Shown here piece by piece: positions 1-64,000 of a stretch of DNA of 64,000 bases. The translations under genes were made by a program, and so were the position numbers. The notes under the pieces were generated by a model. It had not been told where the DNA came from. It did no database searches and saw nothing but the letters and a program-made list of their open reading frames with translations. How positions within the stretch are numbered: position 1 is the first letter of the stretch; each line of letters starts with the position of its first letter. This DNA is from Circinella minor (taxonomy: Eukaryota; Mucoromycota; Mucoromycetes; Mucorales; Lichtheimiaceae): positions 248,001-312,000 of the forward strand of contig JAEPRB010000007.1 in the NCBI GenBank assembly GCA_016758965.1, written 5' to 3'.

Positions 1-134
1 ATATTAATAGTAATAATGGATATATGTTATGCGTAATATTGTAGTTTATAATACAAATTATTTTCTCTTGTTGTTTTTGATATAATGCCATGTAAGTAAT
101 AGTAGTAATAATAATTATAATAAGAATAAATGAT

Positions 135-2555
135 TTAACGACATTGGTTTTTATGTACTCCTAAACAACGTGTGCAGAATCCACTTGTACTACATTTTCC
201 ACAACCTTTTCGACAATTCTTGCATACATTCTTCTTACGCATCTTGCCACCCGTTTTCCGTTCCAATACGAAACATTTACAATGAGCTAAATCAACATGC
301 TCAATACATCCAGGACACCATTGTCCAAAACATCCACCAGCACAGCCTGATAATTCGCACGTAGGACAAGCGACGATACCACACCTTGAACACTGATTAG
401 ATATATACCCTCCATCGTTGGTTCGACATTGTACATGATAAACATTATTACATTTTTCACATGGTTTCTTTGCTGCTAAGCAGGCTTGATTATGTGGTTG
501 GTTACATATAGAAAGGGCCTTTTCACATTGTCCACACTTTTTTGTTGTAATTTGAATTGATTTTCCACGACATTGGGGCATATTACAAATGCGTGTAGAG
601 CATCTATTATATGTATATATTATATTAGAAACCCAGCGTGGACCATTCAACAATTTTAATAAAAAAAAAAAACTTTACCGATCACATTTGGGAGCACATT
701 GTGTACATTTATGAATATGTAATGGACCGCAAGCAAAGCACATGAGCATTGGACCGGATACACCCACGTGACAAAAATCACATAAATAACAATCAATTTG
801 AACCGGTCTCCCTGCCAATTGTTCCAATGCTGTCCGTATCCCTTCTACATCTTGACCAAAAGATTGTGGTAAATTTGGCTTCTTTTCCGCTTCCTTTTTA
901 TCAATACCTCGTCGAAGTGCCTTGCCCAACTCAATTTTTTCCAATTGAATCGGTGCTCCTCTCTGTCCTGTTGTAGCCAGTTGCATTAATTTACCACATA
1001 ATGGGAATGAATAAACCTGCCAACAGCTCTTGATTGACAAATGTCTTAGACTCAAAAAGTTTAACAATACATGAACAACCGAATCTGCAGTTACGGCAGA
1101 CCCATCCAATACTACCGTATACACTGCATGATATAACTGATATCCCTTTAATGTTTGTGTCATGGCATGAATCATAGGACTATCAACACGATATAAATCT
1201 TGGTGCAAAAACCAAATGTGACGCCAGACATGAGGACGGAACATAGCTTGTAAAAACGAACGACAAACGCTGGCAAGACGGACTCGTGTACGTGCGTCCA
1301 AAAACTTGCCAATGGTTGTCAAAACATTAGGAGGAAATCCGGCGAGTGTTTGAGGTCGTGGCTGCCATTGTCCTTGAGGTGAATGAATAAGCTTTTCGGT
1401 AATGGATGAAAGTGATCGTTGAGATAAGAGCTGGACTGATTCAGGACGCATAGCTCGAACTCGTTGAGGTCCACCATGTTCGATTTTTGTTAACACAAAG
1501 GTTTCAGTGGCTGCATGGGATTCAAGTTGCTGTTGTTGTTGCGAATAACTCGTCGCTGTCATGGTGGTTGTAATAGGAGGAGTTGATACAGCGAGATTTT
1601 GGTGTCCTTGATAGCTATTGCTAGATAAGCTATTCTCGTATATACTTGCTACGCCAGGCGTTACGGATTGAGGGTGACGATTATGATGTTCTTGTTGTGG
1701 ATATCCTGAATAATGATTTCCAGCTACCATTTGAGGTTGATAACTGTAATTATGAAGAGGTGGATAAGATATTGCTTGTTGTGGCGGAGTCATGGAACGA
1801 TGTTGTTCTTCTTGTGGATATCCTGTATGTCCGTATACAGGTGGATGATTTATAATAGTCGGAGGTGAAGTCATTGAACGATTATGTTGTTCATCTTGAA
1901 GATAATTAGGATGATCCAATGATTTTTGTGAAGGTGGCTGTGTTTGATTGATAGGTGCTTGCGCCATATTATTTGGCACACCGGGCGTTGAAGACGGGGC
2001 ATGTTCATGTGGTCTTGGCGAAAAATAACCATCGAGAGGAAGAATTGTGTTTGAAACTGATAATGTCTGCATTGCTGCTATGGGGACTTCCGCTTGTGAT
2101 TGTGGTTGTTGTTGTTGTTGAGGGTGTGGTGGTGGAGGAGATGATACTGATGTTATTGCTGCTGCTTCATTATTTTGAATTGCTTTTGTAGTCACTGTTT
2201 CTGCAACAAAAGATATTCCAAGGGTCGGTGACGGGATATTGACATCGCTCGGATTGTCTGGCTTTTGCATAATTGTTGTATCAACAGTTCCTGAAGCGGC
2301 TGTAATAGTTCCGGCTATATCATTATTAGTATTATTATTATCATTCGAAGCAAGATTAGACAATCCCGATCGAGCGGCAATGTATGCTACATCCGCTTCA
2401 CAGAGTCGATTGAGAGGAACGGCAATCATGCCACCTCCTTGTTTCCGTAATTTGACTTTAGTATTTTGAAATAATCCAATATAACTTGCTTCAACTTCAA
2501 ACTTTCCATCACTACCAGTCCACACTCTCATTGATTGATGTTGAATATCAGCCAT
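135..2555 (-). CDS. SHD1 + F-box + cysteine-rich C-terminal protein
   Basis: Two exons, complement(join(135..603,679..2555)), 781 aa. The 75-nt intron joins CG|A so that the cysteine pattern runs on without a break. Residues about 9-60 match the Sla1 homology domain 1 (VWTGSDGKFEVEA, then KVKLRKQGG and IAVPL). The middle (about 60-390) is low-complexity Pro/Gln/Ser/Asn with repeated YPQEEQH-like pieces. An F-box follows at about 406-450 (FPPNVLTTIGKFLDARTRVR, then CRSF and WRHIWF). The last 190 residues are packed with CxxC/CxxxC pairs that probably bind several zinc ions but do not read as a standard RING or RBR. F-box proteins normally link SCF ubiquitin ligases to substrates, and SHD1 in Sla1 binds NPFxD endocytic signals, so a role in cargo or endocytic protein turnover is an inference. 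I chose the ATG at 2555; the frame stays open to 2669, but that extension is a pyrimidine-tract-derived hydrophobic run and looks like leader RNA. The order of the three domains is unfamiliar to me. Confidence 0.75.
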
Positions 2556-4722
2556 TACTGCATGCCAACCTTTTTTTAAATAAGCTATAAGTAATGAAAG
2601 AGAAAGCGGGAAAAAAAAAGAAGAAAAAAAATAACTGGGAGGAAGAAATAACAAAGAAAGAGGGGGCAAGTGAGTAGTAAAGTTGTACTACCCGCCTTTT
2701 TCTTTTCACAAATCCTTTCACTTGCTAACAAGCTCCGTAGGTAGATCTCACCTCTAAAATATATTTATATATTTTGTTGTCAGCTCGATGTAGTACAAAA
2801 AAAAGAATAAAACGAGGCAAAAAGTTATTTTTTCATTTTATTTGATGTCCAACAATAAACTTGCCGATAATGTGCAACGTGTAAAATAAAAGTGCTTCGT
2901 AACAGCAACCTCATTTTTTATGATGCTTATTATGTAACATTTGGAAATTTTTATGACGTTCCAAAAATGTACCATATACACCCATTGTCATTTTGATAAG
3001 TCTTTTGATACTCTTTATCGGTGACTATTGGGGATGATTCCATTTTTGTGCAGCTTCGCGAGCTAATTATAAAAACGCTGGCATTTGTCAATCAATCTTC
3101 TTTCAAATCAAATGGTAATAATAAGTACCTAATTACACATAAAGGCATTTAAATCTACTTCGCTATTGTTTTCAAAAGTATATGCATTACGTATAATGTT
3201 AGTGTTGGTGTTGGAGAGGAAGAGCCAAGACGGTCGCTTCAATAAGGAGGAAACCATTTACGAACACGAGAATTCAGTTTCATTGAGAAGATAAAAATAC
3301 TGTAGGTTTTTATATGTGCATTTTATTTTCCTTTTAAATTATTTCTTATCCTATCCTCTCGTACTTTACTAAAATTATGTATGATTTGTGACAGTATTTG
3401 ATTTTCTTCACTAGTTTAATATATTAAATGGGATTTATCGACTATATGCTTAAGAAGAGGACTTTGTGTTATCTTTTTTTTTCATATTGCCATATATAAT
3501 AATCATGCGCATATCAGGGGAAAAAAGTGCATAGCGAATTCAATTTGATGTTATTTATGTTGAGATATACGGACCTTAAACCAGGAGATAGCATCTAACA
3601 ACCATGATTCATAGTATAAAGAGAAAGAAAATGACTACCTCCTTACATGCTTTTTTTTAAGGAGGTTGTTTGGTTGAGGATGAGTGACAATAATAAATAG
3701 ATAAATACTGCTGATTTTTCTTTTTTGAAAAAATGCCAAAAAAAGGGTAACATAGTTGTTGTTTCTTTCACAATTGCCAGGATCATACGGTGTGACTATG
3801 ATAACCCTCATTCTTTCGTATCATATCATAAAAATGTGATAAACAGAGTATTACCAAAAATGAAACCTCTACTATTAATTATAACTATTTGATACAGGCT
3901 ACCCATCTAACAACATGCCAAGAAGTTTTTTATGCCGAAACAAACGAGTCTATATCCCAATACTATGACATTCACACTATTACTGATCCTTAGCTGTAAT
4001 CAAAAAAAAAATACGGATGAAACTTTCAAAGCATTATTCATATACTCAGCCATTAACGTTTGGTTACTAACTCACACGGTATTGTTGCGGAGATACTCTT
4101 TTTATAACACACCAAGTAAAAAAAAAATACTTGCTAGTTACTTTATCGGGGAGAAGAAGTCTATAACCCGCATGCGCATCGGAACTTTTTTTGATTGATG
4201 GTCGTTCTTCATATACACACAAATAGAACTCTATTCTAATAGAAAAAGGAAGTAATTAAAAGGTTGTTTTTTCCCCTGTTCCCTCGGTGAACAAGGCATA
4301 TATAATTTATTTTTTATTTTTTTATAGATAAAAAGTCTGTTACCAACAATAACTTTTACCATTATCCTGTCATTGTATGTATATAAGAAAATAAGCCAAG
4401 AACTTTCAAAATCTTAAATACCAGTTACAGACGTTACCAGGCTAAACCAAAACAGAACTTGTTAAAAGACCTTTTTAAGTTAGTGTGAGAAGGCTAACAA
4501 AGAGAATATATGCACACATCCAAATATATGCAAAAAGAAAAAAATAAACTATTAAAAAATTAAAGAACATACCAATGATAATGATGATGATAAATTTGTT
4601 TGGGTTATTTGTATTAAAAAAGAGAGGGGGTTGACGAAAAAGAAATTTTAACACAGATATAAAAAGGAACATTTTGAAGTTATAATTTTTTTTTTTTTGT
4701 TCTTTACTATTGAGTTGCAAAC
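2556..4722. other. intergenic, divergent promoters
   Basis: About 2.2 kb between the divergent F-box gene and the beta-glucosidase. It is AT-rich with T and A homopolymers. Short open frames (for example 3932..4198 + and 4475..4744 -) have no recognisable protein pattern. The part next to 2555 is a long pyrimidine-rich stretch on the minus strand, as expected for a fungal leader. I see no other feature. Confidence 0.6.
4658..4665 (+). promoter_or_regulatory. TATA-like box of the beta-glucosidase gene
   Basis: TATAAAAA lies 58 nt upstream of the ATG at 4723, in an AT-rich promoter and followed by a T run just before the start codon. Spacing and sequence fit a TATA element, but there is no direct proof. 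Confidence 0.45.
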
Positions 4723-7700
4723 ATGACTTTTTTAACACGATCAACTTTATTTTTATTCATCACATTATGTATTATCAGTGGATTAGCATCCAGTGATAGC
4801 GAACTGACATGGGACGAAGCATACGATAAAGCATTTTCTCTTGTCAATCAAATGTCTCTTGAACAAAAAGTGGGATTAACTACTGGTGTGGGATGGGAAA
4901 AGACATTATGTGTTGGCAACACATATGCTTCTGAAAACCCTGATTTCCCTTCCCTTTGTCTTCAAGATAGTCCAATGGGTATTCGCTTTGGCAATAATGT
5001 GACAGCTGGTGTTTCTGGAATCACTGCTGCTGCCTCCTTCGACAAGACTGCAATACGACAACGAGGAGAGTATATGGGAAAAGAATTCAGAGCAAAAGGA
5101 GTTCACTATCAATTGGGCCCTAGTATTGATATTATGAGGTCACCTCAATCGGGTCGAGCATGGGAAGGCTTTGGTGAAGTAAGTTTTGTGTCATATTCAT
5201 GTTATTACTATCAACCATTGACGATTAAAAACGTATATGACTTATTATCGTTTTCTTTTTTATAACCAGGATCCATGGCTTTCTGGCGTAGCTGGTAGAG
5301 AAACTATTCTTGGAATACAAAGCCAAGGTGTTGTAAGTTAAAAGTTTCTTCTGATATTGTAACTCTGTTTTGGAAGTAATTCTTTAATAACATTACTTAT
5401 ATATAGGCTGCCACAGCAAAACATTACATTGGAAATAACCAAGAAACAAACAGAACTACAGTAAGTGATACATTCCAAAATTCAAAAGAAAAAAAACGAA
5501 AATTGCTATCTTATATAATAATTTATCGTTTTATCAATAACAGTCATCGTCCAATATTGATAAAAGAACCTTACATGAGCTTTATTTATGGCCTTATGCA
5601 CGTGCAGTTGAAGCAGATCTTGCTGCAGTGATGTGCGGTTATAATCTAGCGGATGGTGAATATGCATGCGAGAATTCATATATTCTGAACACGGTCCTCA
5701 AGGGTGAGCTTGGTTTTCGAGGAGTAATAATGAGCGATTGGTATGTATTAGTTTTTTTTTTATTGAATTACACATATATACACACATAGTAACAACATAA
5801 CTTTATTAGGGGTGCTACTCATTCAACTGCTAAAGCAGCAAATGCTGGTCTTGATATGACTATGCCTGTAAGTAGTTGCTTTTTATTAAATAAGATCTCT
5901 TGGACACTTTATTCTCACATTAATTGAAAATTTATATTTGTCATAAATTTATTAGGGTGATATTTTAATGGGGGATGGTCTAACATTCTTTGGCTCGAAT
6001 CTTACAAAAGCTGTTAATGATGGTGAAGTGTCGGAAGATAGAGTAAGTTAAACGAAAACCCAACTTTATTTTTATAATATTGCTGCTAATTTCATATCCT
6101 AACTCATAAATATCTCATTTTTAATTATATTATTATATAGGTAACTGATATGGCACTTCGTATCGCGGCTTCTTATTATAAAGTAATTAAAAACACATAT
6201 TTAATTTATTGAAAAAAAAGTGCTAGTTAAAAACCACACTACTAATAAATAATGAACTATCGTATTTTTACAAACAGATGAAACAAGATGAGGATTTTCC
6301 AAAAACTACTATCAATACTTTCACAAGATCTGCTGCACCAGAGATCCTCGTACAAGAAAACCATAGTGAACTTGTCCGAGAAATGGGTGCTGCCGCTGTA
6401 GTACTTTTACGTAACGAAGATGAAATATTACCTCTTAGTACCCACACACCTAAGAAAATTTCCCTTATTGGTAGTAATGCGGGACCTATACCTCAAGGTC
6501 TTAACGGATGTCCAGATCAAAGTTGTGGAAAGGGTCATCGTAAGCTTTCTTTCTACTCTATTTTATGCAGCATGCAACACACAGACGAACGAAAAATGCT
6601 AACAATAACATATAATTTTCTCTCCATATTCATTTTTATAATACATATAAAGTCGCTGTGGTAAATATCCATATATTTATAACACTTTCAAGAAACTATT
6701 TTTCATTATTATTTGTTTAAGTTAACTTTTTATTTAACAATTAATTATTAGGGCTGGGGTTCCGGCACCGCTGATTTCCCATATCTTGTGACACCTTTCG
6801 ATGGTATTACAGCTCGTGCTGGTGAAAATATTGAAATAGTACATAATTTCAACGATTATGATCTTGAAGAGGTCCAGTCACTTGCATACGAAGCGGACGT
6901 TGCCATAGTATTCGTAATGGCTGATGCTGGAGAAGAATATATTATTGTTGAGGGAAATAATGATCGAAAAAATTTGTCTTTATGGAATAATGGTGATAAC
7001 TTGGTATGTAATAGCATTTATGTGATTTGATCGATAATTTATTTCTTCAATATTAATTAGAAATTATGTATAGATTGAAGCTGTAGCAGAAGTCAGTGAA
7101 AATGTGATTGTAGTCATAAATTCAGTTGGTCCTGTACTTATGCCATGGATCGATAACGAAAATATTAAAGCCATTGTCTGGCCTGGTCTTGCTGGTCAAG
7201 AATCAGGTAATTCTTTAGCTGATGTTCTATTCGGTGATGTCAATCCATCGGGTCGTTTACCGTATACAATTGCAAAAAAACAAGATGATTATCCTGCTCA
7301 CATCTCATCTGAAGCTCAGGTATATATTAGATAAATCATATTAGTGATTAAGCTTAGTATATTAATTATGAATTTTTGCATTATTAGATTGAATACACCG
7401 AAAAATTACTGCTGGGTTACAAATACTTCGATGCCAAAGGAATTTCACCACTGTTTGAGTTTGGTTTTGGACTATCTTACACACAATTCAAGTATGATAG
7501 ACTTAAAACGGTTGTCAATGGGAAAAAAGATAATACAAGAGTTACTACATCTATCTCTATTACGAATGTTGGAGAAATTGATGGTGCTGAAATTCCACAA
7601 GCGTATCTCTCTTTCCCACAATACACGAATGAACCACCCAAGTTACTTCGCGGATTTGAAAAAGTTTATCTCCAAGCAGGAGAAAAGAAAACAGTTGACT

Positions 7701-7834
7701 TTGTTTTTACTAAAAATGATTTGAGTTTCTGGGACGAAGAATCAGAAGAATGGAAACTTGCTAAAGGAGAATTTACGGTTTATATTGGAGCTAGTAGTCG
7801 TGATATTCGTGGATCCAGCTCATTTACTATTTAG
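4723..7834 (+). CDS. secreted GH3 beta-glucosidase
   Basis: Twelve exons: 4723..5178, 5270..5332, 5407..5460, 5544..5740, 5810..5867, 5956..6042, 6141..6182, 6278..6539, 6653..6660, 6752..7003, 7074..7319, 7388..7834; 723 aa. A signal peptide (about residues 1-23, LFLFITLCIISGLASS) indicates export. The GH3 N-terminal barrel shows LQDSPMGIRF, GPSIDIMRSPQSGRAWEGFG, AKHYIGNNQE and VIMSDWGATHS; the Asp of SDW (about 255) is the expected nucleophile. The C-terminal GH3 domain has GWGSGTADFPY and DAGEEY, whose Glu (about 471) sits where the acid/base residue is in related enzymes, then WPGLAGQESGNSLADVLFGD. A fibronectin-III-like end domain (SITNVGEIDGAEIPQAYLSF) closes the protein. Length and order fit fungal GH3 beta-glucosidases without a PA14 insert. 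It should release glucose from cellobiose or other beta-glucosides outside the cell. All exon phases close only if the 8-nt exon 9 is used. Confidence 0.95.
6653..6660 (+). other. 8-nt micro-exon of the GH3 gene
   Basis: Exon 8 ends in phase 1 (CAT C) and exon 10 starts in phase 0 (GGC TGG GGT). Between them, AAAG|TCGCTGTG|GTAAAT gives exactly the 2-mod-3 length required and yields H-L-A-V-GWGSG. That keeps the conserved GH3 stretch after the cysteine pair intact. Skipping it breaks the frame. Confidence 0.85.
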
Positions 7835-8381
7835 ATTCATTAGATATACATTTTTACTAGCATTATTATCGTCTACTGCCCCATATGTACAAATATAAAT
7901 AAATAATTTCAATATGTAATTTAGAACTAACGGTGACTCGATCTTTAATTTTGACTCGTATACTTTCAGAGTAATATTACCATAGCAACAGTAACAATAA
8001 AAAGAGACCTTTACTGTCATTTATAATCAAAGATTTGTAACAAGCCTGTCTTCTTATTAAGTTAGTATATATTAATTATCTACGTACATATCACGAGAAT
8101 CACATTTAATTTAGCAAAGCTTAAGGTATTGATACTTTGATCAAACCTTTAAAGCTTATAAAGATAATGAATTAAATGTTGATATAAAAAGAAAATGGTA
8201 TCATGTTGAGAAGAACCATAAAAAACCCAGTTACTGACAAGGATAAAGACAGTTGATCAGCAGTAGTTACTATTGTTTAGGATTAGTTATATCATCTTTG
8301 CTTTTCTATTCATAAAAACAGCCCAACTATATAAAATACTTTTAAATCTAAAGGCTATTTATAGTACGATAAATGTTCTAG
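7835..8381. other. convergent 3' intergenic region
   Basis: 547 bp between the stop codons of the GH3 gene (+) and the acyl-CoA synthetase gene (-). It is AT-rich with several AATAAA-like words that could serve 3' end formation on either strand. Nothing else was recognised. Confidence 0.5.
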
Positions 8382-10905
8382 CTAATTAACTCGTTTTCCA
8401 TATGACTTCCATAATTCCTCACGCATCAAAAATTTTTGTGTTTTACCTACAAATAAAAGATGACATAATGTTAATAGATGTATAGTTATTGATCAAAAGT
8501 ACCAGAAACAGTATAAAGAAATTATATGCTTACCAGTGCTAAGTACCAATCCAAACATAAAAAAATTAAATTGTTAAGTTTCTCATTCAATATACATAGT
8601 GTTAACAATAGCAATATAAATAATAACAGAAAAGATTAATTTATTACCTTGTCTTTGGAATACTCTTTATAAAGATTACTTTTGCAGGGCACTTGTAACC
8701 GGCCAAGTTCTTTCTACAATGATCAAGAACAGCATCTGCTGTTGTTGTTCGACCTTCTCTTACAACTACGAATGCAAAGGGGCGTTCACCCCATTTTTCA
8801 TCCGGGCCTGCAATGATAGCACTAATTGAATAACATCAACTTTTGTAAGTACTCCAATATTCGTCTTAATACACCCTCTAATAACATTTATAGACATATA
8901 AGCAACAACACAAACCATTCAGATACTTCTTCCATAGCTACAATTGTATTTTCAACTTCAATAGAACTAATATTTTCACCACCAGATACAATGACATCTT
9001 TGGATCGATCTACAATCTCAATCACACCATCAGGATGGCGTACTGCAAGATCGCCAGTCCAGAAAACGCCTGCTCTAAAACACTTTTTGGTTTCCTCGGG
9101 ATCGTTATAGTAACCCATCATTGTAACGTTTCCAGACAAACAAATCTCTCCTATTTGCGTTCCATTTGCAACGACATCAGTGGCGGTCTTTTGATCGAGT
9201 ACCCGAACTTCATCCTGAGTAATAATATTATATCCTTGACGTGCTACCAGTCCCAAGTGCTGATCTTCGGGGTGTTGGCTAAGCGATCCTTTATCATAAG
9301 TGAGTACGCAAGGACCATAAGTTTCAGTCTATATATGTATATGTTATATATATATATATATTTCATATTTCGAATGAATCAATTTTCCATCCATAAGCAC
9401 GCCATTGATTTTTTATGTTACTTTTAATGATACATACCAGTCCATAAACCTGGGTAAGATGAATATTGAGATCGTTCAAACCACGAATAATTTTAGAAGC
9501 CAAAGGAGCACCGCCGCTAAATGCTAAAAGGGTATAATCAAGCTTTGCAGCATCCTTATGGTGGCAAACTTCGTTGTGAACTGTGGGAGCTCCGCAATAG
9601 TGGGTGACGCGTAACTCCTTGATGAGCTTCCAAATGTGAGTATAATCTATCTTGTTCAGCATCACTTGGGTTGCTATTATTATATAAAAGTATTGTTTAA
9701 ATATAAATTAATAAAAAAAATATACATTTTGCCAACACTATATTATTATATATTTTTTTTCTTACCTCCAGCCGCAACGAGAGCCCAAGGGAAATTCCAT
9801 CCGTTACAGTGGAACATGGGTAAGGTCCATAAATATACAGTTTCCGGTGTGAGATGGGCTTGTATACACATTCCCATGGCCATCATGTAGCAACCTCTAT
9901 ATGAAACCTGCAAATATATATTCACAATATAATTTACGTTATAATTACGTTGTTTGCTTTCTTCCTTTCTTTTTTGTTTATTTATTTACCTGTACACCTT
10001 TTGGTCTGCCTGTTATTTGATTTAAATATATAATTTGTTTAGTAAGGATGAAATTAATTGGATGCATGTTAGTTGCAATCTTTCACTCTTATCAATTTAG
10101 GTATCTTTATCATGAAAGCCTGCTAGGCAGGAAAGATAATTTACCTGTCGATCCTGAAGTATAATTAATTGAAATGAGGGCATTTTCATCTGTTGTGAGA
10201 GGCAAATCATTCCATTTTAATACTGTAGTTGTGTTTTGTAAAAGTTGTTCATAAGGGCAAGGTGGATCACCATGGTTTTGATGGTCGGCGACACGAATAA
10301 TTTTTACTCTTTCCTTGACGACAGAGGAAACACGAGAAAATAATTCATCTTGTACAATCAGTACAGATACTCCTGAATGTTTGACAACATATTCGATCTC
10401 TGGTTGAGCCAAACGAGTATTGAGAGGCACCATCACGGCAGCAATAGATGGGATAGCATATAATGATTCAAGAAAAGCAGGTACATTCTGACAGAGGATA
10501 CCCACGCGATCTCCAGGCTGAACATTAAAATCAGTTTTTAAAAGATTTGCTAATCGTAAAGTTCGATCAGCGAGTGTTTCATAGTCAAAAGAACGATCAC
10601 CATGAATAACAGCTGTCTTGTTACGATACACCATGGCACTTCTTAATAAGAATCGGATAGGATCGAGGGGAGTAACATGGGGTACCTGACCTGGTTTACG
10701 TTGAATACGGTCTATATTGAAAGATTTTTTGAGCAATCAATGTTAGCATTTTTAAATCTCGGTATTGATAATAATTATACGGGGTTCACTTTGACAAAGA
10801 AAGTATAATATACATACACTTTTCATGATCAGGGGTATTATTTTGAGGAGATAAGTGATTGGCAATAGTTTGCACTCGTCCTTTCACAACAGTGGAGGTA
10901 GACAT
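8382..10905 (-). CDS. AMP-forming acyl-CoA synthetase (ANL family), one apparent frameshift
   Basis: Nine exons: complement(join(8382..8446,8534..8538,8648..8821,8916..9329,9438..9673,9766..9907,9990..10009,10145..10711,10818..10905)), about 569 aa. The enzyme family activates a carboxylic acid with ATP, then forms a CoA thioester. Core motifs in order: YTSGSTGRPKGV (A3), MFHCNGW, VYGLTETYGP (A5), GDLAVRHPDG (A7), DRSKDVIVSGGENI (A8) and PKTSTGKTQK (A10, with the catalytic Lys). It resembles medium-chain/plant-type acyl-activating enzymes; the substrate cannot be told, and the C-terminus (GKRVN) is not a clear peroxisomal signal. Splice phases agree throughout, but within exon 6, between GPCVLT and YDKGSL near 9300, one extra base shifts the frame. 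The summed exon length is 1711 nt, one more than a multiple of three. This is either a young null allele or a sequencing error; all other motifs are intact. Motif A3 and motif A10 are each assembled across tiny exons. Confidence 0.85.
8534..8538 (-). other. 5-nt micro-exon of the acyl-CoA synthetase gene
   Basis: Reading the minus strand, TACTTAG|CACTG|GTAAGC lies between exon 7 (ending ACA AG) and exon 9 (starting GT AAA ACA). Joined, it reads P-K-T-S-T-G-K-T-Q-K, the invariant A10 motif. Direct joining of exon 7 to exon 9 gives AGG TAA, an immediate stop. Confidence 0.85.
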
Positions 10906-12804
10906 CGTTTATGGCGTGTGAAAGAAAAAAAGAAGAAAGAACGGTGTGAAAATTTCTTAGCTTTTGTTCCTTTTTATAAAGACCTGCGGGCTACAGATAA
11001 CTGATGATCTCACGTCTCCCCGCACAACACTGCACACTTCCACTCCCCCCAATCCCCGCACACTCCCCCACCCCACATCCAAGTTGAAGTTGTACAAGCT
11101 TTCTCTTTTAGTGATAACCTTTAAAATAAGAAACATCTTTTCACTAATGTATATAAATTACTATTTATCTTTCTTAACACTGGTCTTATCTCGATTCATG
11201 ATAATAATAACTCTAATTATAATAATAATAGTAATAAAAAATATATTAAAATATTGAAGTCATAATATGTATAATTATCCTGTTTCGATTAATAATAAAA
11301 GGCATACGTATGCCTTTCAAGCACACACTTGGCTTTGTTACGTAAAGCTATAAACATTTAGGAGAGTCCGCGGGAAAAAAAAAATTCTCACGTACCTTTT
11401 ATACGCAAAAATTTTCTACTTCATTATTTTACATTGAGCATTTATTAATAATTCAACCGACTTAATCATTTATCTCTCAAAATTACGATCTTTCACATAA
11501 ACTTTATTTTAAATCAACAATTCAAATGATACAAAAACCATTATTTGCTTTCGTAAAATGTACTTTTGAATTATGAAAAATAAATATGACATAAAATGGA
11601 TTCGATGCTGCATTGTGCTTTTTTCGGTTCCCAAGCCCAATATGTCGTAATGATGCCAGAAAGAAAAGAGATTGGAAGACTTTTGGACAATGCTTATGAA
11701 ATTTCAAAAGTATTTTGACAGATGGCTAACTCAGAAAAAGGATGTTTATGGACCATCGCCAAGTGGAGCGAATCCATATCAACATAACAAAAATTCATCT
11801 GTCAATACCATAAAATCATTACTGAAAGCCGATGGAAACAATGACAGAGAAGACAAATTCATTTTTATTATTATTAAAAAAAAAATGAAACGAAGGAAAC
11901 ACGTCCTAGTTAGAAGTAGCGCATAAACTATTAGGAAGAATTAAAACATTTATGCTCTTACAGTAGGCAAATATCACTTATATGGCAGGCGGACTGTTCT
12001 GGATGAATATATAGTAACGTCCATAGCTGAAACAAGAACTAGTTTATAAAAATGACAAAGAATTGATCTGATCCGAATACGGTCTATCGTTAATACTGCT
12101 TGCTACCCAGAATGATAAACAATAAAGAAATGCTAAATAACAATAACTGCTCTTCAAGTCAAGCCAGACCCTAACATCATCAATATACTATATAGCTCTA
12201 GTTAGCGTGCAAACGAGACAATATTAATTTGGGAAAATAAATAACCCGTTGCATTTTACTATATAATACGTCTGATGACGCAACGTGACGAAAAGCCATA
12301 TTGTTAAACAGAAACTGGGTATCCCTTCTCAATCTTTTTTAGAAGAACGGAAGGCAAATTTGATAGGTGCTAAACAGGCGGATATTAGCATATTACGCAT
12401 CACCTATTATTACAAACTCCATAAACGAATACAAAATAACACTGCAGCACTTGATCGTCTATATTTTATATATTTCGCTTATATACGGGTATCGATAGCT
12501 TGTATTATTTGAACAACTCTTTAATTAAAATAGCTAAACGTATAAACAAGGAAATTCTTAACATTAACATTGAAACAGTTAGTCAATAGTTCTAATTACT
12601 GATAAAAGCAATAAAAAAAGCCAGAAATAATCTAGTCTCATTATTTTAAGTTCATTCTTTATATAATAAAAAATATAATGCTTGTAAGTGTATATGTTAA
12701 ATATGAAAGATTCAAATGCTACAAATGAAAGTGAAAAGGAAGAAAATGGAGAATTATGCAAAAATAAATAAGTAAATAAATTGAGAAGGGCGTGAGAACT
12801 TATG
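10906..12804. other. intergenic region, no gene recognised
   Basis: 1.9 kb between two minus-strand genes. The first 100 bp upstream of 10905 should be the acyl-CoA synthetase promoter/leader and include a C-rich stretch near 11010-11090. An open frame at 11672..11926 (+) and the following DNA look like weak protein-like debris but match nothing I know. A perfect palindrome at 11298 is listed separately. Confidence 0.5.
11298..11317. repeat. perfect 20-bp palindrome
   Basis: AAAGGCATACGTATGCCTTT is a perfect inverted repeat without a spacer, in otherwise featureless intergenic DNA about 390 bp upstream of the acyl-CoA synthetase start. It could be a dimeric factor site or chance. Confidence 0.6.
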
Positions 12805-15800
12805 TTATAATAATGGAAGAGAAAGGTGTTTCAAAAAATTTAAATGAGGTCCTAAAACCGCTGGAATTATTAGAATCGCGAGAAGTAGCACGCAAACAAT
12901 GACCAATAAAAGACCATATTGTACTGCAATACGTTTTCGCCTTTGCTTTTGAGCATGTGAATATACATGTTTTCCTACTTGTTTGGATGGTCGAAGCCAG
13001 AACAACATGAATGAATGCCATTTATCACTTCCAGGTATAAGACATACCAAAAAAAGAATAAATAAGATATAATGTGCTAAAAAAAAATCAGTTGGAAATA
13101 AGGTCATTTCGACGATTTTACATATATATTCGCGTAAAGGCTGTGACAACGCATGCCATCCAAGCTATACAACAAATATAGATTAGAATAATTGTTTCTA
13201 ACATTAAGGGAGAGAAATTTAATGCTCAAAAGACAGTGAAAAAAAACACTTACTCCTTGTCTGTACCAACGACCGGTCCACCATGCTTGATTACTTTCAC
13301 CTTGATTAAATTCACGTGTCAAAAGTACAGTGATAGTCTTGATAATGGCTCTCTGAACAGCTGCTACAGCCACCACACCTAGCAACGTACGATCAAAACG
13401 CCAACTTTCCAAAAAATAGAGTAATTGAAAAAAAACAATAAAACAGATAATAGACCAAGTATGTGCGATAACTGCAACGGACGATCCAAACTTTACTTTA
13501 CAGCACAGCGATGCAAGCGGGCCAATTAAAATTGAAAACCCAACGAGACCTCCGAGAACAGCAGCGTTCAATCCTATAGGACCCATCGACAAGGCAACAA
13601 CACGAATTAAGACGCTTGATTTGGGGCGTTCGTCATCGGGGGTAATACTGTGTACAAATAAATAAGCGATAGTACAGATGGCCGCCATACATACAGGTAA
13701 AATAATTTCGGTAAAGAACACCACTGTCAATTTTGCGCGTGGCTGTGCATGATTAACTTTACTGCTCTTCCGCTTGACACCCGTAATCTTAGTTCGTTTA
13801 AATCGACAATAGCCTATCCAAGAACTTGAGTGGGAGGTTCCATTACCTCTTGAAAGCCAACGAAGATATTCACGATAGTCAACCAAAAAGTCAACAAGAG
13901 CGAATTGATGGGGATTAAAAATAAATGGAGAAAGTACCAGAGCAAGAACAGTTACTGAAAAATAAATAAGGTGAGGCATCCATATAACCATGCATCCAAA
14001 AAGAAGCATCAAAAAACTCCTAGCTCCAAAGTAAGTGCTTGAATCGGCAAATCTGGCAAACAGTTGTGAGAATGGAATTCTTGAAGTTGCAAATCCACGT
14101 CCAGTTGCAATATAACGTGCCCCACCATACGACAAATTGCTTAATATGGAATCAGCATAACATTGTGTGACAAATATTTCAAAAAATGGAGAAAACGACA
14201 TCAGTTGCTTTGCAAGTCGGACGATCGCTCGCAAGAATCCGCGTTCATTTAATTCTTGTAAAAACAGCGGTAGGAAGGAGATGGCAAAGATGACGAAAAT
14301 AGATATTACTACACGCCTAAGCCAATCAAAGACTGGTACCAGGTTGTAACACCCATCTGGTTCCAAAGGGGCGTCTTCTGGAGCATCTGGATTAAATTCA
14401 CATAATGTGGCAGGCATTGCCAAGGCACCAACAACTAGTGTGACAACCATAAAGAGTTGAACAGAGAGCATGATAAATATATTATTGATATGGAAACCTG
14501 GATGGGCATAGTAAAATGTCAAGAATCGGTCCAAAGGTAGTTGTGTTCCAATGTAATAGTATTCCCGTGAAAGCATTTGCTCTCCCATGCCAGTACCAAT
14601 CTTCGTAACAAAATTGAGAATAGAACCCATTCCAAGATCACGTCCCTTGCCACATTGGTAATACTCCACATGCTTAATACGCCCACCACGCTCGAATGCA
14701 TTCATACCAGCATAAATATCTTCATTGAGGTGTAACCCTTTTTGTGCTTTACTTACACCTCCTCTTGTAGTCATGAAAACACCGTTAAGGAAATCTGGAT
14801 GGCCATAATGAAGCTAATATGAATAAAAATCCCAAGCATACAGATTTTTAGTTAATTTATAAACCAAAGAAAATAAACGGAAGCTTTACACAAAAAAATT
14901 GTCTGCTTTATTTACCCTACCACCGATTGTTGCCATAATGCGTTGACTAAGTGTTCCAAATGTCTGTTCTTTTCCAGCAGCAATGTCACCAAGGACACCA
15001 ATATTTTCTGAAAAAATATATTCACGAGCACCCACGATAGCTACAGGCCCACCACTTGGAACTGAACTACTGCGGTACGGAGATATGTTGCTCCTATAGG
15101 TTTTTTGTTCGAATTCAGCAAGCACATTACGAATCTTCAGACATTCTTCCAGATAGTTATCTTGATTTGCATCGATTAGTTGAAGATATTCCCCACGGTA
15201 AAAAATCAAGGCATGATTCTGATTGTCTGACTTGCCATCACCAAGAATCGGATTTCCGGGCAATCTGATACGATATTTGGGCGATCGTGTACCATCAGCT
15301 AAAATAGGACAATGACCATCAATCAATACAGAATAATAAGTATCTTGCTGTTGTTTCTTTTTGTCGTCGCCATTATCATTATTGTTCGCAATCTTTTCGA
15401 GATATGCAATTTGAAGATTGGGGTACGCCTTAAATAAAATCTCGACGGTTTCTTTTTCTTCTTTGTTAAAGTCTGCATATCGCTGCATGGCTAATACAAG
15501 TCGAAATTTACGGTTTGCCATTTGATCCAAGTCATGATCTGCCTTTTTTTCGTTCGTAAATAAATCAGGTTGTTCTATACGATAAAGTAGTTTGATTGCC
15601 TTATCATAATTCATGAATCCAGTAACTGTTCGATACAACGTTTGTGTGCGTAACGATGCCCATATCCGCGTACGAAGAGTATATTCCGGTGCCGAAGATT
15701 TGAATCCCACACAGTAAAATGGTAGGTCGTCTGTGTCTTTGTGTACTCGTGTACGTTCAGAATCGGTTACGCTCTTGCCTTCTTCATATGTCGACAAATC

Positions 15801-18606
15801 GCCTCCTCGATTCAGTGGTATGTCTACTGATTCGTCGGCCAAAACTTTTGTGTCCTTGACAAAATTCTCCCATTCAAACGGATGAAGACGCTTGAGGTAC
15901 TCAAGTAGTGTTATTCTTGTGTTTTGATCTTCTTCTCGAATAATTTCACGTAGTGTCAACAGAACTTTTTCGCTGTAATGAGGTACAATAACTGTAAATG
16001 TTGGCATACTAGGAACAGGTAATGGTTCAGGCATTGGAGTTGTCAAACTTTGTGCAAAAAAGCGCATTCGACGCTCCGCTTCGCTTTGTTGTGGATAGTA
16101 TTCAGTTTCATAAGCAATGTCTTCTTGGGCCACAAAAAATGTCGGCTCTTCCAACGATGTTTGCTGTTTATTGGAGATATCAGGAACCTGTGTAGAGTAT
16201 ATATATAAGTTTGTGCGCTGTTAAATACATTCCTTCACATGCACACAGGAAAAGGTTTATTTCTTACCTGCTGATACAAAAGCTTTGCAACATGATCCGG
16301 AGATAACAGGTGGTCACGATACATGGCAATAATAAAAGCATTCCATATTTGTGAACAAAGAACACGGGGTTTGCATTGCATTTCGAGTTCAGACACAGCT
16401 AACATCTTTGCATAAATACGTTTTGGCAGCCGTGAATACATATTCCTCCATGGTGTCCAAATAGAAATACCAAGATAAAACGAACGTGCAACAGAGAATA
16501 CGGTGTTCCAAACGACATACCATAAATAGGTATCCAAAAAAAACAGAACAAGATCCATAATAATCATAAGTACAAGTGCGACAAACGGCATATATGAACA
16601 TAAAGAAGACCCAAATATCGCATCATTACAATTCTCAATTTGCATTCTTGCCATCACTGTAACTGGGTCCTTGAACGATAATGCCAAAAAGAAATACGAT
16701 TCGAGCAGTTTACACCCAAATACACAAATCCACAGACCCATAGATGTCGCTCGATCCATACGCTTCAAATGAGGAAAATTTGCAGTAAAAGTTTTATAAG
16801 CTTGTGCCTTGTATTTATCTTGTTGTTTGGATCTTTCTACAAAAAGCTGTGATTGTGGAACAATTGTAAAAAATAAACTTGTTGCAATACTGATGAGCAG
16901 TTGGATAACAGAAACAGCTGTTGCGATTCCACTTGTACGATCAAAATATAGGCAGTATATCGACGGACAGGTGTTTAGCAAAAAGATCGGAACAAGAAAT
17001 GTCAGTCGACGCAACAACATTCCAGCGCCATTCCAAGTCAATGGCACGTAAATGTATTCTACTAAACATGCAAGCAATACGATCAGTGTTGCAACACCAC
17101 CACCAAGAGCGACAATAGATAATTGGACTGGTAACTCGTTTTCTGCTTCTTCTTTATCCTCACTCAGATACAAGGCGCTGCCATTTGCACTGATATAGTA
17201 CCAAAACGCTACAACATGGATAATCCACACCCGAGTAAAATTAACGGCCAAGTGCATCCACGAGCGCTTCTCCTTAAAAGTCTTGGTAAACCCTTTATCC
17301 CAGCGCACCTCTCGTAAAAAGAAATATCGTTCTTCCTCAGGTATCTCCATTAATTTTCTTTTATCTTCTAACTTTAGTCTTGAGATACCCTCTTTAGTCC
17401 AGAACAATTGATTTATATCATCGTATCCAATAATATCGTCATGATCACGCTCGCGTTTTTTCCCGTCGGCTTTGTAGCTTTGATTATGTATAAAATCATA
17501 CAACGGCTGAATCACTCTATTCAAAAACTCTCCCTCAGATGCAACAGTCTTTGTATTTGGGTCATATGCGTCACTCGCACATTTGAAAATAAAACACAGT
17601 GCTTCAGGGCAAAAGCGCAGATTAGATGCTTCACCCCAAATAAGTAGCCAAAGTCCAAGCTGTTGTACACGTTCAGTATTAGACAAATTTTCCATTGCAC
17701 TTTCCCATGCCTCTTTTAAATTTTTTTCAGGGTTGCTATTGTCTTGATTCTCGTCGTTGCCATCGCCTTGAATACCCTGTTGTTGAGCAGCAAAATACCA
17801 TTGTCGATAATTGGCAATGGGACCACCAATATATTCGGCATGTAGCGACTGAAGTGCAGACAAAGGAGACATGCGAGATGCACGTGAATCCAGCATCACC
17901 ATAAGATGGTCATACATGTTCTGCATGCTATGCAGCTGAAAACCAAACGTATTGGTAAGATGAACAAACATATGTTGAATTTCTTCTGCCGAGCATGGTG
18001 CACTTGTTAAAGACCAAGATGGATATCTGTATCCTGCAGCTGTTTCTCCTCTCGAGTCAGAAGGAAGTCCGACCAAGGTATCATTTGATACGCTAGTAGA
18101 ATTATTGATAGTGATACTGGAGTGAAACTCCTTGTCATATTTATTATATTCATTTGCTGTTGGCACGGTCGCCATTGCTGCTATCCGTGCATGATTTCTA
18201 TGTCGTTTGTTTTCTAGTTGAGCAAGGAGTGACTCTGTTGAAGGAGCATAACGTAAATATCGACCAGCACTGTGTATATCATCCCGGACATGTCCATAGG
18301 AATCAACGTCAGCCGCATTAAAACCATGGGTCGTTGGAATACTGCTATCCGTTTCAAGCGATTCATTGCTTCGAGAAGACGGTTGGTTCTGGTGAGCAGA
18401 TGATGATAATAGTGATCCATTATGGTTATTGGGGGAACGGGTATTCGCTCTACAAAAATAGACATTTCCCTATTAGTTATCAAAAATCCCATTCTGTCTT
18501 AACTTTATTGTTTCACTATTATTACTACTTGCATTATTGACACGCTAGGAACTATTTGATTAGAGCTGTCATCATGCTGAGCATCAGCGCCATCAATCGC
18601 ACGCAT
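12805..18606 (-). CDS. FKS1: 1,3-beta-glucan synthase catalytic subunit
   Basis: Five exons: complement(join(12805..13164,13254..14813,14916..16187,16268..18469,18529..18606)), about 1823 aa, normal for fungal FKS. It makes cell-wall 1,3-beta-glucan from UDP-glucose at the plasma membrane. The cytosolic N-terminal FKS1 domain shows [21 protein letters not shown] first membrane cluster follows at about residues 350-700. The large cytosolic catalytic region has [19 protein letters not shown] (about 1076) and IDANQDNY, then [32 protein letters not shown] and [17 protein letters not shown] second membrane cluster runs to the C-terminus. Echinocandin hot spot 1 reads FLALSFKDP (about 619) and hot spot 2 reads DWLRRVVI (about 1345). 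Exons 2-5 are firm. Exon 1 (26 aa) is the least certain: it was picked because it gives an ATG, a GTAGTA donor and matching phase, but the N-terminus is low-complexity and not testable by homology. Confidence 0.96.
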
Positions 18607-19216
18607 TTAATAATGTGATAAGACGAAGATTTGAAAGAGAAGAAAAGAAAAGAAAGAAAAAAGAAACTATATGAAATGATAATGCTCAACCATATATAGG
18701 GCTTTAGTTCTTGGTGTATTTTTATTATGATTGAGAATGATACCTTGTTTTTAATCTCGCCAATACAGTCAACCTCCGTTTACATAGACCCCCGGAATAT
18801 TGATTCAAATGCTTATGCTAAATGGAGGTGCTAGAAAGCATTCAATGCATCAATCTTTACTGGTAAAGTAGCGTGTATAGTTAATCGATGACAATGAGAT
18901 TTAGCATTAACTTGGGGGGAGCGAATTGGGTAAGTTTATACCATATCATATGCACAGTCCCTCATTTTTGTTATTTTTTGAACAGAGACTTGTTTCCATA
19001 TACACGTGCCTATGAGTACCAAGAGAGCAACGTTCCTACTTTTAATTCCTTATGCCCCTGTTTTTTTCATTAATTTCTCTTTTATTATTATACTCTCGAA
19101 GCAATGTACAAAAAATTTATTAAAAATATATATAAAAAAAAAACTATTTACACTTTTTATATAATTCACAGGAGTACCGTAAGAGAAGAAGAGTTTTGAA
19201 CATTCGATGCGGTAAC
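18607..19216. other. intergenic, promoter of FKS1 and 3' end of SZT2 homologue
   Basis: 610 bp between two tandem minus-strand genes. There is a purine-rich run (GAAAAGAAAAGAAAGAAAA type) just upstream of the FKS start, i.e. a pyrimidine tract on the coding strand. No other element was recognised. Confidence 0.5.
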
Positions 19217-22200
19217 TCATACGCTAGAGCCAGTGTTGCTTGCAGTAGTTCCTATTATTGTGCTGTTTGGGTCACTATTACTGTTGAGATTATGAGCCGT
19301 TTGCATCCAAATGATATGACATAACATATTTCCTAGATTCGCTATTTGCTCTCCATGGAGTTGGCTCGTGCGACTGTTCTCACGGCTTACCATCCACCCC
19401 TTAATGTGGCTGTTAGTGTCAAGTTGTAAATGAATCAAGTAATCCATATATCGTCCATAATTGTACAGGAGTAAATGTCGTTTTCCATTAGTCGTCCGAA
19501 GATCCTTGATACTTTTCTTTTGATATAATCTGATCAGTTGATCGAACGCTGCGTTCCAATCCAATTGAGTATGAAATATAGAAACCATGTTGCTATCCAT
19601 CCCGCATATATTTGTATGACTAAATCTACTCAACAATGTAGCCAATCTTGCTGATTGGGGACCAGGAATAGTGATAAGATCAGATGCATATAATTCAGTC
19701 CAATCGTTATGCCGTTTACAATATGCAATAACCTGGAATAACGTTTAAAGGGGAATTTTGAGAAAAAAGTACATATTTTTCTTTTCTTGCCCCTTGGTGA
19801 CATTTTTTTATCCCTTGCAATACTCCCCATTTCCTCCTTTTTTTGAACCCTTTGCAACTTACATCCCCGACAATAATATCTAGTCGGTCGCGAGCGTTAG
19901 TTATAATATCATTCAAAGTATAACCTTCAAGAAGAAGCATTTCATCAATTGTATCATTCACGTTTACATTGGATTTTGGTGGTGGGTAAGTATTCTTGTA
20001 CATGGAAGTTGGACTCATTTGACCTTGATAAACAATCAGAATAAAATACTTTAACCATAATCCTTCTTCATCCGCTTCCACAGGAGCAACAACAAGAGTA
20101 TGCTTCCATTTTCCTGTGCGACCACCATCAGGAATAAATGATAAATCATGGCTAGTTACAGCTGCAGCAATAGACTTATCTTTTACTCGTATACTCGTAA
20201 GACCATAACGTGGGGAGCTTCCTAGTAAATTGTCAAAAAAACTTTCTTTACCATCTAAAGCATCAGAGCGAATTTGATAAAATCCACGCAGTAACCTATT
20301 GTATGAATAAGAGGCTGGCTGTCTATGTATCGTTGAAAACTGGTGAAGAACGTTCAGCAGATTGAGATTCGCTAGCATAGTTGCTGTTGTATCCCCATTG
20401 CTGTCACTAGTGGTGCTGCTACTACTACCGCTGCTGTTGCTACTGTTGCTGTTTCGCGTATGGATACTAATGTTTTCTAGCATTTTTTGAATATACCGCA
20501 GATGAAAATCATGGACAAATGAATTGACATGGATAAACTGTTTGAAATGACCGCTTGTCTCCTCAAAACTACGAAAAATTCCACGATCTGGCTTCTGACC
20601 TCCTCTTCCATACCGCCGATGCAAAGTGTACAGCGTCACCGATACATACGCACCGGTAAACCGCAATTCACATAGTATAGAACCACCCTTGACTACCCGG
20701 AGAAAATAGAATGGTGCACAATCAATGGTAAAATTTTGCGAGATACGAAATATGCTGGAATTTAAGTCTGAGTCATCCGAAGGTAGCAGATCAACAAGAT
20801 GCATGTCAACACCTTCGAGATATTTGCTGTAGTCAAAAACGAAAGCTTCCATTAGACTAATATACCACTGAGTTATCTGCGCTCGACTTGATGGATCTTT
20901 GTCGAGGCTTGTCCAAATCTCGTCAAAGCGCGAAAATAACAATGGGGTACGACAATAATGTAGAAGACGAGATGATCGTAAGATTGCTCTTATATCACGA
21001 CTGGTTAGTAGCTTATCACAGGCATTGGTTCCATCAATAATGTATTGTCGACTCCACCGACTATAAACTTGACGTGCCTTACGGTGTATTGTTTGTACGT
21101 TGGTTCGTCGTATCACAGCTTCAAGGAATGGGACGCCATGACGCTTCAAGAGATCATGTTCTTGTCGTCGCGTGCAATCTTCAACGGTGGTAAATTCAGT
21201 TAAAGTGGAATCCAACTCACTTGCTACTGCTACAGTTGTTTGCTTGTCATCGCATTCAGTTGACTTTGTTGTTGCACTCGCTGCAACACTAGTTGTGTCA
21301 TTTTTATCAGTTGCAACTGTTGCATAATTTACTATATCCTGGAGCTCGAAAAGAATATTAATTTTCTTCGCCGACCGCGCAGTGGTATTGTCGATTTTTG
21401 GTATTGAGGTATCTGTTTTCTGCTGATACGGCTGTTGTAATTGTGGTGTTTTTGGTTGATGCTTAGGAGATACAATATTTATATGTGGTGTCATGTGTTG
21501 TTTAGTAACATGTTGTAGAGATGGAACAGATGCCAATGATGAATAGTTTTCAACGGTTTGCTTTAATGATGTGCTGTGATGAAATATACCCATTTTTTGT
21601 TGTAAGATATTCGTAAGCACATCATGGCGTGCTCCTTGACGGGCTACCGCACGGAAAATACTGTCAAATACATTAAGACTTGTCTTTTCGGACCAGTTGT
21701 ATGTATATACGGATATCCCTTTAGAATCCATGCGCATAAACAAGAAACAATGCTTAGCTACATCGACACGCGGAACGCTGCTTCGAGATGCTCTACTAAC
21801 AACCCCGGACATTGACCTAGATGTACTTGATGAACGCGACCTATCGTCTGCTGGTTTACTAGTCTCGTCTGATTTAAGCTGCTTCTGGATTTTGTTTGAT
21901 GCTGAGCCATCTGATGTGATTGAGCTCCTTCTTGATCGTCCAGCTATTGAACGTTCTTCACTAACCACGCTTGCTCGTCGATGATCTTCTACACTACCCA
22001 ATTTCTCGACAAATTCGCTCAACCCACTAATACCCACAAGTCGGATATTATTCCGTATCCGATCGTGTATGAGCCTTTGTCCTTGATAAAGTTCCCAGTT
22101 CGTTGCTGCAATACCTTGTTGATTAAGCAATGTCCAGGCAACCGTCATCTTCAAGTTAGTATCTAGATTACATAGTTCGCAATTGATGTAATCAAGTAGA

Positions 22201-25200
22201 TCATCCATTACCCATGGCATAATCCGGATCGCTTGGTCAAATGAATAAACAGTTGGGCTTTTCCATTCAGCAGCCTTCTCCAGAATATACAAAATTGAAT
22301 CAATAAACGTTTTGCGTAATGCCCTACCCACGCTAATACTTCTATCTTCAAATAACAAGACTCGATTAAGTAGAGCCACTCCATAGTCAATAGACACTGT
22401 CTTCTCAATCAAGTAGTCACAGAGGGATTGTCGAAAACATTCGTATATGTGGTGTAATAATGCTAACGAATCTGCCGAACCAGTAACCCAAAGTTCAATC
22501 CAAATGCGACAAACCGCATCCCCACCATTTGCTTTTGCGGTTGTCTTTATGGGCGTTGTTGTTGTGGAGATATGTTCACGAAATTCATCTTCTAGACAAG
22601 TTTTTATGCTCTCAGGATTAATATCTATGGCGTGATCAAACTGTCCATTCCCGCCGTTGGTAATATCTTTTCGAAGGACTTCGTTCGTAACACAAATGCC
22701 AGCAACGCCTTGACCTACCGCCAATTCCAGCGGTGTTGATGTCCCTGGTACACGCCTTGTACAGTTATAATAAAAACAACACTGGTTATTGTCATTGAAT
22801 TCTGATGCTGCCATTTTTGGAAATCGTCTTTGGTTATATTCCTTCACGGCTTCGATGACATAGGATCCAGTAAATGGTTTGATCGTATCAGCCATTATTG
22901 ACTGTTTAAAAAATAGTAGTAAAGTAGTAGGGTCGTTAACCAGTAACGGCATACGAAGTACCTCCTCCCCTGTTGGCGGTTTATCAAAAGGCATAACAAA
23001 TTTTACATCCTGTATTAAAATAGCCATATATAAGTTTGATTTTCAAGCTATGTTAATTAATACGTATATAGTATAGAAAAAAGTACATACTGCTGACGTT
23101 GGTTTGCTATTAGGGTTTCTTAAAAAGAAACGTTGTATTTCATTGAGTGTGATTTCTGTTGTCAAACGATTTTCAATAAGATCAGTAAATTCTTGCTCGA
23201 TCCATAGAGGTAAATCGATACCATGCACCTCAAGTACAAGCTCGCGTGTATTATCTGTAGTTGCAGATGATGTCGATCCACTCTTGCTTCCTTTGCGCTC
23301 TTCAGGAGATTTAAAATGGAGCGGTATAGCACCAGATGTTGGTGATGAAATTGACTGTGGACTACGTGATATATCTGCTGTTGTTGGAGTCATTGTAGTT
23401 GAATTATCAGCTTTAATGTTGCTACCATCGTTTAGCTCACGTTCAAATATTTTGCAATACACGATTGAGCCGCTACGTTCAATAACATACATATTTGGTC
23501 GGTTACGTACAACAAAAAGTCGCAATACATCTGCTCTCAGATATTTGAGTGCAACATTGGGTTGTAATCGCCAATGTAATGGAAATTGCTTTGTATATAT
23601 TACTGGACATGCAAATTGCCCTGGTTTGAACTTTCCGGTTGCTACTAGGGATCCATCGTTTTCAGAAACTGTGTATATATTATCCTCATCCTCAGAATTA
23701 TCGTCAGAAGAATCGAGCGGTGTACTTGTTGGTCCAATAATATGTGGTTCGAGGAACTTGCTACATATTCGTGTTTCTTGAAGACTTTCTAATAACATGA
23801 GCCGATTTGTGCGTTCTTGAATCTCCGTAAGATTGTCTTTAACCCGTTGTATAATATCGGATCGAATTTGTAATTTTGAATAGAAATATATCGAAACATA
23901 GCGTTCGTGAGGTCGCAAAACAAGCCAATAAAGGGGTCTATCTGCAAATGATACTACTGTCGAGTCGGTGGATTCAACATCTGTATCTACAGCAAGAGTG
24001 CTGATACCTAGCCCATTACACAGATCACTATTGTCTTCAGTGGTATTTTGCTGCCCAGATGATGTTGATGGCTCAGTAAGATATTGCTCTCGCTTCAAAT
24101 CCGTACCTTCGTCAGATGATAAAGTACATAGTGACTTTTCCTCTCGCATGTTGTACACTGAATCCTGGCTAATATAAAAATAATCATCAATTCGTTGCAA
24201 TCGATAACTTCCAGTAACTTGACTACATTTTTCGAGCTCGTCCATAAACACTTCACGACTATTATGCAAATCTTTAACGAATTGGAACGGAACATTGATA
24301 ACAGTAGGAAAGTCAACGAAAAGACTTCCACGACCTAGTTGACGATCGACATATTGGAGAATGGGTTTGGTAATAACTGACACTTTTAAAAGGCCATGTA
24401 GTGTTTCCTCAGTCAACAACCATCGTATACGAGCTTCGGTCTCTGCCAATGCTTCTTGTTGGTCGCGTGCCAAAGAGAAAAAGCAGGATGGTCTTGAACG
24501 CATTGAATTAATCAGTGACCTATATTACAATAACGATGTTTAAATAAGCAGTCGTTTTTTCTTTTTGTTTAGTTACTTCTTAATAGATAAATACTTACTC
24601 TTGTGGTAATGGCATAGACGGGTTAGTAATAAAAAAATCCTCATCTTGTGAACGAGGAATGTTAATACAAACAAGATGCAACGCCACCGTTGTTGATTTA
24701 TTGTCTAATGGTGACCAATCGCTGTCATAAACATTGTTCGATATGTTTGGTTCAAAGTTGATAAATTCGCTGTCTTGTGATTGGGCACCAAATACCGTTG
24801 GCAGTGATGTAATTGGAACAGTCGTAGTTCTACCACTGGCCGGGTCTGTATACACACACTCGAGTCGAATTAGCAATGGGGTCTGTGACCAAGCAACAAG
24901 ATCAACTAAAAGTGATATTTGATCATCCAATGATGTATTTTTGTCACTTGTCCTACTAAAGGGGGGCTTGTAATAAAAAAGACTCGGATTTTTATTGTCT
25001 GTTGTGCGCAACAGCTCAAAATAGTGTTGAAATATTGATGTAAAACGCTCTTGTATTTCGATTATACGATGACTACTATTATATACAGGTAAATGGATTG
25101 AATTAATCTAAACATTATTATTTTACTTTGAACTTTTCTTTTCTTTTTACCCGCTATTATCACTGGATTCTTGGCGCTGTAGAGTCATCACATTAACAAA

Positions 25201-28200
25201 CTCGGTAATATCAATTCGCATAACTGACTCGTCACAAACATTCAGAACTTGCACCAAGTCGTTCGCATCTACTAAGAGACCTCGCATAAGACAAGTATAA
25301 AATGATCGGAAAAAACTCTTGCAGTAGAGCTGCCTCACATTTTGTGCCACTCCAAGTACTCGTTCTGTCAAGCAGGAAGTAGCTTTATCGTGAAAATACC
25401 CTTCAGTCAATTTTGGTCTCATGATATCCCCTAGTCCATCGTTTTCATGAACCAAGTACTCAATTGGCTTAACAGTAATTCCGTCGTCGTCATTGTCGAT
25501 GACCATTTTGTTGATGTTGTAGTTATTACTGACCCCGTCAACCCGTTGATCATTTTTCATAGGCTTAAGAGGTTTTTTGCGAATACATTCGAACATAATA
25601 AAGTCCATTCGATTATCTGTCAAAGACCGTTTTTTCTCGGATAAACCATGGATCACCGCATCAAGGGTTGGAAATAAAGTGATCACAAATGAGCGGACAT
25701 CAATTAAAGTGACAAAACAACGTAGCTTGCGCAAATCCGTGGCAAGTTTTAGTCCAGAGAAGTAGTGTTTGCTAGTGAATATAGCATGTTTCAATTCTGA
25801 CCAAAATCGAGTACCGCTATCATGGTGGGTCATTATAATCTCACTATCCGTCATAGCTTCTAGTCCATTTTCCGCAAAATAATGCAATAATGCGTAGTTT
25901 TGTGCATCTATTTCTAACTGCGCTAATGCCTTTTTGTTCCTGTTCAAGATTGGATCAGGACGAAGACATATATCACTCTTACGATCATCTTCCTGATGCT
26001 GATATTTATGACAACGGTGTATATAATGAAGCTGTTGCTGTTGTGACGTCTGTTTGATCAACAGTTGTTCATTCGACTGTTGTGGTTTTTCTTTTTGCAC
26101 TTCCTGATAATCGTTTCCATTGGGCTGCTGATCCTTTTTCGTGTCTAATGCCAATGTGTAAAACTGTGGTGATGTAAAGCTGGTAAGAACAAATACATTA
26201 GAGCGTAGAACAGATGTAACATCGAATAGTTGCGGTAGCATCATCACCATTGTTGTACTTTGCTGGTCAGTAGCACTCCTGTTAGTACTAGTTGCCATTG
26301 TTGATACTGACTCTCGTGTAGCCTTCTCCTTAATATCACCTTTACTTTTGGAGCGTGCAACAATGTGGATCTGATCAAATGTCACCAGTTGTGATATGGT
26401 CTTTCGATCTGGATTACCTGTCCATGCCTTCAGGATTTCATATTGGTCATGGCTGCTGCTTGGTTCCATCCATAGTTCAGTGGTAATCTCCCCTGTATCC
26501 GAATCTTTCCAAATAAAATACTGTACTGAACATGGATCGCTACTTCCAGACAATTGAATCTCTTGGTAAAAGTGTGTACCGTCCGGTCGAGGAGATACTA
26601 ACTGAAAACCTTGGTCAAGCCTTGCTTGACATAGAAATTGAAATGCAAGATCATGAAGTGGCATCATTTTGTGTTCTCGATGGTACTGATTCTGATGACT
26701 ATCAGTTTGCCATGTCCATGTTATATGTCGTAAATAATCTCGTACAATATATTCGTTTGCTAACCACATTGCAGTTGGAAGATACCATGTTCTTGATTGA
26801 TTGCGGATCTCCGTACTTCCATCGTCTTGGTGGTAGTGTTTGGTGTCTCGCATCAGTAAACGAGAATATGGTCGACGACATATCATACTTGAAGGTTCAT
26901 CAGGCAATTCGAGTATATGTAATAGATGTTCCATTCCTCGTTGTCGTGCTTGTACGTCCATATTAAAGAAAAGAAGTCGGACAGATATGAGCCGCCCATA
27001 TTCTCTACGCACGCGTATTTCATAGAATGAAGGAGGATAACTGAGACTATATGAAAAGAACTCCTTGGCGTTGTTATCATTCATTTCAGGACTATTGACA
27101 AAGCGGTTCATGACACGTACAAACGTACCATCTGCACCTTGAAAATCGGCCCATAATCCCAACACATGTTGTAGATTTTCGAACGCTTCATTGATGGCAT
27201 ATTCCACATTGTTGACAAAATCTTGATTGTATAACGACGTCAATTTCGGTGACATGTAAGGTGATACGTCTCCTAGTAACAAATCAATACAACTGTCATC
27301 ATACCAGCTGCGTGGCCGTGGACGATTTGGTGATCCATTGATTTTCTCCCAGAAGCTGCGGAATGTTTCGATGAATGCGTTTTTTTGTTGACTTGCTTCA
27401 GTCAACTGTAACCCAGAAAGATATTTACTGTTGAACCCTAAAATTGTTTTGAGTACTTCATCTCCTTCATAAATATCGATCAGATAATTTTTAAGTTTTT
27501 CAGCTTTGACGTATGCTGGCGCATTGTACGTGTCACTAAGATAAGGAGCTCCAGTTACAACACCCATCATCTGTGCACGTCGTCGAAAGGCATCCCAGTT
27601 TTGAAGCATGTGCGCAAACTCTGCATCTGTTCGTACGAATACTTCTGCTCGTGGTGCTTTCGCGCGGCTAAAGATACTGCTGGGGAGAAAACGGGGATCA
27701 GTTTTGAATTCTCTCATAGGGCCAATGATCGCTGGTAACCATGTTGCACGAATTCTATATTCAATAACAACGTTAGGTTGCCATTGTAAAGCCATAATAA
27801 TCTGTATACGTTCTTTTTTTACAGAGCTGAAGTCTGGGGCGTCAAACGTACGTAAAGGACTGGTATCTGCTGCTGTTGTTGCTACTGTCTTTTTGGGATT
27901 ATCGAATGAAACAGAATGTAATGTAAAGCCTTCTCTAGCACGTGACGCAATTACATGTGAGAATTCTGCTGGTAATAGGTATTCGCGATACCGTAACAGT
28001 CGTAATGGCTCTAGAGGTCCGGAAGCGGCAGGATCCCATGGAAAGTTGTACAGTCCCTGCTGTTCATCCATGACAAGTCTATCACGGCCGGTACCCCTTT
28101 CTATTGGATCATAAAGTCGTAGATCTGGATGTCGTGGTGTCAATGTAAATTCTCGTAAGAGATACTTGGCGTGATAAATATTGGGAGACTTGATATCTGT

Positions 28201-30087
28201 TTTGTTAGCTGGTACAATTTCAAAAGCAGGTTGTGCCTCATCTTGACTGTTGTTTTTATTATATGCTGCCGTTGAATTGAGTGCGACTGTCGGTTCATCC
28301 ACAACTGGTTTGCATTGATCTGAATATGTAAACGACCCGCCTGTTGCTTTGGCAAGAAACATAAGAATTTCACTGTCAGGGACAAAGCCGAAGTTCCTTC
28401 CTGGAATAAAGCTATGGACAGACCCAACTTGAATAATGTGGCATGTAACATCTTCTTCAGCAAATTGTCGCACAAATGTATTGTCATGCACATTGGACTT
28501 CATCGCACCATCCGTAATCAAAATCATTTGCGGTCGTCCTTCGCGGGGCAGCAGTTTTAATGCAAAATGACCAGCATGCAATATACGCGATAAATTGGCA
28601 CCTGATTTACCCATACCCCAAATTTCTTGCTTGGATAATTGATGCCTTGGACGTCGATTATGCTGATTTTCATCGTTTTTGTCATTATTAATAAGTGACG
28701 GATCAGCCGTCGGCATGACCGACCCATTTGATTGATGCAGTTGCGAAGATGTATGCTGTCGTTGTTGTTGAGGCAACGATACAACAACTGGTGAATTTTC
28801 CGGTGGTAATGATGTTGCATCCAATACACTGACATCTTGTGGGGCCACTACTTCTCCGCCAACATCTAAATCATATTCCAAGGTAGACCGCTTTCGTTGC
28901 ATCAGATTTCGAAAACTGGAAATGTCTTTTTGAAACGAAAGGAATTCTGAATAAAGCTTGGCGACGGTATGGTGAATGTTATACGTGCCAACAATAACGT
29001 TCTGCATAAACACACGCATTGTTGGGTGATCGGCAAGCATAGGGATAACGTTGATATTAGATGCAAATTGTGAACAATCAGCCATTACGGTCAATCGTAT
29101 ACGTGGTCGCAACTAAATTTAAAAAATCAAATATTAATAATTAGGGTTAGATATTCTCTAAAATGATATATATAGGAACTTACTATTGCTTTTTCTTTTA
29201 CAGATAAAGGAAGTGAGAATGATTGAACTAGTCCTTCCAAAGAGTTTCGTAAACTGTAAAATGCACAATAAATAGTGATACATCAGCGTTACACGACTTT
29301 TGTGCACTTTTTTACTACATAGAGATCTACCTTTCAAAAGCACCTGACAATAAGATCGTCGGTGTTGTGCTACCAACAGTAGCAAGACTTGAACTAAGAT
29401 CCAGAATATAGACTAGCCGGTATTCGCATGTTATGGTCATGAGTTTCGTCCTTGGTGTTAATGCAAATACTTCTCCAGGACCATGAGATGGATCACCCAT
29501 TGAATCAGTCAAGGATCCATCTGTAAATTTAATTTCATTGGTTGGTTAATAGTCCACAACTTTTTTTTGTTTCGACTGCGCGCACTTCTCTCAACTTGGA
29601 TTTTATACCTTCTGGTCTCCAAATACGCCTTCGACTTCTTGAAAGATATAATACTTTCATTATCTGTAAATTATAAATAGATACATAAGTATGAGTATTA
29701 TGATTGTCAACTATCCATATAAACGCCTATATATGAAGGAATAGTATAGCGATACAATACGTCGTTCTCCATATTTGATAATGGTTGAAACAAGCTCTTG
29801 AGAAGCCATTGAATGTATTCGTTTTTTGTTGATACCCGTGAATATTTCAATAATACAATAGCCGTCCGAGCTTCAACAACCTAAGTGAATTCATTACGCG
29901 TCAATACATTTCCTTATCACGATCTCGTAAATGATATATTTATTTATAAATAAGTACATACTTTTACTTCATTCCCTTGAGCCTTTAGATTAACAGTTGT
30001 CCCATTAGAAGTATTGTCATTTATCGTGCGAGAATTCTCCGGACGCGCTTTTCCAGCGTCCTTGTTGTTGTCAGCATTATGCGACAT
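19217..30087 (-). CDS. SZT2: SZT2-like protein (KICSTOR complex subunit)
   Basis: Ten exons: complement(join(19217..19732,19863..23009,23091..24519,24599..25072,25151..29112,29184..29253,29331..29520,29609..29663,29761..29880,29962..30087)), 3362 aa with every phase closing; animal SZT2 is about 3400 aa. In animals SZT2 is the large scaffold of KICSTOR, which holds GATOR1 on the lysosome so that TORC1 is switched off when amino acids or glucose are scarce. Similarity I recognise: a VWA-like start at about residue 130 (EYRLVYILDLSSSL) and, at about 370-430, PQMILITDGAMKSNVHD, then DVTCHIIQVGSVHSF, NFGFVPDSEILMFLAKATGG, which parallels the SZT2 segment ending in FGHVPNVELMKFIAMATFG. The rest is large, mostly soluble, with Ser/Asn/Gln-rich loops (for example a poly-Ser stretch near 20400-20450). 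The first two exons are small and of moderate certainty. Other giant scaffolds are possible, but the length and N-terminal match favour SZT2. Confidence 0.83.
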
Positions 30088-33000
30088 GGACCAATTGAGC
30101 AGAAAAACAAAACTCGTGAACAACAACAGTTTTATCGGGTATATTTTTTTTTTACTTTTTATTTTTTTCTGTCGCTACATCAAATAAAATTCCCAGCTTT
30201 GTTCTTGTCAGTTGCTTTATGTGCTATTACTACTATTTAACTGCATACTAACCGTATTAAGAAAAAATATTATTTTGTAAGTCTTAGCAAAAATCTATTA
30301 TAGTCCCACCAGGAAAGCTGATAATGGAGAACAGTATATGTTAAACAATGCAGAACAATGATTTTTTGCTTTGAAGGAGGCTATAGTTTCTATATGGAAA
30401 TATCCTTAATGCTATGGGAACAGCTTCTAAATACAGCAATGGATAGCCTGTTCCACGTAATAAAAGATTAAACTATGCCTAACTACCTCTTTTTCTCTTC
30501 TTAACTTGTTCCCAGTAAGAGCAAAGTAATAAATTGCAATATTATAATGTTTTCTTATCTTTTGAAGGCTTATTCAAAGACATGGCCGACTACACACGTA
30601 GCAGTCTCCCATAATAAATACGAATTGTAACTTATAATATTTTTTGAATAAATACTTGAGTGTCAGATATGGCCTGACTCATTTTTAAAGTAGGTCCTCT
30701 ACTTATACTTTGGCAACTGTCTTCATGTTAGCTTTATTGGGATGACCTTCGATAAGGTACTAGAATGGATACTAACAGTTGTATATGATAATAAAAGATT
30801 ATCTAAAAACACAGACTACGTACGTTTATGATTTTTAATTAATTCAGGCGGCTATCCTGCTATCCGACCAGAAAATCGATCGAAACTTTAGCCATCGTTT
30901 AAATAATTAGAACCGTTATTTCCCGGAAAAGCTATGGTTGGATATCTTGCCTCATATAGAGTCCCTCAATTCCGTGCGAACGCATATGACATAACAGTCA
31001 AAGAGAAATCACTTTTCGTGATGCATCATTGCTGAATTAGTGAAGTAAAAAAAAATGGATATAAAAGAATATAGAATAGCATCTTCTATGAATATTCTGG
31101 TATATAATGAATGTTACGTAGGTAGAGTACCATAAAAAGAATGAATATTGGAATATAAATCACATAGATAAAAAATGGTCAATGTCATGTGCTTATGCTG
31201 TTCAGGTTGGAACTTTTAAAATAGTACGAAAATAAAGAAGCGAAAAAAAAGAGTAGCAGCAGTAAAAGCAGACGTACTTGTGCTCATGCATACATATAAA
31301 CATTTGTTTTATTAATACTATCCATCATATCACTACAATTACAAGTATTATGGCTATTACTAGTTTGTTGTCGTATGTTAATTCTTAAATATTAGTTAAG
31401 TGCCCCAATAACCTTTTTTACCACTTATTCAATACGATTAGGGTTCCCAGTCAGAGCGCCCGTGCTGTCTTCAGAAAAAACTTCAGCTCTCATGTCGCAA
31501 TTCTTTAATTTTGAGAACCTTGAAAATGTTGAAATGATGGACCATGCCTAAATTGGCAGGTGACCCTGATCTTCGGGCATAACTATCAGGAAAGTACTAA
31601 TGATCTCAATGATCTTATTTGATATGTTATATTATGGTTTATTAAATAAAATAAGAAATTAGAATGAGCGCTCATGTTGAATATGGATATTACTATAGTT
31701 TTGAGAAAAATGTGTAGCTTTGATACCCTAAGAACATAGTTATTTTTTATTATACACAATTTATTCAGCGTCATATTGAGGGGTGGAAGTAATAAAAAAA
31801 TCCATTTATCATACATGGATTGTATTTCTTCAGGAAATATCTGAAGTAGTTATTATAAATACAATTAACTATGCTTTTATAAATAAAAAAAGCATTATTA
31901 CAAATAGAATTTTAATAACAGTAAAAACGAGCTAGAAAGAAGTTATTTGTAACTATCCGTCCAAAATCAAAATTAGATCAGCATTGATCAAGTTTTTTCT
32001 TTTTTTTTTTTGGTGCGAATAATAAATTAAAGTACAAAAGATACTTTTTAGTCCATTTTTAAGCAAAGTTCTATTTGCTAGGTTTCCCATACATATCAGA
32101 GTTTCTAATCTCTAATTCTTCTCGAGTACAATTTTTTTTTCGCTATTCCTAGTTTATGCAGAACACAGGAAGTTATCAGTCTTTACCAAGAAAAGCATTT
32201 TGATAAAAAGCTCTTTCTATTTCATTTGAAATTTTAATGCGAATGTATACACTTTTGTTATTAGTCAGCTTTAGTGTGAGTTACATTGTCTATATTGTAC
32301 ATTTCATATATTATTACTTCTATTGAGTGCCACTTTTTTCTAGTTTGTATGTATGTATAATGACAACCCTTTTTATATTACTTTGCTGGAGCTAATGAAC
32401 TTTGATTGATTGATCAAAAATACTTGACGTCGACGATAATATATATACTTTTAATTAATATTTTTAGAGAAGTCCAAACCAAGCTATCTGAAGCAGAAAG
32501 ATTCTTAAACTATACCCCCGAACTACCAAAATGCTATGACGACGACAACACCTTTTGAATTACACCACCAAGCTCTTTTTTTTTACTTCGGGAATACCCG
32601 CACTAACCAAAAATATTATATCCTCCACATATATTTGCCTAAATAATTGACACATTGATGGAATTATCTTGCCAAAAGGGACTTGTAATGGAAAGCTAGC
32701 TCAAGATGAATCATTGGCCAAACTTATCAAAAGCACATAGAGTTTTGTAAATTAAAAACAGATTATTATATACCATGTTTCTACTACATTACCGATTTAT
32801 AACCCAATGAGTTTTAAAAACTTGTAATGGTTATGACCTAAAGATTATACAAAGCTTACAAAAATCCATGGCTAAGAAATTACCTGCCGCCTTATTTTAC
32901 CTCATTGTGGTATCACATTTACTCTTACTTTTGGTCCGTAATTGCTTTGGAGCATCAATGGCCTTTAGACTGCTTACAGAAACGTAACTAAACACACTTA

Positions 33001-33781
33001 TAAACCTTGGTCACTCTTTATTTTGGGCTATATCCAAGCAATATTCAAGCATTAAAATATTTCTGCTTGATATATGAGTTAATTTTATATTACTGGTTAA
33101 TCACAGACTTATTTAAAGAGGTATATCAAACTACACAATTGTCTTTTTATTAAAAATAGCAGTAAGCTTAATAAACCATTTATCCGATGAATTAAAATAT
33201 TATTGTATATTTGATGTGGATACATAAAAAAAACCATAATACATTCAATAGTTAAAGTACTCATAGGAAAACTAGCTAGGCCGTTTATACTGCTATAATA
33301 AAGTTGAGTGTATATGTGTATGCTGTTATTATTTATCTGTATATAAAAATACACCAGTTATTATAATGTAAAAATAATATTAACAATCAATTTTTTGGAG
33401 ACTCATATAAATAAAGAAAAAGCTCAATTCATACAATAGGACCACAATATCATTTTAGTTAAATATCATTTTTTATGGTACATAAGCGTAAACAGGATAC
33501 AAGAATATTGGTGCTGATTGATGTATATGAGCGGTCGTTTATCGACCCTAGATCTGGTTCCATATATATTACATCAACTGCATCAAGAAGCGTTTAATAT
33601 TATTAATCCTTAATCAATTGATAGTTTTTGTGCTATTCTGTCTTATGGTGCTCAATCATACTTTATTTGGCCGAGAATGATATCTTAACACCCTGTGAGA
33701 ATGGCTATAATTCAGAGTGCTGTTGAAAATACATTTACTTAAACACCTGGATAAAAAACAAGCTGTGCACTTATTAATAAG

Positions 33782-33813
<32 letters not shown>

Positions 33814-33939
33814 GTCAAATGTACGTAACATTGGATGTAATAATAATGTACCAAGCTATAACTTTTTTTTACTATTGTCAACATGAAATCTTTGATCGAG
33901 TTCAAGACGGAGTTACGGGACAGTACCAAATAACACTTG
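30088..33939. other. gene-poor AT-rich region with weak coding debris
   Basis: 3.9 kb upstream of the SZT2 homologue. No convincing gene on either strand. Short protein-like stretches (plus strand around 30905-30985, RYFPEKLWLDILPHIESLNS, which looks faintly like an F-box start; and around 31435-31550) are broken by stops and may be old gene or element fragments. A TA microsatellite occurs near 33782. Confidence 0.5.
33782..33810. repeat. (TA)n microsatellite
   Basis: 29 nt of uninterrupted TA dinucleotides in non-coding DNA. Confidence 0.9.
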
Positions 33940-34172
33940 AGTAATGCCGAACCTCAAGCCAACTCATTTTCGTTTAATGATGCCTGACTAGTGCTTAAAT
34001 AATGCCTGATGATACTTTGAATTTTATGCTTGAATGATACTTTAAGCTTAATGCTTGAATAACGCTTCAAAATAGTGTTTGAATAAAGTATATGCTTTAT
34101 ATACATCAAGCATTATTCAAGCATTATTTAAACACTACCCAAACACTATCCAAACATTCGGGCATTATTTTT
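33940..34172. repeat. hairpin-like repeat built of short ATGCTTGAATA units
   Basis: The left half contains repeated units such as ATGCTTGAATGATAC, ATGCTTGAATAACGC and GTGTTTGAATAAAG. The right half contains the complementary forms (CAAGCATTATTCAAGCATTATT, then AAACACTACCCAAACACTATCC, read in pieces). The ends TAATGCCGAA and TTCGGGCATTA are inverted copies. The block can fold on itself and resembles a short foldback MITE. A related fragment (CCAAGCAATATTCAAGCATTA) occurs near 33037. Confidence 0.55.
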
Positions 34173-35541
34173 AATATGTTGTGAAAGTTATATGGGCACA
34201 TCATGAATGCTGCCATGCTAAACTCGAGCTTCGATATTTACCAGCTAAAGAAAACCAGTTATAAAAAACAGCAATCAATATTCAACACTAAAAGAGCTAA
34301 TCTCAAAAAAAAAAATTTATCACGACTGTCATCATTCGCGCCATCAAGCAAGCTACCCTTGATTCACCCCCACAACACCCAACACAAGCAGAAAAGCAAC
34401 AACAAAAAGAGAAACCCACACCTTTTTTTCATTTAAGGATCTTATAATTTAGATACCGGGCCTTTGCTGCATCTAAAAACTACCTACCATAATTTTTATT
34501 ATTTCTATAACATCTCATAAAGATGATCGTGAAGAACACACAAATAGTAGTCTGCTAACAACTAGAATAAAAGCAATCATACAAACAAGGTAATATAAGA
34601 TTGGTTAGATAAAACTAAGCTATTTCGTATATTAATAAATTAATTACTATTACTTTCTGTTATATATTATAGATATATAGCTTTTAAGACGTTTTTCAGG
34701 TGTCGATGGTGTAAAAAGCGTTGAATGGTTGTTTACTATTCTTAATAAATTTGAAAAAAAATAATCGTTTTAACCATTTCTTCAATCTAATATCATTATA
34801 TCATATTACCGGACTAATGCACGACCTAGTCAAAACTTTTAAAAAAAAATACAATCATCCTATGCTACATATATTATTTACAGAGAAGGTCAATCAGGAC
34901 TAAAATAGTAATAACAACATGTTTTCAATCTCTTAAACTGGGTGTTCGTTTGATCCAATTTGATGACGATAATAATTATCTACTAACTTGATCCTGTTAA
35001 AGTTACAAGTTGTTCAACAATAAAGGTGATAAACAACATTATTGCTTCAATAGTCATGGTATTCACTCAGCTACCACTAGAAATTAGTATATTGATAGGG
35101 TTGAATGCTGAATGGCCCATGGTAACATGATAACAAACACACACAAAAGACGTACAAGGTCAAAAAGTTGATATTGTTTGCATGGTGCTAAGTCCTTTTT
35201 TTTTTGTTAAAAAATTGCAGGATTAGAATTCTAGAAATCAAAAAATGTCTAATGAACTTTAAACATATTTGGACAATTAGAACATTAAGAAAATTGGTGG
35301 TAGTAGTGGAAGAGGTATAGCTCAGATCGAAATTATATATAACCGTTCATTTATCAAGAGGACAAGAAAAATATAAGATACAAGATCGGGAGGTAATTGA
35401 GCTAGGATTAGTTTCTAAGAAAAACGGTTTTATTTCGGATGATCGCTCGTCATCGACAGCTATTTGTGCGGTTGCTCTTAAGCATAAACTACTTAAACCA
35501 GGTAGTAGAGCTGTATATAGAACTATTGCTATGTTATGTAA
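34173..35541. other. no gene recognised
   Basis: AT-rich DNA with two small open frames (34203..34436 and 35439..35636, both +). The second lies in a stretch of less AT-biased sequence (35380-35540) that reads like part of a decayed protein but ends in stops. No family assignment. Confidence 0.4.
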
Positions 35542-35785
35542 TTAAGAATGTAAAAATACCGGAGAATTCTATGGGGTTTACCCCTAATAGAGCTAAAAGT
35601 TTTCTTGAGAACAAGGCTTATTATATCTTAAGATAAAAAATATTAAGATACAATTCTTCAGACGACATACCGGTCCAGAAATAAACCATCATGATAAACA
35701 ATTCATATAAATAGATTAACGCGTACATAGAATAATAATCTTTATCTTATTCCCGGGAACAAATATTGTTTCAAAGAACTCATCG
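35542..35785 (+). repeat. left arm of a ~240-bp imperfect inverted repeat
   Basis: This arm and 37082..37336 are reverse complements with mismatches and small gaps. Shared blocks include GAATGTAAAAATAC, GACATAC, CCATCATGATAAACAATTCA and TACATAGAATAATAATCTTT. It may be the terminal inverted repeat of a decayed element about 1.8 kb long, or two oppositely inserted copies of one repeat. Confidence 0.7.
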
Positions 35786-35867
35786 TTTTATTTATTTATT
35801 TTTATTGTTGAATTGAATTATTATTCTGTCACACACCACACACCTCAATATTGCTATATCAAATGAA

Positions 35868-36225
35868 ATTAAAGTGAAAGAAAAAACTAAACGAATTGAA
35901 GAACTACAATAAAAACTGTTATTAATAGAATTGAATGATGATATTGATATTATAGTGAGCGAAAATAAAATGGACCTTGATAATAATAACTCTGATCCTG
36001 AATTAGATGTTCCAAAGAATTATAGTAGAGATTAAAGAAAAAGAAATAAAGGTAAAAATAAAAAAGTTACTGATATAAATAAATTTAGAAATAATAATAA
36101 AAATGTATGTAAAATCAAACGCATTATTAGTCATAATAATGTCATTAAGAATATAAGTTTTTAATTAAATAGAAAAAATATTCTGATGATGATAATAGTT
36201 AGTTTCTATTAATAATCTAACCAAA
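35868..36225 (+). pseudogene. relic of chromodomain-transposase C-terminus
   Basis: Translation in two frames gives a charged linker (EIKVKEKTKRIEEL, VSENKMDLDNNNSDPELD, KRNKGKNKKVTDINKFRNN) and then EYKFLIK-stop-KKYSDDDNS-stop-FL. It lines up with the acidic linker and chromodomain of the transposase relic at 38679 (EYIFFVKWKNYPSTDNSWL): both signature tryptophans have become TAG. There are further stops and one frameshift. The DDE core is missing. Confidence 0.65.
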
Positions 36226-36245
36226 AAGACATGTTAAGAAAAATA

Positions 36246-36726
36246 CAGGATTTTACATTCATTTCTGGATGCAACCCCCAATTTTTTCGCTTATAAGAGT
36301 GATTTTGTTCGCTTATAATGTCAGTTTTTTTCGCTTATGATATGATATATTTTTCGTTTATGATAGCATTAATTTTCGCTTATGATATGCAATATTTTTC
36401 GCTTATGATGGAGGTATTTTTCGCTTATAATAGCAATAATTCTCGCTTATAATACTTATATAATTTTCTTACTTATGGGGTCTAAGACATTCACTTATGA
36501 AGATTAGAGATTTACACAAATGATAGGGGAGTTTTTCGCAACTAATATCATTTTTTTTTTTTTGTATTTGCTACACCTGCTTTTATGGGATTAACCAAAT
36601 GTCACCTATTATAAGCGAAATATATTGCATATCATAAGCGAAAAAAACTGACATTATAAGCGAACAAAATCACTCTTATAAGCGAAAAAATTGGGTGTTG
36701 CGTCCGGAAATGAATGCAAAATCCTG
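36246..36726. mobile_element. foldback MITE with TA target duplication
   Basis: 481 bp bounded by TA on both sides. The left end CAGGATTTTACATTCATTTC and the right end are inverted copies over more than 100 bp with few mismatches. Both arms are themselves made of degenerate tandem units of about 22-28 bp centred on TTTTTCGCTTATAA/GATA (about eight units on the left, four on the right). The centre (about 36470-36600) is unique. TA duplication and CAG ends suggest mobilisation by a Tc1/mariner-type transposase. There is no coding capacity. It lies about 20 bp downstream of the decayed chromodomain, so it inserted into older debris. Confidence 0.75.
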
Positions 36727-37081
36727 TATGCTAATCAAAACCAGTTGGTAACTAGTTTAAATTAATTTGATACTCTACCTATATCATAAAAACAAAAATA
36801 GTAGTAATATTTATAGAAAGACACGCTATATCTATTTTTTTTTACTTATTGACTAAGTATATTTTCTATTATGTATTCTAAATCTAATAAACTTCCATTG
36901 CCGATTGTCATATCACAATATATATCTTTCTTTACTTTTTTTGATCTTTTTTTCTATTTTAAGGTTCATCTAGTAAAATATTTATATTTTGTCTTTGTTT
37001 ATTTCATTTTTTCGGTATGTGATCATTAAGGTGTATGATGGAATAATAATTTGATTCAAAAATAAAGAAAATATAAAAAAA

Positions 37082-37336
37082 ATGAAGAGTCATTGAAACA
37101 GTATTTATTCTCGAGAATAAAATAAAGATTATTATTCTATGTACGAGTTGGTCTATTTATATGAATTGTTTATCATGATGGTTTTTTTCTAGTATGTCAT
37201 CTGAAGAAGAATATACCTTTAAGAGTTTTATTTAACACTACTTAAAATATGATAAACCTATTCTTAAGAAGATCATTGTAGGATGGTCTATCAGAGGTAG
37301 ACGCCCTAGAATCTCCAGTATTTTTACATTCCTAAT
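37082..37336 (-). repeat. right arm of the ~240-bp inverted repeat
   Basis: Partner of 35542..35785 (see there). The motif TTTATTC-CGAGAATAAAATAA followed by CTATTTATATGAAT is echoed more weakly near 40200-40245 and 41098-41130, suggesting a family of relics in this desert. Confidence 0.65.
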
Positions 37337-38182
37337 CCCATGACACTATAACTATAGTTATATTGTGTATATATATATTTCTCCTTATTTCTAATTTTTG
37401 TTATTCTCTTATAGCACATTAGCACATATACCCTTCATATTTACCCCATCTATAAATATATATATAAACATTTTTACTAGCATTCGAATCCTAAAAGCTA
37501 TTTAAACTTGTAGGTTCAACTTTTTCTTTTTTCATTGTTTTTAAACTAGCTACCAGACAATCCCCTGCTACATTTTTGCCATTATTACTAATAGGCCTAA
37601 CTATTAATATCCTATTTATACTAAATACTTGACTATCTGTTCTCATAATTCGAATCCGATTTTAGATAAAAATGAATATGATATTAGGTGAAGAAATCGA
37701 TTCCAATTCCAGGTAAAGTTGGATCAAGTTACAAGTAAGAATTAATTTCATTGGCCAGATATGAACTTCATTATTATTTCTTGTTTGGAACTTCTGATAG
37801 TGATTTATTTTTAATGATAATAATAATATGATAATAATAGTATGCTTGTGATATTGAAAAACGTTGAGAGATTACAAGTAAGTTTTATATATATATATAT
37901 ATATATATGTTTTAGATGTGTATTTTCCTGTATTTGTAGATGAGATGTTATATTATGATAAATTGTATATTATGTGATTATGAATAAATAAATTATGCTT
38001 GATTATTATATTTGTATCATATTATTATAAGGTGTCATTGGCGCATATACATTATCATTTGTTCTTATATAAAAACTATTGGTAACAAATATTTTGTTGG
38101 TAACAAAAATTTAAAATGTTTATAAAAGTGAATTTTGAATTTATAAAAAATAAATTCATCAAAAGATTAAATCAAATTCATA
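37337..38182. other. AT-rich spacer, no gene recognised
   Basis: About 850 bp between the right repeat arm and the convergent relic ORF pair. It includes a TA microsatellite at 37886..37909. Nothing coding was recognised. Confidence 0.5.
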
Positions 38183-38529
38183 ATGGTTGCACTTAACAAT
38201 TATCTTCCAATTAATCATATACAATTACGCACGAATCTATGTAATGAGATCGATACTTTTATGCAAACTGAATTTGACTATTTTATTAAACAAAATATTA
38301 TTAAAAAAATAACAAAAAAAATAACAAACAAGATAAAAAATCTATTCTCATCAGACTATTTTCTATACCTTTCTATACATAATAGTTTTTGTATACATAA
38401 ATTTCAAAAGGGAAAAAAAAAGGTAGATTTTGTGGAAAAAAAATAAAAACTAATTTACCTGAACATAATAAACCTGATTATCTTTGTTGTTCTCATAGTA
38501 AAAAACATATACCAATAAAAAGAAAATTT
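38183..38529 (+). pseudogene. relic ORF with zinc-binding-like motif
   Basis: Starts MVALNNYLPINHIQL. After a run of nine A (38413-38421) a 1-nt frameshift gives KKGRFCGKKIKTNLPEHN then YLCCSHSKKHIPIKRKF-stop. The pattern C-x(n)-KG-x-KG-x2-C-G-x(n)-C-C-x2-H-x3-H looks like a small zinc-binding module. It converges tail-to-tail on the transposase relic at 38679, only 149 bp away, and has the same extreme A/T and Lys/Asn/Ile bias. It is probably a second ORF of the same element; the function is unknown. Confidence 0.5.
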
Positions 38530-38678
38530 TGATAAAAATAATATTTTAGAAGGAATGAAAAAGATAATAAACCTATTATAAAAAAAAAAAGAAAAAAAGA
38601 AAGCCTATAAAAATTACGATAGGAAATCCCTTTTACTTATGCTTTAATAATATTTTACCTTAATTTTATATTAAAAAT

Positions 38679-40125
38679 TTATATATGAAGATTATGTTTT
38701 AAAATATATTCATTTAATAAATCTTTTTCATTAAACTTATTGATATGTAACCAACTATTATCTGTAGAAGGATAGTTTTTCCATTTTACAAAGAATATGT
38801 ATTCATTATGTTCAATTTTATGATTAACTATGCTTTCTATTTCATATACCTCATTATCTTTATTTCTAATTTTATTTATATCAATAGCCTTTTCCTTTCC
38901 TTTACCTTTACGTCTTCTTTTCTTTTCTTTAAATTTAGGAATATCATCTTCACTACTATTGCTATTATCTTCATTATCATTTTCACTGACTTCATTATCA
39001 ATATTCATATTATCATCTATATCAAAATTTAAAAATTGTTCTTGTAATTTAAGCATTTCATCTTTTTTTAATGCAGCTTCACTTGAATTACTAATAACAA
39101 TATCTATTAATTTGGCTTCAAATGGAAATTCAAAATCATCAGGTTCCCATAATTTATGATGTGCTTGTGTATTTATATTAAATTTATCAGAAAACTTTTT
39201 TATATTTTTTAGTAAACAAGCAACACGAAACTGAAGATTATAGAACTTTATATTATTCATTTTTACTATAGATTTATTATTATTAAATCTGCTATATTTA
39301 TTACCAATTTCTGAAAACTGGTTTTCAATTTTTGATCTAAAACTACCAAATACATCATTATAATGTCTTTCATCTGCTGTTAAATTGATATTAATTTCTT
39401 TACGTATTGGATATATAAAATTATTTTTAGATAAATCATATCCTTTTTCACTTGAAAGTTCTATTAATTGATTTATAATTAAAGTATATCCCCCATCAGT
39501 TGCTAACACATCTTGCTTAATTTATTATAAAGTTTCATATTTAAAAACATAGAACCATCAGAACTATCAGAACAATAATCAATTTTTGATGTATAAATTA
39601 TCATATCATTCATATCTGATACAATTTGTGTTCGTATACCATTTTTTTTAAATTTATAAGAAAATGATCTTTCATGTTTTATATCAGTATTAATATAATT
39701 TATTCGTGAATTATGTCCATCAATAATAAATGTAATATATTAAATAATGGTGGATTATATTTATATGATGATAAAATACGTAACCTTATTGTTGAAAACA
39801 TATTTTCTAAAGAATTATTAACTATTTTATTTATTCTTTTATAATTATCTTCATCCATCCAAAACTTCTTATAATATTTATGATATGTTGCTTGAGGTAA
39901 ATATTTATTGATTTCTATACCTGATATACCTGATACTAATTGATATAATAAAAGTAAACCCTTTTCTATTTTGAAATAAGGTCCAGGATATTCACAATTA
40001 GTATATAATATTATCAAAAAAAAGAATACTGATATATATCCAAGTTTATCAACTAAAATTTGTTTAATTTCTTTTATATTTTTAATATGTTTTATTTCTG
40101 TATGGTGTTTATATTTATGGTTTAT
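38679..40125 (-). pseudogene. decayed DDE transposase with C-terminal chromodomain
   Basis: Three frame segments read as one protein. Segment 1 (to about 39733) has a helix-turn-helix-like N-part (GIEINKYLPQATYHKYYKKF). Segment 2 holds IIDGHNSR, then IVSDMNDMIIYTSK and DSSDGSMF. Segment 3 (38679..39509) has LATDGGYT, ADERHYNDVFGSFRSKIENQ, an acidic/basic linker, and a chromodomain near the end (EYIFFVKWKNYPSTDNSWL). The two aspartates and the E/IE-rich block follow the DDE_Tnp_4 (PIF/Harbinger-like) plan; the third catalytic acid is probably in the VFGSFRSKIE block. Two frameshifts (near 39733 and 39508) and a missing clear start make it inactive. The chromodomain may target insertion to methylated-histone chromatin, as proposed for chromoviruses; that is an inference. 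Confidence 0.75.
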
Positions 40126-41732
40126 GTTATATCAATCAAATATAATAAAAATAAAGAGACGTTAAAAAGTCAACGAGACCCAAAAGAACAATAATTGAAC
40201 TCGCGTTTATTAAAATAAAATATTATCTCTATTTATATGAATCTTATTATCGGTGGGATATATATTGATATGTGTATATAGCTATACGTAAGATTTAAAT
40301 TTGTCATGGCCGTGTGAATTATGAATATAAGATTAATGATATTAAGATTAGACTTTGAGCGGTTGACGATATGATATATCTACGCAGCTGTTATCTGTTA
40401 TCATTATAGAAGACGGACTTCTGTGTTCTTACAAATCATGGTCCAAATAGGGAAGTACACGAAATGTCAGCAAAGCATAATTAAAAATACGCTGTACCTT
40501 AATAATTAAAATGACAAATAATTATCTTTATGAATAATATGTGTTGGATACAACAGTTTATAATAGGTCAATTAGATTCTAAAAATTTCCAATTATTAAT
40601 AATAATTGTATTAACTTCATTATTTATTTTTTGAATTAAATCTTGCTGGTCTATTGTATAATTTATTTTTTTTATAAATATAAAATTCAATTATATAAAT
40701 AATTATAATAAATTTGTAATCATCAGGAATTTTTATAACTCCTAAAAAAATTGTAACTCTTAATTTTTATGAAATATCACAACTAGGGTACATACCCTGA
40801 TGATGAATAATAACAATAGTATATATAAATATTATATCTTATATGTTTTGCTATTGATAAAATAATATATCAATATATATAGCTATTAAATAATATTAAT
40901 AAAGACAATAGACTTCTTTAATATTAAGAGTCATTGGAATATACAGTAAAATACCAAAATGTCAGTAAAACATATTTGAAGTATGCTATACTTAAATATA
41001 TAATATTAAATGACTATTATTATAAAGCTATTGTATATGAGATAAATATGAGTAGTAAAATAGAAAGATAGGACTAAAGTAAATATAGTTGAGAATCTGT
41101 TTATTCCTGAAATAAAATAACTACTCTTTTATATCTTTTCTAAATTATATAACTATCTTATTTTATCTGATCATGGCTAAACTATGTTTTATATGAATGG
41201 ATGAGAGGACTTATTATATTTGTTCTATTATAAATATTAATTCTAGATCATTCTCTAAAACCGTTTATAACAGTTATTACTAATCTCATTCTTTCTTTGA
41301 TGTTCCTTTATTATCCGGATTAATAATAAGAATGAATCAAAATATATAATAGTGTTTAATTGGTTATATCTTTTATCCTTGACGCTTGACGGAATGATGT
41401 TTGACCGATTATTCATGAATGGATGGAATATATATGTTATTATGGTGGTTCATCACAGTATATGTATATTAGATACAATAATAATACCTATTGTAATATA
41501 TAATATTAAATAACTATTATTATACACATAGTAGTAGTAAATATTATATAGTACATATCAACCCTTTATCTCAGATAATTCAAATATAAAATAATATGTA
41601 AAGACTCTAAAGCAATCTTATATATTACATCAGTTACTTTCTAAATATATAAATAATAATTCTATTTAAACTATTATACAATTTTTATTGGCCCTTGGCT
41701 GATTTATTATTTTGAGTCTTTTCAGACATGAG
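40126..41732. other. AT-rich desert with weak repeats
   Basis: 1.6 kb without a gene. The block near 40470-40530 (AAATGTCAGCAAAGCATA, GCTGTACCTTAATAAT) recurs in diverged form near 40955-41025. Stretches near 40200 and 41098 resemble the arm at 37082..37336. These are probably decayed copies of one or two repeat families. Confidence 0.45.
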
Positions 41733-41804
41733 GGTTTTCTGGTGTAATGGTTAGCACTCTAGACTTTGAATCTAGCAATCTGAGTTCGATTCTCGGGAAG
41801 ACCT
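41733..41804 (+). tRNA. tRNA-Gln (anticodon UUG)
   Basis: 72-nt cloverleaf without an intron. Acceptor GGTTTTC pairs with GAAGACC (one G-T pair), followed by discriminator T. The D-arm region TGGTGTAATGGTTAGCA is typical of eukaryotic tRNA-Gln. Anticodon stem CTAGA/TCTAG with loop CTTTGAA places TTG at 41766-41768, reading CAA. The T-arm is CTGAG-TTCGATT-CTCGG. The first long T run downstream (about 41850) could end Pol III transcription. It stands alone in the repeat-rich zone. Confidence 0.95.
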
Positions 41805-44077
41805 TTGATTAAAAACTCTGTAGAGGTTTCTTTGGAGAAAAGATAGTATTTCTTTTTTTTTGAAAAAAGCTCCGCAAGTTCACGTGACATATACAGTAGT
41901 AGTAGTAGTGTAGTCATCAGCAGGGTTTATAATAATAATAGTAATAATAATAATATTTTTATGGGGGACCAATACTAAGAAGAAGCCAAATAAGATATAT
42001 AAGTAAAGGATAACATAAAAAGGTATTGTTTTTATATTTTCTAAAGCACTGTAATGATATATAAAAATGATAATTTTTAGCTATGATAGGTATAAACAAT
42101 ATCCCAATTTTTTTGAGTTAATGATCCTACTTACTACTGTAGCTGCTAGAAGATGCAAAACAGAAAAATAAATAAAGATTTAGCATTTTATAGACTAGGA
42201 TTAATAAGCTTTAAGTATTTACTATTATCAGATCAGACTTACAGTGTCAACATATACACTACTACTATCGTAGTGTGATTTATAATAATTCAGCACTGCA
42301 ATTATAAAAAAAATAAAAGATCATATTCAAAAAACATTATGGCACTTGTAAGCAAACATATATAATTGGCAATATATCTTTGAAGCTGTTCCTACAGTTT
42401 TGATACCACTATTTAATAAGTTCATAAAATGGATACTGCATTATCACAGCTTTGGTAATAAATAGAGCACAGATCGGTATTGTTACATATTATTTAATAA
42501 AAAAGTATCATGTCCTTTTCTTCTTGGAGGTTGATAACAGTAATAATAGCAGCGACTTCTTGATTGAAATAAACTAAAACCCACTCTCAAGGTGTAATAG
42601 AAATATATCCAATAAAATCACATCATGCCAATAAACATCTCTATATCACGTCATATAGGAATAACTAAAAAGACACCCATTTATTCGCATAAACATAACC
42701 ACCTATATTACTTGTGTCATCAATAATACTGTATCTTCTACAAACGTAAACAATAAACCCTTATTCAATTGTCATTTATTTATTGTGGGTGTGGTAACAG
42801 AACATATATTTAATTCACTATTAAAGTGCTACATGAAGCATATTAGTTTTTGTTAGAATTAGATAATAAGGAATGTAATCTAGGATAACCATTGGTATTA
42901 TATATAGTTGTTAGTAATCAATAACTATGAGTGATGGATATGTTGTTGAAACTTAAGTATTTTTTCTTCAAATGACAAAGTTCAATAGGTACGGTAACAG
43001 TGTCGTTCTCTATTTTTTTTTCTCCCGACAAACTCGTTGCTACGCATGATATTCATGGATGAAAACCGAAATGAATAGAAACTGAGTAGGGGCCAGTATT
43101 ATTGTCATGAAGATGATTGAATATATACTTGATAGGATTTTACTAAATATACTACTATGTACAGCAGCATAAAAATGACCTACTTAAAACAAGAAAGAGT
43201 ATTAGCTTTTATTCACCAAACCCTCTATGTATCCCAACAGAATATATATAAGAAAGAGAAAATAAGATTGTATGTTCTTCTCTAAAAATTAACTATGGCT
43301 AGAATAATCAAACATTTTTTACTCTAACAGAATAGTACAAAATATGAGAGTATAAAAGTTTGTTATTAATACTTGCTAACTATAATATAAACAATGGTGT
43401 TAGTTCTTATTATATTGTATGGGAGAGGCTGTATAAAAGAAGTAGAAAGAGAATGAAAACCTGACTACTCTTTACCATTGTCCCACTCATTTTTTTTGAC
43501 TTAAGATAGTAATGTCATAAAGTTATATTATTTATTTGGGTGTTTTAATCACTACACTTTTTCATTTTAGAATGTGACGCTGACAAATAAAAATATAATA
43601 GTTTTGGCTATGGCACCATTTAATGTTTTTCAAAGCATGCGTAAAAACAACGGGCTCCACCCTATTTTTCACAAGATGTTCCGGTCGTAATGTTTTAGCA
43701 CAAGGTTTTTGTGTAGCCCCTGTGCAATTATTTTAGAGCACAGTAAGATTTGTGAAACCCCCACGTTTACATAAGCCTGGCAAAGCGTGCAGAGCCGATA
43801 TATTATATGAGTGTGAGACACAAATACCAAAGTTGTTTTTTTTAATAGACCAGGAAAAAAAAGTAACACCACAAGTGCTTTTCTCTTCCTGTTCGCTTCT
43901 TGTCTTCCCTTTTAACATCATATTGACTTTTTTTCTCTCATTTTTCTTGCTTCTTTTTCTTTATTATTTTCGATACTTTTATTTGTTATAGGAGAACGAA
44001 ACAGTAAACGAAAACAATAATACTGATTGCAAAGTAAATAAAAAGGCGGTTCTATAATATAACAGCAATACCGCAGT
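41805..44077. other. intergenic, no gene recognised
   Basis: 2.3 kb from the tRNA to the uridylyltransferase start. It is AT-rich with (TAG/TAA)n-type short repeats near 41890-41955. Open frames at 43669..43991 on both strands overlap each other and have no family pattern. The last 200 bp, including a pyrimidine-rich stretch 43870-43990, is the likely promoter/leader of the next gene. Confidence 0.5.
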
Positions 44078-45202
44078 ATGTCGTCTTTCGATTATCGTGC
44101 TCACTCCCATCGAAGATATAATCCATTAACTCGATCTTGGGTTTTATGTTCACCCCATCGTAATCAACGACCATGGCAAGGGCAAAAAGAAAAAGTCAAT
44201 CAAGAAGAGCGACCTCAATATGATCCACAGTGCTACTTATGTCCTGGCAACAAACGTGCTCATGGTGACGTTAATCCAAATTATACATCCACTTTTCGAT
44301 TTATGAATGATTTCGCCGCTGTAAAAGATGATCAGCCGATGTCAACAAATAATGATGAACAAGACGACTTGTTGCGTATTCAAGGTGTACGAGGTGAATG
44401 TCATGTTATCTGCTTTTCACCGCGACACGATTTGACTATGGCAGAAATGACAACAGACGATATTATTAAAGTGGTTTATGAGTGGATTAAAAGTTATCGC
44501 GATATGTCGACCAAAGATTTTATACGATATGTTCAAATCTTTGAAAATAAAGGTCAAGCAATGGGCTGTTCTAATCCACATCCTCATGGTCAACTTTGGT
44601 GTTTGGAACGTATCCCAGTGGAACCCCAACGTGAATTCGATTCATTACAAGCTTATCGAGAAACACATAACGGTCATTGTCTGCTTTGTGATTATGCGAA
44701 ACGAGAATGTAAAGAACAAACGCGTATCGTTATTGAAAATGACACCTTCCTTTGTGTCGTTCCCTTTTGGGCCATTTGGCCTTTTGAAGTACTCCTGTTA
44801 CCAAAAGATCATGTCACTTGTTTGCTTAAATTGTCTTCACGACAAATTGACGACTTGGCCGATGCATTGAGACGGATTACATGTCGTTATGACAACCTTT
44901 TTCAATGTCCATTTCCATACTCAATGGGCTTCCATCAGGCTCCGGTTAGAGAAAATCATGATTATGCGCACATGCACTTACACTTTTATCCACCGCTATT
45001 ACGCAGCGCCACAGTTCGTAAATTCCTTGTTGGGTAAAGCTATATTTATTTATCTTTTTCTCTCTCCCTCTTCTTACAGGTATACTCACAGATATTTAAT
45101 AGATTTGAAATGCTGGGAGAGCCGCAACGTGATATAACACCAGAGCAAGCAGCGGAACAATTACGAGCATGTTCTGAAACACATTACAAACAGGAGAAAT
45201 AA
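44078..45202 (+). CDS. GAL7: galactose-1-phosphate uridylyltransferase
   Basis: Two exons, 44078..45033 and 45103..45202; 351 aa, the usual GALT length. It exchanges UMP between UDP-glucose and galactose-1-phosphate in the Leloir pathway in the cytosol. The N-terminus has [22 protein letters not shown] (about 52-58) supplies two zinc-binding cysteines; SNPHPHGQ (about 165-172) holds the active-site HPH with the uridylylated histidine; [16 protein letters not shown] and [13 protein letters not shown] complete the family signature. The C-terminal exon reads [20 protein letters not shown], which is family-typical and fixes the acceptor at 45101-45102. Two earlier AGs (45078-45079, after a strong pyrimidine tract, and 45090-45091) would give a different short tail and must be bypassed or used alternatively. 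Confidence 0.96.
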
Positions 45203-45528
45203 ATGCAAGTAACAATAATAGTAATTATATAGTAGTAATAATAGTAATATCATATACAATATAGCACTTGTATATATAGTAATACATTTATTTTGATAGT
45301 CAAAGATTTATTTAAATATAACCGAGAATCAAAAAAATTACTTGGGTAAAAGGTCGTTACTAGTGACAAAAAATTTCCGTTGGAAGATGAAAAATAAAGA
45401 AGTGAGGGGAAGCATATAAAACGATCAAGCAAACAAAATTATACGTAGAATTTTTTATTATTTTTCCTTTCTTTTATTCTCTCTCCTTCTATCATTACTT
45501 ATTGTCAGTACGCTTTTTATTATTAACA
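45203..45528. other. short intergenic region
   Basis: 326 bp between two plus-strand genes. A (TAG/TAA)-rich stretch follows the GAL7 stop, and a T/C-rich stretch (45450-45500) precedes the next start. No further element was recognised. Confidence 0.5.
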
Positions 45529-46467
45529 ATGAATGATACCCAGTCTACTGTAACCAATAACAACAACAGCAGCGACCGCAAAATGACATCACTTATTACT
45601 CCAAATTCATCTACACCTAATATGACATTATCATCCACATCTATTATCGGTAGTACTAGTCACAATAGTAATAATAATAACAGTACCATGGAACAGCAGC
45701 AACGGGATGAATGGGAAGCCATGTTTGACCCTCAATATACACATTTAAGACGCTTGGCAGCTCGTAAAGATACCTCGCCTGGTCCGTCGCCTGCCGAAAC
45801 TCCAACATTACCAAGAATTGACCATGTCAAAGTACAAGTACCATGTGCAGATCAAATTGATATCTTGCCGTGTCCTTCTGCATCGTTTGCAAAACACCAA
45901 CGAAATGAAGCACGATTGAATCTTCTACAAACGATACGTGAACAAGGTTTAGCTGATCGTCACGATACTTGGAAGTTAATGGATCAACGAGAACCCCATA
46001 AAAACTGGCAAGAGCGTCTACAAGAAAAAATTAATGAAGATCAAGATTTTGATACTCCTCGTTTTTCTGCTCCGCACCGTCATTTGGCAGTTGACACCAT
46101 AATAAATGATGAAAATGACGAAAAAAGATCTATAGCAACGACCACAATAATGACTAAGCAAAACAGAAATGATGATAATACTACAATTACTAGAAAGCCG
46201 ATACGAAGACGTTCCTTTTTATATTTTGCATTTGGATTTTTATTTCCTCCTTTATGGATTATTGGTGCTCTACGTGTTCCTCCACAACGGCAGCATCCTG
46301 GCAGCCAAGCAGTGGATTTGCTATGGAAACGACGTTCTCGTAATGCTTTTTTCATTTTTATTGTTACAGTTCTCGTTATCCTTATCCTCACTCTTGTATT
46401 AAAACCGTCATCTATTGGCTGGCGTACAAGCTCTAATAATATACATAACCCACCACCACTATCATAA
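45529..46467 (+). CDS. hypothetical C-terminally anchored membrane protein
   Basis: Single-exon frame of 312 aa starting at the ATG 45529 (MNDTQSTV); upstream in-frame sequence has no ATG. Residues 1-60 are Ser/Thr/Asn-rich and disordered-looking. A middle part (about 60-180) is charged and helical (MFDPQYTHLRRLAARKD, NEARLNLLQTIREQGLADRH). Two hydrophobic segments close the protein at about 227-250 (FLYFAFGFLFPPLWIIGA) and about 277-296 (FFIFIVTVLVILILTLVL). The loop between them is basic (LLWKRRSRNA). The layout suggests a cytosolic N-terminus anchored in an endomembrane or the plasma membrane. I do not recognise the family. The T/C-rich leader before the start looks like a normal promoter, so it is probably expressed. 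Confidence 0.8.
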   Translation: MNDTQSTVTNNNNSSDRKMTSLITPNSSTPNMTLSSTSIIGSTSHNSNNNNSTMEQQQRDEWEAMFDPQYTHLRRLAARKDTSPGPSPAETPTLPRIDHVKVQVPCADQIDILPCPSASFAKHQRNEARLNLLQTIREQGLADRHDTWKLMDQREPHKNWQERLQEKINEDQDFDTPRFSAPHRHLAVDTIINDENDEKRSIATTTIMTKQNRNDDNTTITRKPIRRRSFLYFAFGFLFPPLWIIGALRVPPQRQHPGSQAVDLLWKRRSRNAFFIFIVTVLVILILTLVLKPSSIGWRTSSNNIHNPPPLS

Positions 46468-46911
46468 CTCTCATCCTTCTCCTGCAGAAATTTAATTTCG
46501 TTCTTACACCTTTTTTACACTCAAAATTGTTAATTGTAAATTATCTTTTAGTTTTATTATTATTATTTGTCTTATCATTGATAATATATTTCATGAATTA
46601 AGTGATGTGAATAGCACACATACATACACACACACACACATATATATATATAATATCTATATGTGTGTATGTGTACATGTAAATTGAATAATGATAATTT
46701 ATGGATGCGATGATAAAAAGGGAATAGTGGGGTAATAGTGATAATACTTAAGAATAACAATAAAAGAAATATGCATATTATGATAAAAAAAAAACAAAGA
46801 AAGATTAAGATGGTATGGAATTGTCTGTACAGAAAGAAAAGAATGTGAATGTGAATGTATAATGTCGAGAACGAGAAAAGAAAAGAGAAAGAGAAGGAAA
46901 AATACAGAATT
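46468..46911. other. convergent 3' intergenic region with CA/TA repeat
   Basis: 444 bp between two stop codons. It contains a (CA)n-(TA)n microsatellite (about 46624-46651) followed by TGTGTGTATGTGTA, so the transcript on either strand could fold. There is a poly-A stretch near 46785. No gene recognised; the plus frame 46862..47080 is the antisense shadow of the acidic tail of RRN3. Confidence 0.6.
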
Positions 46912-49688
46912 TTACAAGATCAAATGGGGGTGGGCTGGACTAATACTCATTGCTGACATGCCTGTCATGACTTCACCTTCATCACTACTACTACTGTCTT
47001 CATCGTCCTCACTAGAATCATCCTCATCGCTTGATGAATCTTCGTCTTCTTCCTCATTTTCACCTCGCCATACCATGTAAATGTTTTCAATGAATTGCCT
47101 ACTTGTCTTGAGTTCATATGGGTCGAATGGAAAGAATGATTGTACTGCTTGTAAATTGGTATGTGCCATGCCTCCTGATATCACAATCCTTTTGTTTCGT
47201 TGGATAATAGGATGAACATACATAAAGTTGGTTGTGCGTGCAACATGTGCAAATTGTTGTACAACAGGATTGGAGCACACTTTCAATGGATTAAGTCGAC
47301 TCGAGATTAATCGTGGCAAGGTCTTTAAACCAACACACCAGTTTCTTGTTACATCACCATTACCACCAATCGTGATTAATGGAACAGTATCCACCATATA
47401 ACTACCATCATCATTCATCCCATCAGCGTTGTTGTTACTGTCCTTTAATGTGTTCGGTTTTTGTTGTTGCTGTATCATTTCTGTTGGTTCTTCAACAAGT
47501 TCATCAAGACCATCCTCAGAAATAAGTTCACGCCATCGGAAACAGAATATATACATGATGGCCTGCATCGCTGCATAAAACATATCGTATTTGGATGCAT
47601 CAGGTTGTGTTCCTTGAAATTCGTGATGATCAATATAGTCATTACACCATGCTGATAAAACATTGATAGATCGTTGAATACTACTGATATCCAAGAATTT
47701 GGCACGAGCTACATAAGAAGCAATGTACATGGCACACGAAATACGAGTAATACCAGGGCGCGAAGGATCCATCATGTGTTCCAATAAGTGATTCAAGAAG
47801 AGTTCTGGATATGCATTCACATCGACCGAACAGAAATAAAATATCAGAAACTGAGTGTATCGCGACTTCAATGTCTTCACAACAGTGGAATCAAATATGG
47901 TAATAAGCGTGTTAAACAGATCTGTTCGTTCAGAGGCGCCGGCACCATCCATGGTAAAGTTAGACAGATATCGAAATAAGAGTAACATCATGGCATCTAG
48001 CTTGCGTGTCATGGATGCGATCTTTTGTTTTCGCCTTTCTTCAGATTCTCTCCTTTCCGTCTCGTTATCACTATCACCAGCATCAGAATCAAAATCATCA
48101 TCATTGTCATTATCAACATCGTCTTCTTGATCCAAATCGTCATTATCACTATCATCCGATTCATAGTCCGCATCAAAATCCAATTTGAATTCCTGTAATT
48201 CTACATCTTCTTGTAACTCGTCAAGTTCAATTTGGATATGAGCCTATATATACATATATATCACATAATTTGCTCCACCGATTAAGTAGCTGATTTGATA
48301 GTTGGTCAAAGAATATCCAAAGGCTAGTAATAACAAACTTACATCAAATTGAATCATATGATTAACCAATAGCATTAGAATTTGTTTTCGTAAAAAAGGA
48401 ACATAGTCGACAAGTTCAAGAATGTTACGAATATAAGCAGCTTGACTAGCACTATTTTCACGTTGCATGGGGATATATGCGACAACGGCTTCATATAACG
48501 GCATTACACTGGTTGGAATCAATTTAAGTATACTCTGTAATGCTATATGGTTTCGTTTATATACTTCGGAACGTGACGTTTTTGCATAAGATGGTACAAA
48601 GAGACCTATAATTCACATTCATTTTGAGTTATACAGATTTATACATACATTATTATCATGAATTACCCGCTCACACATTCAACAACAGGAACCAATAAGA
48701 GTTAATATTATTATCAACTTACGATATTTGAAACCCTTGATCAATTTACGTAATACGGGTACGACATAAAATGCATGTGCAGTAACAAGGTGTTCCAGAA
48801 ACGCTACATAGACTTCTGCAAACTTGGTTTCCCGGAAAGCCCAGTCAATGTCCAAAACTGCTTCAACCAACGTGGCGCATGATTTGTCAAGTCGGGATAC
48901 GTTTTCGGACAGAATTTGGATCCATAAATAAAGTTTCAGAGTCGAGGGTGCATTGACATGATTGGGATCGGTCAACAGTAAACTGACAAGTTCATCGTAG
49001 CGTTTTGGATTTCCCTTTTTGGTTTTATTTTTTTTTTTTTGATGTCAAAATATAAAAAGAGTTAGAAAGAAAAAAAATGACAATAGTAATAATAATAATA
49101 ATAACAACAAAAAGCAAAGAAGTAGTTGAAAGAAGGAGTATAGCCCGGGAGCCAATAAAAAAATATAATTTTTTTCCGTCAATTCCTTTCCACACTTCTT
49201 TTTTTTTTCATTATCAATACAAAGCGATTATTATTAATTTTTAATTCCTCTTTTTTTTTTCAATCCCTAAGTTTCAATATATCTGGTAATATAGAATCCC
49301 CACAGAAGCAAAGAAAAAAATATTTTTTTGATAAAAAATCGCTTTTCAAATTTCGGTTGAATCTTTTTTTTTTTTAGAAAGAAAATGTAAAAGTGTTTAT
49401 GTGTGTGTGTATATATTTAAGATCATTTAAGCAAAGTGTGTGTTTTTTTTCTTTAAGAAAAGGCTCCTTCAAAGGGGGAAAATAGAATAAACAATATAAT
49501 GATGGAGAAGGGAGAGAGAGAAAGGAATTGTTTGCTGCGGCTATATTTACCTGTTCCTTTTCTTTCAAAGCACCAGTGACGAATGTTTTCATAATCATTT
49601 TAGTGTTGGTAAGTTTCGCCCTTGACATATTTTCAATCGACGTTTCGTCGATCTCAGGATCGCGGTATGTATCCATAACCATCGGCAT
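46912..49688 (-). CDS. RRN3: RRN3, RNA polymerase I initiation factor (TIF-IA)
   Basis: Four exons: complement(join(46912..48243,48343..48605,48723..49014,49551..49688)), 674 aa (human and yeast proteins are about 630-650). RRN3 binds Pol I and brings it to rDNA promoters; in yeast and mammals its activity follows nutrients and TOR. Matches: MKTFVTGALKEKEQ joined to GNPKRYDELVSLL, PSTLKLYLWIQILSENVSRLD, VPVLRKLIKGF, LIPTSVMPLYEAVVAYIP, HHEFQGTQPDASKYDMFYAA, LKTLPRLISSRLNPLKVC and FFPFDPYELKTSRQFIENIY. There is a long acidic insert (about 240-275, Asp/Ser) and an acidic Ser/Glu/Asp tail. The first intron is unusually long for this window (536 nt); its acceptor AG follows an A-rich stretch, with a CTAAC branch site about 40 nt upstream. 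Confidence 0.92.
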
Positions 49689-49889
49689 CCTGCTTGAATA
49701 AAAAAAAAAGTGCGTAGTAGAGAGAAGAGAGAAAGAAAAAAGAAAGAAAGCGGAGAATATATAGAGGTTACCGCAGTTTAAGATAAAAGAGTGAATGAAA
49801 CCAAGCCACATAACACTAGAAGCACATAAAATAATATTGTTTTTTATGCAAATATCTCACACAAGTTTTGTGTTACATAATAAATTCCT

Positions 49890-51135
49890 TTACTTCTTTT
49901 TGAATCTTAATAGGATAGGAAGAATATCTACAGATCCTGCCTTTTTTAAGAATTCATGCTATATTATGTTATATAAATATATCAAAGGTTAGTCTCAAAT
50001 GTATAAAAATAATATCTATGGTTATTATCATTATTTGATTAGCTAGTTACCTGTAATAGCTCGGCTGCTGTTGCACGCGATTTAACATCCACACATAAAC
50101 ACACAGCAAGAAAACTTTTAAGGTCTTGTGATAATTGTTCTGGGTTCTTGAGTGAAGGTGTGCCATTTGTAGCAATCAAATAAAGTGCTTTCAAGGGTTC
50201 TTCATCTAAATACGGTGGCTCATTTTCTATCATTTCGATTGCCATAATACCTAATGACCATATATCTACTTTAGCTCCATATTCCTTTTGTTTAACAACT
50301 TCAGGTGCCATCTGTTATTAATAGTAGTAATAATAATATCATATTAGTAATTTAATCAGTCTTTTAATATATTACAATAATATATTTTACCCATAATTAT
50401 AAGTGGGAGCAGTGTATTCTTATTTACCCAATAAGGCGTGCCCACCATAGTAGCACGTTTATTTCGTTGATCTGTTAATTTAGCACAATATCCAAAATCA
50501 CTTATTTTAACTTGTCCTTGAAAATTTAACAATACGTTATCAGACTTGATATCTCGATGAATAATATTTTGTGAATGTAAATGATCTAAACCTTTTGCTG
50601 TCTATTTATAGTTTAGTACATATATTAATCAACAATACAGTAACAAGAATTAAGCTATTATTATGACTGTCAACATTTCAATAATAATATTAATAGTAAT
50701 ATATACCTCTGCACTGACAACAGCTATTTGTTGCTCCGTCATGGAATTGTTTTCAATAACATCTGTTAATGCACCTCCTTCCATATATTCCATGATGACC
50801 CATAAGTCTCCGCGAACCAAAAAACTATCCAAGAAGTTAACAATGTTTTCATGTCGTGACTCTTTCATGATCATTATCTCGTTTACAATCAAATCCAATC
50901 GTGATTGCTTGCTTAAATTCATTTCTTTGATTGCCACTTTACTACTTGTCACAATATGGTTTGCCAAATAAACATAGCCTGATGCTCTAAACAGTAACCA
51001 GGTTTATGAATTTTACTATTATACCTATATTACTCATGTAATTCCATTTATTATTATTATCATTATTCTTACCCTTGTCCAATTCGTTTATTTCGCTTAT
51101 ATAATGTATTGGGATCACCAGTAGAAACAATCGAT

Positions 51136-51170
<35 letters not shown>

Positions 51171-53076
51171 ATAATATAATATAATCCTATTATTAGTAGG
51201 GGGCTCCGACAGATGCTAAATATATTTATAGAAAATAAATAGTAGTGTTTTTTACTTAGTCTTTCCATGATTTGAGCTTCAGTCTTGTTGTTTGAATTTC
51301 CTTGATTTTGTTTCTTAGTAGTGGATTGCTGTTCCTTTTTCTTCTCCAAAAGAGTATGTCTAGTAGAAGTAGTACGAGGTACCGGTGTAGATGTTTGTGT
51401 TTGTGGTTGTGGTTGTACTTTTTTCATTGATTTAATTTTTTGTAATTGATGAATATTATCATCTTTCTTTCTTTCCAGTTGTTGTTGCCGTTGTCGTGTC
51501 GCAGCTACAGATGCTGCTTTACGTTCTATAGTTTCTTTTTCAAGTGCAATAGCGACTTCTTTTAATCGTTCCTTTTCTCGTTCAAGTCGTGACTTTTCAG
51601 AAACATGGGAAACTAATTTACTTTGTTTTTGCTGTAATTGTTGCTGCTTGGGTAACACAGGAATCGATGCTTTAGTTTTAGTCTTAGTTTTAGTTGTAGA
51701 TCGTGGTAAGGATACTTGTGATAGTGATGGTTGTGGTGTTGGAGGTGTTTGTGGCTTTCGTTGTTTTGGAAGACGAGGAGGTGGCGATGATATCTACAAA
51801 TAGTGATAAAAATAAATAAATTCAGATTTGGTCTGCATCGTTTTTTTTGTGGGGGGTTGAAAAGTGAATTTTGTTACATGTACCTCTGAAAGTAATGCTG
51901 TTGTTGGCACTGTCGTATCAGTTGACTTATTATTATTACTTGATGCTAACTATTATCAGACTATGTTAATATTCTTACTAATAGAGATATAATGCTACTG
52001 TACACTGCAATAAACGAAAGTTATGTACCTGTTGCGGCACCTTTACTTTTTCTATAAATGATTGTATATCTTTGTGATTGTTATGCGCTATAACGTCAAC
52101 TGGTTGTGTGGGTGCTTCACGAATATGCCGTAATGCTGGAGTTGATCGACTGGATGTTGGATGTTGTAGTCGTTGCTGTTGTCGCATGACATGATGGTAA
52201 GTCTTTTGTTGTTGTTGCTGCTGTTGTTTCTTTAATTTTTTTCTTTGTTGTTCTTGATATTCTTCTTTGTCTCTTTCCTTTCTTGCTTGTTCTGTATAAA
52301 ACTCCAATGCTTCTAAGACTGCTTGTGGATTTTTTGCGGCATCTTCTGGTGTAATTTTTGATCCTTTAAGTAGCGCATTCCATTGTTCCGGTAATCCCTA
52401 TATAGTAATAATAAAGAAATATTAATTTAATATTTTTTATTTCTTTTATTCTCCCTGCCACAAAAAAAAGGAGACAAATGACACAACATACAGTAAAAGC
52501 ACCTGTGACGGGGTCAAAGCCTACATGAACTCTGTGAACAAAATTTGTGGGACCAGAAGCTCCGAGTGGAGAGCGCTATATTATATATAAAAAAGGGATC
52601 AGTCATTTATTCATCGCGCATACATTTATATATAGATATAGCAATGATAATTATAATATCAAAGACAGAATAAAAACAGAGCGAATATGCTATTTTACAC
52701 GTACATTATAAATTTCATCCATCCATGAATATAATTCTTCATCACTTTTACATGCAAGATAGTATGTTTTTCCTTTTGTCCCAAGTTCAAAACAATAGGA
52801 TTTCAATTCAGCGCGTGTAACGGTATTGATATCTTTAAGAAATATTAAAGCAACGCATTGACCAGTTTGCTTGATATTTGGTTATTATAATGCGTGTAAC
52901 TATAACAACAAGGAAACGCCATAACAACAATAATATGTATAAATAAAATAAAATACCTCGTTACGATGAAATGTCAATGTTTGTTCACGTAGAACAACAT
53001 AACGTTTGGACCACATCCAAGCTCTTATCCCATCTTCTTTTACGTGTAAATATCCATCCTTTTTTATTTCTGCCAT
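49890..53076 (-). CDS. CLA4: PAK-family Ser/Thr kinase, Cla4-like (PH-CRIB-kinase)
   Basis: Eleven exons: complement(join(49890..49958,50051..50311,50428..50601,50707..50986,51073..51136,51256..51793,51884..51949,52029..52397,52492..52575,52705..52869,52957..53076)), 729 aa. A PH domain (about 5-95, [40 protein letters not shown]) binds phosphoinositides. The CRIB (about 100-130, [19 protein letters not shown]) binds Cdc42/Rac-GTP. A Gln-rich coiled stretch follows (KKQQQQQQQ, then a Lys/Glu-rich helix). The kinase domain (about 460-715) has [43 protein letters not shown] and an [10 protein letters not shown] end. PH plus CRIB separates Cla4/Shk2-type kinases from Ste20-type, which lack PH. 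Expected roles are polarity, septation and MAPK signalling. The intron at 51137-51255 ends in 31 consecutive A before the AG, an odd acceptor that the [12 protein letters not shown] homology nonetheless demands. Confidence 0.93.
51138..51168. repeat. 31-nt T homopolymer (A on the coding strand) at a splice acceptor
   Basis: 31 uninterrupted T on the plus strand; on the gene strand it is A31 followed directly by G and the exon of the PAK kinase gene. Reading through it in frame would insert a poly-Lys run after several non-homologous residues, so it is intronic. Confidence 0.9.
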
Positions 53077-55683
53077 TTTTTTTATATATGCAAAAGCCAA
53101 ATATTATACACAGTTGGTCTTTTTTTTTCTCTTTCTTTCCTTTCACTTATTATTTTGGTAAGTGTTAGATAATGACAGTAGCCAACAATAAATGTTCAAT
53201 AGTTCAATTTTGAGAAATGAGTCAAATTATGAAAAGTAAAATGTACAATTGAACAAATTAAAGTGAGTAGAACAAGAAAATATATGAAAAAAAGAAGAAA
53301 ATAAAAGAAAAAGAAACAATAATAATTTTACTTTTACACTCTCTTTCCATATTTAAAAATAGAAGATAAAAAATAGTCAGGGGCTATAAGGCATACTAAT
53401 ACCCTCATCAATATGATGGTTCTATATTTATTGTAAACTATATAAATATATATTTTATGTGGGAAAATACATTCATTATCAATATTACCTGTTAGGTTTG
53501 TTGAAAACTTGTCCTTTTTTTATGTTACACAGCAAATGTTGCTTGATGAACTGGGTTTTTACCTTTATATCATTAAAATAAATGTTCGCTTTATTAGTTA
53601 TCATCAATTTAATCTTAATTTCAACCATGTTTTAATTTCATATTATATATTCGTATACCTATCGTGTTAGAACATAACTCTTTTTATTTTTAATTAACAA
53701 ATAAAAAGCAGAAGTGTAAAAAAAAAAATTGATATGCCAGTATCTTCAGGGGAAAAGAATTTATGTTGAAAGGATTTTCAAAGATTTGCTTTATCGCGCT
53801 TTTCCCTTAATAATTTCGCAGTTCTCCACTTGCTGATAAGTAACATTAAAATTTTTTGAGCAATTTGCTTTTATTTGTACCATGTGGTAGTTAGAATATT
53901 ATAGCCCAATACGTTCAGGTATTGGATGAATAGAAATGGAAGTATTAAGACTATCAAATTTCTCACGTGGAAAATTCTCCTCTGATACTCTAATTCCTTT
54001 GTTTAATCGTATGTCTCAACATTGTTGATCATGATAATTTGGCGTTTGGTGAGTAATTATGAACGATGGTTTCATGCAGCAAGAAGGGTACTTTTTTTCA
54101 AAAAGAAGTTTCATTTTTCGTCGCAAACTTGAATTCCATCCAGAACACGTTTTTTTTTTTGTATAATATAATTTATTAGCTCATAGCTTATGAATCTAAA
54201 TGATAAAGAGAGAATAAACAAACAGAAGAAGATTAATTAGAAAGAAAAGAAATATGTGCACGTTCACTTTCTGCAAACCAATTTGAATAAATAAATATAC
54301 TTCTTTCATTTAAAGTCTCAGTGTCATTTTATTCAAGTATAATTTCTTTTTTCTTTTTATGGTTTGTGTTTAGTATTTCTATCGAAGCTCAAGTATGAGA
54401 TATACATTTCTGACCCGAGAATGGAAGTAACCCCATCACTTGAAATAGCTTTAATAAGTTTTTCGGTTAATTAAACAGGCGAAAGTAATGTTTAGTAGTA
54501 TCAGTCGAAATGTTACAGTACCATTATGAAGGTTATGCTTCTCAAGTTTCTTTTATTAAGACTTTTCGTTACCTTATTCTAAAAGTATTTTAATCATCAA
54601 ATGTACTTGAAAAAAAAAGGATAACACAGAAATATGAAAAGTAAAGAGTTTTTTATTGTCATGAATCTTATTATGAAGTGAGATAATTATACCACCAAGA
54701 GCCTTCAATAAAATTGAAATTGCCTAAAAAACCATATGGTAATCATTATTGCTAAAGGTTGTACTTAGTCTAATAATTTTGATTACCATGTTGCTGGAAA
54801 GAAGGACATCATGTAATATATACAAATATATACTTTTATGTACATACAGCATATCACGCGTCAAGGAGATTGAAGCGTTTTTACTTTTATAAAAAAAAGT
54901 TAATTCTGTTATTTTTTCTCTTTCTTTCAAATGCTACGCCTATCATAATACCAACTCAATTTTGTTGTTGTTTTAAAATGCACATCGGCGTTATGTTTGT
55001 GCGCCATTCTTTCTTTTTTGCTCTTATTCTATTAAAACGCTATTGAGCATTTATCGAATAATAATAATAGCAAGAGTGATTCACAAACATATCATCACCA
55101 ACATAATGACATGCCTGACTTCGGGACTTATTATATAAAGCCCGGCCCCATCAATATACCACATAAGAATACTCTTTCCCGCATTATTATAGTTAAATCA
55201 TATAAATATAAATTTTAAACACACAGTGTTATATCATTGTTGTAGAGATGCTTTTAAAAGATACTATCAAGAAGAAGAAACAATAAAATATGAGCTCATA
55301 AAGAAAAACCAAAGGAGAAAATGAAAATGCTGTTGATGTTAGTCGAAGCAAAGTGGCGCAACTTATAATGTGAGTTGATTGTAGATCCAAGGTCCCTTTT
55401 GAAGGAAAAGAAAAGGGAAAACTATGTTTATCAAGTTCTTACTCGCTATACCCTTTTTGAGGCAAGGAATCACCTTTTTTATTTTCTCATATTCAAAAAG
55501 GGGCATGTTACACAGGGGAAGGGGGTAGATCGATGTATATTAACTTGAAAAGACTGAGAGAAAAGACATAATTTACCTCCACCCCCTTTTTTTTTTTAAA
55601 AAAATGGATGTCTCTCCAAATTCTAATATTTCCGGATAGTCTTTCCGAGAAAAAATATTGTGCTCACCTTTTTTTCTTTTCTA

Positions 55684-55714
<31 letters not shown>

Positions 55715-56982
55715 GGGGGGGGGTGAGGGAAGGGGAAGAAAAAAGACTAAAAACAACGAACAGCAGCATCTCTTTTTAAATAATAATAATACAACATTTT
55801 TTCTATTAGTGTATAATGTGACCTCTTAATAAGCAGTTGCTTTGGTTTCGGTAAAATGTGTCTGTGGGGGGATTTAAAAGCAAAAAAAAAAAAAAAGGTT
55901 GCTTCCCGGTCTAAGTATAAATAACATATTCTGAAGAAGATGCTTGAATGACAGCACACAGCTTGCGTTTTTTTTAGTTGAGCAAACTTAAATAACAACA
56001 AAACGCCACATAATACATCACATTTACTTCTGCGTATTAATGTTCCTCAGTTGACTTGAATAGTTAATTAAAAAAAACGATTGTAATAGAATTTATTGGT
56101 CATATTAAAGATTGCTACTCAATTCTCTCACAGTATAATAGCACTATATACTATTCAATATTAATAAAAACAATTAAAAATATGCCAAGTGATTAGTGAT
56201 AAGTGGTAACGGTGATGAAGATGAAAGATAATGGACGAATTGATTACAAAAAAAATAAAAAACCCCATCCGTCATATCATTTTGCCCATGATATGCTGCC
56301 TGGTGCTTACTTGTTGGTACTCCCTGTCTACTACTCCTCTTCCTGTCCCCCACGCTATCCTGCCGTCTTCACAGACAACTGTAATCGTATATAGTACATA
56401 AAGATAAATACACCGTTTTGATACTTCAACTCCCCCCATGCATAATCCATTATTGTCCGCCCGAAATTTATAAAGGTAATATATAATAATTATAATCCAT
56501 CAAACCCCCCCTTCCATCACCTTACTCTTATTATATCCCCCCAAAAAAAACGCTTTACTCCTTTTTTTTTGACCGCCTGCTTTTTGAGCGCTCACTACTG
56601 CAGCAATACTTACTAGTAAGGTAAGCAAAGGCAACAGAAAGTAAAAAAAAGGATATAAGGTATAAGCAAATAGAAACAGCAGCATCAAGCAGCAGCCCAC
56701 CAAGTTGAAAAAAAATTAGCCCTTTTTTTATTTTATCTCCCTCCTAGATCTAATATATGAAAGTTTTCTTGATAGTTTTGTTTTTTCTTTTTCCTTTCTC
56801 TTTCTCCATCTTTCACCCTCTCACTTTACTTTAAATAACAACTTATTCTTTCTTTGTATTAGTATCCCTCTCTTTATTATTTATTTATTATTTTCTTTCG
56901 CCTTTTCAGTTTCTCCCTCTTACAAAAAAGAAACAGTATAAGAAAACCGAAAAGAAGGAAGGATCTTTTATTTATTATTTCC
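53077..56982. other. 3.9-kb divergent intergenic region between CLA4 and STE12 homologues
   Basis: No gene supported on either strand; small open frames are A/T- or T/C-run artefacts. It contains a striking (CTTTT)n run followed by T14 and a 9-G block near 55675-55725, and C-rich blocks near 56430-56520. A long pyrimidine-rich tract (about 56730-56930) ends before the STE12 ATG, as in many strongly expressed fungal leaders. The size suggests extended regulation of one or both flanking genes. Confidence 0.55.
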
Positions 56983-59870
56983 ATGACGACGACGATACCC
57001 AACAAGATTCAACATCCTACGAGGAGTAGAGTTGGAGGGTTACCCAACACGACAACAGGAGCAATTACTAGCAGTAATAGTACCGGTTCTATTGGATCGT
57101 CATCCACAACGACTTCGACTACAACAAGTAATATACCAACACCAACCAATAACAATACAGCAGATCGCTTGGCTCAAATTGACGATTTAAAGTATTTTTT
57201 GGCTACAGCAACCGAAAACTGGGAGGAAAACGATGACGAAGAAAGTAACAATGGAATAACTACTTCGAGCAACATTAAGCGATTTCGTTTACCTACTGGT
57301 GAAGATATGTCATGCGTACTTTGGAATGATTTGTTTTATATTACTGGAACGGATATTGTTCGATCGCTTACTTTCCGTTTTCACGCGTTTGGTCGACCTG
57401 TAGCGAATGCAAAAAAATTTGAAGAAGGAATATTTAGCGATCTTAGGAACTTGAAGCCAGGTAATGATGCACGGTTGGAAGAACCTAAATCCGAATTACT
57501 GGATATGCTTTACAAGAATAATTGTATTCGTACCCAAAAGAAACAAAAGGTGTTTTATTGGTATTCTGTGCCACATGATCGTCTGTTTCTTGATGCCCTA
57601 GAACGGGATCTGAAGCGGGAGAAAATGGATATGGAGCCTACCACTGTAGCTGTTGCGGAGCCTGCATCGTCGCTCTCCCTTGATTCGACGCAGGAGCTCT
57701 TTGATCAATTGAGAAAGAGTATGTCACTTTCGGCTGCAGCAACAGCGCATGCGCTAGAAGACGAGGCGGCTCGATGTACAGCTTCTCATGTACAACAAGG
57801 TATATAGCAAAAATAACAACAATCAGCAATATACAAATAAATACATACGGTTACAAAAAGTTCTTACACATTAATTATAACCATTTTTTTTTATTTTCAT
57901 ATAAATTTATTTACTTATATATATATATAACATAATAATTATATATAGGTATATGGGACTGGCTACCACATCAACGCAATAAATCTGCTGCTACTGCTAC
58001 TGCTTCTACAACTGTCAATAGTAACAAGCAATCTGCTATGACATCGCCAATCCGTCGATCACGCGTAAATTCTGTCCCATCAACAGCAACATCGACCACA
58101 ACAAATGGTACCGTCTGTGCTCGCCATCACCACCATCATCTGAATCACGCGGGACGCCCCTCACCAAAGGCACCTATTCGACCACGCGTACGAAGTCGTG
58201 CTACCACACCCATTGCTTCGCCTGTTGCAAGACAACGGTTATCTTCTACTTTGGAAGGTCGTCATGCTTATGCAAGCATAACCAAACCAACAGCTTCATC
58301 TAATAATAAAATGGCTGGTCCCTCGCAACAACAGCAGCCTATGGGTAGGGCCCCTGGTCGTCGTGATCAACCGTCTTCCCCTATTATTGCTTCTACTACT
58401 ACCACTGGTGCTCGTCGTCAGTCATCCGATTCACCAAAATCACTCGACTCGAATACCCTCAAGAAAAAGAAGGCAATTTTTGGTGCATTGTCTCTTTTTG
58501 ATGGATCACCAACGTATAAGCAACGTAGACGCCGTGCAGCTTCAACATCTTCAGGAGCAACTCCTATGGCTTCTAATAGTTCATTGGTAGGAGCTGCAAG
58601 GGCAGTGACTACACCAACAGCTGCTGCGGCCCCTTCGGTTCCTGTTCATCAGCATAAAAATACAACAGATTCTCCTTATGCAATGATGCGTCCTCCTCAT
58701 CCTCATCAGGGAGTAATAGACCCGTCAGTTACAAGTGCTGGTATTACCGCCACTCAGCAGCGACCTTCTCATCTTCATCATCATCAGTCCGCTCCATCGA
58801 CGTTGACACATTATGATCTTAATAGCAACAATAACAGTCGTCTTGCAATGGCTGCTGCTGCAGCTGCTCATGTAGGGTTTGTTTCGACACCTGGACCAGC
58901 ATGCCAACAGCAACATCATCAACATGATCATTGTTATCAACAACAAGAATCAACCTCTATTTGGCAATCAGCTGTTACTCCAACAGAAACAAAATTGGAA
59001 CCAGAACGTACTTATACTTGTCCCCAACCGTCTTGTGGACATATGTTCAAACTTCTTGAACATTTAGATCAACATTTACGCGCTCATGAATTGGAACAAC
59101 CTTTCATGTGCCCATTGTGTGGAAAAAGATTCACTCATTCGGAGTTTTTGATGGAGCATCAGAGTATAAATCATCAAGAAATGTTCGATAGTGCATCAGT
59201 AGTAAATATAAATGACTGTGCTTGTTCAACATCTTCCCCAGAAATGGCTTCTCCTTGGCAGCAAACGGCAGAAGCCGCGGTAGCTGCTGCAGCTGCAGCT
59301 ATATATACACCGGCTACAACAATAACACCATCACCTCCGTTAACAGCACCCGGTCAATATCATGGTAGTAGTAGTGATGGTACGAGTAATGGTGATAGTC
59401 GATGTAGTACACTTAGCCCGATGTTGGATTTAGATCACTTTTATGAGTCGACTGTAACTGCGACAGCAACAGGACTTCAATTTAGGTCACGTACAAATTC
59501 ATCTACTGAGGACGATTCAGCTTCTTCTCTTACTTCCTCACCTGCATCAGCTATCCATCTTAACCAACAAACGCAGCAGCAATATTTTCCACATTATCAT
59601 CACCCGCAGTTTATTAATGATGTATCAGATACAATGACACCATTTATGTTTAACGCTGGCGATCATTCATTTGCTCATCCACCAGTGACATTGTTTTCTT
59701 CATTCAAACCGGAATTGTTCCAACAGCAACAGCAGCAGCAGCAGTTTTTTTCGGCTTCTTCGCCACCAGATAATGTTGGGTCATTTCCATATGATGGCGG
59801 ATTTCAACAACATGATCATCAATATACACCTTTTGTCGTACCAACCGATGTCTCCATGACAATGATGTAA
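56983..59870 (+). CDS. STE12: Ste12-type transcription factor (STE domain + two C2H2 fingers)
   Basis: Two exons, 56983..57799 and 57949..59870; 912 aa. The STE (homeodomain-like) DNA-binding domain at about 70-200 is very well conserved: LKYFLATATENW, LPTGEDMSCVLWNDLFYITG, FRFHAFGRPV, KKFEEGIFSDLRNLKPG, NNCIRTQKKQKVFYWYSVPH and LFLDALERDLKREKM. Two C2H2 fingers at about 626-680 (CPQPSCGHMFKLLEHLDQHL; CPLCGKRFTHSEFLMEH) are the form found in filamentous fungi and absent from budding-yeast Ste12. Long Ser/Thr/Ala/Gln/His-rich regions flank them (for example an Ala run near 58850 and QQQQQQQ near 59720). In other fungi Ste12 is the nuclear target of the mating/invasive-growth MAPK. The single 149-nt intron lies just after the STE domain; phase G|GT gives QQ-GIWDWL. 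Confidence 0.95.
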
Positions 59871-62069
59871 CTAAGCATCGTGTCGATATACAAATATCTT
59901 TTTTATTATTACTACCATACATAACAGCACAAAAAAACTTCACATACAACAACATTAACACTTCCACTCTTTTTATTTTTATTTTTATTTTATTCGCTCT
60001 CATCGTCAGTTTTTTCTTTTTTTTTTTTTTATTATTCGCAATTTTTTTTTAGTTTATTATGATTTTTTTTTCTTTTGTATATGCATCCACCGTTTTTGAC
60101 ACCTTTTTTTTTTATTTTATTCATGATTGACAGACATTCTTCCTCATTTCTTTTTCCTTTTCTCTCTTATAAAAAATTTGTCCCGTCTCCCCTTTTATTT
60201 TTCAACCCCCAAATCCCTATTTTATTTTATTTTTACCCCGCATTTTCTTTCTCTATATCATGTTTGGCGCATTTCTTTTCTTTTATGTACATAAGCATTT
60301 TTTTCTCGCACCCCAAAACCTTTTCCTTTCTATTTTTCTCCATATATGCTCTCATCATGACCTGGCCATACGAAAAACAACAGTATAATTTTTCTTTATT
60401 TTTTATTTTAGCAATTCAAAACATTGAGAAAGAGTCACCACCAACCTTTTTTTCTTTTTCTTTTTTCACGATACTATTTTTATGACCCCACCATTAACAA
60501 ATTCTTTATTATTATTATATTTCTTTGATTATCAAAAAATCATCAATAAACTTATTCTTTTATTACCTCCTTTTTTCGCTTTCTATTTAATGCCGCAAAA
60601 TGCCTCTTTTGTGTGTTGATGTGTATATATAAACGTATACATAATTTTCTAGGGGTTTAAAGTTTTTCCAAAGTGCTATTTTATGATCGCACTTCTGTTA
60701 TTACGCGCCTTATATATATATTTAGGAGAACGAAAAATAATAATATGCATTATTTACCCCAACCAAATCTGTCATAAAGAGAACGACGAGGAGAATCTGA
60801 GAAAAAAAGTAATAATTAAGGGACATACCAATGTTCTATGATTATCCGAGTTTTTTTTAATTTTTATTTTTCTACAAACCTTCTCGCTTTATACTTCGTT
60901 CGCTTTTACCATAAGATCTTAAGCAGTTTTGATTCTCCAAAGCTGAATTGTGCCTAAAAGGTTTCAAAAAGTGAAAATTCAGAGAATGGTATGCTTTCGA
61001 ATGATTGAAGCTTAAGAATCAAAGAGTTGACAGTAATATATATATATGCCATTTTTTTGTTCATCGGCCACATTACTCTGTTTTTGACATACACAGTGAG
61101 TGTTATAACAATTATAGTTACCTTCGTTTGAATCTTGTATATTATACTACAAAATTGGTTATTTTGCCATAGTACCTTCTCTGTGTAATAATGATCTTTT
61201 TTACAAACATTTAATTTGATCTACCAAACTTCCCAGATGTTTCAAGTTTATGAGTGCGATCGCTCAACTCTATTTTATCAGCACCAAAAACTTTCAAAAT
61301 CTCGGTACAGTCCGCTAAACACCTTTTTTTGCTTGTATTTGATTTAAGACAGTCTTGCTATAAACTTAGTAGATTCGAAATGTTTTTTTTTTACCATCCT
61401 TCATTAATTATCAATTAGGTATAGAGAAGCGCGTTCGTTTGCAATTTAGGTTTTGTGTTAACAATAATGAAGGCACACTTTTGCGCATAATGGCATTAAC
61501 TATTGAGACTTCAATAGCTAAATAAGTCTGGTTATACTATGCAACTTGTGCATTTGCTCACATATTGATAAGCGAGAAAAGTAATATGGGTGCTATTTGA
61601 AATTGAAGAGCGACTTATCTCATGAATAATATATATAATTTCTGCAATGTGGACTTTTTTGTTACGTGGTGATAGAAACTAAATTTCCTATTTTATTAGC
61701 TTTCTCACGGTCTGGAAAGGTTGATAAAAAAAATAATGGCTCATGTGGACACGAGGACGGTGTTGTCATGGATGGCTAGGTGGGGGGGGGACTAGCCGTA
61801 TGTTTTGGCATGAGCTAAATCACACCAATCGGGTATCAGGAAGAATCTGTCTTAAATGTTACAGTAAAAAAAAAAAGCCGACAATCCTTGTTGGAAATCA
61901 CTCATTCCTTTTTTAAGTTATTTTTTATTCATGTGGCATAACTAATCAAAGTCTTGGGGACTTTTCACCCATATAAATATATAAACAATATCTTGATTGC
62001 TTTTTTGGTGTTTTTTTCTTTTTCTTTTCATTTTATAAGCTCCTGATTTCTTTTCTCTTGGTTTTTATA
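59871..62069. other. intergenic, no gene recognised
   Basis: 2.2 kb between two plus-strand genes. The first 600 bp is extremely T-rich (the open frame 60075..60485 is a Phe/Ser artefact of it). The remainder is AT-rich and structureless to the eye; a C/G block (GGTGGGGGGGGACT) lies near 61780. The last 100 bp carries a TATA-like word. Confidence 0.5.
61972..61978 (+). promoter_or_regulatory. TATA-like box of the amine oxidase gene
   Basis: TATAAAT (inside CCCATATAAATATATAAAC) about 92 nt upstream of the ATG at 62070, followed by a T/C-rich leader. It is a plausible TATA element. Confidence 0.4.
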
Positions 62070-64000
62070 ATGCGAAAATCTTTATTTAATTTTATTGTTA
62101 TAGCACTAACTACTGTTGCTATTACTACAGATACTTGTGATGCAGAACGGTATCGTACTAAAATCGCCATTTTAGGTGCTGGTGCTGCTGGAATTTCTGC
62201 TGCATCGAGATTTAATCAAAAAGGGGAAACTGATTTTCTAATAGTCGATGCGCAACCGTTCATTGGAGGTATGCTATTTGTACATGTCAAAAACTGATGA
62301 CAAAAGCTATTATATATGTATATTTATAGTTAACTGAGTAAGAAGAGAAGAGAAAGAAAACAAAAACCTTATTAAAATAATAATTGGATGGTTTGTTAAT
62401 ATTATTGTTGTGTATAGTTTATTAATCATAATCAAAAAAATCTAATGCAGGTCGAGTGCAACATCAGTCTTTTGGTGATTATTCCGTTGAACTGGGAGCA
62501 AACTGGGTAGCACATAATATGCACATGTTGCTATTGAAGAAATAGTGAGAGTGAAAAAAAGAAAACAGATAATCATGTGTTCTCAATATTTATCGAACAA
62601 TATCATGGTAATTTTCTTCTTTAGATTTACGGTAAAGGAGCCAATCCGATCTACAAATTAGCAACACTCCATGAATTAGTTACTACACCTAATGATAAAC
62701 GAGATGTTGTTTATTTCGACAGCCACGGTTCTGTGCCAACTCAAGTAGGACATGAATTGGCTGATGCTTTTGAACAAGTTATGGAAAACATGGTGTTATA
62801 TGCAGGTATTACATTAGTTATTAAATGATTAAAAAACTAAAGTGACTTATGTAATTGGGTAGACACGCAATATTATTCCATTATATGTGTCTAATTGAAC
62901 AATTTTGTACATCTAATGTGCCCAATAGAGGATCGGCTATCACGCAATCAAGTTGATCTAAGCAGTCGAACGGCTCTTAGAATGTTAAATTGGAAGCCGG
63001 ATACACATTTAAAGTCGGCTGTTGAATATTTTGCTATAGATTGGGAATTAGCAGAGCCTGCTGATGGATGTAGCTTAGACTATGCAACAGGTACACGGGA
63101 TATGACTGTTGGCACATTTCCATTTGGAAATGAATTCGTGATTGATAATCGGTAGAGTGTATAACGCAAATAGTTACAGCGGTATAGGCAGTGAAGGAGA
63201 ATTGTATGTTTTTGATTATGCAATAAGAAAAAGACTAGCTTAATAAAATCCTGTGTATATATTTATAATAGCGGCTTTAATTATATATTACAGCAAGAAG
63301 CAAGACACTGTTTAAGAGGAAATGATGATAGATTGTTATTGAATACATTGGTTACCCATATTGATTATAGTGGTACTGATGGATTGGTCAAAATCAAGAC
63401 AAACAATAGTCATGAGATTGTTGCTGATTATGTTTTATGCACGTTTTCGTAAGTAAGCGAAAAAACAGATAACAATGATGATATTCATCTCAAAGTAATG
63501 GGCTACATGAGTAAAGCAGAGCAGATAGTTACAATTTTTACGTTACTAATGGGAATACACCATGGCTATAAACTTTTATCTGCCTAATTTCCTTTTCAAT
63601 CAGACTTGGGGTTCTTCAAAGTGACCTTGTACACTTTATTCCAGAGTTTCCAGAATGGAAAAAGGAAGCCCTTTATAGTTTTCATATGACAACCTATATG
63701 AAAATCTTTATGCGATTTGATCATCAATTTTGGGGCGACTGGCAGGTAAATAAGTGCACTGTTTGTTGTTTGTAACTTGTCTATTTTCATCTGTTTTTTC
63801 TTATTATGTCTTCTGTTTATTTAGTTTGCCTTATATGCAGATAATAATGGAACAAAGCCAGATAGTGGATATACTGTTTGGCAAAATTTGAACGCTCCAG
63901 GTTACTTTTCCTTTTTACAAAGTAATAAAGAAAAAAAGGAAAAAAGACACAATAATATATTAATGGTGACAGTGACCCACAAAGACGCTGAGCGGATAGA
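62070..64000 (+). CDS. flavin polyamine/amine oxidase, secreted type (5' part)
   Basis: Exons 62070..62268, 62451..62506, 62625..62805, 62929..63151, 63272..63448, 63604..63745 and 63825..>64000; about 384 residues visible, C-terminus beyond the window. A signal peptide (MRKSLFNFIVIALTTVAITT) suggests export or the secretory pathway. An FAD dinucleotide-binding fold follows: KIAILGAGAAGISAASRF, then an acidic end of the second strand (LIVDAQPFIGGRVQ) and VELGANW. The middle part reads SSRTALRMLNWK, then AEPADGCSLDYATG and CTFSLGVLQSDLVHFIPEFP, as in fungal and plant polyamine oxidases. The family oxidises secondary amines such as spermine/spermidine, giving hydrogen peroxide. The ATG at 62070 starts the hydrophobic leader. 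From 63825 the frame is open to the window end (WQNLNAPGYFSFL, NNILMVTVTHKDAERI), so no further intron is needed there. Confidence 0.92.

What the first reader, a model, noticed from the sequence alone, without database searches (positions are those of the whole stretch)
19217..30087. Full-length SZT2 (KICSTOR scaffold) homologue in a fungus
The ten-exon model gives 3362 aa with all phases closing, nearly the size of animal SZT2, with the VWA-like start and the D-x-T-C-H-I-I-Q-V-G...F-G-F-V-P-D-S-E-I-L-M-F segment in the right order. KICSTOR is usually described from animals and, as far as I know, as missing from the model yeasts. Its presence here suggests that nutrient control of TORC1 through GATOR1 tethering is older than, or was kept in, early-diverging fungi.
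Basis: partly seen in the sequence, partly recalled or inferred. Interest (0 to 1): 0.78.

Follow-up and report, generated by a model that had tools for sequence, protein, structure and literature searches.

The report
Fungal SZT2, the KICSTOR scaffold gene
This pin-mould gene encodes a full-length relative of the animal nutrient-signalling protein SZT2, and the same genome carries the other parts of that machine; this was already published for such fungi in 2025, so the gene is real but no longer a surprise, apart from an old second copy worth following up.

The parts
29962..30087 (-). SZT2-A exon 1 (start ATG at 30087)
   Evidence: Phascolomyces P0002 has a similar N-terminus
29761..29880 (-). 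SZT2-A exon 2
   Evidence: end supported by P0002
29609..29663 (-). SZT2-A exon 3
29331..29520 (-). SZT2-A exon 4, with the VWA-like DLSSS motif
29184..29253 (-). SZT2-A exon 5
25151..29112 (-). SZT2-A exon 6 (about 1320 aa), holding the ILITDG and FGFVPDSEILMF segment; the model of its first 1100 aa superposes on SZT2 chain residues 145-962 of 9o5d
24599..25072 (-). SZT2-A exon 7; the public model P0001 leaves out 40 aa at its start that stand in the consensus of the copy-A proteins
23091..24519 (-). SZT2-A exon 8, holding most of the best single-sequence match to SZT2 (query 1873-2177)
19863..23009 (-). SZT2-A exon 9 (1049 aa); its model superposes on SZT2 chain residues 2207-3268 of 9o5a
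19217..19732 (-). SZT2-A exon 10 and stop codon

Best explanation
The window encodes SZT2-A, a full-length homologue of animal SZT2 (one of two fungal co-orthologues) in a Circinella genome. It most likely works as the scaffold of a fungal KICSTOR: its C-terminal half assembles with KPTN, ITFG2 and KICS2, its N-terminal half holds GATOR1 at the vacuole or lysosome, and GATOR1 then acts on the RagA-type GTPase so that TORC1 is switched off when nutrients run out. Shown here: gene structure, homology along the length, fold of two large parts, presence of the KICSTOR and GATOR1 partner genes, an ancient second copy. Inferred from the animal system: binding, location, GAP control, nutrient response.
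Against: No interaction, location or phenotype data. Identity to SZT2 is about 20-22% in the superposed parts; the two models have mean pLDDT of only 60 and 67 and Foldseek TM-scores by query length of 0.39-0.47 with rmsd near 10 for the best hits. Only 5 of the 10 listed profile stretches pass E<=0.001 alone. A second SZT2 copy could be the one that does the job: over 416 positions conserved in outgroups, copies A keep 76% and copies B 78%, and A is weaker at residues 1501-1650 (0.60 against 0.86).
Confidence: 0.82

Rival explanations
1. SZT2-A is a true SZT2 homologue that has left KICSTOR after the duplication: copy B keeps the ancestral scaffold role and copy A does something else, or works only together with B.
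For: Two full-length copies in the genome. Outgroup-conserved positions are unevenly kept by the two copies (block statistic reached by 1 of 2000 shuffles), A being weaker at 1501-1650 and B at 751-1050 and at the C-terminus. The N-terminal VWA stretch of the B profile scores higher against SZT2 (52.7 against 30.8 bits). Counting gaps as losses, copies A keep 70% and copies B 77% of 421 positions.
Against: With gaps set aside retention is nearly equal (76% and 78%); the window's own A keeps 77% and the C166 B 70%; whole-profile scores against SZT2 are nearly equal (245.7 and 253.1 bits); A keeps the fold of both an N-terminal and a C-terminal part.
Confidence: 0.13
2. The protein belongs to another giant family and shares only a generic VWA domain with SZT2.
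For: It has no Pfam domain at E<=0.01 (P0001), and a VWA-like core is widespread (TFIIH complexes appear among weaker hits).
Confidence: 0.01
3. Animal contamination or an assembly artefact.
For: None found.
Against: Short introns; 72% identity to Phascolomyces and a graded series through Mucorales; neighbours include a fungal-type FKS1 glucan synthase and a STE-like transcription factor; the same protein is in a public Circinella minor record.
Confidence: 0.01

Closest known systems
Human SZT2 in KICSTOR (PDB 9o5a, 9o5d, 9o5e, 9v0j, 9v6e and others)
   Same: Length (3432 and 3362 aa), order of conserved stretches, VWA-like N-terminus, fold of an N-terminal and a C-terminal part, partner genes present
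   Different: About 20-22% identity in the superposed parts; two SZT2 genes in the fungus
SZT2 of non-Dikarya fungi (Barua et al. 2025, PMC11836306)
   Same: The paper reports KICSTOR across Mucoromycota and several SZT2 copies in all its members; this gene is one more of them
   Different: Circinella and Umbelopsis are not named in its main text; the parts I saw do not date the duplication; supplements not seen
Circinella minor INT45_007499 (P0001)
   Same: Identical over both aligned stretches, 1425 and 1814 aa
   Different: The public model starts 83 residues later than the 3362-aa model (at M96 of the 3374-aa working version) and skips 40 aa at intron 6; named only 'hypothetical protein'

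Membership tests
SZT2 | Sequence similarity along the whole length, collinear | tested here: met
   Ten listed stretches from SZT2 residue 78 to 3411, 5 of them significant alone, whole E 3.9e-72; single sequence E 6.9e-40
SZT2 | VWA-like N-terminal domain with DxSxS and TDG | tested here: met
   Window protein has DLSSS and ILITDG; by eye's print, DxSxS in 28 of 33 rows (2 rows blank, 3 different) and TDG in 32 of 33; that these motifs mark the family is recalled
SZT2 | SZT2 fold in the N-terminal and C-terminal parts | tested here: met
KICSTOR | KICS2, ITFG2 and KPTN encoded in the same genome | tested here: met
   PF09404 and PF15907 above curated cut-off; KPTN by human query; only KICSTOR subunits as named PDB hits, plus 2gnx 'hypothetical protein' for KICS2
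KICSTOR | Target complex GATOR1 (DEPDC5, NPRL2, NPRL3) encoded | tested here: met
   the six-frame matches run over stops that I take to lie in introns (crude models)
KICSTOR | Physical assembly of the four subunits and binding of GATOR1 | not testable with these tools
   needs pull-down or structure
KICSTOR | Lysosomal/vacuolar location and need for nutrient control of TORC1 | not testable with these tools
   needs imaging and knock-outs

The most novel reading that the evidence does not exclude
Mucorales and Umbelopsidales run on two ancient, full-length SZT2 scaffolds that share one set of KPTN, ITFG2, KICS2 and GATOR1, making alternative KICSTORs or, since human KICSTOR-GATOR1 has been solved as a dimer (title of 9o5e), a mixed A/B dimer with divided duties. 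Animals, as far as I recall, have a single scaffold.
Probability: 0.35. Interest if true: 0.5.

Novelty: already known. Interest (0 to 1): 0.25.

Why it matters
[quoted passage not shown] the paper itself was not held). A genome with all four KICSTOR and all three GATOR1 parts makes a filamentous fungus a candidate for testing how the complex works, which budding yeast cannot offer. The ancient A/B pair would let one ask which half of the scaffold does what.

Tried and rejected
Rejected: other giant family, VWA-only similarity, contamination (see rivals). Looked for a third SZT2 locus because Barua et al. write 'more than two copies': two own-genome searches found only C7 (the window) and C166. 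One search used two non-adjacent pieces of copy B and its C-terminal piece did not even find copy A, so a divergent third copy is not excluded. Pfam gives nothing for the protein itself (P0001). Five library searches listed no paper whose title is about the KICSTOR structures, so contact residues could not be compared. With word-based searching that is weak evidence of absence. Structure searches also list small domains (spermine synthase, PR-10 proteins and others) at lower Z; I take these as common folds.

Full report
OBSERVATION. The ten-exon model holds. On the minus strand the exons run 30087-29962, 29880-29761, 29663-29609, 29520-29331, 29253-29184, 29112-25151, 25072-24599, 24519-23091, 23009-19863 and 19732-19217; all nine introns are GT-AG, 71-130 nt, and the product is 3362 aa with one terminal stop. 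No transcript data were at hand.

WHOSE GENE. The window lies at C7:248001-312000 of a 46.6-Mb assembly in 619 contigs. The protein database has the same protein as Circinella minor INT45_007499 (P0001): identical over both aligned stretches, 1425 and 1814 aa, but starting later and skipping 40 aa at intron 6. The skipped stretch stands in the consensus of the 12 copy-A proteins, so I keep it; its match to SZT2 itself is weak (-0.4 bits).

PARTNERS. In the same genome: KICS2 at C76, ITFG2 at C26, KPTN at C30, DEPDC5/IML1 at C31, NPRL2 at C222, NPRL3 at C178, a Bmt2/SAMTOR family member at C3 and a Sestrin at C69. Each search listed one locus or one cluster of exons; only the best candidates are scored by that tool, so extra divergent copies are not excluded. 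Some six-frame matches cross stops (nine in NPRL3), which I take as introns; the crude spliced models are stop-free but over-extended. Bmt2 is also the name of a yeast rRNA methyltransferase family (recalled), so the SAMTOR label is a family label only. PDB hits of the KPTN and ITFG2 models are only those subunits; the KICS2 model hit KICS2 and 2gnx, called 'hypothetical protein' there. CASTOR, GATOR2 and the Rags were not searched for.

SECOND COPY. An own-genome search with a 1406-aa stretch of the protein found a second locus at C166 at 25-53% identity in pieces. Alignment with relatives runs from about 74980 to 62301, and exon chaining gives 3803 aa without a stop up to the natural one, start codon unresolved. 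A quick tree of 48 rows puts 22 rows in clade A (with the window) and 19 in clade B, each with Umbelopsis at its base, and 7 rows outside. A careful tree of 33 rows rooted on Mytilus gives A 13 rows 100/100, B 11 rows 100/98, A+B 100/100, with Jimgerdemannia as sister at 99/100. Seven named species have one record in each clade (Radiomyces spectabilis, Phycomyces nitens, Spinellus fusiger, Rhizopus stolonifer, Thamnidium elegans, Chlamydoabsidia padenii, Umbelopsis isabellina), besides the window's genome. So the duplication is older than the Mucorales-Umbelopsidales split and both copies have been kept in these species. Long branches and uneven letter make-up were flagged by the tree tool, and one Jimgerdemannia record is all that stands for Endogonales.

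COPY A AGAINST COPY B. 421 alignment positions carry one residue in at least seven of nine outgroup sequences. Counting gaps as losses, copies A keep 70% and copies B 77%; the window's own A keeps 77% and the C166 B 70%. With gaps set aside and five positions thinly filled left out, 416 positions give A 76% and B 78%. The difference is uneven along the protein (statistic 5.99; shuffles 2.57, sd 0.70; 1 of 2000 reached it). A is weaker at 1501-1650, B at 751-1050 and at the end. Neighbouring columns are not independent, rows are related, and some A rows are incomplete, so I read this only as a hint of divided duties.

HOW IT LIKELY WORKS. By homology with the animal system (established knowledge, not tested here), SZT2 ties KPTN-ITFG2 and KICS2 to GATOR1, brings GATOR1 to the lysosomal surface and so allows TORC1 to be switched off in starvation. 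The structure titles and residue ranges fit a division in which the N-terminal part is resolved with GATOR1 (and SAMTOR) and the C-terminal part in the KICSTOR core entries; both parts keep their fold here. Which residues touch which partner I could not check.

WHAT IS KNOWN. Barua, Plecha and Muszewska 2025 (PMC11836306; I saw the abstract, first part of Results, first part of Discussion, Methods and searched passages) report KICSTOR, TSC and Sestrin conserved across Mucoromycota, and SZT2 in 'more than two copies' in all members of Mucoromycota. My own-genome searches show two (limits given under Tried and rejected). Circinella and Umbelopsis are not named in the main text. Searches for SZT2 with paralogue, ancestry or Mucor/Rhizopus terms listed only this paper. 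The central claim is thus already published; the date of the duplication may be in supplements I could not see.

VERDICT. The ancient A/B pair is the one lead worth more work.

Noticed in passing
G000 contig C166, about 75264-62290, minus strand (loci L023, L024): Second full-length SZT2 (copy B), from a duplication older than the Mucorales-Umbelopsidales split.
   Followed up: yes
window 25150-24950 and 30087-29664: The public Circinella minor model P0001 skips 40 aa at intron 6 and lacks the first exons; it is labelled only hypothetical protein.
   Followed up: yes
window 13104-18469, minus strand: 1,3-beta-glucan synthase FKS1 gene directly downstream of SZT2 on the same strand.
   Followed up: partly
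window 36000-42000: Low-GC island (21-25% GC) holding a frame with a chromodomain at 38679-39521, possibly a remnant of a chromodomain retrotransposon.
   Followed up: no
window 44063-48243 and 56863-59870: GalT at 44063-45037 (+), RRN3 polymerase I factor at 46912-48243 (-), and a STE-like transcription factor with a C2H2 finger match below cut-off at 56863-59870 (+).
   Followed up: partly
window 675-2687, 4714-5265, 10110-10736: Frame with an SHD1 and an F-box-like domain (-), start of a glycosyl hydrolase family 3 gene (+), and an AMP-binding enzyme exon (-).
   Followed up: no
protein P0045 (Phytophthora fragariae): A 3001-aa oomycete protein matches SZT2 weakly (E 7.6e-22, 9% of the query covered), hinting that the family may be older than animals and fungi.
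   Followed up: no
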